NCBI GenBank assembly: GCA_030040425.1
Contig: JASHTS010000011.1
Coordinates: 1 to 51,925, forward strand
DNA from: Acidobacteriaceae bacterium
GTDB lineage: Bacteria > Acidobacteriota > Terriglobia > Terriglobales > Acidobacteriaceae
Direction of reading: 5' to 3'
DNA length: 51,925 nucleotides
The notes beneath the pieces are model-generated. The model was not told the origin of the DNA and did no database searches. It saw only the letters and a program-made list of their open reading frames with translations. Each line of letters starts with the position of its first letter. Within the stretch, counting starts at the first letter, position 1. Position numbers and translations under genes: made by a program. This document shows, in pieces, positions 1 to 51,925 of this stretch.

Positions 1-1
1 C

Positions 2-400
2 TTCACCAAGATTCCCAACGGCGGCCCGGGGATCGAGAACCGGTTGCAGCTGCTGCATCATCACGGCGTGGGGCAGGGAAATTTTTCTCTGAATCGATTT
101 GTCGAGCTGGTTTCGACGGCGCCGGCGCGCATCTTCGGCATGTATCCGAAGAAGGGCGTGCTCCGCGCCGGCAGCGACGCGGACATCGTGCTCTGGAACG
201 CGCAGGCCGACCACACCATCAGCGCCAAGACGCACCACATGAAGGTGGACTACTCCATGTTCGAGGGTTTCCGCGTGCGCGGCAATGCCCGCGACGTCTA
301 TGCGCGCGGCGAGCTGATCGTCTCGAAGGGCGAGTTCGTGGGCAGGCCTGGACGCGGGCAATATCTCAAGCGCCAGGCGCGGGGTGGGGCGTGGAAGTGA
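2..400 (+). CDS. hydA: Dihydropyrimidinase / D-hydantoinase, C-terminal part (5' truncated by window edge)
   Basis: The reading frame is open from base 2 and ends at TGA 398-400, so only the last ~132 residues are visible. It matches the C-terminal end of the cyclic amidohydrolase family that opens dihydropyrimidine or hydantoin rings: a G-GIENR segment, an HGV-G-F-L-RFVELVSTAPARIFG region, then the small C-terminal beta domain with G-DADIVLW and a closing Y-KR segment. The metal ligands and catalytic residues lie outside the window. Known family role: second step of reductive pyrimidine breakdown, or hydantoin hydrolysis, in the cytoplasm. The NCS1 permease 2.2 kb downstream on the same strand transports this class of substrates, which supports the call. 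Whether the substrate is dihydrouracil, hydantoin or allantoin cannot be told from this fragment. Confidence 0.85.
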   Translation, partial: FTKIPNGGPGIENRLQLLHHHGVGQGNFSLNRFVELVSTAPARIFGMYPKKGVLRAGSDADIVLWNAQADHTISAKTHHMKVDYSMFEGFRVRGNARDVYARGELIVSKGEFVGRPGRGQYLKRQARGGAWK

Positions 401-407
401 AAAAGCA

Positions 408-431
408 GCGAGTCGGCGAGTTAGCGAGTTA
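408..431. repeat. Three 8-bp tandem repeats (GCGAGTYR)
   Basis: Immediately after the hydantoinase stop, units start at 408, 416 and 424 (GCGAGTCG, GCGAGTTA, GCGAGTTA) and decay after 432. The array lies in the 102-bp gap between two converging genes. No function is visible; it may be simple slippage. Confidence 0.6.
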
Positions 432-502
432 GCTTGTCCGTGCGAGGGCGAGATTCGAAGTTTTCCCGCGCCTCGAAAGCGAGACTGGGGTACCCTTGCG
501 GA

Positions 503-1308
503 TCATGGCACAATTCCAATCTCCACCCGCATGGCCAGGGTCTCCGTGACAAGGTCTGTCTCGGCCCATAAGTTGTACTTTTCGAGCGCTTCCTTCAACT
601 GGACCTCTGTGCAGAGGCCAGCCGCTACAAGCTGCCCGGACACGTGCTGAAGCGTTCCGCTCCACAAGTAGCTTTGCCGTGCAAACTCCGGCTCGCCCCG
701 CTTTACAACCTCATCCGGTGCACGGCTGCTCGCGCTCGCCAGCCCTGCTAATCGAAACAATCCAGGAAGATGGTCCGCCATTTCGTTATCCCAGCCATTT
801 GCGCGCCGCCAGGCGAGGGATGCGTCGTAGCACAACTTGAATTCCGGCGGAGGCTCGGGTTCGCATTGGTTTTGCGTGTGGTTGTAATCGAGAACTACGA
901 CCTTGCCGCCGCGCTTGGCAGCTTGCTTCATGCTCTCGATCGCCAGGCGCGGTTCGGCAATCCACTGCAACACGCGCGCAGACGTCACAAGGTCGAATTG
1001 TGCGCGAAACTCCAAAGCCGTTGCATCGCCACGCTCAAAGCGCAGGTTCTTAATCTCGGCATGTTCGGTCCGCGCCATCTCGAGGAGCACTTCGTCCCGA
1101 TCAACGCCGACCACAACCCCTCGGCTTTCACGGCTCGGGCAATGCCTGCGGTAATCGCGCCGGTGCCGCAGCCAACGTCAAGCACGGACAATCCCGGCCG
1201 TAGGTGTTCAGCGAGACAGCGGTGATCTCGTTCGAGGGTTCGCCACCCGAGGATGCGAGGATCGGAGCGGTGCAACTGAGCGGGCATATCCCTTCTAAAG
1301 TAGAACAT
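503..1308 (-). pseudogene. Class I SAM-dependent methyltransferase, frameshifted
   Basis: Two overlapping minus-strand frames together make one methyltransferase of ~268 residues. The first (from 1308) carries RILGWRTLERDH and motif I, VLDVGCGTG. The second (to 503) carries the acidic-loop region GVDRDEVLLE, the GDA motif and FDLVTSARVLQWI. They join near 1120: one additional base in a short G run would restore ...VKAEGVVVGVDRDE..., so a single-base deletion separates them. ATG 1308 is chosen as start because AAGG lies 6 nt upstream; ATG 1287 and 1341 are alternatives. The family methylates small molecules or quinones (UbiE-like fold); the substrate is unknown. Either a real inactivating mutation or a homopolymer sequencing error. 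Conservation on both sides of the shift argues the break is recent or artificial. Confidence 0.75.
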
Positions 1309-1519
1309 TGGGTACCTTTTTGCTGTGATTCTTCTATTCAACGCTTGCCGAATCTCAATGGCTAGATTTGGGCGCCCGGCGGCTCGGTGTGACAGTTGCG
1401 GTAGTGTCCAATTTTCCTAACAGTCTTCGCGTCAATCAGCTCAACATGGATTCTTATTCTCACAGAGATCCCCGGGAAGCACTCACAGAGGGGTTGAGTG
1501 GGATGGAAAGTGCATCGCA

Positions 1520-2509
1520 ATGTGGACTTGGCACCCGATCATCTTGTTAATGGCAACAGGGATTGCTTGCGCGCAAGGTCGTAACAACCGGGCCCGCGGC
1601 TGTTCCGGCTGCTTTTCTGAACCGCGGTCGATGCTGCTTTTCAGCGGCGAAAATGGCGACCTTAACCTTGTCACTTCGAGTGGGACCATGACGGTACCGC
1701 ATCTTCCTCGCTGGGCGCCGCAGAACGCTTCGCCCCTCCCGGCAATCAGCCCATCGGGAGATCGGCTAGCCTGGAGCCTTAAATTCATGCTCAATGCCGA
1801 CAAAGTGAAGTGCGATCCGTCGAAAAAGGGATGGTGCGACCCAAAGCCGAAACCAATATTCAAGTCCGTAATGGGCGTTTTCTCGGTGCGAGAGAAATCG
1901 TGGAAGGAATACGGTAACTTCGAAGAGGTCGGGTCGGCGGCTTTTTCACCTGATGGGAGCAAGGTCGCATTTGAGATGAGTCGAGGATGCTCAGTCACTG
2001 TTTGTGACGAGGGGCTGATGATTTTGGATCTTGGAACGGGCCGAATCACGCCCGTCCCGGGATCGGAATCTGTGGTTTGGATTAGGCAGCTAAGCTGGTC
2101 CCCTGACGGCAAATACTTGGCGGGGAACGGCGGATCCGGAAGCCGTGAGCAGATTGTATTGATCGACGTCGCCAGCGGGGAAATGAACACGATAGCTTAT
2201 GGGAGCGACCCTTCCTGGTCTCCCAAAGGCGATTGGATCGCCTATATCGCGACCGTCAGATGCATGATCGTGCACCCCGACGGAACCGGCGCACGATCTG
2301 TTCTGGAAAAGGAGCACAAGTGGATGAACTATACGCTCGATGCGCCCATCGTATGGTCGCCAGACGGAGAAAAACTGCTTCTCAACCAAAGGCAAGTCGA
2401 AGGTTATCATCACAGAGTAATTATGGGCGATCTCGCCTCTGACCATGCCGTCAGGATGTCAAAGAACGGAGAATACGTGTTGGGCTGGGTGCCATACTTC
2501 GGCGATTAA
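1520..2509 (+). CDS. Secreted WD40/TolB-like beta-propeller protein
   Basis: 329 residues with a short hydrophobic N-terminus ending ..IACAQG, consistent with export. The body contains repeated PD40-type blade motifs: SPSGDRLAW, SPDGSKVAF, SPDGKYLAG, SPKGDWIAY and SPDGEKLLL. These are the signature of TolB-like six- or seven-bladed propellers. Several cysteines (CSGC, CDPSKKGWC, CSVTVC) are compatible with disulfides outside the cytoplasm. Such propellers usually act as protein-interaction scaffolds; no catalytic residues are recognisable. It stands alone, convergent with the frameshifted methyltransferase, and both appear less G+C-rich by eye than the flanking pyrimidine genes. The exact ligand is unknown. 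Confidence 0.75.
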   Translation: MWTWHPIILLMATGIACAQGRNNRARGCSGCFSEPRSMLLFSGENGDLNLVTSSGTMTVPHLPRWAPQNASPLPAISPSGDRLAWSLKFMLNADKVKCDPSKKGWCDPKPKPIFKSVMGVFSVREKSWKEYGNFEEVGSAAFSPDGSKVAFEMSRGCSVTVCDEGLMILDLGTGRITPVPGSESVVWIRQLSWSPDGKYLAGNGGSGSREQIVLIDVASGEMNTIAYGSDPSWSPKGDWIAYIATVRCMIVHPDGTGARSVLEKEHKWMNYTLDAPIVWSPDGEKLLLNQRQVEGYHHRVIMGDLASDHAVRMSKNGEYVLGWVPYFGD

Positions 2510-2633
2510 TTGCCGAGTCCGCTTTTTCATCCGGAGCCGGGACATGCGTGATAGCCCATCCGACCCTCTCACGTGCCACAATCGAGCTCCTTATCGCGTT
2601 CTCACGGCCGCTCCTGTATATCTATCTACACCT

Positions 2634-2638
2634 GGAGG
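2634..2638 (+). promoter_or_regulatory. Shine-Dalgarno GGAGG deciding a TTG start
   Basis: GGAGG lies 9 nt before TTG 2648. It selects TTG over the upstream in-frame ATG at 2573, whose translation (Arg/Ser/Cys-rich) does not resemble the permease family. Confidence 0.7.
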
Positions 2639-2647
2639 CCGCGCTGC

Positions 2648-4057
2648 TTGAGCACCGTCGACCCATCCTTATCGAACCGCGATCTGCGCCCCACGCCGCC
2701 CGAGCGGCGCACGTGGGGGTTTTATAACTACACGGCGCTGTGGTTTTCCATGTGCATGGAGATCACGACGTATCAGCTTGCGTCGTCGTTGATTGCCAAG
2801 GGCATGGACTGGAAGCAGGCCATCGGCACGGTGCTCTTGGGCAACCTCATCGTGCTGGCGCCCATGCTGCTGAACGCGCACGCGGGCGCCAAGTACGGCA
2901 TTCCGTTTCCGGTGTTCATCCGCGCGCCGTTTGGGGTGCGCGGGGCGAATCTTGCGGCGCTTCTGCGCGCCGTGGTGGCCTGCGGCTGGTTCGGCATTCA
3001 ATCCTGGATCGGCGGCACGGCGATTGACGCCATGCTCCAAGTGATCTGGCCCGCGGCCAAGGGCAACGCGGCGATCCTGTGGGCGTGTTTTCTCGGGTTC
3101 TGGTTGCTCAACCTGGTGGTCGTGTGGCGCGGCGTGGACTCCATCCGCCGGCTGCAGGCTTTTGGCGCGCCCTTCATGTTTGTGATGGCCGCGGCACTGC
3201 TGATCTGGGTGCGTATGAAGGCCGGCAGCTTCGGCACCATGCTTTCGACGCCGAGCCAATTCCACTCCACGCGTGAATTCCTGCGTGTTTTCTTCCCCTC
3301 GCTCACCGCCATGGTCGGTTACTGGGCCACCCTCGCGTTGAACATTCCCGACTTCACACGCTATTCGAAATCGCAGAGCGCGCAGTCGTGGGGACAGGCC
3401 TTCGGCCTTCCCGTGGCCATGGTGCTTTACACCTTCGTCGGCATCTCGGTTACTTCGGCTTCCGCGGTGCTGTTTGGCCACGCTATCTGGAACCCCATCG
3501 ACCTGATCGGCGCATTCCACGCGCCCATTGTGGCTTTCATCGCGCTGATCGCAATCCTTGTCGCCACGCTCAATGTGAACATCGGCGCCAACGTGGTTTC
3601 GCCCTCGAACGATTTTTCGAATCTTTACCCGCGGGTCATCAGCTTTCGTACCGGTGGGCTGATTACGGGCTTTCTCGGCCTGGCCATGTGCCCGTGGAAG
3701 CTGCTGGCCACGCCCGATGCCTACATCTTCGGCTGGCTCGTGGGCTACTCCGGCTTGCTCGGTCCTGTCGCCGGCATCATGGTCGCCGACTACTTCCTCA
3801 TCCGGCATACCGAGCTCGACGTGAACTCGCTCTACCATCGCGAAGGCGCCTACGCTTACACACGCGGCATCAATCCGCGCGCCATGGCTGCGCTGGTCCT
3901 CGGCGTCGGCATTGCCCTTATTGGCCGCGCCGTCAAGCCGCTGCATTTTCTCTACGATTACGCCTGGTTTGTCGGCTTCTTCACAGCCGGCATCCTCTAC
4001 GTCGCGCTCATGCGCGCTGCCGCGCCGGCGCCTGAAGTCGCAGAAGAAACTGCATAA
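2648..4057 (+). CDS. NCS1-family nucleobase/hydantoin:cation symporter
   Basis: 469 residues from the TTG start, with about 12 membrane helices. The N-terminal region has the NCS1 hallmarks WGFYNYTALWFSMCMEI, GNLIVLAPMLLNAHAGAKYGIPFPV and RAPFGVRGAN, followed by CGWFGIQSWIGG, which together line the substrate and sodium site in Mhp1-type carriers. Later segments NIPDFTRYSKSQSAQSWGQ and NVNIGANVVSPSNDF are also typical of the family. Known members import hydantoins, uracil, allantoin or cytosine with Na+ or H+ across the inner membrane. The hydantoinase fragment at the left edge fits import of dihydropyrimidines or hydantoins for catabolism. The exact substrate is not determinable from sequence alone. 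Confidence 0.88.
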   Translation: MSTVDPSLSNRDLRPTPPERRTWGFYNYTALWFSMCMEITTYQLASSLIAKGMDWKQAIGTVLLGNLIVLAPMLLNAHAGAKYGIPFPVFIRAPFGVRGANLAALLRAVVACGWFGIQSWIGGTAIDAMLQVIWPAAKGNAAILWACFLGFWLLNLVVVWRGVDSIRRLQAFGAPFMFVMAAALLIWVRMKAGSFGTMLSTPSQFHSTREFLRVFFPSLTAMVGYWATLALNIPDFTRYSKSQSAQSWGQAFGLPVAMVLYTFVGISVTSASAVLFGHAIWNPIDLIGAFHAPIVAFIALIAILVATLNVNIGANVVSPSNDFSNLYPRVISFRTGGLITGFLGLAMCPWKLLATPDAYIFGWLVGYSGLLGPVAGIMVADYFLIRHTELDVNSLYHREGAYAYTRGINPRAMAALVLGVGIALIGRAVKPLHFLYDYAWFVGFFTAGILYVALMRAAAPAPEVAEETA

Positions 4058-4181
4058 GTCGTGCCGGCGCGACGCGCTGCAAGGTGTAAAGGCGTTTGCA
4101 ATCGGGTGCGTCGACCCTTTCCCTTAAAAGGTACCTTCGATACTTTTTTGATTCGGGCGCAATGTCAGTAATCCTTACTGC

Positions 4182-4190
4182 TGGTATACT
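4182..4190 (+). promoter_or_regulatory. Extended -10 promoter (TGgTATACT)
   Basis: TG at 4182-4183, one base, then TATACT at 4185-4190, 45 bp before the ABC ATPase start, in an AT-rich stretch of the 177-bp gap. No good -35 hexamer is present at 16-18 bp, which is tolerated by extended -10 promoters. Confidence 0.5.
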
Positions 4191-4234
4191 CTCGTTAATT
4201 TTTCGATCCAGTCACCATTTAGAGAGATGTATCC

Positions 4235-5035
4235 ATGGGCGATGAACTCCTTCAAGAGAGCGTTCAGCCGGCGGAGGCGCCTGTACCGGCAACCGCACCG
4301 CAGGCGATTGTGGTTATCGATCATGTCACCAAGGACTTCGGCGGGAAGACCGCAGTCAAGGATCTCTCGTTTGATGTGCCGGCCGGGCAGATCTGCGGAT
4401 TGCTGGGACCGAACGGCGCCGGCAAAACCACGCTCTTCCGGCTGCTGATGGGAATTCTCAAGGCAACGCGCGGGCGGCTGCTTGTGGATGGGCTGGATGC
4501 CTTCGAAGACCGCGTCGAGGCAAAGCGGAGAATCGGATTCCTGCCCGACGAGCCCGTCTTTTATTCCTATCTCTCCGCGCGGGAGATTTTGGAACTGAGC
4601 GCCGCCATGCACGGGCTCAATCCGCGCGAGGCGATGGAGAGGATGGAGCCGGTGATCGCGCGCATGAAGCTCTCCGATGAAATGGACAACTATGCCGAAG
4701 ATTACTCGCGCGGCATGAAGAAGAAGCTGGGATTGCTGCTGGCCATGCTGCACCAGCCGCGGCTTCTGGTTCTGGATGAGCCGACCAATGGGCTCGACGT
4801 GGAGTCCACGCGGTTGTTTTACGAGCTGATCGGCGAGGCGGCGGCGCAGGGCTCCACGGTGCTGTTCTCCACTCACCTGATGGATCATGTGGCGCGGCTG
4901 TGCTCGCACGCGGTGGTGATCGCCGAAGGCAAGATGGTGGCCCAAGGATCGCTCGATGCACTGCGTGCCATGACGGGACTCGAAGACCTCGAAGATATTT
5001 TCGTAGCCCTCACCTCTCAATCCGGACCCGCATGA
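4235..5035 (+). CDS. ABC transporter ATP-binding protein (ABC-2 exporter type)
   Basis: 266 residues with a complete nucleotide-binding domain: Walker A GPNGAGKT (58-65), a Q-loop region reading GFLPDEP (101-107), signature YSRGMKKK (about 147-154), Walker B LLVLDEP (about 177-183) and the switch histidine H204 in STHLMD. The pattern is that of single-domain ATPases that energise ABC-2 permeases (drug, lantibiotic or Na+ export; gliding). The Q-loop glutamine is replaced by Asp, which is seen in part of this family. Its TGA overlaps the ATG of the next gene (ATGA at 5032), so the two are translationally coupled and probably form one complex. The exported substrate is unknown. Confidence 0.9.
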   Translation: MGDELLQESVQPAEAPVPATAPQAIVVIDHVTKDFGGKTAVKDLSFDVPAGQICGLLGPNGAGKTTLFRLLMGILKATRGRLLVDGLDAFEDRVEAKRRIGFLPDEPVFYSYLSAREILELSAAMHGLNPREAMERMEPVIARMKLSDEMDNYAEDYSRGMKKKLGLLLAMLHQPRLLVLDEPTNGLDVESTRLFYELIGEAAAQGSTVLFSTHLMDHVARLCSHAVVIAEGKMVAQGSLDALRAMTGLEDLEDIFVALTSQSGPA

Positions 5036-7680
5036 TCAGCGAACTTGCCGCGCCTCCGGGGTTCTGGAAGACCGTCGCACTGCTGTTGCGGGCGGCGCGC
5101 GTGCGTTCGCTGGGCCGCCGTGAGCGGCAACGCCAACTTCTGCACAACAAGACGGGAAAAAGCCGCCGCTCGATGCTGAGCAAACTGGCGATCCTGGGCG
5201 TAGTCCTTCTGGCCCTGTTTATCAATGGCGCGGCGGCGCTGCTGGTTTATATGGGAGTTCAGGATTGCCAGCGCTATGCGGCGGAGCGCCAGGGGAAGAT
5301 CGTGGTGGAGTCGCGGCTGCTGGAGACGCTGAGCAAAAGCTGGCCGACCGACCGCAACGGTGCGCCGCCGGCCTTGCGCAGGGCCGTCGAATCGGAAGCC
5401 AGGACGGAAGCGGACCACTACGGCGGGCGACAGGAAGAGATTGAAGACCGGCTCTGGAATGAAATCTCGGCAAATGGCGGTGCGCGGCTTGTCAGCGAGC
5501 GAGAGGTCGCGCCTGGATTGAAAGCTCTCGCGGGCTGGAGCGGATTGCCGCAAATGACCGGCTCGCTGCTGCTGCTTTTCTGGCTGGTCATGCTCGTCTG
5601 CCAGGGCGAGGGGATGGAGCTGGATCTGCAGAGGCGTCGGCATCCCATGTGGGAGTGGCTGCTGGCGCACCCCATTCCACCGGCAGCGGCGTTTTTGGCT
5701 GAGATGCTGGCGCCGCTCAGCGCCAACTCAGTCTTCTGGTGCGGGCCGGTTTATGTGGGCATCCTCTACGGAATTGTGTACGGCGCGAAGCTCGGGATCT
5801 GGGCGGCGGTGCTGGCCGGAGTGCCTGTGACGGTGGGCGCGGCCTGCCTGGGAAAGGCCATCGAGATTGGAATCATGATCCGCTTTCCGCCTCGGTCGCG
5901 AAGCGGAATCCTGGGGCTGATGAGCTGGCTGGGCTACGCGGTTCTCCTCTTCACCTTTGTGGGCATCTATGTGGTGCCGCGGCTGATTGAGGCTGCCGGC
6001 AAGTTTCTGCTGCTGCCCGCGGCGCTGCCCTGGCCATGGCTGGGACTGTTCCTGGGCGGAGAGGCCGATGGCGGGTATCATTTCGCGGCGGGATTGGTCT
6101 TCTGCTGGGCGCTCAGTGCGGGCATGACCGCGATGGGCGTGAGCTTCAGTTTGTGGGGCACGCAAAAGGGCTTGAGCGGCAACGTTGGCCGAAGCGACAC
6201 GCGCGTCCGCCGCGGAGCGGGCGAGCCGGCGAGCTTTGGGCGCGAACCGCTTTACCGCAAGGAGTTCCTGTGGTTCATCCGCGATCGCGGCGCGGTGGTG
6301 CAGGCGATTCTCATCCCCATCACCGCCGCAGGCTATCAGCTCTTCAACATGCGCGGGCTGGTGGTGAAGGCGCAGGGGCAGTGGAATTATCTTTGCGGCG
6401 CGGCAATCTGTTTCGGCACTTATTTTCTATGGGTTCTGGGGCCCCGGTCGCTCACCTCAGAGGGTACGGCGCTGTGGATTCCCCTGACGTGGCCCAGGGG
6501 TCTGGAGAGCCTGCTCAAAGCCAAGGCCTGGTTGTGGGCGATGATCTCCACCGGGCTGGTGCTGCTGGTGCTGTTGTATGCGGCAATTCTCTATCCCGGC
6601 GCGCTTTGGAAGATTGCGCTGGTGCTGGCGGGCTGGTTTCTTTTTGCGCAAACCATGGCGGAGAGATCGGTGACGCTGGTCGGCGTGGCCTCATCCTCCG
6701 GCGAGGCTCCCAAGACGCCGGCGGGACGACGCTGGGCGACGCAGATGGGCATGCTGACCTTTACGATCGGTGTCTTCACCGAGCAGTGGCACCTGGCGAT
6801 TGTCGGCATCGTGTTCTCTTACATGACCGCGGCCGCGATGTGGCAGAACTTCCGTGCCCGGCTCCCTTTCCTCTACGATCCATGGTCGGAGCAACTGCCT
6901 CCGCCGCCCACGCTGATGCACGCCATGGTCGCGATCAGCGCGATCCTGGAAGTGACCTCGATTCTCACCGCCATGATTGCGGTCGCCAGCGGCCAGGCTC
7001 ATCTGGGCGTGGCGTTACTTTTCGGCTATGGGATTTCCGCAGTTGTCGTGTGCCTGGGCACCATGCACTTCCTTTCCAATCGCGGAGTGCCGCCGGCGCG
7101 CATTTGGAACTGGCCGGCCGGCGCGCTGCCTACCGATGCGCTTCCCGGCGAGGAGATGAAGCCGCGCGCAGAGAATTACGGCGGCTCCATTCTCTTTGCC
7201 GAGTATAAGGAGAAGCCGAAATTCACTCTGAAGACGCTCCTCGCCAACCTGCGCGAGCTGACACCTCTCGTCCTTTTCGGCGGCGTGGTGGGGCTCCTGC
7301 TGGGTGCAGTGGCTCACGAATACACGGTATTGCTGCACTACCTTCCCGTCGTTCGCGAGGTTTTGCAAAGGTCGGCCGGGCAAATGGCGCAGAACTCTGA
7401 GCTGCACATGATGTACGGAATCCTCGCGGTCTGCTTTGCGCCCTTCGCTGAGGAATATCTCTTTCGCGGGCTGCTCTACCGCACACTGGATCGCGAGTGG
7501 GGCGGATGGAAGGCCGTGTTCGGGTCGGCTGCGTTCTTCACCATCTATCATCCGGTGCTTGCCTGGATTCCCGTCTTCACCCTGGCCGTGCTGAACGCGA
7601 TGCTGTTCAAGAAGTCGGGCAAGCTGCTGCCCGCAGTGGCGCTGCACATGGCGTACAACCTGGTGGTCTCAGTATGGTGA
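5032..7680 (+). CDS. ABC-2 type permease fused to a C-terminal CPBP (CAAX-type) intramembrane protease
   Basis: 882 residues starting at ATG 5032 inside the stop of the ATPase gene. An N-terminal basic cytosolic segment leads to a hydrophobic helix (51-74), a periplasmic loop and then many membrane spans (~180-720), the layout of ABC-2 permeases. The last ~130 residues form a separate module: FAEEYLFRG with E807/E808 and R812 (motif 1), FFTIYH with H840 (motif 2) and HMAYN with H872/N876 (motif 3). These are the metal-binding and catalytic positions of CPBP/Abi proteases. All four motif elements are intact, so the protease is predicted active. Such fusions occur in NatB-like systems; the likely job is export plus processing or self-protection. 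The substrate is unknown. Confidence 0.85.
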   Translation: MISELAAPPGFWKTVALLLRAARVRSLGRRERQRQLLHNKTGKSRRSMLSKLAILGVVLLALFINGAAALLVYMGVQDCQRYAAERQGKIVVESRLLETLSKSWPTDRNGAPPALRRAVESEARTEADHYGGRQEEIEDRLWNEISANGGARLVSEREVAPGLKALAGWSGLPQMTGSLLLLFWLVMLVCQGEGMELDLQRRRHPMWEWLLAHPIPPAAAFLAEMLAPLSANSVFWCGPVYVGILYGIVYGAKLGIWAAVLAGVPVTVGAACLGKAIEIGIMIRFPPRSRSGILGLMSWLGYAVLLFTFVGIYVVPRLIEAAGKFLLLPAALPWPWLGLFLGGEADGGYHFAAGLVFCWALSAGMTAMGVSFSLWGTQKGLSGNVGRSDTRVRRGAGEPASFGREPLYRKEFLWFIRDRGAVVQAILIPITAAGYQLFNMRGLVVKAQGQWNYLCGAAICFGTYFLWVLGPRSLTSEGTALWIPLTWPRGLESLLKAKAWLWAMISTGLVLLVLLYAAILYPGALWKIALVLAGWFLFAQTMAERSVTLVGVASSSGEAPKTPAGRRWATQMGMLTFTIGVFTEQWHLAIVGIVFSYMTAAAMWQNFRARLPFLYDPWSEQLPPPPTLMHAMVAISAILEVTSILTAMIAVASGQAHLGVALLFGYGISAVVVCLGTMHFLSNRGVPPARIWNWPAGALPTDALPGEEMKPRAENYGGSILFAEYKEKPKFTLKTLLANLRELTPLVLFGGVVGLLLGAVAHEYTVLLHYLPVVREVLQRSAGQMAQNSELHMMYGILAVCFAPFAEEYLFRGLLYRTLDREWGGWKAVFGSAAFFTIYHPVLAWIPVFTLAVLNAMLFKKSGKLLPAVALHMAYNLVVSVW

Positions 7681-7687
7681 CGCCTTC

Positions 7688-9049
7688 TTAGCTCTCGACC
7701 AGCGCATCCGCTATCGCCAGATGCTCATCGAGCGCCGCAATGCCCAGGTCGAGCTCTTCATTGGTCACGATCAGCGGCGGGGCGATGACAAAGTGCGAGA
7801 CCCACGCCTGAATTGACACGCCCTGCGCCATCATCTTGGCCGCAATCTGATCGACGACCAGCGGCTTGCCTTCCACCTTGTCGCGCATGCTGTTGAAGAG
7901 CTCCTTCGTCGCGCGATTCTTTACCAGCTCCACGCCGAAGAAAAGCCCCAGCCCGCGTACATCGCCCACCGAGGCGTGCTTCGCCTTGAGCGCCTCGAGC
8001 TTTGCGCGCACGTACGGCTCGAGCTCCGCCGCGCGCTCCACCAGCTTGAGCCGCTGCATCTCCTCGATGGTGGCCACGGCCGGGCCCAGGGTGAGCGGAT
8101 GCGCCTCGTACGTATGCCCGTGCGCAAAATAATGCTCCTCGAAGTAATCCGCGATCTTCTTCGTCGTCGCGCAAAGCCCCAGCGGAATATACGCGGAGGT
8201 GATGCCCTTCGCCGTAACCAGAATGTCCGGTTTCACGTCCCAGTTGTCCACGCAGAACCATTTGCCCGTGCGTCCCCATCCGGCCATCACTTCGTCGGCA
8301 ATCAGCAGCACGCCGTGCCGGTCGCAGATCGCGCGCAGCCGCGGCAGGTACTCGCGCGGCGGCACCAGCACGCCGTTGGTGCCTACGACCGGCTCAACAA
8401 TGATCGCCGCCACATCGCTCTCGTTGCGGATCATGTGCTCGATGTAATCCGCGCAGGCGATATTGCACGCGGGATAGGTGTGCTTGATGGGGCAGTCGTA
8501 GCAGTTGGTTTCCGGCGCAAAGACCACGTTGGCAATTTTCCCGGCGGGCTCCATGGCCCAGCGCCGCGGGTCGCCTGTGGTTGCGATGGACCCCGCTGTC
8601 GATCCGTGATAAGAGCGGTAGCGCGAGATGATTTTGTTCTTGCCGGTAACCATGCGCGCAATCTTGAACGCGGCTTCGTTGGCCTCAGTGCCGCTGGTGG
8701 TAAAGAAGAATTTTTCTACGCCCTCGGGAAGGACTTCGAAAAGTTTCTCGCTGAGGCGCGCGCGCGCTCTTGTGGCGTAGCCCGGCGACGCGTAGCAAAG
8801 CTCGCGCGCCTGCTCGGCAATGGCCTCCACCACGCGCGGATTCTTGTGTCCCAGGTTCACGCACATCAGCTGCGAGCTGAAATCGAGATAGCGCTTGCCC
8901 GCGCCGTCGGTGAACCAGCAGCCTTCGGCATCGGCAACATACATCGGCTTCCAGCTCTTCTGGAAGCGCCAGGTGCCGTAGTTCGTCTCGCGCGTGAGGC
9001 TCGAAATCTGCTCGCTGGTCAGTGTGCCGATCGTCGAATCGGTGCCCAT
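7688..9049 (-). CDS. PLP-dependent class III aminotransferase
   Basis: 453 residues, full length for fold-type I omega-transaminases. Visible are TTSGTEANEAAFKIAR (phosphate-binding loop), SYHGS, the cofactor aspartate D252 in LLIADEVMAG, and the Schiff-base lysine K281 in ILVTAKGITSAYIPLG. A cysteine-bearing insert (C183, C186, C195, C199) resembles those in taurine/beta-alanine-type transaminases. A GGGAGG-like ribosome site lies ~10 nt before ATG 9049. It follows the dehydratase gene by 56 bp on the same strand, so the two are probably co-transcribed. In pyrimidine catabolism a beta-alanine:pyruvate transaminase is the last step, which would link it to the hydantoinase and NCS1 carrier, but substrate assignment is inference. 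Confidence 0.85.
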   Translation of the reverse strand: MGTDSTIGTLTSEQISSLTRETNYGTWRFQKSWKPMYVADAEGCWFTDGAGKRYLDFSSQLMCVNLGHKNPRVVEAIAEQARELCYASPGYATRARARLSEKLFEVLPEGVEKFFFTTSGTEANEAAFKIARMVTGKNKIISRYRSYHGSTAGSIATTGDPRRWAMEPAGKIANVVFAPETNCYDCPIKHTYPACNIACADYIEHMIRNESDVAAIIVEPVVGTNGVLVPPREYLPRLRAICDRHGVLLIADEVMAGWGRTGKWFCVDNWDVKPDILVTAKGITSAYIPLGLCATTKKIADYFEEHYFAHGHTYEAHPLTLGPAVATIEEMQRLKLVERAAELEPYVRAKLEALKAKHASVGDVRGLGLFFGVELVKNRATKELFNSMRDKVEGKPLVVDQIAAKMMAQGVSIQAWVSHFVIAPPLIVTNEELDLGIAALDEHLAIADALVES

Positions 9050-9105
9050 GGATTTGCGACCTCCCTGAAGCCTCCATGCTATCAGTTGCAGTTGCGATCA
9101 AGAGG

Positions 9106-10824
9106 TCAGGATTTGGCCCTTCCGCCGTCGCGCAGCAAAAAATCGAAATCGCATCCTTCGTCAGCCTGAAGCACGCATTGCTCGAACAGCTTCGCATAGC
9201 CGCGCGTGGCCGGATCGCGCCGCAAAGGCCTTTGTCTCCATGCCTCGAGTCGCCGCTTGATCTCCATCTGGTCGACGAGCAGCTCGAGCGCGCGCGCCTC
9301 CACGTCCAGCCGGATGCGGTCGCCCGTCTCGACAATCGCCAGAGGCCCTCCCATGGCGGCCTCGGGCGCGATGTGCAGCACCACGGTTCCGAAGGCTGTT
9401 CCGCTCATGCGCGCATCGGAGATGCGTACCATATCCTTCACGCCCGCGCGCGCCAGTTTTTGGGGGATGGGCAGCGAACCGGCCTCCGGCATTCCCGGCG
9501 CGCCTATTGGCCCCGCGTTGCGCAGCACCAGCACGTCGTCTGCGCGCACGTCGAGATCCGGCGCGTCGATGCGCGAGCTCATGTCCTCGATCGAATCGAA
9601 GACCACGGCGCACCCGGTATGCTGCTTGAGCTGGGGCGAAGCCGCGGATTGCTTGATAACGGCGCCGCGCGGCGCCAGGTTTCCGCGCAGCACGGCAATC
9701 GCGCCTTCCTGCTTGAGCGGCGTGTCGAGGTTGCGAATTACATCCTGATTGGGCACTTCTTCGGCCCGCGCAATCGCGTCGCGTATCGTATCGCCGGCCA
9801 CGTTACGCGCCTCGAGTCGCAAGAACGGTTGGAGCTCCCGCAGCAGTGCCGGCATTCCGCCGGCGTGGTGAAAGTGTTCCATATAATGCGCACCGGAGGG
9901 TTTGAGATTCACGAGGACGGGAACCTCGCGCCCCACGCGGTCGACCGCGACGAGATCGAACTCCACTCCCGCGCGGCCCGCAATCGCGGCAAGATGAATC
10001 ACCGCATTCGTCGAGCCGCCAAGCGCCTGCAGTGCCACCAGCGCGTTGTGCACCGCGTCCGGCGTGAGCAACTCGCCCGGTTTGGGTGCACCGCTCTTTG
10101 CCATCTTCGCTGCGCAACGCCCGCTGGCTTCGGCAATGCGCATGCGGTCGGCGTGCACGGCTGGCGCCGTCGCGCTCATGGGAAGGGCAAGCCCCATCGC
10201 CTCCAGCAGGCAGGCCATGGTGCTCGCCGAACCCATCACCATGCACGTGCCCACGGAGGGCGCCAGCCGCCCACTGATCTGCTCCATCTCCGCCGCGGTG
10301 ATTTTGTCCGCGCGGAAGTCGCTCCAAAGGCGCCGGCAATCCGTACACGCTCCCAGCACTTCGCCGCGGTGATGGCCAACAATCATCGGCCCGGTGGGCA
10401 GCACGATCGCAGGCAGATTGGCGCTCGCCGCGGCCATCACCTGCGCCGGCAGCGTCTTGTCGCATCCGCCGATCAACACTGCGGCGTCCATCGGCTGAGC
10501 GCGCATCATCTCCTCGGTATCCATGGCCATCAGGTTGCGCAGGTACATCGAAGTGGGATGCGTAAAGATCTCGTGGATGGAGATGGTGGGAAACACCATG
10601 GGCAATCCGCCGGCCAGCAGCACGCCGCGCTTCACGCTCTCGATCAGTTGGGGCACATTGCCATGGCAGGGGCTGTAATCGCTCGACGTGTTGGTAATGC
10701 CCACGATCGGCCGGTCGAGGGCATCGTCGGAGTAGCCCATCGCTTTGATGAAAACCTTGCGAATGAAAAGCGAGAACGCCTCATCGCCATAACTCGGCAG
10801 TCCCTTGCGCAAGCCGTCGCTCAT
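9106..10824 (-). CDS. IlvD/Edd-family Fe-S dehydratase, probably sugar-acid (pentonate) type
   Basis: 572 residues with the family signatures CHGN (C53), GGCDKTLPA (C121) and VGTCMVMGSAST (C194). The three cysteines coordinate the Fe-S cluster. From memory, their spacing equals that of L-arabinonate dehydratase (Cys59/127/200), and the sequence lacks obvious features of a housekeeping IlvD. The reaction is removal of water from a 2,3-dihydroxy acid to give a 2-keto-3-deoxy acid. GGGAG lies 6 nt before ATG 10824. It is the first gene of a likely two-gene unit with the aminotransferase. Alternatives: dihydroxyacid dehydratase of branched-chain synthesis, or D-xylonate/6-phosphogluconate dehydratase. 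Confidence 0.85.
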   Translation of the reverse strand: MSDGLRKGLPSYGDEAFSLFIRKVFIKAMGYSDDALDRPIVGITNTSSDYSPCHGNVPQLIESVKRGVLLAGGLPMVFPTISIHEIFTHPTSMYLRNLMAMDTEEMMRAQPMDAAVLIGGCDKTLPAQVMAAASANLPAIVLPTGPMIVGHHRGEVLGACTDCRRLWSDFRADKITAAEMEQISGRLAPSVGTCMVMGSASTMACLLEAMGLALPMSATAPAVHADRMRIAEASGRCAAKMAKSGAPKPGELLTPDAVHNALVALQALGGSTNAVIHLAAIAGRAGVEFDLVAVDRVGREVPVLVNLKPSGAHYMEHFHHAGGMPALLRELQPFLRLEARNVAGDTIRDAIARAEEVPNQDVIRNLDTPLKQEGAIAVLRGNLAPRGAVIKQSAASPQLKQHTGCAVVFDSIEDMSSRIDAPDLDVRADDVLVLRNAGPIGAPGMPEAGSLPIPQKLARAGVKDMVRISDARMSGTAFGTVVLHIAPEAAMGGPLAIVETGDRIRLDVEARALELLVDQMEIKRRLEAWRQRPLRRDPATRGYAKLFEQCVLQADEGCDFDFLLRDGGRAKS

Positions 10825-11096
10825 CGCGCGCTCCCACTGCGGTGGCGCTCAGTACACCGCGCACAGCGCCGCGCCTTGTTCAAAACTGCCGCGGTTCCTT
10901 CGTTCAATCCGCAATCCATAGTTCGTTTTCGCTTGCAGCCATCATAGCAGCGCGTGCGTTCGTCTTTTATGCGCCGGTGTCGTCGCCAGGCATGCTCACG
11001 CTACGCCAATCGCCGAGCTCTTCGCGTGCGATACTGCCCTCTGGTTCCCTAAAATGTTTTTGAGAATCGGTTCATCGCTCCATGGGAGGGAAGGGA
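10825..11096. other. Divergent intergenic gap, 272 bp
   Basis: This lies between the divergently transcribed dehydratase and the secreted unknown protein and must carry both promoters. I saw no convincing -35/-10 pair, operator palindrome or RNA structure in it. Confidence 0.4.
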
Positions 11097-12251
11097 ATGC
11101 GGAGATGGGCAGTCGCGGTCCTGCTGGCCGGATTCGCCACGCCTGTCTTCGCGGGACGGCCCGCCGTCACCCATGAAGTGACCGCGGACCAGCTTGCGCA
11201 GGCGCTGGCCCACGTCCGCCACCGATGGGACGGCTGGCTGGCCAAACAGATCTCCGACATGAAGCTTACCCAGCGCCTGAGCGCCTCCCGGCTCGCGCGC
11301 CTGGAAGAGCAACTGCCCGGTTCGCAAGCGCGGCAGGCCCTCACGGCCATCGCCGACGAATCGGTCTTTCTCGATCTGCCCGCGGAAGAAATCCCGCCGG
11401 ATCCCGCACCATCCTCCACTGCGCGGGCAGCGCTTCTCGACAAGGCGAGCGGATTCGTGCGGGACACCATCGATCGCTTGCCTAGCTTCACGGCCACGCG
11501 CGAGACGACGCGGTTCGAAGGAACCTCGACCGTGATCTCCGGCCGCCTGCAGACGGAGCTCTTCACGCTCAATCTGTGGCGCGCGCCTCCTGCGGTGAAC
11601 TGGGAGTGTCCCGGCGAGCCGAAGATCGGCTACCGGCGCCTGAGCATCATCGACCGCACGCACGTCGCCGTTGTCTATCGCCACGGCCACGAGCTGCACG
11701 CGCTGGGCGAAAAGGGAGGGGAATTCGAGTGCCCCGAAGACAGCGTCAGCACGAGCGAAGAGTTCGGTCATGTGATCGCCTGGATTCCCAGGGCCATCGC
11801 GCAGGGCAAAGTAACCTGGAGCCACTGGGAGCACGGCGGGGCCGGCCTGGTTGCAGTCTTTCAATATTCTTCATTCGTACCCTCGAAATCATCGGCGCCG
11901 GTTCCGGTGCACGGGGAGATTGCCCTGGATCCCGCGAACGGCACCCTCCTGCGTCTCACCGAAATGCGCCGCTGGAACGAGCACGAGCCGGGATACGAGG
12001 GCAAGCCCAGGTACGACGCGGCCGTGGAACGCGACTCGGAAGTAATCTTCGGGCCCGTGAACATCGGCGGAAACGTCTTCTACTGTCCCGTTCACCACGT
12101 GGCCATCTATCGCGCACCCATCCTCTGGCCGCGCGGGTCGGCCCCGGAGATCGACGAAATCTATCGTCGCAACGGCTTTTCCGAGTCGCCGCTCCTCGAA
12201 TACCTGAACGATGTCACCTTTACGGGTTATCAGCTCTACACTTCGCGGTGA
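11097..12251 (+). CDS. Secreted protein of unknown function
   Basis: 384 residues. The start is ATG 11097 because GGGAGGG sits 6 nt before it; ATG 11082 would lie inside that ribosome site. A clear signal peptide (MRRWAVAVLLAGFATPVFA) is followed by an alpha-helical segment with VTADQLAQAL and repeated Leu/Arg patterns (~27-110), then a beta-rich C-terminal region with TRFEGTSTVISGRLQTELF, HGEIALDPANGTLLRLTEMR and NIGGNVFYCPVHHVAIYR. No catalytic motif or known domain name is recognisable; the length and layout resemble conserved secreted proteins common in Acidobacteriota. It has no operon partner: the next gene starts 227 bp downstream. Confidence 0.65.
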   Translation: MRRWAVAVLLAGFATPVFAGRPAVTHEVTADQLAQALAHVRHRWDGWLAKQISDMKLTQRLSASRLARLEEQLPGSQARQALTAIADESVFLDLPAEEIPPDPAPSSTARAALLDKASGFVRDTIDRLPSFTATRETTRFEGTSTVISGRLQTELFTLNLWRAPPAVNWECPGEPKIGYRRLSIIDRTHVAVVYRHGHELHALGEKGGEFECPEDSVSTSEEFGHVIAWIPRAIAQGKVTWSHWEHGGAGLVAVFQYSSFVPSKSSAPVPVHGEIALDPANGTLLRLTEMRRWNEHEPGYEGKPRYDAAVERDSEVIFGPVNIGGNVFYCPVHHVAIYRAPILWPRGSAPEIDEIYRRNGFSESPLLEYLNDVTFTGYQLYTSR

Positions 12252-12349
12252 CCCTCTCCGTGTCCGCAGTCTCGAATCCCCTCGGGAGCACCTCGGCGGC
12301 GACCGCGCCGGGCTTCCACGCCGGCAGGAGTGCAACTAAAGAAGCATTT

Positions 12350-12394
12350 TGGCTGGAGTAGGTACGTCGGTACCATACTGGCTGGAGGTAGGTC
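12350..12394. repeat. Imperfect ~16-bp direct repeat, 29-bp period
   Basis: TGGCTGGAG begins at 12350 and again at 12379, each followed by TAGGT (the second copy has one extra G). The pair is separated by a GGTACC palindrome (12368-12373). It lies in the 227-bp gap before the HD-GYP gene. No further copies and no known function. Confidence 0.45.
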
Positions 12395-12478
12395 AAGATC
12401 GCCCCGGTTTGGGCGGGGCAGGCCGCCGGCAGCAGACCAACGCGTGTGCCTGCCTCAACTGCAATTTGACCACGCGCG

Positions 12479-14980
12479 ATGACTTTTAGGATGAAGGCTC
12501 TCGTGTGCTTGGTGGTGGCTGGCGCAGTGGCCAGCCTGAACTTGGCCTCCGGCCATGCCTCGGTGGAGTGGGTGCACTTCGCTGTGTATCTGCTGGCCAT
12601 CCTGCTCAGCTCGGGGATGAAAGTGGCGCTGCCCAAGACTGAGAGCACCCTGTCGGTCAATTTTCCCTTCATCCTCCTCGGCATCCTGCAGATGTCGCCG
12701 CTCCAGGCCGTCATCCTCGCGGTGTCGAGCGTGATTGCCCAGTGCCGCTTCCGCGTCATCAAGCCGTTCACGCTGATTCAGATTCTCTTCAACATCGCCA
12801 ACGTCACCACGGCCACCGTACTCGCCTGCCTCACTTACACGGGATGCCTCAGGCTGCTGAATGGCGAGGTTACGCCGGCGCTCGCAGTCGCCTCGACGGT
12901 TTATTTTGTCGCCACAGGCGCTCCAGTCGCGCTTATTCTCGCCTGGGAATCGCACGTTTCTCCGCTGGCCAAATGGCGCCAGGAGTACCTCTGGTACACG
13001 CCCTTTTATCTTGTCGGCGCCGTGATCGCCGCGTCTGCGAATTTCATCGGCGTGCGCTACGGCTGGCTCACTTCGCTGCTCCTCATTCCCATGGTCTACA
13101 TTGTCTACCGCGCCTATTGCGCACAGATGGCCATTGTGCGCGACCGCGAGCGGCACGCCCTGGAGACCGAGGCGCTTCATCTACGCACCATTGAAGCGCT
13201 GGCCATGGCGGTCGAAGCCAAGGACCAGAATACGCACCGTCATCTGATGCGGGTGCGCGTCTATGTCACCGAGCTTGGCAAGGCCATGGGTCTCGACAAG
13301 CCTCTCATGCAGGCGCTCACCAGCGCGGCGTTTCTGCACGATATCGGCAAGCTCGCCGTTCCCGAGTACATCATCAACAAGCCCGGCAAGCTCACGCCGG
13401 AAGAGTTCGAGAAGATGAAGATTCATCCCGTGGTGGGCGCGGACATTCTCGAGCGCATCAACTTCCCCTATCCGGTGGTTCCCATCGTCCGCGGTCACCA
13501 CGAGGCATGGGACGGCAGCGGCTATCCCGACGGGCTCAAAGGCCAAGAGATCCCCATCGGCGCGCGCATCCTTACCGCTGTGGACTGCTTCGATGCGCTT
13601 GCTTCTGACCGGCCTTACCGCAAGGCCATGTCCGTCGACGAAGCCATGGCGTTCGTCAAGAAACGAGCCGGCATCCAGTTCGATCCCGCCATCGTCAAAC
13701 TGCTCGAAGAGCGGTATCCGCAGCTCGAAGAGATGGCGCGGCAGGAGATCGAGCGCGGCATGAAGCCGCTCAAGACCGATCTCTTCGTTGAGCGCGGCGC
13801 CGCACCGGGCAACGGATTCGAGCCGGAACCGGGCAAAAGCCCTGTTCCCATGCCAGCCAATGCGCAATCGGCCAGCGCAGTCGATCTCATCGCCGCGGCA
13901 GGCCAGGAGGCAAAACTGCTCTTCGAGCTCAGCCGCCTTCTGGGAACAACGCTGACCGCCGGCGACTTGAGCGCCATGCTTTCCCGCCGCCTTCAAGCGC
14001 TCATTCCGCACGATTGCCTTGCCGTCTACCGCAAGCAGGAAGACTCCATGGTGCTGCTGTTTTCCGATGGCCGCTTCGACGAAGCCTTCTCCGGCGATCC
14101 TATTCCCGTGGGCGAAGGTCTCTCCGGCTGGGTGGCGCACAGCAGCCGGCCCATTCTCAACGGCAATCCTACGGTCGAGCCCAATTTCCGCCGCCGCAGC
14201 GCATTGTTCACGGAGAACAGCTCGGCGCTCTCCATCCCGCTGCTCGATCTGCGCGGCGCGGTGCTTGGCGCCCTCACCCTCTGCTGCAGCCGCAACGCGG
14301 CATTCTCGCGCGACCACCTGCGCGCGCTCGAGGCCGCTGGCTCGGGCTTCTCGCTCTCGCTCGAAAACGCGCTGCGCGTGCGCGTGGCCGGCGTGCATGA
14401 CGGAATCGATGCGCTCACCGGGCTCATGAACGCGCGGCAGTTTTACGCGTGCCTGGAAACGAAGATCGAGACGAAGATCGAAACGCAGATTGCCGCGCAG
14501 ACCGCGACCAGCAACGGCGCGGCGACGGAAAAGTCGCGAGCCGCTGCGCAATCGTTCGCCGTAGCCGTCTGCGATCTCAACTCCTTCAAGAACGTAAACG
14601 ACCGCTATGGTCAATTTGCCGGAGACGCCTTGCTGCGCGCCATGGCGCGCGAGTTTCGCCGCTGCCTGGGCGACGCTGAGATCCTGGCCCGTACCGGCGG
14701 CGATGAATTCGCTCTTCTTTACGCAGGCATTGAGTTCACTCCCGCAGAGATCCGCCTCCAGGCGCTCAAGCAGGCAGCGCATCGCGCATGCATGGAGCTC
14801 GAGATCGAGCTCGATGTCTCTCTCTGCGCCGGCATCGCTGTCTATCCGCGCGACGGCGCCTCGGCGGAGGAGCTCCTCGGCGCTGCCCAGCGCCGGCTCA
14901 TTCACCGCAAGCAGCTCTTCTACGAGGAACGCAGAAAACTGGCGGCGCACCCTGCCCTCGAAGGCTCATTCTCGCTATGA
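12479..14980 (+). CDS. Membrane-bound HD-GYP / GAF / GGDEF cyclic-di-GMP protein
   Basis: 833 residues. Seven to eight hydrophobic helices (~5-215) form a sensor membrane domain, then a short coiled linker. The HD-GYP phosphodiesterase domain follows (~230-420), with HDIGK (H287, D288), paired H340/H341 and DGSGYP (345-350), all intact. A GAF-like domain covers ~470-635 and a GGDEF domain ~645-810, with an intact GGDEF (740-744) but no RxxD inhibitory site at the usual position. Both catalytic signatures are therefore present: c-di-GMP breakdown and synthesis in one protein. An insertion in the GGDEF domain near 660-690 contains ETKIETKIETQI from 12-bp DNA repeats. The stop overlaps the start of an ABC permease gene (ATGA at 14977). 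No clear ribosome site precedes ATG 12479; ATG 12491 is an alternative. Confidence 0.85.
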   Translation: MTFRMKALVCLVVAGAVASLNLASGHASVEWVHFAVYLLAILLSSGMKVALPKTESTLSVNFPFILLGILQMSPLQAVILAVSSVIAQCRFRVIKPFTLIQILFNIANVTTATVLACLTYTGCLRLLNGEVTPALAVASTVYFVATGAPVALILAWESHVSPLAKWRQEYLWYTPFYLVGAVIAASANFIGVRYGWLTSLLLIPMVYIVYRAYCAQMAIVRDRERHALETEALHLRTIEALAMAVEAKDQNTHRHLMRVRVYVTELGKAMGLDKPLMQALTSAAFLHDIGKLAVPEYIINKPGKLTPEEFEKMKIHPVVGADILERINFPYPVVPIVRGHHEAWDGSGYPDGLKGQEIPIGARILTAVDCFDALASDRPYRKAMSVDEAMAFVKKRAGIQFDPAIVKLLEERYPQLEEMARQEIERGMKPLKTDLFVERGAAPGNGFEPEPGKSPVPMPANAQSASAVDLIAAAGQEAKLLFELSRLLGTTLTAGDLSAMLSRRLQALIPHDCLAVYRKQEDSMVLLFSDGRFDEAFSGDPIPVGEGLSGWVAHSSRPILNGNPTVEPNFRRRSALFTENSSALSIPLLDLRGAVLGALTLCCSRNAAFSRDHLRALEAAGSGFSLSLENALRVRVAGVHDGIDALTGLMNARQFYACLETKIETKIETQIAAQTATSNGAATEKSRAAAQSFAVAVCDLNSFKNVNDRYGQFAGDALLRAMAREFRRCLGDAEILARTGGDEFALLYAGIEFTPAEIRLQALKQAAHRACMELEIELDVSLCAGIAVYPRDGASAEELLGAAQRRLIHRKQLFYEERRKLAAHPALEGSFSL
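14456..14491 (+). repeat. Three 12-bp tandem repeats inside the GGDEF coding region
   Basis: Units start at 14456, 14468 and 14480 (consensus GARACGAAGATC) and encode E-T-K-I repeats. They sit in a loop between the LTGLMNARQF helix and the AVAVCDLNSFKNVND strand of the GGDEF domain, where length variation is likely tolerated. Confidence 0.6.
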
Positions 14981-15852
14981 GGCCGGTTCTCTCGGCGGCT
15001 AAGTTGTTCGCCCGCACCATCGCCATCGTGCTTCTTGTCCTGTTCGGCGCAACGGTCCTCGTCCGTTTTGCGCCCGGTTACCTGAGCGATGCGCGGGAGA
15101 TGGATACACGCTACGCGGGCGCGGCCCGCGCCGAGCTCTCGGCTGAAGCGGTGCGCAGCCACTCGCTTGCGCACCTCCTCGACACGGAGGTGCGCGGATG
15201 GGCGCGCGGCGACGCCGGGCTGTCGCGGCAATATGGCGTCCCGGTCTCCAGCCTTCTCGCGCCGCGCCTGGCCGTCACAGGCGGCCTTTTGCTGCGCTCC
15301 CTCCCGCTTGCCTGGGCGCTCGCGCTCAGTGCCTCGCTCTTCTCAAGCTCGATTCGCAATCGCTCCGCGGCCATGCTTTGGCAAACGCCCGCGGCGCTGC
15401 TGCTCGCCGTGCCCACCGCGGCTATGGCTACCATTTGCCTGCTCGCCGGCAGCGGCGGCCCGGTGCTCGTCATGGCGCTTCTGCTGGCAGCCCGCGACTT
15501 CAAGTTTCTTCATCACGCGCTGCGCAAGGCCTGGCTCGATCCCCATCTGCTGCATGCGCGTGCGCAGGGCCTGCGCGCCCACCGCCTCGTGGCCGCGCAT
15601 ATCGTTCCTTCGCTTGCGCCGCAGCTCGCCGCACTCGCTTCGCTCTCCATGGTCACCGCGCTCAGCGCCCTGGTTCCTGTTGAAGTGATCTTCAACGTGC
15701 CCGGCCTCGGCGAACTGGCCTGGAACGCCGCGCTCAATCGCGATCTGCCCGTGCTGCTGGCCGTGACCATGATCATGGCCCTCGGCGTCACGCTCGCAGG
15801 CATGCTCTCAGGCCAACAGGCCGCTCAACAGGAATTGTGGAGGAGCGCATGA
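14977..15852 (+). CDS. Peptide-type ABC transporter permease 1 (DppB-like)
   Basis: 291 residues; ATG 14977 overlaps the stop of the HD-GYP gene, which fixes the start since upstream in-frame sequence is a shadow of that gene. An N-terminal helix (5-25) precedes a periplasmic stretch, then about five membrane helices. The cytoplasmic EAA-type coupling loop is seen as HARAQGLRAHRLVAAHIVPSLAPQL, and a C-terminal ...FNVPGLGELAWNAALNRDLPVL matches the DppB/OppB family (which has FxxPGxG..). Shorter than typical DppB (~330-340 residues). It forms the inner-membrane channel together with the next gene. Co-translation with a c-di-GMP enzyme is unusual. Confidence 0.82.
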   Translation: MRPVLSAAKLFARTIAIVLLVLFGATVLVRFAPGYLSDAREMDTRYAGAARAELSAEAVRSHSLAHLLDTEVRGWARGDAGLSRQYGVPVSSLLAPRLAVTGGLLLRSLPLAWALALSASLFSSSIRNRSAAMLWQTPAALLLAVPTAAMATICLLAGSGGPVLVMALLLAARDFKFLHHALRKAWLDPHLLHARAQGLRAHRLVAAHIVPSLAPQLAALASLSMVTALSALVPVEVIFNVPGLGELAWNAALNRDLPVLLAVTMIMALGVTLAGMLSGQQAAQQELWRSA

Positions 15853-16637
15853 GGCTCAAGCTCGTTGCTGCGTCCCTTCTCGCCGCCATCATCCTTGCCT
15901 CCTTGGTCATTGTCGTCATCCCCGGCGCCAGCTACTCCCGCCAGGACCGCGAAGCCCCGCTTGCCGGCGCCTCACTCCACCATCCCGCCGGCACTGACGC
16001 GCTGGGCCGCGACCGGCTGGTGCGCGTGGCCGCCGCGCTTCTGCTCAGCCTTGCGGGCGCATGCCTCGCCTCCGCGCTCACCACGGCCATCGCGGCTGGC
16101 ATGGGCACCCTCGCTGCCTTCGCGCCTCGTCCCGTCGGCGCGCTCTGCATGCTCGGCTGCGACGTCTTTCTCGCGCTGCCGTGGATGTTTCTGCTCATGA
16201 TGGTGCGTTCAGCGCTTCCGCTCTCAGCCTCGCCCGCCAGTTCGGCGGCCATCACCTTCCTCGTGCTCGCCGCCCTGGGCTGGCCGGCCTGCGCGCGCGC
16301 CGTCCATCGCGGCGCGCTCAACCTGCGCTGCGCCGACTGGATGCTGCACGCGCGCGCCTCAGGCCTGCGCGGCATCCAGCTTGCGCGTTGCGTGATTCCC
16401 AACCTCCTGCCGCTTCTTCTTCCGCAACTCCTTGTTTGCATTCCTGCCTTCGTCATCGCCGAAGCCAACCTCGGCGCGCTGGGCCTGGGCATCGGCGAAC
16501 CGCTACCCTCCTGGGGCGGCATGTTGCTCGAGCTCGACAACTCGGCGATGCTCCTCGAAACCCGCTGGGTCTACTTTCCCGTCGCCTTGCTGGTCCTCGT
16601 TCTGCTTCTTCTTGAAGCCATTACGGTGGAGGCGTGA
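15849..16637 (+). CDS. Peptide-type ABC transporter permease 2 (DppC-like)
   Basis: 262 residues. ATG 15849 is chosen over GTG 15837 because GGAGG ends 5 nt before it and it overlaps the previous stop (ATGA). After one N-terminal helix comes HHPAGTDALGRDRLVR, the conserved GTDxLGRD of DppC/OppC proteins, then membrane helices and the coupling loop HARASGLRGIQLARCVIPNLLP. The C-terminus has EANLGALGLGIGEPLPSWGGM, again typical of the family. It pairs with the preceding permease to form the importer channel. Confidence 0.88.
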   Translation: MRLKLVAASLLAAIILASLVIVVIPGASYSRQDREAPLAGASLHHPAGTDALGRDRLVRVAAALLLSLAGACLASALTTAIAAGMGTLAAFAPRPVGALCMLGCDVFLALPWMFLLMMVRSALPLSASPASSAAITFLVLAALGWPACARAVHRGALNLRCADWMLHARASGLRGIQLARCVIPNLLPLLLPQLLVCIPAFVIAEANLGALGLGIGEPLPSWGGMLLELDNSAMLLETRWVYFPVALLVLVLLLLEAITVEA

Positions 16638-18275
16638 ATGGCACGTCTCCCTCATCCCCGTCTACTTTTTTGCGCCGCGTTCTCGCTCGCAGTTTCGCTT
16701 GCCCGCCCCTGCTCCGCGCAAGCCGCGCCGCGTCTTCCCGGCGAGCTTGCCTGGACCATTGGCTACGACCCCAAAACCTTTGATCCTGCGAAGGTCGACG
16801 ACCAGGAGTCGGAGATGGTTCGCTATCTCACAGCCGGCGTCCTGCTGCGCTTCAATCGTTTTACTCAGAAGGTTGAGCCGGAGCTCGCGCAAAGCTGGAG
16901 CTTGTCCGAAGACGGCAAGACCGTCACCTTCAGGCTGCGGCCGAACCTCAAATTCTCCGATGGCTCCAGCCTCACCGCGCAGGACGCAGCCTGGTCCATC
17001 CGCCGCCTTCTGAGCCTTCCCGTCGACGTCGCGCCCGTTGCCGAGGAATTCATTGTCCCCGCCACGGTGCATGTGGAAACGCCCGATCCATCCACCGTCG
17101 TGGTTGGTCTTCCCCAGCGTATCGTCGGCGTCGGCAAAATCTTCGACGAGATCGCCATCGAGCCCGCCAACCGTCCCAGTCAAGCCCGCGTCACCTCCGG
17201 CCCTTTCGTGCTCGCCGACTATCGCCGCTCGCAGTATGTCCGCCTGCGACGCAACCCATATTTCTCCGCTGTGGGCGGCGCCGGCCCCGCGCTTGCCGCC
17301 GGCGTGCGTCTCGATATCCTCGAAAATCCCGAACAGGAGATTCGCCTCTTCGAGCGCGGCGATTACGATCTCATCCAGGATCTCGCGCCCGACTACTTCG
17401 AGCTGCTCAAGCGCCGCGATCCCTCGTCCGTCCGCGATCTCGGGCCCTCCCTCAACACGGAGCAGATGTGGTTTAACCAGTTTCCCGATGCGCCACTTCC
17501 CGCGTGGGAAAAGGCGTGGTTCGCCAGCCGCGCCTTTCGCGTGGCCATTTCCCAGGCCATCCATCGCGACGATCTGGCGCGCATCGCTTATCTCGGCCAC
17601 GCCACTCCCGCGTACGGCTTCATCTCGCCCGCAAACACGGTGTGGTTTGACCGCATCCTCTCCGCTCCGCACACGGATGTTGCCGCGGCTAAAGCCAGCC
17701 TGGCGCGCGCGGGCTTTCGCTGGAACGGAGGCCATCTCGAGGATGCATCCGGCCACGCGGTGAAATTCTCCATTCTCACCAACGCGGGCAATGCCACGCG
17801 GCAAAAGATGGCTACGCTCATCCAGCAGGATTTGGCCGCGCTGGGAATCGATGTCACCGTGGTGGCGCTGGACTTTCCCGCGCTCATCGAGCGTCTCATG
17901 CACACGCAGGATTACGAGGCCTGTCTCCTCGGCCTCGAGAACGTCGATCCCGATCCCAACGCGATGATGAATCTCTGGCTCAGCTCCTCGCCCAATCACC
18001 AGTGGGACCCCTCGGAGAAGACGCCGGCCACGCCGTGGGAGGCGGAGATCGATCGCGCCATGAACCTGCAGGCGACCGCGCGCCTTGACTCGGACCGCAA
18101 GCGCGCCGTCGATCGCGTGCAGCAGATCGTTGCCGACGAGCAGCCGTTTATCTATCTCGTCTATCCCAACATTCTGGTTGCGGTTTCGCCGCGGCTCCAG
18201 GGCCTCCGCCCCGCCCTGCTCGAGCCCAGCCTCGTCTGGAATGTCGAAGATCTCCATCTTGCGGGGGCGCGATGA
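16638..18275 (+). CDS. ABC transporter substrate-binding protein, family 5 (peptide/nickel type)
   Basis: 545 residues with a signal peptide (cleavage near ..RPCSAQA). The mature protein has the family-5 pattern: LAWTIGYDPKTFDPAKV near the N-terminus, LAQSWSLSEDGKTVTFRLRPNLKFSDG, then SGPFVLADYRRSQYVRLRRNPYF and FRVAISQAIHRDDLAR. It abuts the permease gene with no gap. The protein captures oligopeptides or similar ligands in the periplasm and delivers them to the two permeases. The signal-peptide end has no clear lipobox. The ligand is not predictable from sequence. Confidence 0.9.
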   Translation: MARLPHPRLLFCAAFSLAVSLARPCSAQAAPRLPGELAWTIGYDPKTFDPAKVDDQESEMVRYLTAGVLLRFNRFTQKVEPELAQSWSLSEDGKTVTFRLRPNLKFSDGSSLTAQDAAWSIRRLLSLPVDVAPVAEEFIVPATVHVETPDPSTVVVGLPQRIVGVGKIFDEIAIEPANRPSQARVTSGPFVLADYRRSQYVRLRRNPYFSAVGGAGPALAAGVRLDILENPEQEIRLFERGDYDLIQDLAPDYFELLKRRDPSSVRDLGPSLNTEQMWFNQFPDAPLPAWEKAWFASRAFRVAISQAIHRDDLARIAYLGHATPAYGFISPANTVWFDRILSAPHTDVAAAKASLARAGFRWNGGHLEDASGHAVKFSILTNAGNATRQKMATLIQQDLAALGIDVTVVALDFPALIERLMHTQDYEACLLGLENVDPDPNAMMNLWLSSSPNHQWDPSEKTPATPWEAEIDRAMNLQATARLDSDRKRAVDRVQQIVADEQPFIYLVYPNILVAVSPRLQGLRPALLEPSLVWNVEDLHLAGAR

Positions 18276-19114
18276 GTATCCATCCGCTTCTTCGCGTCGA
18301 TCTCCAGGCCGGCTATGCGGGCAAGCCCGTGTTGCGCGATGTACGCTTCACGCTCCATCAGGGCGAGGTCCTCGGCCTGGTCGGTTCGAGCGGCGCCGGC
18401 AAAAGCACGCTGGTTCTCGCCCTTCTCGGTCTGCTGCCGTGGCGCGGCGGATCCGTCCAGGGAAAAGTGGTCCTCGAGGGCGAAAACCTGCTCGCTCTTC
18501 CGCCACGCAAACTGCGCACGCTGCTGGGGCGCAGCGTGGCGCTCATTCCGCAGAGCCCCATGACCGCACTGAATGCAGCCATCAGCCTCGAAAGCCACTT
18601 TCACGAAGCCTGGAGAGCCCATCGCGGCGGGGAGCGCGAGGCCTTGCGGACCCGCGTGCAGGAACTCCTGGCCGAAGTTCAGCTGCCTTCTGGTGCCGAA
18701 TTTCTCCGCCGGCGCCCCTCCCAGATCAGCGTTGGCCAGGCGCAGCGCGTGCTCATCGCGCTCGCGCTGTTGCACCGCCCCGCGCTCCTCATTGCGGACG
18801 AACCCACAAGCGCCCTCGATCCCGTTACGCAGACGCAGATCGTCCAGTTGCTCAGGATGCTGAATCGCCGCCACGATCTCACCCTCCTTTACATCTCGCA
18901 CGATCTGGTCTCCGTGCTGCAGCTCGCCGACCGCATCGCCGTCCTCGATTCCGGCTCCATCGTCGAGAGCCTGCCGGTGACAGAGCTCGCTGACGCACAG
19001 CACCCCTCCACACTCGCGCTCCTCCATGCGCTTCCGGTCCCCGCTGAGGTTTTGCTGAGCTTTCGCGACGCTTCGTCTCGCGAAGAGAATCACATTACTA
19101 TTAGCCAATCTTGA
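18272..19114 (+). CDS. ABC transporter ATP-binding protein (peptide importer type)
   Basis: 280 residues; ATG 18272 overlaps the preceding stop (ATGA). Walker A is GSSGAGKST, the Q-loop IPQSPMTALN, the signature ISVGQAQRV (a weaker form of LSGGQ), Walker B LLIADEPTSALD and the switch ISHDLVSV. DppD/DppF-type features (PMTALNA, PTSALDP) fit the upstream genes. The operon contains only this one ATPase, while canonical Dpp/Opp systems use two; it may work as a homodimer, or a partner is encoded elsewhere. The C-terminal FeS/oligopeptide extension typical of DppD is absent. Last gene of the operon. Confidence 0.88.
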   Translation: MSIHPLLRVDLQAGYAGKPVLRDVRFTLHQGEVLGLVGSSGAGKSTLVLALLGLLPWRGGSVQGKVVLEGENLLALPPRKLRTLLGRSVALIPQSPMTALNAAISLESHFHEAWRAHRGGEREALRTRVQELLAEVQLPSGAEFLRRRPSQISVGQAQRVLIALALLHRPALLIADEPTSALDPVTQTQIVQLLRMLNRRHDLTLLYISHDLVSVLQLADRIAVLDSGSIVESLPVTELADAQHPSTLALLHALPVPAEVLLSFRDASSREENHITISQS

Positions 19115-19572
19115 TGGTTACTGACGTAAATGGGGAGGCCATGGCATCGCTGCCGGTTCAAAGGTAATTCCACTTACTCGCCATGCATAATTTTCCGAGT
19201 GGCCCCGTAATTGCTCGTTCTTATCCGGCTTATCGGTAACTTACTCATGCCGCAGGAAATGTCGCTCTGCCTCTCTTGAAACGATGACGGATTCCGGTGA
19301 AATCCGAGGTTATGCAAATCCCTGCATGTTATTCGGGTAATGTTACAAAAATCAGGTACAGATGCGGCATCCGCGCTACAACGTGCTGGTAATTGATGAC
19401 GAAAGTCCATATAAATAAGACTCTCATGTATGGCGCACTAGCGTTATGCGATTACTTCCTTCGCATAAGACGCAGTCCATATGAGCGAAGAGTTGCTTTG
19501 TCCGGTAAGTCGAAATGTTTGGCTCGACCTGAGAATCCAAGTGGAATAGTTTGCGAGATCCTGGAGGTATAT
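19115..19572 (+). promoter_or_regulatory. 458-bp upstream region of the subtilase gene with two short stem-loops
   Basis: This gap is visibly A+T-richer than its neighbours. It holds a 7-bp stem (19444-19450 with 19462-19468, 11-nt loop), a 5-bp stem (19509-19513 with 19524-19528), and a 9-bp direct repeat AGTCCATAT (19404 and 19474) on both sides of the first stem. The ribosome site GGAGG is at 19563-19567. Together this suggests a structured 5' leader or regulator sites, but I could not match it to a named riboswitch class. Confidence 0.45.
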
Positions 19573-21468
19573 ATGTTACGGGCACGCTATCTAATGGTCG
19601 TCGGGTTATTGCTGGCACTTATTGGAGCAACATCGGCAACGGCTCAGTCAACCAACAGCAAGATCTCACCCGATCTCCAAGCGCTCATGGCTTCAGGTTC
19701 CCCTTCGCAAAACGTGCAGGTGATCATTCAGTACAACAATCCGCCTTCGGGCTCTTCAACGAGTTCGGGGTCTTCAGGGTCTTCAGGAGGGCTGCTGGGC
19801 GCCCTGCTGGGAGGCGTCCTGGGACTTGTGGGCGGGTTGGTGACGGTTGTCCTGAGTGTGATCAACGCGGTCGTCGCGATTGTGCCTTTGGGAAATATCA
19901 ATAGCATTGCCGCCGAGCCCAATGTGAAATACGTCTCGCTCGATCGCGTGGTCAGCTCGAAACAGGAGGTTGTTATTGATGCGGCCGAATACACCACCGA
20001 GCCCATCAATGCTCCGGCCGTGTGGCAGCAGGGTTACATGGGCACCAACGTGGGCGTCGCGGTCATTGACAGCGGCATCACGCCCGTTCCCGATCTCAAT
20101 CTGAATTCAATCACGCTTCCGCTGGGCCAGCCCATCGCGGCGCAGCTTCTCGCCGAGCGCAACGAGAATCCGCCCTTCAGCACCGGCCGCATCGTCTACA
20201 GCCAGAATTTCGTCTCCGGCCAGGATGACGCTTACGATCACTTTGGTCACGGCACGCTCGTCGCCGGGCTCATCGCCGGCAACGGCGCTGACTCCACCGG
20301 CCCGCAATTCTTCCGCACCTTCCGCGGCGCGGCGCCCAACACCAACATCGTTAACCTGCGCGCTCTTGATGAAAACGGCGCGGGCACCGACTCTTCCGTC
20401 ATCGCCGCGATCGATGAGGCCATCGCTCTCAAGAACACCTACAATATTCGCGTCATCAATCTTTCCCTTGGCCGTCCCATTTACGAGAGTTACACGCTCG
20501 ATCCGCTTTGCCAGGCGGTGGAGCAGGCGTGGAAGGCCGGCATCGTCGTCGTAGTCGCCGCGGGCAACGACGGACGCGACCTCAATGAAAATCCGGAAGG
20601 CTATGGCACGATCAATTCGCCCGGAAACGATCCCTACGTCATTACGGTAGGCGCGATGCGCACCATGGAGACCGCGCCCATTAACGACGATCTCATTGCC
20701 AGTTACAGCTCCAAAGGGCCGTCCTTCATCGATCACTTCGTCAAACCCGACATCGTCGCGCCGGGCAACGTTGTTACCAGCCTTCAATTCGCTGACGATC
20801 CCCTGGCCGACCAGAATCCGTCCTTCTACACCTGGTACTCCTTCTACCAGACCAACGGAAGCGAAACGCCCTCTTCGAATTACTTTCCCATGAGCGGCAC
20901 CAGCATGGCCAGCGCCGTGGCCAGCGGCGCTGTCGCCGATCTCCTGCAGGCAGCTCCCAGCCTCACTCCGGATGAAGTGAAGGCTCTGCTGATGGTCAAC
21001 GGCGATCGCACTTACTTCCCGCCGTCCAGCAGCGTTACCGCAGATGGCGTCACTTATAATGCGAACTACGACGTCTTCACCGTCGGCGCCGGTTACCTCG
21101 ATATCGCAGCTACCGTCAACGCCGCGCTCAGCAAAGGCTTGTCGGTTCCCTCCGGCTATGCTCTCTCGCCGATTGCGGTATACAACTCGGCCAACGGCCA
21201 GACCACCGCGACTACTGAGGCTGGTTCGCTCTGGACCGCCACCGGTCCCTGGTCTGCATCGGCCGTTTATGGCGGCCGCGCCTTCATCAGCGGCACCAAC
21301 TCAGCGGCGCTCTGGGGTTCCACCGGCCTCTATGGCGAAGCGGATCCGAATGGCTTTACGGTTCTCTGGGGCAAAACCGTCCTCTGGGGCAAGGGAACTC
21401 CCGAAGCCGAGACCGTCCTCTGGGGCAAGACCGGCGACGAGACCTCTTCGGTCCCGCTCGAATACTGA
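19573..21468 (+). CDS. Secreted subtilisin-like serine protease (S8) with C-terminal TVLWGK repeats
   Basis: 631 residues; ATG 19573 has GGAGG 5 nt upstream, and the longer frame to 19393 lies in the leader. Signal peptide 1-25. An inhibitor I9-like propeptide (VQVIIQYN ... NVKYVSLDR) spans ~47-125 but is interrupted by a Ser/Gly-rich then strongly hydrophobic insert (~60-105). The catalytic triad is D166 (VAVIDSGI), H226 (HFGHGTLVAG) and S444 (MSGTSMAS), with the oxyanion residue N332 in AAGNDG. The C-terminal ~90 residues end with three TVLWGK copies (596-601, 602-607, 614-619). Predicted active extracellular or surface protease. The role of the terminal repeats is unknown; similar WG-rich tails occur in secreted subtilases of soil bacteria. 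Confidence 0.9.
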   Translation: MLRARYLMVVGLLLALIGATSATAQSTNSKISPDLQALMASGSPSQNVQVIIQYNNPPSGSSTSSGSSGSSGGLLGALLGGVLGLVGGLVTVVLSVINAVVAIVPLGNINSIAAEPNVKYVSLDRVVSSKQEVVIDAAEYTTEPINAPAVWQQGYMGTNVGVAVIDSGITPVPDLNLNSITLPLGQPIAAQLLAERNENPPFSTGRIVYSQNFVSGQDDAYDHFGHGTLVAGLIAGNGADSTGPQFFRTFRGAAPNTNIVNLRALDENGAGTDSSVIAAIDEAIALKNTYNIRVINLSLGRPIYESYTLDPLCQAVEQAWKAGIVVVVAAGNDGRDLNENPEGYGTINSPGNDPYVITVGAMRTMETAPINDDLIASYSSKGPSFIDHFVKPDIVAPGNVVTSLQFADDPLADQNPSFYTWYSFYQTNGSETPSSNYFPMSGTSMASAVASGAVADLLQAAPSLTPDEVKALLMVNGDRTYFPPSSSVTADGVTYNANYDVFTVGAGYLDIAATVNAALSKGLSVPSGYALSPIAVYNSANGQTTATTEAGSLWTATGPWSASAVYGGRAFISGTNSAALWGSTGLYGEADPNGFTVLWGKTVLWGKGTPEAETVLWGKTGDETSSVPLEY

Positions 21469-21501
21469 TGCACACCTCTCGGGTCAACCTTTCTTGATCG
21501 T

Positions 21502-21537
21502 CGCGCTCGCCCGCCGAAAAATGGCACGGTGAGCGCG
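21502..21537. terminator. Possible bidirectional terminator between convergent genes
   Basis: CGCGCTC (21502-21508) pairs with GAGCGCG (21531-21537) around a 22-nt loop in the 75-bp gap between the subtilase (+) and the WecG-like gene (-). The loop is long and no clear T tract follows, so support is modest. Confidence 0.35.
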
Positions 21538-21543
21538 CCGTTC

Positions 21544-22407
21544 TCAATCCGGGCGCCGCAAGCCGGCCAGTTGCTGCGCAACGTACCAAAGAAACGCGGG
21601 ATTATTGCGCAGGTATCGCCGCCATAACCGCCGCGGATCCTGCATCAGCCGGTGCACCCACTGCAGCCCCGCCCGCTTTACCCAGTGCGGGCAATCGCTA
21701 AGCAGCCCGGCGTGATAATCGAAGGCAGCGCCCACGCCCACCAGCAGCGGTACGTCCAGCCGATCGACGAAGCGGGCCATGAAGCGCTCCTGTGTTGGCG
21801 TGCTCAGCCCCACCCACACAAGGTGCGGCCGGGCTGCGCGTAGGCGCCCGCAAATCTCTTCCTCCTGCGCTCCGGTCAGCGCGCCTAACGGAGGCGTGTA
21901 TGTTCCCACGACCTTCAGTCCCGGAAATCTTTCCTCGAGGTTCGCGCGCAACAGCTCCGCCACGCCCGGCTTTCCGCCGTAAAGAAAATTCCGGAATCTG
22001 CGCTCCACCGAGCGCTCGCACATTGCGGCCATGAATTCGGGTCCGAAGACCCGGTCCATCTCCCGAAAGCCCTGCGCCCGGCCCACCCACGTCATCGGCA
22101 TGCCGTCCGGTGCGTTCACCACGGCGCCGTTCAAGACTTGGCGAAACTCCGGATCGCGCTTTGCCTCCATCACCCCGTGCACACCGGTCATGCAGATGTA
22201 TCCCGCCCTGCCTGCCGCGATCCAGTCGTCGGCGAGACCAACAGCTCTTGCCAAATCGATTGCAGACACTTTCACGCCCAGAACGTCGGCGTGTGCGTGG
22301 TGAAGGAAACAATCGTCCCTTTTCGCGCCATCGCAGCCGAAGCCGGCTGACGTCTCGCCGATTCGTTCTTCAAATTGCGTCTGGCAGAGATCGAACGGCT
22401 GCGTCAT
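21544..22407 (-). CDS. WecG/TagA/CpsF-family glycosyltransferase
   Basis: 287 residues. The core shows the family pattern: VLGVKVSAIDL, GYICMTGVHGVMEAKRD, NAPDGMPMTWVGRA, RVFGPEFM, FLYGGKPGVAE, PHLVWVGLSTPTQERFM and LLVGVGAAFDYHAG. These enzymes add a sugar (N-acetylmannosaminuronate or N-acetylmannosamine class) to a lipid-linked intermediate at the cytoplasmic membrane. Its ATG abuts the stop of the polyprenyl glycosylphosphotransferase gene, and it is the last gene of the exopolysaccharide operon. Predicted role: second sugar addition to the undecaprenyl-linked repeat unit. The exact sugar is not determinable. Confidence 0.9.
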   Translation of the reverse strand: MTQPFDLCQTQFEERIGETSAGFGCDGAKRDDCFLHHAHADVLGVKVSAIDLARAVGLADDWIAAGRAGYICMTGVHGVMEAKRDPEFRQVLNGAVVNAPDGMPMTWVGRAQGFREMDRVFGPEFMAAMCERSVERRFRNFLYGGKPGVAELLRANLEERFPGLKVVGTYTPPLGALTGAQEEEICGRLRAARPHLVWVGLSTPTQERFMARFVDRLDVPLLVGVGAAFDYHAGLLSDCPHWVKRAGLQWVHRLMQDPRRLWRRYLRNNPAFLWYVAQQLAGLRRPD

Positions 22408-23928
22408 TCATACCCCGCGCATCGCGAAAACCAGCGTATGGATCAGGATCGCCGCATCCAGAAATAAGCTGCGGTTCATGATGTAATAAAGATCGTACTG
22501 AACGTTCTCGTGAATCCTGAACTCCCGGTCGGCGCTCAGTTGCCACAATCCCGTAATGCCGGGAACAGCCTGCAGCCGCCTTTGGTGCTCGCTTGCATGT
22601 CTCTCCACCAGGAAAGGCATCTCCGGCCGCGGTCCTACTAGCGACATGTCGCCCGCAAGAACATTGAAGAGCTGCGGAAGTTCGTCCAGGCTGGTCCGCC
22701 GCAGGAATCTCCCCGCGCGCGTAATGCGCCCGTCGGCGGGATTGGCCGGAGACTCGTCGTACTTGGCCGCGCCCCGGTGCATGGTGCGAAACTTGATGAT
22801 CTCGAAGATTCGGCCCCGGTGACCTACCCGCTTCTGCACAAACAGCGCCGATCCCGGCGAGTCCATCCGGACCCAGAGCGCAATCGCCAGGAGCAGCGGC
22901 GACAGAGCGACCAGAAGAATTGAAGCCAGCGCCAGGTCCAGCGCCCTCTTTGCCGGCGCGTAGTGTCCCGGCGGCGGATCAGCGCTCGAAGTCAGCAAAA
23001 GTCCGTCGGCACGGAGCAACTCCGGCAGTTCCGGTTCCTGGACGCCGGAATTCGCAAAGTACACCACCCGCATGCCCATCTGTTCCGCTGTGCCCGCTAT
23101 CTCCGCCCGCTGTTTCCCCGCCGCGCTTTCGCTGGCAATCACCAGTACGTCGCATGCGCAGGATTCGAGAACCCTTTGCGGCTGTCCGTGGCGCACCGGA
23201 ATCGCGCCGCGCCCCCGGTATCCCAATGCAAACATCCATCCCGATGCCGGTGAAGCACCGTCGTGAATCGCTGCAATCGGCAACAGCCCAAGTTGCGGCG
23301 AATCGAGCAGCGCTGAGACCACGCGCCTTGCTGCGCTTCCGGCGCCATACACCACTGCGCGTTCTACTCCGCGTCCGCGCCGGTGCAGTTTTCGCATCTC
23401 CGCCGCCATCAATTGCTTTTCGAGAATCAGGAACAGCGGCGCGAGAAAAAGCGACGCCATCCACGCCGCAACAGAGAGGCGCGCTACGAGCAGGAGGTTG
23501 AGCGGCAGCAACAGGAGTAGCGAAAGCGTCGAGCTCCTGAGCGCGCGCTCGGTTTCGCGAATGTAGAGCAGGCTTCCGCCGTCAACATAGCCTCGGTCGC
23601 CACGATTGAACAGCACCACCAGCAATCCGGCAAGCACCGCAAGAGCCGCTTCTCCGTGCATCGAAACTCTGCCCGGCGCGCCGCTCCAATGGGCGCGAAG
23701 AGAGTGTTCGCGAAAAAGAATCTCGCTCAGCAGGACGCCTGCGCCGGCGGCAAGAAAATCCCCGGCCACAGCGCAGGCCCTGAGAGCGTTTCTCAACTGC
23801 GCCGCCGCTTGCCGCCGCGTTTGCGTCTCTGCGGCAGCCTCTGCGTGAAGTTCGGCTGGCCCAGGCTCGGTCGCGCCGAATCCAGTTACCTCCGCGTCGA
23901 ACACCAGTCGCTGGTCGGCTGAGCTCAT
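22408..23928 (-). CDS. Exopolysaccharide polyprenyl glycosylphosphotransferase (WcaJ/WbaP type)
   Basis: 506 residues. The N-terminal half contains several membrane helices and a Rossmann-like domain (AVVYGAGSAARRVVSALL) as in CoA-binding-like domains of this family. The C-terminal catalytic domain starts with KRALDLALASILLVALSPLLL and shows FVQKRVGHRGRIFEIIKFRTM, RTSLDELPQLFNVLAGDMS and VGPRPEMP, followed by GITGLWQLSAD. It transfers a sugar phosphate from a nucleotide sugar to undecaprenyl phosphate, the committed step of repeat-unit synthesis. Its ATG overlaps the stop of the upstream glycosyltransferase (ATGA at 23925-23928). The enzyme's sugar is most often glucose or galactose, but this is not provable here. 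Confidence 0.92.
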   Translation of the reverse strand: MSSADQRLVFDAEVTGFGATEPGPAELHAEAAAETQTRRQAAAQLRNALRACAVAGDFLAAGAGVLLSEILFREHSLRAHWSGAPGRVSMHGEAALAVLAGLLVVLFNRGDRGYVDGGSLLYIRETERALRSSTLSLLLLLPLNLLLVARLSVAAWMASLFLAPLFLILEKQLMAAEMRKLHRRGRGVERAVVYGAGSAARRVVSALLDSPQLGLLPIAAIHDGASPASGWMFALGYRGRGAIPVRHGQPQRVLESCACDVLVIASESAAGKQRAEIAGTAEQMGMRVVYFANSGVQEPELPELLRADGLLLTSSADPPPGHYAPAKRALDLALASILLVALSPLLLAIALWVRMDSPGSALFVQKRVGHRGRIFEIIKFRTMHRGAAKYDESPANPADGRITRAGRFLRRTSLDELPQLFNVLAGDMSLVGPRPEMPFLVERHASEHQRRLQAVPGITGLWQLSADREFRIHENVQYDLYYIMNRSLFLDAAILIHTLVFAMRGV

Positions 23929-25115
23929 AGCGATGGCCCCTCCAGCGTCTCAGCGTGGACGGCTTCCGCGCGTCGCGCGCTTCTCTTCGCCGCAAACGAT
24001 GCAATGAGGCTGCCATACAGTTCGATGTACTGTTCCGCCAGAACCGCCCTCGAAAACTGCAGGTTGACGACCGGCTCTCTCTTCGGCGCGCGCAGCGCCT
24101 CTCGAATTGCTTCGGCAAAAAGCGCCTCCCCGTCGGCTCCAAGCGCCACATAGCGGCAGTGTTCTCCACCCACCTCGCGCAGCGGCGCAATATCCGAACA
24201 GACCACGCGTCCGCCGGCCATGAGGGCTTCCGCTACCGGCAGCCCGAAGCCCTCGGTGATCGAGGGCGCGAGCAGCGCCTCGCAGTGTGTATAGCACCAT
24301 TGCAGCTCCGCATCCGATAGCCCTTCGAGCAGGAGCACTCTCTTGCTGAGACCCAGGTGTGCAATGAGCTTCACGATGCGCGGGGTGTCTGGTCCGGTCA
24401 TGCCTACCACCACCAATCTTGATCCTGAATCGATCTGGCCGAGGCGCAAAAGCCGCGCGAACGAGCCGAGCAGCAAAGGAACGTTTTTGTTCCGGCGGTG
24501 CTGCGCCACGCACAACAGAAACTGCTCTCCGGACCAATCGGCCATCGGAGTCGTGGCCGGGGCGCGTTGCGCCGGTTCCACGCAGTTGTAAATGCGGGTC
24601 GCTTTGGCCCACACGGCCTCGGGCATATATTCCCGCAGTCTGCGTTTCGTCGCGCGTGAGACGCACGCAATGGCGTCGGCGTTTGCCAGGCACTGGCGCA
24701 GCGTGATGCGATTGAAAACAAATTTCGGAAACCCGAAGTTGGCGGGAATCTCGTAAGGGTACATATCGTGCAACGTGACTACCGTGGGGCATGGAAACGC
24801 CGTTGCATGCACCGGCATGGGAAAGGTGAAGTGCACCAGGTCCACGTCTAGTGCGGCGGCAAGCTGCGGCAGCTTGCGATAGTGCCACCAGTTCCGACTC
24901 AGCGACGAATGTCCCATCTCGGCGATGTGCGTCGAGAGCCGCCCACCGGGGATAAGGCCCACCTGCGGGAGCAACTCCGCCTGCCACGGCGCGACGACCA
25001 CATGCAGAGCCGCAATCTCTGGCCGCTCCAGCAGACAATGCGCTGCATTGAATGCGTGACGCTGCAGACCGGAGATCCCCGAAGAGAAAGACGCGGCAGA
25101 TAGAAGTATCTTCAT
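23925..25115 (-). CDS. GT4-type glycosyltransferase
   Basis: 396 residues from ATG 25115, which overlaps the upstream stop (ATGA) and begins MKILLSAASFSSGISGLQRH, a normal GT-B N-terminus. Longer starts run into the flippase gene. The C-terminal half has the GT4 signature: LLCVAQHRRNKNVPLLLGSF, RVLLLEGLSDAELQWCYTHCEALLAPSITEGFGLPVAEALMAGG-type region with the E..GLP..EAL motif, and a following CSDIAPLREVGG. It transfers a sugar from a nucleotide donor during repeat-unit assembly on the cytoplasmic face. Only one GT4 enzyme is present here, so the repeat unit is short or other transferases are elsewhere. Confidence 0.9.
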   Translation of the reverse strand: MKILLSAASFSSGISGLQRHAFNAAHCLLERPEIAALHVVVAPWQAELLPQVGLIPGGRLSTHIAEMGHSSLSRNWWHYRKLPQLAAALDVDLVHFTFPMPVHATAFPCPTVVTLHDMYPYEIPANFGFPKFVFNRITLRQCLANADAIACVSRATKRRLREYMPEAVWAKATRIYNCVEPAQRAPATTPMADWSGEQFLLCVAQHRRNKNVPLLLGSFARLLRLGQIDSGSRLVVVGMTGPDTPRIVKLIAHLGLSKRVLLLEGLSDAELQWCYTHCEALLAPSITEGFGLPVAEALMAGGRVVCSDIAPLREVGGEHCRYVALGADGEALFAEAIREALRAPKREPVVNLQFSRAVLAEQYIELYGSLIASFAAKRSARRAEAVHAETLEGPSL

Positions 25116-26449
25116 TTCGGGCCTTCCTCGAACGCGTATGGAAGGGGCGCGCGCGCGCCCGCGTGGAGCGTGCCTTTGTCTCGCGCCAGAAAGCGCACCA
25201 GGGGCAAATAGGCGAGCAATGCGATCGACCCGAGGCACAGCCGAAAAACTGCCAGGCCCTCAAGCCCTGATCGATTGAGCAGTACAAGCATCAGGGGAAG
25301 CATGGCTGCTCTGCCGCCTAGATTGATGCAGGCTACCGTGCGGAATCGTCCCAGCGCCTGCAGCGCATAGAAGCCGGTCACGCTGGCGCCGGTGAGCGCG
25401 GAGCCCGCCACAATCAGCGGCAGAATCTTCTGTGCGCTGTGCGCCACGGCTGCGCCCGCCCAGATGCGCATCAGCCGGTCGCCCGCGAGCAGCAGCCCTC
25501 CGGCCATACAGGCCACCGCCGCCAGATTGCACGCCAGCGCTTTTGCGAGTGTCCTGCGCAGTTCCTCGCGCGACATCGATTCCGCGCGCCCGGCGAGATA
25601 AGGAAACAGGAAATTGAGACCGGAGCCGACCACGCCGACGATCGGCTGTGAAAACTGCACGCAGAGCGCATACGGGGCTACCGGCTGTGCGCCCAGCGTG
25701 ATTCCCAACAGGATGCGGTCGAGCTGCGAAAAGATCACACCACCCAACGCTTGCAGCCAGGTGAAGGCTCCGAGTTGAAGAAGCGAGCGCGTGGCCTCGG
25801 GCTCAAATGCGGGAATCAGCGCGGATTTTCCCAGCAGCCCTCTTACCTGTCGCAACTGCAGGCATGTTCCCAGGAAAAGGAAAATTCCCGTCGTTGTCAA
25901 AATGCTCGGCGCGCGGTATCCGCCGAGCGCGAGCGCCCCTGCGGCCGCCAGGGTCAGCCAACGTGAAGCCGTGCTGATGCGCACCGTTTCGCGGTATTGC
26001 TCGAATGCGCGCTGCGTGCTTACGGCCACGGTTTCCACGGCGCGAACCAGGATAAGCGGACTGGCGATGCGCAGCGCTGCCAATGTTTCGGCGAGCGGGA
26101 CAGCGTGAAAGGCCGCGATGCGCCGCGCGGCGAACGGCGCCGCAATCCATGCAATGGCCGCAATTACGGTGCCCAGCACAAGGTTGATCGCCAGCGTGCC
26201 ACGCACCGCGTGCGCCATCGCCTGCGTGTCGCCGTTTCCGCGCAGCCGGGCCACGCGTTGAATGTTTGCGTCGCCAAAGCCCGACGCGATAATGCCGCCC
26301 ACGCTCACCGTTGCGGTAGCGATCATCCACAGGCCGTATTCGGACGCGCCCAGCCGATGCAGAACGATGGGCGCCGCCAGCAGCATGCCCGCCGGGAATG
26401 ACGCGTAATCGAGAACGCCGTAGACGGCATTGGTCAGGTGCCTCTTCAT
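25112..26449 (-). CDS. Wzx-like polysaccharide flippase (MATE/MOP superfamily)
   Basis: 445 residues, starting at ATG 26449 which overlaps the stop of the chain-length gene (ATGA). About 12-14 hydrophobic helices cover the whole protein. The N-terminus (MKRHLTNAVYGVLDYASFPAGMLLAAP) followed by LGASEYGLWMIA matches Wzx/polysaccharide flippases, and the middle has GVIFSQLDRILLGITLG. These proteins flip undecaprenyl-linked repeat units to the periplasm. Position between the chain-length protein and the glycosyltransferases fits. Translation is coupled on both sides. Confidence 0.85.
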   Translation of the reverse strand: MKRHLTNAVYGVLDYASFPAGMLLAAPIVLHRLGASEYGLWMIATATVSVGGIIASGFGDANIQRVARLRGNGDTQAMAHAVRGTLAINLVLGTVIAAIAWIAAPFAARRIAAFHAVPLAETLAALRIASPLILVRAVETVAVSTQRAFEQYRETVRISTASRWLTLAAAGALALGGYRAPSILTTTGIFLFLGTCLQLRQVRGLLGKSALIPAFEPEATRSLLQLGAFTWLQALGGVIFSQLDRILLGITLGAQPVAPYALCVQFSQPIVGVVGSGLNFLFPYLAGRAESMSREELRRTLAKALACNLAAVACMAGGLLLAGDRLMRIWAGAAVAHSAQKILPLIVAGSALTGASVTGFYALQALGRFRTVACINLGGRAAMLPLMLVLLNRSGLEGLAVFRLCLGSIALLAYLPLVRFLARDKGTLHAGARAPLPYAFEEGPK

Positions 26450-27771
26450 GCAACGCCTCGCTTCGCGCGAAGAAACGGAAGAATCCCGCGAAACTTGCCG
26501 AGCAGCACCGGCAAGACTTCGTCTGCGAGTGCCTTCCGCGGATCGTGGCTCTCCAGCCTCGACCAATGATCGCGGAAAAGAATCAAGGCCGCCGCCGAGG
26601 CCACGGTAAGGAACGTGAGCAGGGCTGTAAGCAGCGTTCGTGGCGGAAACGACTTTTTCTCCGCCACGCCCGGCGCATCGATCACGCTCACCGCAGGGAC
26701 GTCACGCGCCTCCTCGATGCGCGCCAATTCGTACTGCTGCGTGAGCAGCTCGAACGCAGCCTCTTCTGCTTTTACGCGCCGATAGAGATCGGCATAGGGT
26801 ACGGCAAGCCGTGGAAGCTGGCGCAGCGGCGGGTACAAGTCGCCCGCGCCATCGCCCGTTCCCGACAAATCGACTGCGGTGTCGGCTTGCGCGGAAGCGC
26901 CGCTGCCCGTCATCTTCTCCAAACCGCTCTCCAGCGCCGCAATGCGAGCCTGCGCTTCACGCACGCGCACGTTGTCGTCGCCGTACATTTGACGCAACGA
27001 CTCAAGGTCCGACCGCTGAATCAGCAGCTCTGCCTGCACCTGTGCGCTGCCCTCCACCATGGCGCGCGTCTGGTCGCCCAGGTCGATGGTCCCGCTCCTG
27101 CTTGAAAAGGCGCTCAGATCGAGCTGCGCACGCTCGAGGTCCGCCTGCACCGCATGCAATCTCTGTTCAATGAACACGCGCTCCTGGTGTGCAGCCGAAA
27201 CGTTTGTTCGTGTCACCAGCTTGTTCAGTTCGTCCAGATAGCCCTGTGCCAGGTCCCGCGCGCGCACCGGACTCTCGTCTTCGACCTCAATCGTGATCAC
27301 GCCGCTTTTCTTGTCGTCGGCAATGCTCGTGCGCCGCGCCAGATGCTTGGCGGTGTCGATGCGGTAGCGCGTGCGGTAGACGTGCTGGAGATTGAAGCGG
27401 TCAATCAACCGCCCGCTCACAGTGCCGCTGCGCAGCAGATCAATGAACAGCGCCGTGGAGGAGTGTTCGCCGAGCAGCCCGCCCGCAAGGCTGCCGATCG
27501 ATCCCAGGCTGCCTGCGTGCGATGCCAGCGCGGCCAGCATCAATGCGTTCGAATTCGGCTGGTCCGGAGGCATGATGCTGGCCGTCGACTTGTAACGCTT
27601 CGGAATCAGGAACGCGATGCCGAGACTCACCAGGAACGACACGACGGCAACCCGCATCAGCGTGCTGCGATGGTTCCATAAGAGGCGCGAGCGCACGGCC
27701 CAATGCTCCTGCGCCGCGCGCTGCGCCGGGTCCACGAGCTTCAGCCGTTCCGGCGCCGCGTTCGCACTCAT
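26446..27771 (-). CDS. Chain-length determinant / GumC-like polysaccharide copolymerase (no kinase domain)
   Basis: 441 residues; AAGGAGG sits 5 nt before ATG 27771. Two membrane helices flank the protein: near 38-56 (RVAVVSFLVSLGIAFLIPKRYKSTASI, with the Wzz start motif) and ~380-400 (TLLTALLTFLTVASAAALILF), preceded by the Pro-rich APGVAEKKSFPPR. The periplasmic part has long coiled-coil segments (~180-280). No Walker motifs or Tyr-rich tail are present, so a BY-kinase would have to be separate; none is seen in the window. It controls polymer length and couples to the outer-membrane exporter encoded just upstream. Confidence 0.88.
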   Translation of the reverse strand: MSANAAPERLKLVDPAQRAAQEHWAVRSRLLWNHRSTLMRVAVVSFLVSLGIAFLIPKRYKSTASIMPPDQPNSNALMLAALASHAGSLGSIGSLAGGLLGEHSSTALFIDLLRSGTVSGRLIDRFNLQHVYRTRYRIDTAKHLARRTSIADDKKSGVITIEVEDESPVRARDLAQGYLDELNKLVTRTNVSAAHQERVFIEQRLHAVQADLERAQLDLSAFSSRSGTIDLGDQTRAMVEGSAQVQAELLIQRSDLESLRQMYGDDNVRVREAQARIAALESGLEKMTGSGASAQADTAVDLSGTGDGAGDLYPPLRQLPRLAVPYADLYRRVKAEEAAFELLTQQYELARIEEARDVPAVSVIDAPGVAEKKSFPPRTLLTALLTFLTVASAAALILFRDHWSRLESHDPRKALADEVLPVLLGKFRGILPFLRAKRGVA

Positions 27772-27781
27772 CGCAACCTCC

Positions 27782-30700
27782 TTACAGCGCCGCCGCCGTT
27801 ACACCGGCCGTCAGCGCCACCGATGCGGCGAGCTGCCCGGTGACCAGCAGATTTCTCCACAGAGCCGAAGCGCCGATGATCTTTTGCGGCACCACCACCA
27901 CGTCACCGGGATTGAGCCGCGTCTCCAGCACCTCGCCTCCGAGCCACCCTCCCGATCGGCGCCCAACCACCGAACCATTGGCGCGAATAATGAAAATCTC
28001 CTTGCGGTCTGCGGTTGCGCTGGCGCCGCCCGCGTGGCTCAGGTACCATCCTGCCGTCTTGTCCGGCGTGAAGGTGAGCGCCGTGGCGTTGTACACCTGC
28101 CCCGTCACCAACACAAATCCAGGCCGCTTCGGGATCGTCACCACGTCGCCGCGGCGCAGTTCGATGTCCGCGGCTGTGCCCGCCCAGCGATTGATGTCGG
28201 CTGTAATCTGGATCACCATGCGGCCTGCGGGCGGATGGCTCTTCAGCTCCGCGATCACCTCGTCCTGCTGCGCCTTGATCGTCTCCAGCGCCGCACCCGC
28301 GTTCGCGCCGCTTACCGTAGGCGACAGACGCGCCGCTGCCGAACTCGTCTCGATCTGCCGGATCAGCTCGTCGCGGCTCTTCTGTTCCAGCTCTTTCACC
28401 TGCTCCCGCACCAGCACAGCGCCCATGGGATACGCATCGGGCAAGAAGCCGCCGGCGCGCATCAGCACCGAGCTCAGCCGTTCGCCGTTTTCGAATCCAT
28501 AACCGCCCGGAAATTTCACCTGCCCTTGAATCGTCACCGACTGGCCGATCTCATTCCATCCCGTCATCTGGTGGACCATCAGCGTATCGCCCACCTTCAG
28601 CGCAACGTCGGCCGTCGCGTCCGCGCCGGAGACCGCGGCGCCAATCCGCACCGTCAACACATTTCCGGCCACGCCCTTTCCGTTGTCCACGTCGTAGCTT
28701 GTCAGGTCGGCGCTCTCCAGCATCGCATCGCGCTTGAATCCACCTGCCATTCTCACCAGTTGCGCTGCCGTCATCCCTGCGGACATCGGGTAATTGCCAG
28801 GCCGCAGCACTTCCCCGAGCACCGTCACCTTGGGCGCATCGATCTCGTATCGTCCATAGACGCGGATCGTGTCAAACGGCTGCAGGTTCACGTCGGCGTT
28901 GCCGATCAGCACATCGGGCACGTTGAACGCGATCGTCTCCGCATGCAGATCGGGCGCAACCAGCCGCACCAACTCTCCATGCGCCGCAGGCTCCGGCAGC
29001 AAGTCTCGGTAGCTCTCGAGCGCATCGCTCAGCCGCATTCCATCGTGGTAGGCCAGCCGTCCCGGCCGCGCCACGTGTCCTTCGAGATACACCACTCCCG
29101 CGCTGTAGGGCAGGATCGGCTCGACGGTTATGCGATCGCCATCCTGCACCGCGAAATCCGCCCCCGGTTCTTCGCCCGGCGGATCTTCGGCAAGATCCAC
29201 TCGCACGGTCTCGCGCTTGTGGTCGGCGCCGATGCGCTCTACGCGCACGCGGCCTGGAGCTGCGGAAGCCGTCAACCCACCTGCATCCGCGATCACCGCA
29301 TCCAGCGTGGTCTCGCTGCCTTTCAGCTCGTAAATCGCCGGCCGCTTCACGGCGCCTGAAACCGCCGCTTGCGCACCTGCGGGCGGCACCAGCAGCGTGT
29401 CTCCGCTCTCGAACCGCTCGCTTCCTTTGCGAATCCCGTGCAGCAGAAAATCGTAAAGGTCCACCGTCTCCACCAGTTGCCTGCCGCGATAATGGAGCAG
29501 CGTGCGCAGCGATCCCGTCGAAGTCGGCCCGCCCGCCGCATAGAGTGCGCTCAGCGGCGTGGCCAGCGAACTGATGTCGTAGCCGCCCGGACGCTGCACG
29601 TCGCCCACCACATAGACCCGCACGGAGCGCAGCCCCAAAGCCGTCACCGCGCATTGCGCGTTCCGGTACTGCCGTTTCAGCGCCGATTCAATCAGCCCCT
29701 GCGCGCGTTCGAGCGTAAGCCCGGCCACAGCCAGCGGCGCCGAATCCGGCAACAGGACCCGGCCCGCGCGATCGACCGTCCGCGTAATGCTCTGCGTAAC
29801 TCCGCCCCAAAGATCGATAGTGAGGGAGTCGCCCGGGCCCAGCACATAATCGGGCCCCAGCGGCACGTCGAGCGGCGTATCGCGCCCCGATATGCCGCGC
29901 GCAGCCGCGGGCGCGTCGCGCTCCACGAACACATCGGAGCCAAACCGTCTCAGCGGTACGGTCGATTCCGGAATCTGCGTGTACAGGTCGCGCATCGATT
30001 GCAGGTTGTAAGGTGCGGCCTCGCGCAGCACTTTGGGCGCCTCTGTGGACGAGTTCGCCGCTTCATTGCGCGTTCGCAGGCCTCCCGCAGTCGCCGCCCG
30101 GTTCACGGTGTAACCGGCGCTCACGTTCGCCGGCAGCGCCAGTGCACTTTCATCGCTTTGAAGCCGCCCCATCGTCAACCCGTTCGCTTGCGCTGCGCCC
30201 GTTTCGCGCAGCGCATCGGCAAAATCGCCATCCGTAAGGCCCGGCGTCTGCCACGCCATCGAAGCATCGTTCCCCGCCGCGCTTGCTTCGCCGTTCTGCG
30301 ATTCGTCCCCTGCCAAATAGCCACGGGCGCGCAGATACGCGGCAATTCCCGCGCGCAACTTTGCATTGGCCTGAATCTCGCTGTAAAACTTGCCGTCGGA
30401 GATCTCATCCGCGCTCGTCTCCACGCCCTGTTCTGTGAGGCGTTCGGCCACGAGCGACTTGAGCTCGACCATCAGGTCCGGGTTCTGTTCGAGAATCTCA
30501 ACGATCTGGCTCGACGAAATCGTCAACGCTGGCGCGACTGTGGCCGATGATTGCGATGTGCCGGACGTGGCGCCGTCGGGCGTCACCTGCCTGCCCATCG
30601 CGTTTCCGGCCTGTCCTGCGCCTGAAGCCGCCGCGCCCCAATCGCCGGTTGCCGTTGGCGCCTGACTGTGCGCCACAGTGCCACGTGCAATCCATGCGGA

Positions 30701-30817
30701 GAACGCCAACGCCACAACCCCGCTCCAGCGCGCCAATCGTTTTGGCGTTGAAGTCTCCCGCCGGCAGGTGCGCCGGGCGGGGCCATTCCTCGCAGGAGAT
30801 GGGAGGCTCAGCAACAT
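27782..30817 (-). CDS. Large polysaccharide export protein, Wza-like with multiple SLBB domains
   Basis: 1,011 residues from ATG 30817; GTG 30844 is an alternative. An N-terminal signal/anchor (~31-53) precedes a ~270-residue low-complexity and helical region absent from small Wza proteins. The Poly_export domain follows (GPDYVLGPGDSLTIDLWGG ... VDRAGRVLLPD), then repeated SLBB domains, recognisable by VYVVGDVQRPGGYDI, YLEGHVARPGRLAY, TVLGEVLRPGNYPM, TIQGQVKFPGGYGF and LVTGQVYNATALTF. E. coli Wza has 379 residues; this type resembles the long SLBB exporters of Bacteroidota and Acidobacteriota. It forms the periplasm-spanning/outer-membrane exit of the polymer. First gene of the exopolysaccharide operon; a TGACA array lies 50 bp upstream. 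Confidence 0.88.
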   Translation of the reverse strand: MLLSLPSPARNGPARRTCRRETSTPKRLARWSGVVALAFSAWIARGTVAHSQAPTATGDWGAAASGAGQAGNAMGRQVTPDGATSGTSQSSATVAPALTISSSQIVEILEQNPDLMVELKSLVAERLTEQGVETSADEISDGKFYSEIQANAKLRAGIAAYLRARGYLAGDESQNGEASAAGNDASMAWQTPGLTDGDFADALRETGAAQANGLTMGRLQSDESALALPANVSAGYTVNRAATAGGLRTRNEAANSSTEAPKVLREAAPYNLQSMRDLYTQIPESTVPLRRFGSDVFVERDAPAAARGISGRDTPLDVPLGPDYVLGPGDSLTIDLWGGVTQSITRTVDRAGRVLLPDSAPLAVAGLTLERAQGLIESALKRQYRNAQCAVTALGLRSVRVYVVGDVQRPGGYDISSLATPLSALYAAGGPTSTGSLRTLLHYRGRQLVETVDLYDFLLHGIRKGSERFESGDTLLVPPAGAQAAVSGAVKRPAIYELKGSETTLDAVIADAGGLTASAAPGRVRVERIGADHKRETVRVDLAEDPPGEEPGADFAVQDGDRITVEPILPYSAGVVYLEGHVARPGRLAYHDGMRLSDALESYRDLLPEPAAHGELVRLVAPDLHAETIAFNVPDVLIGNADVNLQPFDTIRVYGRYEIDAPKVTVLGEVLRPGNYPMSAGMTAAQLVRMAGGFKRDAMLESADLTSYDVDNGKGVAGNVLTVRIGAAVSGADATADVALKVGDTLMVHQMTGWNEIGQSVTIQGQVKFPGGYGFENGERLSSVLMRAGGFLPDAYPMGAVLVREQVKELEQKSRDELIRQIETSSAAARLSPTVSGANAGAALETIKAQQDEVIAELKSHPPAGRMVIQITADINRWAGTAADIELRRGDVVTIPKRPGFVLVTGQVYNATALTFTPDKTAGWYLSHAGGASATADRKEIFIIRANGSVVGRRSGGWLGGEVLETRLNPGDVVVVPQKIIGASALWRNLLVTGQLAASVALTAGVTAAAL

Positions 30818-30866
30818 GGAGTTTCCGTTCTTCGCTCTCGACACTACGGAATCCGCACCTGCGGCG

Positions 30867-30904
30867 TGTCATATGCGCGTCAGGAAATTGTCATTCCTTT
30901 GTTA
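30867..30904 (-). promoter_or_regulatory. Array A: four 11-bp phased TGACA repeats upstream of the EPS operon
   Basis: On the plus strand TGTCA 30867, CGTCA 30878, TGTCA 30889 and TGTTA 30900 are exactly 11 bp apart; read toward the EPS operon they are TAACA, TGACA, TGACG, TGACA. The gene-proximal unit ends 50 bp before ATG 30817. The spacing is that of tandem OmpR/PhoB-family binding sites. Confidence 0.7.
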
Positions 30905-30960
30905 GGTGGCTCGAAATTTTCGCGCGATCTACAGTCGGCGCGCCCAAGGGCAGGGAAGTC

Positions 30961-32298
30961 TCACGAGCGCTCTTCCCTTTGCCTTCGCCAGCGTGCCGCT
31001 GCCCACAAATAGCGCAGTCCTTCCACGACGTGAAAGCGCAGCCGGTAGAGCACAAAGCGAAGCTGCGCGTGTGCGCGCCGCAATCTTGCCGCCGGCGGTT
31101 CGCCCTCTGCCGCAATGGTGATGGCCGGAGGGAGCCGGAGCGGCAGCAGTTGTTCGCGCAGCGTGCGCTTTGCGGGAATTCCAACCATCGCGAGTTCCTG
31201 TTGCAGGAGCAGGCAGAGCTTGTAGCCTGGTGAGTTGCTCAGCAGGGAGCGGTATCCGTGCATATCCACCCAGAGCCGCACGCCGTCGGGCAGCCGGTCC
31301 GCGCTCCAGCACCGCAGCTCCTCGGGGGCAAAAGCGCCAAAGGCGGCTTCGATCAACCGCGTTGCCACACCCAGCCCCAGATACTTCCGCGGCGAATCGC
31401 CGGCCATCGATTGCAATTGCCGCCAAAATTCCGTGTCATCGCCGCGCGCGATCACGTGCCGGCGAAACTCCAGCAGGTGCGACCCGCGCGCCATGTCATT
31501 ACACATATGCTTGAACACATGCATTCCCTGCCACAAGAAGAGTTCCACGGCCGGAAGCACCGGCATCTCCCTGCCGCGGAAATCGCGCATCTCCCTGCGC
31601 GCAAGAAGCGAGCGTTCGCCCTCTCCGCTCGCCTCGAGATGCAGCTCCACGCTTTTACGCACGTGCGGCTTATACAGGTCCTTGAGGGAGCGCGCCGGCG
31701 GATGAGTGGTCTTGAACTCCCACGTGCGGCCGCTGATCGCCTGCCGATGATAGCCTTTCGCTTCCAGAATGCGCCGCGCCTCTTCTGCGTCATTTTCCGC
31801 AACCAGGTAATCCAGATCGGACTGCAACCGCAATTCGAGCTTCGGCGCCGAGTGCGGCCACAGCGAGAATCCCTTCAGCAGGGCATAGGTGAGATTGTTC
31901 CGCTGGAACTCGGCCTCAAGCGCATCTGCCTCGGCGATCAACGCCCGCGTGCGTTCGGTGTTGTCGGCAAGATTTTGTTTGAGCCGCGCGTAAGCCCCGG
32001 CCGGCAGCCAGCGAATCGCGCCCAGCTCGTTCACTCGATCGAAGAAGTAAAGAGCAAGGCCACTCGAGTCGAGCCAGCGCAGCAGCCGCTTCCACTCTGT
32101 GCCGGAAAGTTCCTGAAGCGGCGCGCACTGCGCGGGCGGCGGATCGCAGAAGCACCGGAGTGCGGCCGCGCATGCGGCCATTTCTCTTGAGGGCTTCCCC
32201 TGCGCCGTTGTCCAGCGTGCTGCGGCATACGGGGGAGTTTCCGCGAGTTGATCGTCTCCGTACATCCAGCGTGTGCCTGCGGAGAAACCGCGATTCAC
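30961..32298 (-). CDS. Nucleotidyltransferase-fold protein (NTP_transf_5 type)
   Basis: 445 residues from GTG 32298 (an internal ATG at residue 12 is possible). The central region shows the pattern of the uncharacterised nucleotidyltransferase family found in polysaccharide and peptide-modification loci: YALLKGFSLWPHSAPKLELR, then QSDLDYLV with the acidic D-x-D pair that would bind metal, and VELHLEASGEGE plus FLWQGMHVFKH. Members are predicted to transfer a nucleotide or modify a carrier; no member I know of has a settled role. It lies just upstream of the EPS operon on the same strand, with a phased TGACA array 32 bp before its start. An HprK-like kinase gene, often found near such proteins, is 2.6 kb away. 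Confidence 0.75.
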   Translation of the reverse strand: MNRGFSAGTRWMYGDDQLAETPPYAAARWTTAQGKPSREMAACAAALRCFCDPPPAQCAPLQELSGTEWKRLLRWLDSSGLALYFFDRVNELGAIRWLPAGAYARLKQNLADNTERTRALIAEADALEAEFQRNNLTYALLKGFSLWPHSAPKLELRLQSDLDYLVAENDAEEARRILEAKGYHRQAISGRTWEFKTTHPPARSLKDLYKPHVRKSVELHLEASGEGERSLLARREMRDFRGREMPVLPAVELFLWQGMHVFKHMCNDMARGSHLLEFRRHVIARGDDTEFWRQLQSMAGDSPRKYLGLGVATRLIEAAFGAFAPEELRCWSADRLPDGVRLWVDMHGYRSLLSNSPGYKLCLLLQQELAMVGIPAKRTLREQLLPLRLPPAITIAAEGEPPAARLRRAHAQLRFVLYRLRFHVVEGLRYLWAAARWRRQREERS

Positions 32299-32329
32299 TC
32301 TTGAGTGTTGCCCATCCGCAACTTCCGGT

Positions 32330-32356
32330 TGTCACGCGGTTGTCAGACGATTGTCA
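32330..32356 (-). promoter_or_regulatory. Array B: three perfect 11-bp phased TGACA repeats before the nucleotidyltransferase gene
   Basis: Plus-strand TGTCA at 32330, 32341 and 32352, exactly 11 bp apart; toward the gene each unit reads TGACAA plus five bases. The proximal unit is 32 bp from GTG 32298. This is the most regular array in the window. Confidence 0.75.
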
Positions 32357-32423
32357 CGGTTTCTTGCAACTCCGGATCTTCCGTTCCCCCGCCGCTCGAG
32401 CCATACGCCGCCGTGAACGCTCA

Positions 32424-32461
32424 TGACATTCCCTTGACAAAGAGTTGACCTTCGGGCGACA
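32424..32461 (+). promoter_or_regulatory. Array C: four 11-bp phased TGACA repeats before the outer-membrane barrel gene
   Basis: TGACA 32424, TGACA 32435, TGACC 32446 and CGACA 32457, spaced 11 bp, reading toward the plus-strand gene at 32495. The unit at 32435 includes a perfect TTGACA, so the array overlaps or replaces a -35 element. Confidence 0.72.
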
Positions 32462-32494
32462 CGCTCAACCGTGCATGTGGTTATTGTTCAATGC

Positions 32495-33559
32495 ATGGCC
32501 GACTTCACCACCATTTCTTTCGCTCCCTCGGCGAAGACGAAACTTGTCGCCGTTTCTGTCGTCCTCGTTTCGTGTTTCGGGCTCGGGGCCGCCGCGCAGA
32601 ACTCCCCGCTCCTCTCCGGCGGCGCTGCGTTTCTCACCAGCACGCGCGGCGGCAAAACCAGCTATCAGCCCATCATCGAGCCGCTGCTGGCCGCTCCTCT
32701 CGGCGGCCACTTTCTTGTTGAATCGCGCGCAGCGCTTCTTGAGGAAATCTCTCCCAACACCGGCGGCCAATCGGGCTACGACCATTTCCACTACATTGCG
32801 GTCACTTATCTCCAGGGAGACATCCTCGCCTCGCCCCACGCCACGCTCGTTGCGGGCAGCTTTCTGCTTCCGTTTAACACATACAACGAGCGGCTCTCGC
32901 CCGTGTGGATCGGCAACTTCCAGGACAGTCCCGCAGTTGAAAGCCTGGGACTTCTCTCCACGTTCACGGGCGTCGGCGGCGAATTGCGTGGCTCCGCCGT
33001 CTCCACCAGCGATTACTCCCTCGATTACACGGCGTGGTTCTCTGCGCGCAGCTCCAATGAGCAGTTCAGCTCCGAGCGCTCCTCCGGTGGGCGCCTCGCT
33101 CTTTACCTGCCTGAGATGCGCCTTGAAGGCGGCCTGTCTTACGACCGATCTCTCCAAAACACGGAGGAAAATTTCTATGGCGCGCACCTCTGGTGGGAAA
33201 CCAAGGGCGCGGCGTTTCGTTTTCGCTCCGAGTTCGCGCGCAGCCATCACGTGCAGGGCTACTGGGCCGAGGCGGACCTTCGCACGCTCATGTTCGGCGG
33301 CGCCGATAGCTGGCGCGGCCGTTTTGAGCCACTCTTCCGCATGCAGCAGACTTTTCGCCGCGACACCGTGGTGAGCGACGGCCTTCCACTCGTCAACACG
33401 CAGCGCGCCGATTTCGGCCTCGACTACAACCTGCCGCACAACACGCGCATTCTTACCAGCTACTCCCGCTCCTTTTCTCCATCAGGCAACGAGAACATCT
33501 GGGAAACCGGCATCGTCTATCGCCTGCTCTTTCCCGCCTGGAAAGGCAAGAGCCAGTAA
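32495..33559 (+). CDS. Outer-membrane beta-barrel-like protein of unknown function
   Basis: 354 residues from ATG 32495 (GTG 32471 is an alternative). A signal peptide with core KTKLVAVSVVLVSCFGLGAAAQ is followed by alternating polar/hydrophobic strands with frequent aromatic ends (YHYIAVTYL-like, SYDRSLQN, RSEFARSHHVQGYWAEADLR, GLDYNLPHNTRILTSYSRSFS) and a C-terminus ending ...ETGIVYRLLF. This fits a ~14-16-strand outer-membrane barrel. No TonB box or known porin signature is visible. Array C lies just upstream, and the gene diverges from the nucleotidyltransferase gene. It converges with the MFS gene with only 19 bp between stops. Confidence 0.65.
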   Translation: MADFTTISFAPSAKTKLVAVSVVLVSCFGLGAAAQNSPLLSGGAAFLTSTRGGKTSYQPIIEPLLAAPLGGHFLVESRAALLEEISPNTGGQSGYDHFHYIAVTYLQGDILASPHATLVAGSFLLPFNTYNERLSPVWIGNFQDSPAVESLGLLSTFTGVGGELRGSAVSTSDYSLDYTAWFSARSSNEQFSSERSSGGRLALYLPEMRLEGGLSYDRSLQNTEENFYGAHLWWETKGAAFRFRSEFARSHHVQGYWAEADLRTLMFGGADSWRGRFEPLFRMQQTFRRDTVVSDGLPLVNTQRADFGLDYNLPHNTRILTSYSRSFSPSGNENIWETGIVYRLLFPAWKGKSQ

Positions 33560-33578
33560 TCCTGGTTCGATTCGCAGC

Positions 33579-34901
33579 TCAAGCGCCCGCTGCATCCCGC
33601 GCTCCCCGAGTTTCCTTGCTGGGGACCAGAAGCCAGAACAGCAGCGAGACGCCCGCGGCCGTCAACGCCAGACCCAGCAGCACCGGCGGATAACCGAAGC
33701 GCGCAAACAACGCGCCGGCCAGCGCCGTGGCTCCTGCTCCGCTCAGCGCGCTCACAAACATGGTCATCGCCGAAGCGGAGCTGCGCTCGCCGTCCGGCGT
33801 CTCGTTCATCAGCAGGTTGTAGAGTCCGGGTGAGCTCGCCCATTGCGCCGCCGCAAAGGTCATGTAGAGCGCCACGGCCAGGGCCGGGCTGCGCGCGCCG
33901 GCCAGCCAGCCCAGCACCAGCGCTGCGGCCATCTGCGTCAGCACGATTCCGTTCAACAATCCGGTTTTGCGAAAGAGATACGGCGTCGCCAGGCCCATAA
34001 GCAACTGCACCACCTGCACCGCGGTAAACACCAGTCCGATGCTGGCCATGGGCACGCGCAGATCGCGCTCCAGATACACGTTCGCAAATGGCGTAAACGC
34101 GGCCAACACTGCAGCCCACAGCCCCATCAGGGGCAGAAAGCGAAGCAGGAAAGGGTGCAGATTCCGAAACGGCCACGCACGCCTGCTCTCTGTCTTGCGA
34201 TCCTCGTTTTCCGGCTCGGGCACGTGCAGGCGCAGCGCGGGAATGAGCCCCGCAAATGCGATGGCGCAGGATGCAAGGAGGATCAGCCGCTTTACCTCTG
34301 CGGGTTGCATGGCGATACCGGCCCTGGCCAGCCATTCGCGCAGGTAACCGCACACGATGCCGCCCACCATGCTCGTCCCTACGCTCACGGAGTAGATCAG
34401 GCTGAATCCCGCGGTGCGGTTCTCCTCGCTCGTCAGCCTTGCCACTGCGGGAAGGTAGCACACCGCCCATCCGCTCATGACCACGCCGGAGAGAAACGCC
34501 AACACGATCTGCGCCGGCTCCCACATCCATCCTGCCCGCGCTGCGCTCAATAGAGCCGCACCCGCAAACACCGCCATCAGAAGCGGCCGCACGCCGAACC
34601 TGCGCGCGATTCCGCCGGCGGGCAAAGTGCCCGCCACCGAGCCCAGCGTGAGCGCGCCGCCGATCAGGCCAATGGCGCGATCGTTGAAGCCGTGGTCCAG
34701 AAGGTAGAGATTGAAGAGAAAAAAGTAGACCGAATACCCGGCGTCGTAAAAGAAGGCTGCCGAAAAAAACAGCCAATAGCCGCGGCTGAAGTTTCTCTCT
34801 TTGAGCCACGGCAGCGGATCGCGCCAGAACGAGAGCTCTCGCCGCTGCCCGGGCGCGGCCAGAACCGGGTCGCTCGCCGGTTCGACGACCGGCTCGATCA
34901 C
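33579..34901 (-). CDS. MFS transporter
   Basis: 440 residues from GTG 34901, selected because GGAGG precedes it and it overlaps the HprK-like stop (GTGA, 34898-34901); the frame extends further to GTG 34943. Twelve hydrophobic helices are evident. Between helices 2 and 3 is GGIARRFGVRPLL, the MFS loop motif. Helix 1 is preceded by LPWLKERNFSRGYWLFF. Substrate unknown. As third gene after a TonB receptor and an HprK-like kinase it probably handles the inner-membrane step for a ligand taken up by the receptor. Confidence 0.82.
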   Translation of the reverse strand: MIEPVVEPASDPVLAAPGQRRELSFWRDPLPWLKERNFSRGYWLFFSAAFFYDAGYSVYFFLFNLYLLDHGFNDRAIGLIGGALTLGSVAGTLPAGGIARRFGVRPLLMAVFAGAALLSAARAGWMWEPAQIVLAFLSGVVMSGWAVCYLPAVARLTSEENRTAGFSLIYSVSVGTSMVGGIVCGYLREWLARAGIAMQPAEVKRLILLASCAIAFAGLIPALRLHVPEPENEDRKTESRRAWPFRNLHPFLLRFLPLMGLWAAVLAAFTPFANVYLERDLRVPMASIGLVFTAVQVVQLLMGLATPYLFRKTGLLNGIVLTQMAAALVLGWLAGARSPALAVALYMTFAAAQWASSPGLYNLLMNETPDGERSSASAMTMFVSALSGAGATALAGALFARFGYPPVLLGLALTAAGVSLLFWLLVPSKETRGARDAAGA

Positions 34902-35905
34902 CGGCCTTCCTCCACCAGCTTCCGCAGCCGCTCCACCGCCCACTCCAGGCTCGTATAGCGAAGCTCCAGCACTCCCAGCGTCAGCAGTTGCTCAACGGCG
35001 GCATACTGCGAGGCTCGCGAGACGGGGGATCCCATCAGCACCTGGCGCATGAACAGCCTGGCCACATCTTTGCGGTAGGGAATTAGCGTGTGCTCTCCGC
35101 CTGTTCGGCGATTGAGGAATACCACGAATTCCGCCCGCGCCGTCTGCGCGCGCGCAATTTGCGGCGCGGCGCTCATGGGAAATTCAATGGACGGCTTGCC
35201 CGACGCGCGCGGCGTCAATCCCAGTCCCCGGAGTTCCGGAAACAGTTCGCGCGCATGCGGCCGGAAGCGCACCTTGTAACAATTGCCGGTGATCATGCGC
35301 TCCGTCCCGCCGTTGAGCAGGAAGCTTGCGTCGTCGCTGACAAAGGTCCAACCGCTGCGCGCGCACGCGTAGGAGAGCGTCGACTTGCCCGCGCCCGAAT
35401 CGCCGCACAGCAGCACGCCCCGCCCCTGCAGCGCCACGCAACCGGCGTGCACAACCGTCGCGTAGTTCGTGGCAATGCAGAATTCCGGGAACCCCAGCAG
35501 GTAATAGAGCAGGTAGAGCGGATCCGCCACCGCTGCTTCCGAAACCTTGATGGAGGCCGTGCAGCGGTCGAGATCCACGATGCTGAAGTTGTCCTTGTCG
35601 GCAACCGACATCAGCAGCGGCTGCATCAATTCGTAGCCCGGCTCCGGCGGGCACTCGTCCGACTCGCCCGGCGCCACGTGCACATCCACGGCAATCGGGT
35701 CGGTGTCGCGCAAGGCGGCAAAATTGCCCCAGAGCTTTCTATACAAATCCAGCGCCGCGGCGGAGTTCGACCGCACCGCGGCCGGAAATCCATAAGGATA
35801 AAACGTCTGCTCAAAGGAAAAATCCGGCAAATCCAGGTCATGCGGGGGAGTCTCCACCCGCTGCGATGTACTGCACGCGGATTCAATATCTTCGATCGTC
35901 AACAT
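34898..35905 (-). CDS. HPr kinase/phosphorylase-like protein (HprK-related)
   Basis: 335 residues from ATG 35905, with GGAGG 5 nt upstream; the longer frame overlaps the TonB receptor gene. The C-terminal domain has VVHAGCVAL with H153, a Walker A loop LLCGDSGAGKST (K174) and SDDASFLL (D191/D192), the order found in HPr kinase C-terminal domains. The N-terminal ~120 residues do not resemble HprK. HprK-related kinases occur in exosortase, lasso-peptide and other peptide/polysaccharide loci, often with nucleotidyltransferase-fold proteins like the one at 30961. No HPr or PqqD-like partner gene is seen here. Target unknown. Sits between TonB receptor and MFS genes in one coupled operon. Confidence 0.8.
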   Translation of the reverse strand: MLTIEDIESACSTSQRVETPPHDLDLPDFSFEQTFYPYGFPAAVRSNSAAALDLYRKLWGNFAALRDTDPIAVDVHVAPGESDECPPEPGYELMQPLLMSVADKDNFSIVDLDRCTASIKVSEAAVADPLYLLYYLLGFPEFCIATNYATVVHAGCVALQGRGVLLCGDSGAGKSTLSYACARSGWTFVSDDASFLLNGGTERMITGNCYKVRFRPHARELFPELRGLGLTPRASGKPSIEFPMSAAPQIARAQTARAEFVVFLNRRTGGEHTLIPYRKDVARLFMRQVLMGSPVSRASQYAAVEQLLTLGVLELRYTSLEWAVERLRKLVEEGR

Positions 35906-35957
35906 CCTTGCCTCCGCGAGTACCCTCTGCCCGTGCGCGTTCTTGTTTCTTCGCAAG

Positions 35958-38900
35958 CTAGAAAACGTACTTCGCCGCGAACTGGATAATGCGCGGGTTC
36001 GCCACCGTACTCGTGATCTTTCCAAAGCTCGAGCTCGCCGTCGGATTCACGAGCGTGGGATCGGTGTAACCCAGATATTGGCCTGGGTTCCCGAACTGCG
36101 GCGTGTTGGTCAGGTTGAAGAACTCGGTCCGAAAGCGGAAGCTGCTCGCCTCCCGCACGGGGAATGCCCGTTCTACCGCCAGATCGAAGTTGTGCTGGCC
36201 CGGTGCGCGTGTGAAGCCCACGCCGCTGTCGCCGAAATCCTGGTCGGCCAGGCTGGTCCCATAAGGCGCCTCGGGCGCGCGTGTAAATGCATTGGGGTCG
36301 AGGTAACCGTTGAGCACCCGCGAGTACATGGAGCCGTGGGTATGCGGATTGCTTCCCGTCGCCTCCGCGCGCACTTCGCCGGGAATCAGACCGTAGACCG
36401 AGCCCGCGTTTTCGTCGAAGATGCTCAAAGGAACTCCCGACTGCACCACAGCCACACCGGAGACCAGCCAGTTTGCGAGAACCATCCGCGGCATCGCCGG
36501 CAGCGCCTCCAGCTTCGGCGAAGACCAGGTAAAATTGACCACCGCCCGCTGGTCGCGGTCTGTGCCCGCCGGTCCGTACGACGATCGCCGCAGGTCGAGC
36601 TGATTGTTGGTGGGCAACTGCAACTCGTAGATATCGGTGCCCACTTCGCCGTTCACTTCGTCCAGGTTCTTCGCCCACGTATAACTCGCCTGCAGCTCGA
36701 AGTTGTGCTGCATGCGCCGCGTCACGCTGGCCTGCAGGGCGTTGTAATTGGCAAGGAAGACGGAGTCGGTTAGCAGCGATCCTTCGCTGATTCCCTGCCA
36801 CGGCATCCGGTTCGGCACATTGTCGATGGAGTTCGAGGTCTGCCCGAAGACCGGATTCTGCGGGCTTCCGAGCAGCGCCTGGTCGAATTCAACCTGACCT
36901 GACCGGTTCCAGGAGTGTGTGCCCACATAGCCCGCGTCGAGCAGGTATCCGCGCCCCAGCGCGCACTCGATGTTCAGGTTGTATTCCTCCGTGGTTCCGT
37001 CCTTCATGTTGGGATTCGTCGCTTCAATGAACGGTGACGAATCGGGCGTGAGCGGCGTGAAGATGGGATAGCTCGAGTAGGGAAGCACCGTGGGCACGAA
37101 GGGGCTTTGCAGCGTGGCCGCCGCATTGGGACTGCCGTCGATGATCTGCAGGGTGGCAAATGGCGCTTGCGACACGGTCTGTTCCGCCACGTTGCCGGAG
37201 TGCCTGTCGTAGTACACTCCGTACCCGCCGTGCACAACGAGCACAGGCCGGTTCGTCGGTTGCCACACAAATCCCAGCCGCGGCGAAACATCGCCAAATG
37301 GCGTCTTATAGAGTCCCGGAAACGATGTCTTGGCCATGCCCGCGGGAACCATGCCGGCATAGTTCGAGGGCAAGGTGTATCCGCTGTACGTTCCCGCAGC
37401 TGGAACCGGCCCCATGGTTGCGAGATCCGGATCGAAGTTCGAAAATCTTCCGTGGATTTCAATGGGAGCGCCAAATATCTCGTAGCGCAGGCCGGCATTG
37501 AAAGTGAGCCGGGGCGTGAGCTTGAGGTCGTCTTGCGCGAAGATGTCAAAGTCCGTGTACCGCTCGTCTCTGCGGAAGATGCCGCCGCCCGCCTGGCTGT
37601 TGCTCACGTTGCTCAGCCCCAGCGGGCTGTTGTTCTCTGCCGCGCTCTCGCCCAGCAGAAAATCGTCGAATGTGTCGATCTCGAGCAAACCATCGGTGTT
37701 GAATGGCTCGTTCACGTCAACTTCGTGACGCTTCACCTCGCCGCCGAAACGCAGGTTATGGCGCCCCCGCGTCAGCGCCAGCGTGTCCTGCCCGATGAAC
37801 GAGTTGGTCACCTCCCACAGCGACGGAGTCCCTGCATCGCCGATCGTGAATCCACCCACCGTTAATCCTGGAGCGTTCGCAGTGGGCGAAGCCAGTCCCG
37901 TTGGCGTTCCTTCGCCGATCTCCGCCGCTGAAAGCGGATTGGCAACCACCGCGGCTCCATCGAACCGCGTGTAGCCGAAGCGCGCTATGTTCACCAGGTT
38001 CGGGCTCAGTACATGTGTATCCGCCAGCACCAGCATCGTGCTTCGGATCAGCTGATTGGTGCCCCATCCCGGCACGTTAGCCGCGTTGGGCGAGAACGGC
38101 TCCATCGTAGGCGCGCGCGAATAAAAAAACCGCTCCGCAAGCGTGTTCTTTTGCGTCAGCACCTGGTCCAGGTTCACGCTGAACTGGTCCTCGCGATAGT
38201 GCGCGGGAATCGCATACGTCGACTGGCCCAGCGGGAACTGATCCGAGGCGTCCGGTCCCGTATTCGGCAGCGCCGCCTGCGGGTTCGGCACGGCCAACTG
38301 CCCGCCGGGCAACTTCGCATTCAGAATGGCCAGCGCCACCGGGTTGATGTTCGATCCGTCGCATGCTACCTGCGTTCCGCCCGCCTGCGTCAGGTAGCCG
38401 GTCGCCGGCTGCCCCTGGCTGTCGAGGTGGCCCGCCGGGCAGAACTGCGCGCCCAGCGACGCCGCAGACCGGTCGGCAGTCAGCAGCGGGAGAATCGCTG
38501 TCTGCTCGTCGCCCAAACCGTTCACCGCCGTCAATCCCTGGTAGGAGACAAAGAAGAAGTCCCGGTCGTGCAGCATGGGCCCGCCCAGCGCGGCGCCGAA
38601 CTGGTTCTGCTTCAGGTCCGGCTTCGGCTGCCCGTCGAGATTCGAAAAGAAATCGCTCGCATTGAACACGTTGTTACGCACAAATTCCCACGCGCTTCCA
38701 TGAAAAGCATTTGTGCCCGCCTTGCTGATCAGGTCTACATTCGCGCCCGATCCGCGGCCATACGCAGCGTCGTAGTTCGCCGTTTGCACGCGGAACTCCT
38801 GGATCGTATCCGGCGCCGGAATCGCTGTGCCCGGGTCATTCTCGGCGTTCGCGGCTGAGTTTTCGGCGAGATTATTCGCATCCACGCCGTTGAACTGGAT

Positions 38901-39482
38901 GTTGTTCGAGAGCGGCGTAGCGCCGTCAGAGGCCACGTTCTCCGTCCCGTTGCCCAAAGCTGTCGCATTCGGCAAATCCACCACCACGCCCGGCGAGAGA
39001 CCCAGGACCTGCGTGTAATTCCGGTTGGAGAGCGGCAACATCACGATCGCGGTCTCATCCACCAGCCCGCCGAGCGTGGAGCTCTCGAGCGACGCCTCTT
39101 CCGCGCTCGCCTTCACCTGCACGCTCTGCGCCAGCGTGGCGACTGCGAGGCGCACATTCACAGATGTGGTCTCGCTGGCCGTCACCTGGATCGCGTTGGA
39201 TTCGCTCTCGGCAAAACCCTGCGCTTTTACTTTCACTACGTAACTTCCCGGCAGCAGCAGCGGAATCTCGAAGGCGCCCTCCGAGTTCGCCTGCGCCATC
39301 CGCTCTTCGTGCGTGGCCAGGCTCACTGCCGTCACTTCGGCGCCGGAAACGCTCTTGCTTTGCGGGTCGTACACGTTGCCTGAAATCGCGCCGGTTCCCG
39401 GAGTTTGCCCGTACCCCGCCATCGCCAGCAACAGGATTGCTGCCGGCAACAAGGACAAGGCTCGCGTCGATGCAGTCTTCAT
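35958..39482 (-). CDS. Oar-like TonB-dependent receptor with carboxypeptidase-regulatory domain
   Basis: 1,174 residues from ATG 39482, with GAGGGA 6 nt upstream; the frame to 39647 crosses a repeat array. Signal peptide 1-25. An N-terminal carboxypeptidase-regulatory-like domain (GAISGNVYDPQSKSVSGAEV) is followed by the plug (DTIQEFRVQTANYDAAYGRG, GTNAFHGSAWEFVRNN) and a long barrel ending in ...KYVF. This architecture is the abundant TonB receptor class of Acidobacteriota. It moves large ligands through the outer membrane; the ligand is unknown. It is transcribed with the HprK-like kinase (52 bp later) and MFS genes. Array D lies upstream in a shared divergent region with the cytochrome operon. 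Confidence 0.9.
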   Translation of the reverse strand: MKTASTRALSLLPAAILLLAMAGYGQTPGTGAISGNVYDPQSKSVSGAEVTAVSLATHEERMAQANSEGAFEIPLLLPGSYVVKVKAQGFAESESNAIQVTASETTSVNVRLAVATLAQSVQVKASAEEASLESSTLGGLVDETAIVMLPLSNRNYTQVLGLSPGVVVDLPNATALGNGTENVASDGATPLSNNIQFNGVDANNLAENSAANAENDPGTAIPAPDTIQEFRVQTANYDAAYGRGSGANVDLISKAGTNAFHGSAWEFVRNNVFNASDFFSNLDGQPKPDLKQNQFGAALGGPMLHDRDFFFVSYQGLTAVNGLGDEQTAILPLLTADRSAASLGAQFCPAGHLDSQGQPATGYLTQAGGTQVACDGSNINPVALAILNAKLPGGQLAVPNPQAALPNTGPDASDQFPLGQSTYAIPAHYREDQFSVNLDQVLTQKNTLAERFFYSRAPTMEPFSPNAANVPGWGTNQLIRSTMLVLADTHVLSPNLVNIARFGYTRFDGAAVVANPLSAAEIGEGTPTGLASPTANAPGLTVGGFTIGDAGTPSLWEVTNSFIGQDTLALTRGRHNLRFGGEVKRHEVDVNEPFNTDGLLEIDTFDDFLLGESAAENNSPLGLSNVSNSQAGGGIFRRDERYTDFDIFAQDDLKLTPRLTFNAGLRYEIFGAPIEIHGRFSNFDPDLATMGPVPAAGTYSGYTLPSNYAGMVPAGMAKTSFPGLYKTPFGDVSPRLGFVWQPTNRPVLVVHGGYGVYYDRHSGNVAEQTVSQAPFATLQIIDGSPNAAATLQSPFVPTVLPYSSYPIFTPLTPDSSPFIEATNPNMKDGTTEEYNLNIECALGRGYLLDAGYVGTHSWNRSGQVEFDQALLGSPQNPVFGQTSNSIDNVPNRMPWQGISEGSLLTDSVFLANYNALQASVTRRMQHNFELQASYTWAKNLDEVNGEVGTDIYELQLPTNNQLDLRRSSYGPAGTDRDQRAVVNFTWSSPKLEALPAMPRMVLANWLVSGVAVVQSGVPLSIFDENAGSVYGLIPGEVRAEATGSNPHTHGSMYSRVLNGYLDPNAFTRAPEAPYGTSLADQDFGDSGVGFTRAPGQHNFDLAVERAFPVREASSFRFRTEFFNLTNTPQFGNPGQYLGYTDPTLVNPTASSSFGKITSTVANPRIIQFAAKYVF

Positions 39483-39545
39483 ACGGCTTCCCTCGTGAAT
39501 TTCTCTTGCATTGGAGGGCAGTATGGAGACGTGCCGTGCGTGAGT

Positions 39546-39572
39546 TGTTACCGATTTGTCATTCCATTGTCG
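39546..39572 (-). promoter_or_regulatory. Array D: three 11-bp phased TGACA repeats before the TonB receptor gene
   Basis: Plus-strand TGTTA 39546, TGTCA 39557 and TGTCG 39568, 11 bp apart; toward the receptor gene they read CGACA, TGACA, TAACA. The proximal unit is 64 bp from ATG 39482. Confidence 0.68.
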
Positions 39573-39630
39573 CGATCTTCGCGTCGGCGAAATTCGCTCC
39601 CAGGCGCGCGCTGCAAGCGGCGGAAATCCG

Positions 39631-39668
39631 AGACAATCAGGTGACAAACTTCAGACGCTTTCGTGACA
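39631..39668 (+). promoter_or_regulatory. Array E: four 11-bp phased (T/A)GACA repeats before the cytochrome/CuA operon
   Basis: AGACA 39631, TGACA 39642, AGACG 39653 and TGACA 39664, each 11 bp apart, reading toward ATG 39759. It faces away from array D, which lies 59 bp to the left. Confidence 0.68.
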
Positions 39669-39758
39669 CATCGCTCTCCGATGCGCCTTAGCCTGTTGCC
39701 AATGCGGCGGCTTTCGAATTTCTCCGCGCCGCGCTCGTTTTCGTGTGAAAGGAAATCC

Positions 39759-40055
39759 ATGCAGCGGTTCAATGGACTGGCGGCGATGATCGTTCCGGCT
39801 CTTGCTGCATTGCCGCTGTTCGCGCTCGCGCCTCAGGACTCGCAACAACAACAGCATCTTCGGCCGCAGAGGTCTTCGGCCGCGGCCACTCCCGACCGCG
39901 GTCAGCAGGTGTTCGACCGGAACTGCTCCCGCTGCCACAACCCGCCTGAAGGTTTCTCGCCGCGCATTTCCGGCACTATTGCACTGCACATGCGCGTGCG
40001 CGCCAACCTCAGCGAAGAGGACTACAAAGCCCTCCTCCATTTCTTGAATCCCTGA
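39759..40055 (+). CDS. Small monohaem c-type cytochrome
   Basis: 98 residues from ATG 39759 (AAAGGA 6 nt upstream). A signal peptide of ~25 residues precedes a low-complexity Gln-rich stretch, then a CSRCH haem site (C56, C59, H60) and a likely distal Met, M78 in ALHMRVR. The folded part is only ~55 residues, short for a class I cytochrome. Periplasmic electron carrier. First gene of a co-directional group with the CuA protein and a second cytochrome. Confidence 0.8.
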   Translation: MQRFNGLAAMIVPALAALPLFALAPQDSQQQQHLRPQRSSAAATPDRGQQVFDRNCSRCHNPPEGFSPRISGTIALHMRVRANLSEEDYKALLHFLNP

Positions 40056-40101
40056 TCTTTTTGAACGCCTGATGTTTTTGAATACCTGATCTCTTTCAAG
40101 T
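40034..40101 (+). repeat. Four 17-bp imperfect tandem repeats across the cytochrome stop codon
   Basis: Units start at 40034, 40051, 40068 and 40085 with core CCTGATSTYTTTGAA. The first unit overlaps the coding end (..HFLNP), so the array looks like reiterated duplication of the gene's 3' tail. It fills most of the gap to the CuA-like gene. Confidence 0.7.
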
Positions 40102-40156
40102 CTTGCTTGACGCACTCGTCGCGCCTCTCGATTGAAAGCCTGCCCACGGAGAACCT

Positions 40157-40522
40157 ATGCCAGAGAGATTGCCGCTCAAAATGTTTTTCGCCTTCCTGCT
40201 CATCGCGCCCGTTTTGTCCGTTCGCCCTGTTCATGCCGCCGATGCCCCGCACCGCATTGAAATTACCGCTCGCCGATTTGCCTTTGATCCCGGTGAGATT
40301 ACCGTGAAAAGGGGCGAGCCCGTTGTCCTCGTGCTCAAAAGCGCCGACGTGGCGCACGGTCTTCGCTTTCGCGATCTGGACGTCGATGTGAAAGTGGGCG
40401 CGGGGGGCACGGCCGAGGTCTCTTTTACCCCGCAGAAAACGGGCGACTTCATCGGCCACTGCTCGGTCTTTTGCGGCTCCGGCCACGGCTCCATGACGGT
40501 GAAGCTCCACGTGGTGGATTAG
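40157..40522 (+). CDS. Soluble CuA-type cupredoxin (cytochrome oxidase subunit II-like domain)
   Basis: 121 residues; GGAGA precedes ATG 40157. Signal peptide ~1-27. The cupredoxin fold carries H67 in VAHGLRF and the ligand cluster C102, C106, H110, M113 in HCSVFCGSGHGSM, the spacing of a binuclear CuA centre (C-x3-C-x3-H-x2-M). The membrane helices of true oxidase subunit II are missing and no subunit I gene is nearby. Predicted soluble or loosely attached periplasmic electron carrier. It may act with the two flanking cytochromes. Confidence 0.85.
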   Translation: MPERLPLKMFFAFLLIAPVLSVRPVHAADAPHRIEITARRFAFDPGEITVKRGEPVVLVLKSADVAHGLRFRDLDVDVKVGAGGTAEVSFTPQKTGDFIGHCSVFCGSGHGSMTVKLHVVD

Positions 40523-40524
40523 GC

Positions 40525-40995
40525 ATGCGCGCGCTCGCCGGCTCTGCCGCCCTCTGCCTGTTGGCCGGCCTTCTGGGATGCAAAGCCACGCCTCCGGGAA
40601 GAACAGAGACCGCGGTCGTGTCCTTTGCCAAGCACCACGTCTTTGTCGGCAACAAAAAGGAGAAGAATCCGCTCCCCGACGATGCGGGCACCCTCGCCGA
40701 CGGCAAGGAAGCCTTTTCGCATTACTGCGTCGCCTGCCATGGTCTGGACGGTCAGAACACCGGCGTCCCGTTCGCCGATCACATCTCCCCGCCCATCCCC
40801 TCGCTCGCATCGCCGAACGTGCAGCGCTATACCGACGGCCAGTTGAAATGGATTCTCGACAACGGCATCTGGCCCTCCGGCATGCCCGGCTCCAAAGGAA
40901 CGCTCAGCGATGACGAGCTGTGGTCCATCGTCGTCTACCTGCGCCATCTTCCGCCCGCCGGCAGCCAGGGCGCGCCCGAGATGTACACGCATTGA
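40525..40995 (+). CDS. Cytochrome c lipoprotein
   Basis: 156 residues from ATG 40525, two bases after the CuA gene's stop. The signal peptide ends with a lipobox, LLGC (C19), predicting lipid attachment. The haem motif is CVACH (C68, C71, H72) and the sixth ligand probably M120 in SGMPGSK, followed by DDELWSIVVYLR, the usual C-terminal helix of class I cytochromes. The arrangement resembles cytochromes of alternative oxidases or reductases. Membrane-tethered electron carrier that may exchange electrons with the CuA protein. Confidence 0.87.
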   Translation: MRALAGSAALCLLAGLLGCKATPPGRTETAVVSFAKHHVFVGNKKEKNPLPDDAGTLADGKEAFSHYCVACHGLDGQNTGVPFADHISPPIPSLASPNVQRYTDGQLKWILDNGIWPSGMPGSKGTLSDDELWSIVVYLRHLPPAGSQGAPEMYTH

Positions 40996-41004
40996 AGGAT
41001 CGAT

Positions 41005-42309
41005 ATGCCGCCTGATACGCGCGCGTATGAAAGCTGTGATTCCGGCCATGCGACCGGTGGCGTTCTTCCCTTCCTCGCCGGCTTTTATTTCGCGTTCGGC
41101 TCATTCCTTCTCGTTTTGACGGTTCATCTGTTCGGAACGGACCCTCGGACCGGCACCGCAATCAACCTGGGCCTGGATTATCTTCTTTTGATGGCCGTCG
41201 GCTTTTGTACGCTGGGTCCGGCTCCCGTGCAATTCAGAGAGTTGGCGCGATCGGCGAGCGTACAATGGGCGCTTTTCTTTCTCGCATTCTCAGGCGTCAG
41301 CCTGGCGTGGAGCTGCACCGCTTCGATTTCGACATCCGCCGCTTATTGGTGTGCGATGGCCGCTGACGCCGCCATGGTGATGATGCTCGTCCGTGCAGTT
41401 TCGCTTGAGGACGTTTCCGTTTGTCTCATGAACGGTTATGTGTGGGGCGTCTGTGCAGTGGCGGCGGTCGCCTGGATCATGCCGGCGCAGTCGGATCTGC
41501 GCCTCGGCGACGAAGAGTTATTCGGAGCGAATTCTATCGGGTACATTTGCGGCCTCGCATTTTTCTTCGCTCAGTTCCTTATGCGGGAGAGGAAGGCGCG
41601 CATGGTTCTGCCCTCCGCACTGCTCGCAATTACGCTTCTGCGGTCGCTCAGCAAAACAACCCTTGTCGCCTTTATGGCGGGCCAGGGTTTTCTTCTGATC
41701 AGCGACAAAACCGTCAGCCGCAGGAGCAGGGCACTGATCGCACTGGCTGTCACGGCGGTTGTCGCGCTCTCGTGGGGTCTGCTGAATTCGTACTACGAAA
41801 TCTACACCGGCGCCGGCAATCAGTCATCGACATTGAGCGGCCGAATTGGCATCTGGGCGTACTTTTCGGCTGAGGCAATGCAACAGCCGTGGATCGGGCA
41901 CGGATTCGATTCCGTGTGGAAAGTGGTGCCCCCGTTTGGTCCCGATCAGTTCGAAGCGCCCCACGCGCACAACGAGCTGCTGCAGCAGTTCTACGCATAC
42001 GGCATGGTTGGAGTTGGCATGTTCCTGGGGATATATGGCAGCCTGTATCGGCAGATTCGCCGCCTGGCCAAAGGCCGTCTCAGAACGTTTCTGTTCGCCT
42101 TCCTGCTCTTTGTGCTTGTGCGCGGCTGCGCGGAGGCCGAACGATTCGATTTATCGCTACCCTTATGGGCGGTGGTGCTGTTCAGCCTTCTAATCGAGCA
42201 CGCCACCGTACCGCAACCGGTGCTGGCGCGCGACGGCCTCGCTCCCGGAATGGACGTCCTCGCACCTGCCTCCGGCACGGGACCGGCGGAAACGCCGACT
42301 AAGGCATAA
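41005..42309 (+). CDS. O-antigen ligase/polymerase-family membrane protein (Wzy/WaaL type)
   Basis: 434 residues; GAAGGA precedes ATG 41005. About ten to twelve hydrophobic helices, with the Wzy_C region in the second half: LSGRIGIWAYFSAEAMQQPW, IGHGFDSV and HAHNELLQQFYAYGMVG, a conserved H-x-H-N-x-x-L pattern of this family. It would polymerise or ligate the exopolysaccharide repeat units delivered by the flippase at 25-26 kb, which otherwise lacks a polymerase in the main operon. It starts 10 bp after the cytochrome lipoprotein stop, so it is probably transcribed with the electron-carrier genes. That grouping is unusual. Confidence 0.85.
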   Translation: MPPDTRAYESCDSGHATGGVLPFLAGFYFAFGSFLLVLTVHLFGTDPRTGTAINLGLDYLLLMAVGFCTLGPAPVQFRELARSASVQWALFFLAFSGVSLAWSCTASISTSAAYWCAMAADAAMVMMLVRAVSLEDVSVCLMNGYVWGVCAVAAVAWIMPAQSDLRLGDEELFGANSIGYICGLAFFFAQFLMRERKARMVLPSALLAITLLRSLSKTTLVAFMAGQGFLLISDKTVSRRSRALIALAVTAVVALSWGLLNSYYEIYTGAGNQSSTLSGRIGIWAYFSAEAMQQPWIGHGFDSVWKVVPPFGPDQFEAPHAHNELLQQFYAYGMVGVGMFLGIYGSLYRQIRRLAKGRLRTFLFAFLLFVLVRGCAEAERFDLSLPLWAVVLFSLLIEHATVPQPVLARDGLAPGMDVLAPASGTGPAETPTKA

Positions 42310-42312
42310 AAT

Positions 42313-42328
42313 TGTCATACGATTGTAA
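42313..42328 (-). promoter_or_regulatory. Array F: two 11-bp phased TGACA repeats before the response-regulator gene
   Basis: Plus-strand TGTCA 42313 and TGTAA 42324, 11 bp apart, 67 bp before ATG 42395. Only two units are clear, and they point away from the regulator gene, unlike the other arrays. Confidence 0.5.
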
Positions 42329-42394
42329 TTTCAATGCGGCAAACCGCTCGAATCAGGGCGCTTCCCTGCAAAATGGAAGAAGAGGCCCTGAACT

Positions 42395-43132
42395 ATGATT
42401 CATGTGATGGAACCGGTTCCTGACGCTCGACCTGTATCAACGACCGCGGTCAATCTCGGCTCGATCCTTATTGTCGAAGACGATCCGCGCATGCAGAAGG
42501 TCCTGCGCCGCATCTTCTCCGCGGAGCACTACTCAGCCATCGTCGCCGGCGACGGCCAGACCGGCATCGAGCTCTTTCAGAGCGAGCGCCCGCTCGCCGT
42601 CGTCCTCGATCTCATCCTTCCGCACATCTCCGGACGCGAGCTCTGCCAGAAATTCAAGAGCCTCGCGCCTGACGTTCCCGTCGTCGTGCTCAGCGCCATC
42701 ACCGAAGTCGCCGATAAGGTCCTCCTTCTCGAGCTCGGCGCCGACGACTACGTCACCAAGCCGTTCAGCCCGCGGGAACTGACCGCGCGCGTGCAGGCGG
42801 CCATTCGCAGGCAGCGCAAGCCGGCCGCCCAAACCACCTATCGCTTCGCGGATTGCGAAGTCGACTTTCGCAAGATGACCGTCCGCCGCAATGGCGTCCC
42901 CGTCATCCTCACCGCCCACGAGTTCAAGCTCCTCAAATTCTTTACCGATAATGCCGAGCGTGTGCTCACCCGCGATGTGCTTTTGAATGAAGTCTGGGGC
43001 TACAACTTTTATCCCACCACGCGGACGGTAGATAATCAGATTCTCAAGCTACGCCAAAAGCTGGAGCCCGATCCGGCGAATCCAAAGCACCTGCTCACCA
43101 TCTACGGCGCAGGGTATAAATTCGTCCCGTGA
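42395..43132 (+). CDS. OmpR/PhoB-family response regulator
   Basis: 245 residues; ATG 42407 is an alternative start. Receiver domain ~22-135 with acidic pocket ILIVEDD (28-30), phospho-acceptor D72 in AVVLDLILP, and the conserved lysine in VTKPFSP. Winged-helix domain ~150-245 with LTAHEFKLLKFF, ERVLTRDVLLNEVWG and a recognition helix TRTVDNQILKLRQKL, close to the PhoB-type helix, ending GAGYKFVP. Regulators of this class bind 11-bp direct repeats, matching the arrays found nearby. Followed 75 bp later by its likely sensor kinase. Autoregulation via array F is possible. Confidence 0.9.
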   Translation: MIHVMEPVPDARPVSTTAVNLGSILIVEDDPRMQKVLRRIFSAEHYSAIVAGDGQTGIELFQSERPLAVVLDLILPHISGRELCQKFKSLAPDVPVVVLSAITEVADKVLLLELGADDYVTKPFSPRELTARVQAAIRRQRKPAAQTTYRFADCEVDFRKMTVRRNGVPVILTAHEFKLLKFFTDNAERVLTRDVLLNEVWGYNFYPTTRTVDNQILKLRQKLEPDPANPKHLLTIYGAGYKFVP

Positions 43133-43207
43133 TTCTCTCCCGGTTTTCCCGCTTTGCAGCCTGGCTGAGCCGCCGCGGTCGATGGTTCGCCGTGGGTGAG
43201 GCTTGAT

Positions 43208-45130
43208 GTGGCACAGGAACAGGAAATCCGCCGCAACACCAGGTCCCCTGAAGCCGCGCCGGGCGATGCCGCGCACCGGGAGAACGAAATCGCCCCGCCG
43301 TCCCATCGTGCCCCTCGGCGCCAGGGCATTCGCACCTTTGCGCTCCTCATCCTGGCTACGGCCGCTGTGACGGTTATCGTCACCTGCCTCAGCCTTCTTC
43401 TCATCCGTCACCGCTTGCGCGACCAGGTCGAATCCGATCTGTCGCAGGATCTCGAGCGCTCAGTCGTCAACTTTCAGAATCTGCAGGCCGAACGGCTGCG
43501 CGCGCTCGATCGCGAAAACGCGCTCCTGGCCGAGCTGCCCACGCTTAAAGCGCTCATGACCAGCGGTGACGATCGGACCATCCAGGACGGCGCCTCCGAT
43601 TTCTGGCAGATCAGCAGCACAGATCTGTTCGCGCTCGCCAATGCGAGCGGCCGCATCGTGGCCCTCTACACTCGCAGCGCTTCCCGCGGAAACACGCTGC
43701 GCGACGGCCTTTCGGCCCTGCTTGCGTCTCCCGGCAAGCACTATCTCATTGACGGCGGCTCGCTCTACTCATGCTCCGTGCGTCCGCTTTTTTTCGGCAG
43801 CGCGGAAAGCGGCACCGTGCTCGGCTATGTTGTGAGCGGCGTCTCCATCGATCGCACTGTGCGCGAGATCAGCCAGCCCAGCGGCGTCGACGCCACCTTT
43901 CTCAGCGCGGGTCAGGCCGTCGCCGGCACGCTGGCTCCCTCCCTGCAGGCCGATCTCGCCCGTCAGCCCGGACTTCTGTCCGCCACCCCCAGGACGCCTT
44001 CCACGGTGAGGATCGGAGATTCGAGCTTTCTGGCCGCCGCCGAGGATCTCTCCGCCTCTTCCACCGCTCCGTTGCATCTCGTCGTTCTCAAGTCCCTTGA
44101 GCCCGCAGCCGAATCGATCAACCGCATCGACCGCATCGTGCTCAGCGCCGGTCTGCTCGCTCTCCTCTCCGGCGCCGCGCTGGTCACTATTCTTTCCCGA
44201 CTGCTGACGCGGCCTCTCGAAGAGCTTTCCCGCAGCGTCCGCGCCTTCGGACGCGGCGACAGCAAGTATCGCGTGCCCCGCCATGGCACCCAGGAGGTGC
44301 GCCAGCTCAGCCAGGCCTTTGCCGCCATGCGGCGGCAGATTCAAGAGGCCAGCCGCGCCCTGCTCGAATCCGAGCGACTGGCCACCATCGGCAGCATGGC
44401 CAGCTCTGTCTCCCACGATCTGCGCCATTATCTCGCAGCCATTTACGCCAACTCCGAGTTTCTTGCCTCCGATCGACTCTCCTCCAAGGAACGCGCCGAG
44501 ATCTTCGCCGATATTCGCGCCGCCGTGCTTGGCACTACCGACATGATCGAGTCGTTGCTCATCTTCAGCCGCACCGGCTCCAATGCGCGCCGCTCCCCTG
44601 AGCTGATGGCCACGCTGCTCGAGCGTGCCGTCGCCCTGGTCCGCGCGCATCCTGACGCCGAGGGCGTCACCCTTCTCACCCATTACGGCGATCCGGTGGA
44701 GACCGCCGTGATCGTCGACGGCAAGCAGATTGAGCGCGCCATCTTCAACCTGCTGCTCAACGCCTGCCAGGCGGCTCGCTGCGGCCCTGTGGCGCACCAG
44801 GTCACAGCTACGCTCGATGTGCAGGAACAAAGTGTGATCGTCAACGTAGTCGACAACGGCGCCGGCGTTCCGGACAAAATCCGCGGCAGCCTGTTTGAGC
44901 CGTTCGTCAGTGAAGGCAAACAGAAGGGAACCGGCCTTGGCCTCACATTGGCTCACTGCATCGCCCTGGAGCACGGTGGAGAAGTCGCTCTCCTGGGCAG
45001 CCGCTGCGGTGAAACCATCTTCCAGATGAAGATTGCGCGGGCTCCTGAGACCCGGGATTCCACATCCGCGCCGGAGGCTGATGGTCCGAATGGGGTGAAC
45101 GAACATGAGAATCTACGGATACGGAAGTAG
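43208..45130 (+). CDS. Membrane histidine kinase
   Basis: 640 residues from GTG 43208 (GAGG 6 nt upstream); GTG 43196 is possible. Two membrane helices (~41-67 and 309-331) enclose a ~240-residue periplasmic sensor with Cache-like character. A HAMP domain follows (~330-385), then a HisKA-like region with phospho-acceptor H403 in SVSHDLRHYLA. The ATPase domain shows N-box NLLLNACQA, G1 DNGAGVP and G2 GTGLGLTL. The signal is unknown. It is paired with the response regulator just upstream. Its coding end overlaps the start of the porin-like gene by 26 bp, so sensor and outer-membrane protein are made together. Confidence 0.9.
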   Translation: MAQEQEIRRNTRSPEAAPGDAAHRENEIAPPSHRAPRRQGIRTFALLILATAAVTVIVTCLSLLLIRHRLRDQVESDLSQDLERSVVNFQNLQAERLRALDRENALLAELPTLKALMTSGDDRTIQDGASDFWQISSTDLFALANASGRIVALYTRSASRGNTLRDGLSALLASPGKHYLIDGGSLYSCSVRPLFFGSAESGTVLGYVVSGVSIDRTVREISQPSGVDATFLSAGQAVAGTLAPSLQADLARQPGLLSATPRTPSTVRIGDSSFLAAAEDLSASSTAPLHLVVLKSLEPAAESINRIDRIVLSAGLLALLSGAALVTILSRLLTRPLEELSRSVRAFGRGDSKYRVPRHGTQEVRQLSQAFAAMRRQIQEASRALLESERLATIGSMASSVSHDLRHYLAAIYANSEFLASDRLSSKERAEIFADIRAAVLGTTDMIESLLIFSRTGSNARRSPELMATLLERAVALVRAHPDAEGVTLLTHYGDPVETAVIVDGKQIERAIFNLLLNACQAARCGPVAHQVTATLDVQEQSVIVNVVDNGAGVPDKIRGSLFEPFVSEGKQKGTGLGLTLAHCIALEHGGEVALLGSRCGETIFQMKIARAPETRDSTSAPEADGPNGVNEHENLRIRK

Positions 45131-46700
45131 ACCCGCACCTGGAGCCTTGCGTCTCGCGCGCGTAGGGCCGCTCATCCTGGCAGTCTTCCTTTGTCCCGCG
45201 CGCTGGCTCGCCGCCCAGTCCACGCCGCCCTCCGTCGCGCAGCAGATGCAGAAGCTCGCGGAGGCCATTGCGCGCACGCAATCTCTGCTCGATGAGTCGC
45301 AGCGCCAGTTGGATGAAATGCGCCGGGAACTCGCCGCCCTCGAAGAACAGGTTTCGCCGGGTCAGATCGCGCCGGCCGCTCCGGGCCAGGCTGCCGCGCC
45401 TGCACCGCTGGCGTCTTCTTCCGCTGAATCCGCTCCGCCTTCGTCCGAATCTTCGTCCGCGTCCCTCGACGACCTGCGCGAGCGCGCGTCTTACAATCAA
45501 TCGCAAATCGCCACGCTCGATCAGGAAAAAGTTGAGAGCGAGTCGAAATATCCTGTTCGTCTCACGGGCTTGCTGCTCTTCAACGGCTTTGTCAACACCC
45601 GTGCCGTCGATCAGGCAGCCACGCCCGCTGTCGCGATCTCCGGACCGGGCGACACCGGCGCATCCATGCGGCAAACTCTGCTTGGTTTCGATGCGCGTGG
45701 CCCGCATCTGTTTGGCGCGCGCAGCTTCGGTGATCTGCGCGTCGACTTCAATGGCTTTCCCGCTGAGGGCAACACCGCTTCCAGCTACTACAACGCCAAC
45801 TCCACGCTCCTGCGTCTGCGCACCGCCCACGCCGCCCTGCTCTGGAGCCGCACCGAGGCATACTTCGCCCTCGACCGCCCCATCTTCAGCCCCGATGCGC
45901 CCAGCTCGCTCACTGCCGTGGCCGAACCGCCGCTCGCGTGGTCCGGCAATCTTTGGACTTGGAACCCGCAGGTCGGGGCGCGGCAGGACGTCATGCTTCC
46001 CGCTTCACGCGACCTTCGCTTCGAGGCCGCGCTCATGGATGTCGGCGACGCTCCGCTTACCGCCTTCGCTTACTCTGCATCTTCATCCGCGCCCGCTCCG
46101 GCAAGCAGCGCGGAACAGAGCCGCTGGCCCGGCGTTGAAGCGCGCATGGCCCTCCTCGGCTCGGAGTCGGACGAGCAGTCGAGCCACTTCGGCGCGGGCG
46201 GTTACTTTGCGCCGCATCACACCGCCTTCGGCAACAGCTTTGACGCCTGGGCGGCCACGCTCGACGCCGGCCTGCATCTGCCCGCGCGCCTTGAGGCGAG
46301 CGCCAGCGCATATCGCGGCCTCGCGCTGGGCGGTCTCGGCGCCGGAGCCTACAAGGATTTCCTCTACTATAAGGCTCCGATTACCGGCACAGTGTATCTG
46401 CGCGCTCTGGACGACGTCGGCGGATGGGCCCAGCTCAAGGAGAAATTCAGCCAGCGCATCGAGCTCAACGGCGCCTTCGGTATCGACAACGCCTTCGCCG
46501 GCGAGGTCAGCCGATACGCCATCGCCGGCAACTTCTATCAGAATCTCGCGCGCAACCGCACGTATACTGGGAACGTAATCTTCAGCCCCATCGCCTATCT
46601 GCTCTTTTCGCTCGAATACCGGCATATCGCCAGCTCGCCGGTCGAGGGATCGGCCGCCCAAAGCAACGTGATCGGTCTCGCCGCAGGATATAAATTCTGA
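45105..46700 (+). CDS. Porin-like outer-membrane protein with N-terminal coiled coil
   Basis: 531 residues, beginning inside the kinase gene. The signal peptide ends near ...LAAQS. A coiled coil (~45-85, VAQQMQKLAEAIARTQSLLD, then QRQLDEMRRELAALEEQ) and a Pro/Ala/Ser-rich spacer precede a beta-barrel region starting KYPVRLTGLLLFNGFVNTR, with strands such as RQTLLGFDARGPHLF, DLRVDFNGFPAEGN, ending LAAGYKF. This is like trimeric OmpM/porin-type proteins with periplasmic coiled coils. No clear substrate. It may bring the ligand or electron-carrier partner of the cupredoxin encoded immediately downstream. Confidence 0.78.
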   Translation: MRIYGYGSRPAPGALRLARVGPLILAVFLCPARWLAAQSTPPSVAQQMQKLAEAIARTQSLLDESQRQLDEMRRELAALEEQVSPGQIAPAAPGQAAAPAPLASSSAESAPPSSESSSASLDDLRERASYNQSQIATLDQEKVESESKYPVRLTGLLLFNGFVNTRAVDQAATPAVAISGPGDTGASMRQTLLGFDARGPHLFGARSFGDLRVDFNGFPAEGNTASSYYNANSTLLRLRTAHAALLWSRTEAYFALDRPIFSPDAPSSLTAVAEPPLAWSGNLWTWNPQVGARQDVMLPASRDLRFEAALMDVGDAPLTAFAYSASSSAPAPASSAEQSRWPGVEARMALLGSESDEQSSHFGAGGYFAPHHTAFGNSFDAWAATLDAGLHLPARLEASASAYRGLALGGLGAGAYKDFLYYKAPITGTVYLRALDDVGGWAQLKEKFSQRIELNGAFGIDNAFAGEVSRYAIAGNFYQNLARNRTYTGNVIFSPIAYLLFSLEYRHIASSPVEGSAAQSNVIGLAAGYKF

Positions 46701-47422
46701 TGAAAACCAGGCCCATCTGCCGGTTCCTGCTCGCGGCTCTCGCTGTCTCCTTTGGCGCCGCGCGCGCAGCGCAGCCGGTCCCTTCGGCCAGTACCGCCGA
46801 ACTGCGCCTGCGCCTCATCGCCTCGCAGCCCGCGAAACCCCGCGCCGTCCCTGCCGTCATCTGGCTCGAACCTCTTCCCGGAACGCCGGCTCTGCCCTTT
46901 ACGCCGCACGGCGAATACACCCTGCTCCAGAAGAACCGCATGTTCACTCCGCATCTGCAAGTGGTTCCTGTCGGCAGCGTGGTCGCGTTCCCCAACGCCG
47001 ATCCCTTCTTTCACAATGTCTTCTCGCTCTTTGACGGCAAGCGCTTCGACCTCGGTCTCTATGAAGCCGGCTCCAGCAAATCGGTCACCTTTTCGCGCGA
47101 GGGCGTCTCCTATATCTTCTGCAATATTCATCCGGAGATGAGCGCCGTCATCCTCACTCTGTCTACGCCGCTCTATTCGATTGCAGATCGAGCGAATTCC
47201 TTCGATCTCCGCGGCATTCCTCCCGGCGATTACCGTCTGCACTTCTGGATCGAGGGCGTCCCGCAGTCCGTGCTCTCCGGCCTTGACCGCCGTATCCATC
47301 TTCCCTCTCGCGCCGTGGATCTCGGCAGCGTCGAAGCACCCATCGCCGGCCCAGAAACCCCGGCGCCCCACAAGAATAAATTTGGTCAGCCCTACCCCGC
47401 CCAGGGAGATTCACTTTATTGA
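46700..47422 (+). CDS. Periplasmic blue-copper protein (cupredoxin)
   Basis: 240 residues; the start overlaps the previous stop (TGATG). Signal peptide 1-23. A cupredoxin core carries the type-1 copper set: H105 in PFFHNVF, C141, H144 and M147 in FCNIHPEM. The copper domain spans ~75-155 and is followed by a second beta domain (~165-210; IPPGDYRLHFWIEG), as in methylamine-utilization-type cupredoxins. It is the last gene of the regulator/kinase/porin operon. Likely role: electron shuttle or copper carrier in the periplasm. Confidence 0.85.
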   Translation: MKTRPICRFLLAALAVSFGAARAAQPVPSASTAELRLRLIASQPAKPRAVPAVIWLEPLPGTPALPFTPHGEYTLLQKNRMFTPHLQVVPVGSVVAFPNADPFFHNVFSLFDGKRFDLGLYEAGSSKSVTFSREGVSYIFCNIHPEMSAVILTLSTPLYSIADRANSFDLRGIPPGDYRLHFWIEGVPQSVLSGLDRRIHLPSRAVDLGSVEAPIAGPETPAPHKNKFGQPYPAQGDSLY

Positions 47423-47466
47423 AGGATCGGGGCAATGCGTTCCCGTCGAACCAACGCCAAACCAAT

Positions 47467-48453
47467 CTAGAGGGCCCTTGGTGGCGATGAAACGATCTTC
47501 GCTTCAGCCCGCGGCGTCTTCGTTTTCAAGAGCAGCATCGTCATGTAGAGGAGCAGGAATGCGAGTGTGAAGAAAATCGCGCCGCCTTTATGATGCAGCG
47601 AGCCGAACAAAAAGCTTCGATCAACGTACTCTGCGAGAAGCGTCAGAATTGCAATACGCAGCCCGTTGGTAATGCATACGATGGGTGCCGAGAACAAGAC
47701 CAGAAGCGTCCTCTTCCAGTTGGAGGCGAGAAAAAGGTGAGCCGCGACCAGGCTGACAAGGACGATGGCCATGATCGAGTGAATCCCGCTGCACTCTTTT
47801 TCCACGCGGATCGAAATCTCAGGAAGAGTAAAAGTCAACCCGTCGCGTAAAACCGGAACTCGAAAGAGGCTGAAGATGAATGAACATACTTCTGTAGACC
47901 CATACTGCACGGCACCAATCAGCTTATCCAGCAGGAAATCCGGGATCGGCACTGTAAGGAATAACAATAGAAGCGAGAATGCTCCAGCGCGAAACGCGAT
48001 CATTCCAAAGCACAGGATGAATCCACCGATCCAGAAAGTGACCAACCCAAGCAGCGCGATGGAAAGATAGTTGTCCGCGCCGATTTCACCTGCGACCTGC
48101 CCCGCAAGGAACCTTAGCAGCATGCCGGAAAGCAAAAGAAGCATTCCCGCCCGGATGTCATATCGAACGCTCCGGAAGACATTGCGCCTTTCGAGGAACA
48201 AGAGCGCCAAGCTCAGGAAGGGAACTACCACCGGATAGCAGTATTTGTCATAGGCGTAATCTGACCATATTGGGTAGTGTAGGAGGACATTCAAAGGAGT
48301 CCAGAAGATGAGAAGGGAGACGGCCACGAGAAGCGTGAGCAGCGCGTTTCTCGGCGCGCTCGATTTCGTTGGGCGACTAGCCGCGATGTCGATTGGAACA
48401 GGCGATTGGCGCGCCGTCTTCGCCATGGAGCGGATGGGAGGTTGACTCGACAC
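47467..48453 (-). CDS. Exosortase/archaeosortase-family transpeptidase
   Basis: 328 residues from GTG 48453 (GGAGAG upstream; an ATG at residue 10 is possible). About eight to nine membrane helices. The catalytic set is present: C221 in EKECSGIHSI, R266 in NGLRIAIL and H287/H288 in GSLHHKGG. Exosortases cut and anchor PEP-CTERM proteins and usually sit in exopolysaccharide loci. No PEP-CTERM tail was recognised in any protein of this window, so the substrate is elsewhere or has a divergent tail. It is a single gene convergent with the copper-protein operon, 96 bp downstream of the DsbA-like gene. Confidence 0.9.
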   Translation of the reverse strand: MSSQPPIRSMAKTARQSPVPIDIAASRPTKSSAPRNALLTLLVAVSLLIFWTPLNVLLHYPIWSDYAYDKYCYPVVVPFLSLALLFLERRNVFRSVRYDIRAGMLLLLSGMLLRFLAGQVAGEIGADNYLSIALLGLVTFWIGGFILCFGMIAFRAGAFSLLLLFLTVPIPDFLLDKLIGAVQYGSTEVCSFIFSLFRVPVLRDGLTFTLPEISIRVEKECSGIHSIMAIVLVSLVAAHLFLASNWKRTLLVLFSAPIVCITNGLRIAILTLLAEYVDRSFLFGSLHHKGGAIFFTLAFLLLYMTMLLLKTKTPRAEAKIVSSPPRAL

Positions 48454-48549
48454 TCGGCTCTCTCTCCGGCTTACCCCGAATAGAAAAGTCCACGGTCACT
48501 TCCAGAACAATCAAGCCCAGGAACAAATTCCTATCCGCCACACACCGCC

Positions 48550-49653
48550 TCAGTGCGCGAGACTTGATTGTTCCTCGGCCAGCGCCTGATCGACAGTTCT
48601 CTCCAACGCATCTGCATGCTCGGCGCCATCGACGAAGGTACCGTTGACGAAAAATCCCGGTGCGACAACCACTCCCGCCCGGAGTCCGAGCTGGAAGTCC
48701 TCGTTCACCGCTTGTTCGTATTTGCCGCTGCTTAAGCACGCATCGAACTGTTTGTCGTCCAGCTTGAGCGATCGCGCGTATGCGTCGAGATCTTCCCGTC
48801 CCTGTTTGGCAGGATTCATGAAAAGAAGATCGTGAAACTCCCAGAACTTGCCCTGATCTCCCGCGCAACGCGAGGCTGCGGCGGCCGTTGCCGCGTCGGG
48901 ATGCAACTCCCTGAGCGGAAAATCTCGAAACGATAGCTTGATCTTCCCCGGATGTTTCGCCATCAGTTGGTTGATCGTCGACTCCGCCTTCGCGCACGAC
49001 TCGCAGTTAAAATCTGTGAACTCGATCATCGTTACGGGTGCCTTGGGGTCACCTTTGAGCCGCGTGGGATCGAGGGGGAGTGAGAGTTTCGGCGGAAGCA
49101 GGAGCACGGAGAGTTGCCCGGCGTGAACTGCCTTTTCCATGAGGCCCCAGAGGTAAAGCTGGCGCTCTTTCTCCAACGCCGCAGTCTTCATATCGCGCCG
49201 GATACTGTCCCTTGCCTCGTCCAGCGGCTTATTGATCTGCCCCTTGTGCAGTTCATAGTAGGCGGATACTTCGTCCTCAGTCGGATCTGCCACCTTCGAT
49301 TCCACTTCGGCCTTGAAAAGCTCCTCCACGGTCATGCCTTGTCTCTTGGCCTCCGCTGCAACCAGTTTCTGGTCGAGAACCATTTGCAGAGCCCGGCGCC
49401 TCACCGCAAATACCTGCTCATCCATGTTCTGGAGTTGCCGCTTTTGGCTGGGCGGAAGCTGGCTCTCGTCAATCGGCTGCCCAGCAAAGACAGCCAGAGG
49501 CGCGGCGCCTTGCCCCTGGCTGACATCTTGAGCGGAGGCGAAGGAAATAAGCAAAATGCCTAAACAGAATGCCAGCGCCAGGCAGCGGCTGGTAGCAGCC
49601 GTTCCGTGCCCGCGGTGAATTCTTGCCCTCAGTTGCGAAAGGAATCTGACCAT
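48550..49653 (-). CDS. SurA-like / DsbA-like thiol-disulfide protein (chimera)
   Basis: 367 residues from ATG 49653. After a signal peptide (ending ..FASAQ) comes a helical SurA-N-like region (~55-175: LQNMDEQVFAVRRRALQMVLDQKLVAAEAKRQGM ... PTEDEVSAYYELHKGQI), which in chaperone/PPIase proteins holds unfolded clients. The C-terminal half is a thioredoxin-type DsbA domain with active site CESC (C217, C220) and cis-Pro loop VVAPGFFVNG. The parvulin PPIase domain normally following SurA-N is missing. Predicted periplasmic chaperone-oxidase for disulfides or for copper/haem protein maturation. It has the exosortase downstream and the multicopper oxidase upstream on the same strand. Confidence 0.85.
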   Translation of the reverse strand: MVRFLSQLRARIHRGHGTAATSRCLALAFCLGILLISFASAQDVSQGQGAAPLAVFAGQPIDESQLPPSQKRQLQNMDEQVFAVRRRALQMVLDQKLVAAEAKRQGMTVEELFKAEVESKVADPTEDEVSAYYELHKGQINKPLDEARDSIRRDMKTAALEKERQLYLWGLMEKAVHAGQLSVLLLPPKLSLPLDPTRLKGDPKAPVTMIEFTDFNCESCAKAESTINQLMAKHPGKIKLSFRDFPLRELHPDAATAAAASRCAGDQGKFWEFHDLLFMNPAKQGREDLDAYARSLKLDDKQFDACLSSGKYEQAVNEDFQLGLRAGVVVAPGFFVNGTFVDGAEHADALERTVDQALAEEQSSLAH

Positions 49654-49684
49654 AGCAAAGCTTCCCAAAAGTTCGATCGAGCTC

Positions 49685-50824
49685 CTACTTCGTTACCGTG
49701 TAGATGGCATACATTCCGCCATCGAAATGATCGTTCACATGGCAGTGAAACAGCCACCGGCCCGGATTCTCCGGAATCATGTCGGCCACTATCATTCCCA
49801 TGGGCCCCAGGCTCAGCGTGTCCGTGCGCATGCCCATGGACAAAACCGTGGCACCGTGCCAGTGGGGCGCGTGCACGTCGTCTTCATTGCTGTTGGCCAT
49901 GAGATACCAGCGAACCCGCTCGCCTTTTTTCATGGTCAGGCCCGGCAGCGTGCCGTAAGTAAAGCCGTTGATGGTGTAATACTCCAAAGACTTGCTGAAG
50001 TTGGGATTGGCAATTTCCCTCCCTTGATACTTCTGATCATGGACGATGTTCATCATAAAATAACCGCTGGCGCTCTCATCGAACACAGCGTAAGCGGTAA
50101 CAAATTCGCGATCCACATCTTTTGGAGTCCCGTCCGGCTTCGTCGATCCTTTGCGGGAGATGATGATCGGGCCGATAAGCCCCGAATTCATGTCCCGCGA
50201 TTCGTTGAAGTGCGAGTGGTACATCCACAGGATGGAGCTCGGATCCATCGGTCCAGGCCCCGCGCTCTCAGGCACAGTCCACGTATACGTAAACTCCTGG
50301 CCCGGCGGCACAGCATCGCCTTTGTGCGAGGCGTCCGGAGGAACCCGTGGAGCTTCGCCATAATATGCGCCCTCTGACTCCTTGTCGTAGGACAGCCCGT
50401 GAGGATGCATACTGCACGGTACGCCGAGATTGTTCTTGAACACCACGTGAATCACATCGCCCACCTCGGCGCGGATGAGCGGCCCCAGAATCCCCAGATG
50501 CTCCCATTCGGGAGGGCGCGGCTTGAGAGTGGAGAAAGTGGCGTCTGTATATTCGCGAAAAACAGCCTTCCGATACTTCGTGGATTTGGGCGTGGGAACC
50601 GAATTGATTTCGTGCTCTCCCCGGGGCACATAGACTCGCGGCCCCGGCTGATAATCCCAGACGATCTCGTCGGCGGCAATATAGTAGGTATGAACCTTCG
50701 GCCGCGAAGAGGGAGCGGCGGCGATGCGTCCGGCCCCGGTTGCCATAAACGCCAGGAGCAGGACTGCTGGACACAAAATGCGATGGGCTCGCAATTGTCT
50801 TCTCCGGAGGGATTCTAGAATCAT
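49685..50824 (-). CDS. Multicopper oxidase, two-domain type
   Basis: 379 residues from ATG 50824. After a signal peptide, copper-site motifs appear in order: HPH (H140, H142), H-S-H (H203, H205), HAPHWHG (H318, H321, H323) and HCHVNDHFDGGM (H360, C361, H362, H366, M371). These build one type-1 and the trinuclear type-2/3 copper centres. The length and motif order fit ceruloplasmin-like or two-domain laccase-like enzymes rather than the longer CueO. It oxidises metal ions or phenols with O2 in the periplasm. The SurA/DsbA-like gene follows 31 bp after its stop. A perfect palindrome lies upstream at 50880-50896. Confidence 0.88.
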   Translation of the reverse strand: MILESLRRRQLRAHRILCPAVLLLAFMATGAGRIAAAPSSRPKVHTYYIAADEIVWDYQPGPRVYVPRGEHEINSVPTPKSTKYRKAVFREYTDATFSTLKPRPPEWEHLGILGPLIRAEVGDVIHVVFKNNLGVPCSMHPHGLSYDKESEGAYYGEAPRVPPDASHKGDAVPPGQEFTYTWTVPESAGPGPMDPSSILWMYHSHFNESRDMNSGLIGPIIISRKGSTKPDGTPKDVDREFVTAYAVFDESASGYFMMNIVHDQKYQGREIANPNFSKSLEYYTINGFTYGTLPGLTMKKGERVRWYLMANSNEDDVHAPHWHGATVLSMGMRTDTLSLGPMGMIVADMIPENPGRWLFHCHVNDHFDGGMYAIYTVTK

Positions 50825-50879
50825 ATACCTTAAAAACTCGCTCGCTCGCAAGATGCATGATCCGGGCGTGGAAAGCGAT

Positions 50880-50896
50880 GTTACTCTTCGAGTAAC
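50880..50896. promoter_or_regulatory. 7-3-7 palindrome upstream of the multicopper oxidase gene
   Basis: GTTACTC (50880-50886), TTC, GAGTAAC (50890-50896) form a perfect inverted repeat 56 bp before the gene start. The size fits a dimeric repressor or activator operator. The regulator is not identified. Confidence 0.6.
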
Positions 50897-50921
50897 CACA
50901 AATGAATCCGAGATTTATGCG

Positions 50922-50953
50922 GAGAGAGCGGCGGGGAGTCCCGCCGCTCTCTC
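50922..50953. terminator. Strong 14-bp hairpin, intrinsic-terminator-like
   Basis: A perfect 14-bp GC-rich stem (50922-50935 with 50940-50953, loop GAGT) lies between the right-edge gene, which ends at 51011, and the multicopper oxidase gene. On the minus strand it follows the right-edge gene, but no T tract comes after it. It may also act as an mRNA end-stabiliser. Confidence 0.6.
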
Positions 50954-51010
50954 TGGTTTCCAGTTATCGTCCTTAAGTTGCCTGACCCGAATACACGGAT
51001 AATTTGGGCA

Positions 51011-51925
51011 CTAGGGAACGGAGATGTAATTCGTGCAGGCTGCCGTAGCCGTCCCGGCATTGGTCACGTCGTGGGTCCCTGCGTCGCGAGGTAGAGCGAG
51101 AACGCAGGCGAGATCGACGACTCCGATGTACGAAGGATGCGTTGAATAGCCTGCGTAATCCGCGAACACAGCATAAGACTTGCTCGTGTTGGGACTGGTA
51201 TAGGCCGCCACGGTGTGGGGATCATAACCAGCGGAGAAACCGTCCCCATTCGGAGTGTTGGGCATGGAAGATACATACGCCCAATCGGCCAGTGTCGGTG
51301 TGCCGCTTCCCGAAGTGGAAGGAAGCAGAAGTGCCGTGTACGAGCTACCGCCAAATTCACCGGTGACTACACCCTCGTGGTTGGTGCCCGGCGCCTCGGT
51401 AATCCCCGACGTTCCCGCGGAAAATGAGTATCCGTAATCCGCGTATCCTTCGCTGTCATAGACCGAATATCCTACGGCAAGGAATTGACCGGGAGCAGTC
51501 CACGTTCCAGGCGTGCCTGCGGTGAACGTAGCTTGCGTCAGGTCGGTGATGTAGATATAGTCGGTGAACTCGATCGCTGACATAGCGATTCCCGTGGTGC
51601 AGTCTTCCGCAGCTGAGTCGGGTTCTCCGCCTACGGTGTCAAAGGAGTTTTGATACTCATTCGATATGGCGCCACTGCTGCCAATGGTCAGCAATTCGTA
51701 ATAGCCTGCCTCATCGGGAGACAGCACAAGGTTCCGGCCCGAATCGATGGAGATGTTTTCTGACACGGTGCGGTACATCGGAGTCGGGGTTTGAAAGTCA
51801 TCCGAAGCCAGGTTCAGCACCTGGACTCCGTCGCCGCTTTCGCCTGAGAATCCTCCAGCGATGATCGCTGTATTATTTGCGGCGTTGATGGCCACGCCGC
51901 AATTTTCGCAATCGCCGCCGGAAAA
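51011..51925 (-). CDS. Secreted protein of unknown function, N-terminal part missing (window edge)
   Basis: The frame is open to the edge at 51925, giving at least 304 residues; the true start is outside. The visible part is rich in Gly, Ser, Thr, Tyr and Asp and poor in Lys, like extracellular acidobacterial proteins. It begins GGDCENCG (a CxxC pair) and runs through repeated short beta-strand segments (ITDLTQATFTAGTPGTWTAP, YSVYDSEGYADYGYSFSAG), suggesting a beta-propeller or beta-helix fold. Its C-terminal TNYISVP has no sorting signal that I recognise. Function unknown. A strong hairpin follows the stop. Confidence 0.6.
   Translation of the reverse strand, partial: FSGGDCENCGVAINAANNTAIIAGGFSGESGDGVQVLNLASDDFQTPTPMYRTVSENISIDSGRNLVLSPDEAGYYELLTIGSSGAISNEYQNSFDTVGGEPDSAAEDCTTGIAMSAIEFTDYIYITDLTQATFTAGTPGTWTAPGQFLAVGYSVYDSEGYADYGYSFSAGTSGITEAPGTNHEGVVTGEFGGSSYTALLLPSTSGSGTPTLADWAYVSSMPNTPNGDGFSAGYDPHTVAAYTSPNTSKSYAVFADYAGYSTHPSYIGVVDLACVLALPRDAGTHDVTNAGTATAACTNYISVP

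Follow-up and report, generated by a model that had tools for sequence, protein, structure and literature searches.

Gene content of the locus

The window, by which we mean the whole stretch of 51,925 nucleotides analysed here, encodes an OmpR/PhoB-type response regulator amid genes for polysaccharide, outer-membrane and redox proteins, and the genes relevant to this analysis are as follows.

27782-30844, minus strand: SLBB/Poly_export polysaccharide-export protein (longest ORF), first gene after array A
30961-32298, minus strand: NTP_transf_5 nucleotidyltransferase (longest ORF), after array B
32471-33559, plus strand: barrel362, a predicted outer-membrane barrel, after array C
35958-39545, minus strand: Oar-like TonB-dependent receptor (OMP_b-brl_4), given as an ORF within which the start position is not fixed, after array D
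39663-40995, plus strand: cytochrome c, CuA/COX2-type cupredoxin and cytochrome c, after array E
41005-42309, plus strand: Wzy_C protein (O-antigen ligase family), last of the array E gene string
42395-43132, plus strand: OmpR/PhoB-type response regulator (Pfam Response_reg and Trans_reg_C), proposed reader of the arrays
43196-45130, plus strand: histidine kinase (dCache_3, HAMP, HisKA, HATPase_c), proposed partner of regulator 42395
45105-46700, plus strand: p531, porin-like, with an N-terminal coiled coil followed by a predicted beta-barrel; usually third in the regulator module
46700-47422, plus strand: p240, cupredoxin-like with a conserved H and FCNIHxxM, usual fourth gene of the regulator module

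Regulator 42395 joins a receiver domain (PF00072, 92.9 bits) to a winged-helix Trans_reg_C domain (PF00486, 85.9 bits), both above the curated cut-off, which is the domain composition of the OmpR/PhoB family. PhoB proper was rejected as its identity, since it scores 190.6 bits against a cut-off of 296.2 for TIGR02154 and 138.3 against 471 for PRK10161. The kinase gene lies next to the regulator gene, as in two-component systems, and the regulator has a kinase homologue as its neighbour in all 11 genus loci that have flanks and in 15 of 16 family loci. The structure model of p531 (pLDDT 62) best matches the DcaP channel 6eus, with a TM-score by target of 0.70; this model and that of barrel362 (pLDDT 52) are of low to moderate confidence, and we take from them the barrel nature alone. 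A Pfam search with p240 returned no match, and its profile match to a blue copper protein is weak (E 1.7e-4). At arrays A and C the longest ORF starts before the inferred point of transcription initiation, and the true starts of both genes therefore probably lie further inside; for the array C gene, an in-frame ATG is found at 32495, at the inferred transcription start (~32494).

Arrays of TGACA units and their promoter layout

Six intergenic arrays of the window consist of TGACA-like units at 11-bp spacing, followed in arrays A to E by a -10-like hexamer.

30861-30904, minus strand: array A, 4 units (TAACA/TGACA/TGACG/TGACA), upstream of the SLBB polysaccharide-export gene
30841-30846, minus strand: -10-like TAGTGT of array A, offset +25 from the last unit
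32324-32356, minus strand: array B, 3 exact TGACA units, upstream of the NTP_transf_5 gene
32304-32309, minus strand: -10-like AACACT of array B, 2 of 3 consensus bases, offset +25
32424-32467, plus strand: array C, 4 units (TGACA/TGACA/TGACC/CGACA), upstream of the predicted outer-membrane barrel gene
32482-32487, plus strand: -10-like TATTGT of array C
39540-39572, minus strand: array D, 3 units (CGACA/TGACA/TAACA), upstream of the Oar-like TonB receptor/HprK-like/MFS genes
39520-39525, minus strand: -10-like CATACT of array D, 2 of 3 consensus bases, offset +25
39631-39674, plus strand: array E, 4 units (AGACA/TGACA/AGACG/TGACA), upstream of the cytochrome c/CuA/cytochrome c/Wzy_C genes
39689-39694, plus strand: -10-like TAGCCT of array E
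42313-42328, minus strand: box F, 2 units (TTACA and TGACA), inverted with respect to the regulator gene; read with that gene it is ATTGTCAtacgATTGTAATTTC

These six arrays are real. All 11 TGACA-N6-TGACA pairs found in the 52-kb window at no more than one mismatch fall within A to F, so the hand scan of an earlier note, which saw no arrays in the other gaps, missed nothing at that stringency; the same two-unit scan of the window with the reversed core ACAGT gave zero pairs. A three-unit scan (at most two mismatches) hits 7 start positions in the window; 100 dinucleotide shuffles averaged 0.03, and 98 of them lacked any match. Across the source assembly (4.56 Mb, 75% complete) the three-unit pattern at that same stringency matched 12 times, 7 of them on this contig and 5 elsewhere, while its reversed form gave zero matches; with a -10 added (three units, at most three mismatches), 6 of 8 matches lie on this contig and 2 elsewhere. 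The matches thus concentrate here rather than at the random intergenic sites that the earlier note had named as the contrary outcome. Its count of 20 units is reproduced, as is the direction of the repeats in A to E toward the gene that they precede; its description of units at 11-bp spacing in A to F also stands, with the small correction that F has two units only.

The spacing recurs in relatives. Among exact TGACA pairs at 13 regulator loci, 40 are spaced by 11 bp, 31 by 22 and 7 by 33, and any other spacing between 5 and 44 occurs at most twice. In a set of 57 arrays chosen without reference to the -10, TAnnnT lies at offset +25 in 34 and at +26 in 7, every other offset from 8 to 69 being represented no more than twice. 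Later sets gave 13 and 3 of 22 arrays, and 18 and 1 of 36, at these two offsets, in regions chosen partly by promoter matches that include the -10. The relatives share one layout, in which the units, spaced by 11 bp, are separated by some 20 bp from a sigma70-like -10. This puts the repeat site at the -35 position and at a fixed distance from the -10, the position of class II activator sites. The layout is imperfect in places: TAnnnT is absent from +25 in 23 of the 57 arrays, arrays B and D of the window match it in part, the arrays at ClC-channel genes in two genomes (G001, G008) have no -10 and count as weak cases, and one array (G000:C95:31813) has neither a -10 nor a recognisable gene downstream. 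The earlier note did not include four features: the fixed -10, an inverted box before the regulator gene, targets that in relatives lie away from the locus, and the family-wide reach.

The inverted box at the regulator gene

Of 40 regulator genes examined, 37 are preceded by a two-unit inverted box, and one of these 37 shows a forward pair. The sample comprised 20 of the 29 regulator-bearing genus genomes, 16 loci of 15 other family genomes and 4 named loci; the regulator of the G158 region, cut off by the end of that region, gave no match. Arrays are present and the box was not found in G014, G021 and KBS 83. The G014 regulator nevertheless looks intact, since stop codons precede its start codon. 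At the far regulators of G039, G040, G032, G029 and G031 the box was not seen in a three-unit scan, with two-unit boxes sought by eye. Downstream of the box we found no fixed -10, and a weak A-rich signal occurs at about +44 to +49. A divergent promoter was rejected as the function of F: 3 of 4 long F-type arrays have no TAnnnT at the forward offset (G004 has TAGTAT). The recognition helix VDN(Q/H/V)(I/V)(L/W)KLR is present in the array genomes compared and in the nearest named relatives; VDVH, VDTH or VDAF replaces it in 6 far regulators, whose fetched regions lack arrays.

Conservation and co-distribution in relatives

The close relative G090 keeps all six arrays A to F in the same gaps, its units in A to E being better kept than the surrounding sequence, and array A is also conserved in G087 and G083. 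Orthologous genes carry arrays in several genomes despite shuffled gene order, so the presence of arrays at orthologous loci, a check that the earlier note had proposed, is borne out. In eight well-assembled genus genomes, a hand count places 23 of the 33 promoter matches no more than 40 kb from the regulator; promoter-type arrays also occur far from it on other contigs (G008:C7, C11 and C22; G005:C18). In G008 the regulator module is present, and a three-unit array was not found in its 60-kb region. Across the order, promoter matches span 32 genera.

Array promoters track the regulator, which supports the earlier note in its suggestion that regulator 42395 may control the local regulon. Within the genus they occur in 29 of 29 regulator-bearing genomes against 6 of 51 regulator-less ones (Fisher p 3e-16), and among genomes at least 90% complete in 16 of 16 against 1 of 26. 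In the order, promoters with at most one mismatch are found in 128 of 168 genomes with the regulator, leaving 40 of 168 without, against 3 of 130 lacking it (p 1e-43); these counts are per-genome tallies, in which the 110 genomes without a match in the order-wide regulator search are not itemised. The reversed pattern gave 3 matches in the 80 genus genomes and, in the order, zero among the matches listed. Exporter homologues of regulator-less genomes showed no array in 6 usable upstream regions, a comparison that left out one 153-bp upstream region and the exporter region of G086, a regulator-less genome with one array match.

Relatedness among the genomes weakens this argument. An rpoB tree of 36 genomes offers just 6 supported independent pairs, in which arrays and regulator differ the same way in 4.7, the opposite way in 0.0 and not at all in 1.3 (median p 0.06); when at least two matches are required the values are 4.3, 0.1 and 1.6 (median p 0.125). 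Barrel362 is present in 26 of the 29 regulator-bearing genus genomes and in 0 of the 51 regulator-less ones (E at most 1e-20). Since the regulator, the barrel and the arrays belong in part to a single co-inherited locus, their co-distribution is not independent proof.

Proposed regulon and alternative explanations

Arrays A to E and box F are very probably the sites of one two-component regulator. The arrays, their layout, their conservation and their co-distribution are established by sequence, and on this basis we think it quite likely that regulator 42395, with kinase 43196, binds its own promoter and activates five operons, those for polysaccharide export, the nucleotidyltransferase, the barrel, the TonB receptor and cytochrome/CuA. 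The kinase, on a presumed signal, would phosphorylate the regulator, whose winged-helix domains would then align head to tail along 3-4 TGACA units that recur once every helical turn. As the last unit ends 20 bp before the TAnnnT -10 and a proper -35 hexamer is absent, the bound regulator may replace the -35 contact and recruit the main sigma factor in a class II-like activation. Arrays A to E would thereby act as activator sites of the target promoters, with joint induction of the genes for polysaccharide export and assembly, nucleotidyltransferase and barrel as well as the TonB receptor/HprK-like/MFS and cytochrome/CuA/Wzy strings, while F, as the regulator's own two-unit inverted site, would provide autoregulation.

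It is unlikely, if conceivable, that another OmpR/PhoB-family regulator, such as a true PhoB, reads the arrays and that 42395 is merely their neighbour. Pho boxes are also 11-nucleotide direct repeats, with the E. coli core CTGTCAT (PMC4415409), related regulators exist in these genomes (e.g. G000:C142, at 36% identity), and both barrel models, though of low confidence, bear some likeness to the phosphate porins OprP/OprO, a faint phosphate hint. Yet 10 of the 12 genus genomes compared that lack the orthologue do have such a paralogue (35-38% identity), and 45 of the 51 genus genomes without the orthologue have no promoters. The scanned proteins next to arrays, which represent part of the genome-wide matches, showed no phosphate gene, and the inverted box lies at the gene of the 42395-type regulator itself in 37 of 40 cases. 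Less probable still is that the arrays are sites of something else, marking a co-inherited polysaccharide island and travelling with the regulator by linkage. The distribution of the barrel gene does indicate that the locus is inherited as a block, but transcription units retain their arrays while gene order is shuffled, promoter-type arrays also lie on contigs away from the regulator, and the matches extend over many genera of the order.

We give very little credence to TGACA being a mere -35 element of sigma70 or an ECF sigma factor with incidental repetition. The sigma70 -35 consensus is TTGACA, with an optimal gap of 17 bp to the -10, and TGACA resembles it and is likewise followed by a -10; here, however, the gap is 20 bp, the base preceding the last TGACA is T in just 7 of 57 arrays, so that this unit is not a TTGACA -35, and the unit at -22 is the best conserved, which the array search itself favours in part. 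Spacing and preceding base are the grounds on which a -35 hexamer role of TGACA is rejected. An origin by chance, by compositional bias or from a mobile repeat is a negligible prospect. Look-alikes do occur, such as the TGACATC repeats of the far genome G031. Nothing in the window speaks for such an origin, the shuffles and reversed controls rule out a mobile or tandem-repeat artefact, and the units in G090 are kept better than their surroundings.

A broader reading of the favoured regulon is doubtful: a family-wide acidobacterial regulon with an orientation grammar, of forward 3-4-unit arrays at targets and a two-unit inverted box at the regulator, through which one kinase might couple extracellular polysaccharide building to periplasmic copper/heme electron transfer by the CuA protein, the two cytochromes c and the cupredoxin-like protein and porin of the regulator module. 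If true, such coupling would tie matrix building to redox or metal state across the family. Acidobacteria are abundant in soil, and in the open-licence literature searched we found neither a description of a TGACA-array regulon nor a described polysaccharide regulon for Acidobacteria. Here regulator, kinase, promoter grammar and target list are assembled from sequence alone, and a regulator and promoter layout that recur in relatives make for a clearly testable regulon, one in which barrel, porin and copper proteins of unassigned function may be controlled together. KBS 83 carries the locus and seems to be an isolate, as its record bears no MAG mark; control of matrix building in the family thus becomes directly testable, by one deletion and one binding assay.

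Comparison with known systems

The regulator and its repeats are of a known kind, that of the OmpR/PhoB family. E. coli Pho boxes and the window arrays are oppositely directed relative to the gene. PhoB and the Pho box resemble the system described here in having an OmpR-family regulator, 11-nucleotide direct repeats (of a TGTCA-type core in E. coli) and sites that overlap the -35 region (PMC4415409, PMC3348028). PhoB controls phosphate genes, whereas the targets seen here are polysaccharide, outer-membrane and redox genes with 3-4 units each; moreover, regulator 42395 falls below the NCBIfam PhoB cut-off, and its partner kinase has a dCache_3 sensor domain. Bacillus subtilis PhoP binds TT(A/T/C)ACA-like repeats of 11-bp period on the coding strand upstream of the -10, where it contacts RNA polymerase. 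The presence of several repeats of this period on the coding strand before the -10 is shared with the window, while regulon, organism and unit sequence differ. Mycobacterium tuberculosis PhoP likewise has another repeat sequence and regulon. Its parallel with the arrays lies in its direct repeats, to which it binds as a cooperative dimer and in which 7-bp motifs are set apart by a 4-bp spacer (PMC4832192).

Two-component control of a polysaccharide-linked regulon is known from PrsK/PrsR of exosortase/PEP-CTERM loci, a regulon whose discovery likewise came from pairing a DNA site with protein profiles (PMC1569441). PrsR is there of the NtrC type with sigma-54 -24/-12 promoters, whereas the window has an OmpR-type regulator and sigma70-like -10 elements. 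A PrsK/PrsR-type regulon is rejected, as regulator 42395 has no sigma-54 interaction domain and the promoters have TAnnnT at a fixed offset; an exosortase regulon, suggested by the window exosortase at 47467, was set aside, as no homologue of that protein was found in the fetched stretches of relatives' loci. ChvG/ChvI of alphaproteobacteria offers a further parallel in its two-component control of envelope and exopolysaccharide genes, but the sites reported for ChvI are N-GCC-N8-GCC or TTGC-N3-GCAA (PMC9731502), in contrast to the TGACA units of the window.

Phased TGACA arrays and the genes behind them

Rescanning of the window, listed as contig C166 in an assembly totalling 4.56 Mb (75% complete), bore out the positions that the earlier note had given for six arrays of TGACA-type units at 11-bp spacing, and annotation matched the genes it had placed behind them (EPS export, nucleotidyltransferase, barrel, TonB receptor, cytochrome/CuA and OmpR-type regulator).

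30861-30904 (-), array A: SLBB polysaccharide exporter, then Wzz, Wzx-like, glycosyltransferase and sugar-transferase genes
32324-32356 (-), array B: NTP_transf_5 gene
32424-32467 (+), array C: predicted outer-membrane barrel without a Pfam family (32471-33559, +)
39540-39572 (-), array D: Oar-like TonB receptor, HprK-like kinase, MFS protein
39631-39674 (+), array E: cytochrome c, CuA/COX2-type protein (best E 1e-9 against solved CuA domains), second cytochrome c, Wzy_C protein
42313-42328 (-), box F: response regulator with Response_reg and Trans_reg_C (42395-43132, +), then dCache_3/HAMP/HisKA/HATPase kinase (43196-45130, +), porin-like protein p531 (45105-46700, +) and cupredoxin-like protein p240 (46700-47422, +)

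The absence of arrays from other gaps, first noted by hand scan, holds: all 11 TGACA-N6-TGACA pairs found in 52 kb at up to one mismatch lie inside A-F, the reversed core, as a control, gives zero pairs across the window at the same tolerance, and the window has 7 three-unit matches where shuffled sequence averages 0.03. An in-frame ATG at 32495 coincides with the inferred transcription start of array C, from which the mRNA may be leaderless. Adjoining the locus is an EpsH-family exosortase (47467-48453, -; TIGR02602 score 110.4, cut-off 105.55), accompanied by thioredoxin-like and multicopper-oxidase genes; the parts of relatives' regulator loci that were fetched contained no homologue of it.

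Promoter layout

At 13 regulator loci, exact TGACA pairs fall at spacings of 11 (40 pairs), 22 (31) and 33 bp (7), with at most two pairs at every remaining spacing from 5 to 44. When 57 arrays chosen without regard to the -10 (four of them F-type) are anchored on the last unit, units stand at -33, -22 (TGACAAT), -11 and 0, followed by T, A and T at +25, +26 and +30; a T precedes the last unit in 7/57. TAnnnT lies at +25 in 34 and at +26 in 7 of these arrays, and at any other offset from 8 to 69 in at most two. Later sets of 22 and 36 arrays, which lean towards the -10 because their regions were drawn partly from promoter matches that include it, have TAnnnT at +25 in 13 and 18 and at +26 in 3 and 1, respectively. 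By sequence position, the repeats occupy the place of the -35 hexamer, a placement shared with PhoB sites as the excerpted text of PMC3348028 describes them.

Box F consists of two units in opposite orientation, roughly AAATTGTCATnnnATTGTCATTT. Allowing one mismatch over the two cores within 300 bp upstream, it precedes 37 of 40 regulator genes (37/38 in the main set plus two further genes, both without), and was not found in the relative KBS 83, G014 or G021; a forward pair occurs in one of the 37, and no fixed -10 lies downstream. Three contigs of a far relative (G031:C7, C17 and C36) carry TGACATC-TGACATC-TGACATC elements with a GATGTCAC-like inverse repeat after them, which look like a dispersed repeat rather than array promoters.

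Conservation in relatives

Among named organisms, the regulator's closest relatives come from Acidobacteriaceae: KBS 83 at 70% identity and palsa MAGs at 56%. A lack of arrays at orthologous loci, which would have spoken against the earlier note, was not seen: close relative G090, whose regulator is 93% identical, keeps all six in the same gaps, and in more distant relatives with shuffled gene order arrays still precede orthologues of the same genes. Six genomes show this for the CuA protein (which in one comes behind a cytochrome) and six for the barrel, four each for the exporter and the nucleotidyltransferase, three for the cytochrome and two for Oar; DHBP synthase, PhyH, HprK-like and radical-SAM genes follow arrays in three genomes each. 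Regulator, kinase, p531 and p240 all have homologues grouped together at 11/11 genus loci with flanks (G021's 4-kb contig left out) and 10/16 family loci; the remaining six comprise three truncated at the region end, two with just the regulator and kinase, and one with the regulator by itself.

At L070:6905-7600 and L105:11025-11663 in relatives, arrays are followed by DHBP synthase and, in one genome, by a GTP cyclohydrolase II gene, the second of these arrays having no -10; in some species the regulon may thus take in riboflavin genes. Arrays also lie upstream of ferritin-like genes in G013 and G014 (L229:4063-5199, L105:13511-14644) and ClC channel genes in G001 and G008 (L220:3328-4770, L224:3542-5059).

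Co-distribution and probable action in trans

Both scans covered the same 80 genus genomes, with the regulator called at E ≤1e-65 and the promoter pattern (TGACA array plus TAnnnT -10) at up to two mismatches. The regulator is present in 29, all of which carry the pattern (113 matches), compared with 6 of the 51 without it (7 matches); in genomes at least 90% complete the counts are 16/16 and 1/26. Five of the six exceptions (G003, G022, G024, G086, G088 and G094) are only 65-88% complete, and many compared genomes are fragmentary assemblies. In G003 the array precedes a Wzy_C homologue, and in G086, by positions, an exporter homologue. Across 298 genomes of the order (E ≤1e-60, up to one mismatch), the regulator occurs in 168 and the promoter in 131 spanning 32 genera, 128 of them with the regulator (exceptions G086, G286 and G332); the control pattern gave zero among the matches listed, and sister family f2 had the promoter in 0/14 genomes. 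Where the regulator is absent, arrays were found at 0/6 usable regions upstream of exporter homologues, with G086 as the counter-example; in genomes bearing the regulator, 0/3 second exporter copies have one.

The species are related, so the sample is not independent. On an rpoB tree of 36 genomes with seven label changes (six forced by supported branches), six independent pairs remain: arrays follow the regulator in 4.7, run counter to it in 0.0 and do not differ in 1.3 (median p 0.06), or 4.3, 0.1 and 1.6 when at least two matches are asked for (median p 0.125).

Promoter-like sequences with a TTGAC box and GCTAAGGT or GCTAGTGT (G016:C52:21752, G021:C291:2355, G022:C116:787), two from genomes without the regulator, are perhaps another conserved promoter, which would explain G022. 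MAG records titled Bifidobacterium breve (L140, CALQBJ020000009.1) and Clostridium (L143, DGDR01000024.1) hold regulators 50% and 43% identical to the window's; the former bin is perhaps mislabelled or mixed.

The regulon had been proposed to be local. A hand count over eight genus genomes with good assemblies (G001, G002, G004, G005, G008, G009, G013 and G042) does put 23 of 33 promoter matches no more than 40 kb from the regulator, but the rest are unlinked. G005, for example, has another nucleotidyltransferase/HprK/radical-SAM cluster with such a promoter, and G008, whose regulator module lacks the rest of the locus genes around it, has three unlinked promoters, one of them ahead of a p240-related protein with a copper-binding domain. 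Such matches argue for a regulator acting in trans.

Probable regulator of the arrays

Array genomes compared, and the nearest named relatives, share the recognition helix VDN(Q/H/V)(I/V)(L/W)KLR, while six far regulators read VDVH, VDTH or VDAF and have no array in their fetched regions. This points to the 42395 regulator, suggestively only, as it is confounded with relatedness. It is very probable that the 42395 regulator, with kinase 43196, controls the array operons through predicted sites A-F; binding, phosphorylation, direction of control and signal we infer from sequence. That a paralogous OmpR/PhoB-family regulator reads the arrays instead is improbable, given the co-distribution and the box F upstream of the regulator's own gene, although weak barrel models resemble OprP/OprO among other porins. 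On account of this similarity, and of the lean in the later promoter sets, we hold slightly less firmly to the 42395 protein and give a paralogue slightly more weight.

Comparison with known systems

The array promoters have parallels in B. subtilis PhoP. The regulator is an OmpR/PhoB-family member below the curated PhoB cut-off, and no phosphate genes were seen among the array-adjacent proteins scanned. According to PMC1569441, the PEP-CTERM regulon depends on sigma-54 and a regulator of NtrC type, in contrast to this OmpR/PhoB-family regulator, and ChvI sites are unlike TGACA arrays (PMC9731502). The open-licence literature matches listed, as far as their text was available, describe neither a polysaccharide regulon of acidobacteria nor exosortase regulation nor repeats of this kind. 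The 42395 regulator and its kinase are a probable two-component system of familiar OmpR/PhoB type, whose predicted regulon is apparently new to that literature; its mix of matrix and electron-carrier genes hints at a matrix tied to redox state or metals.
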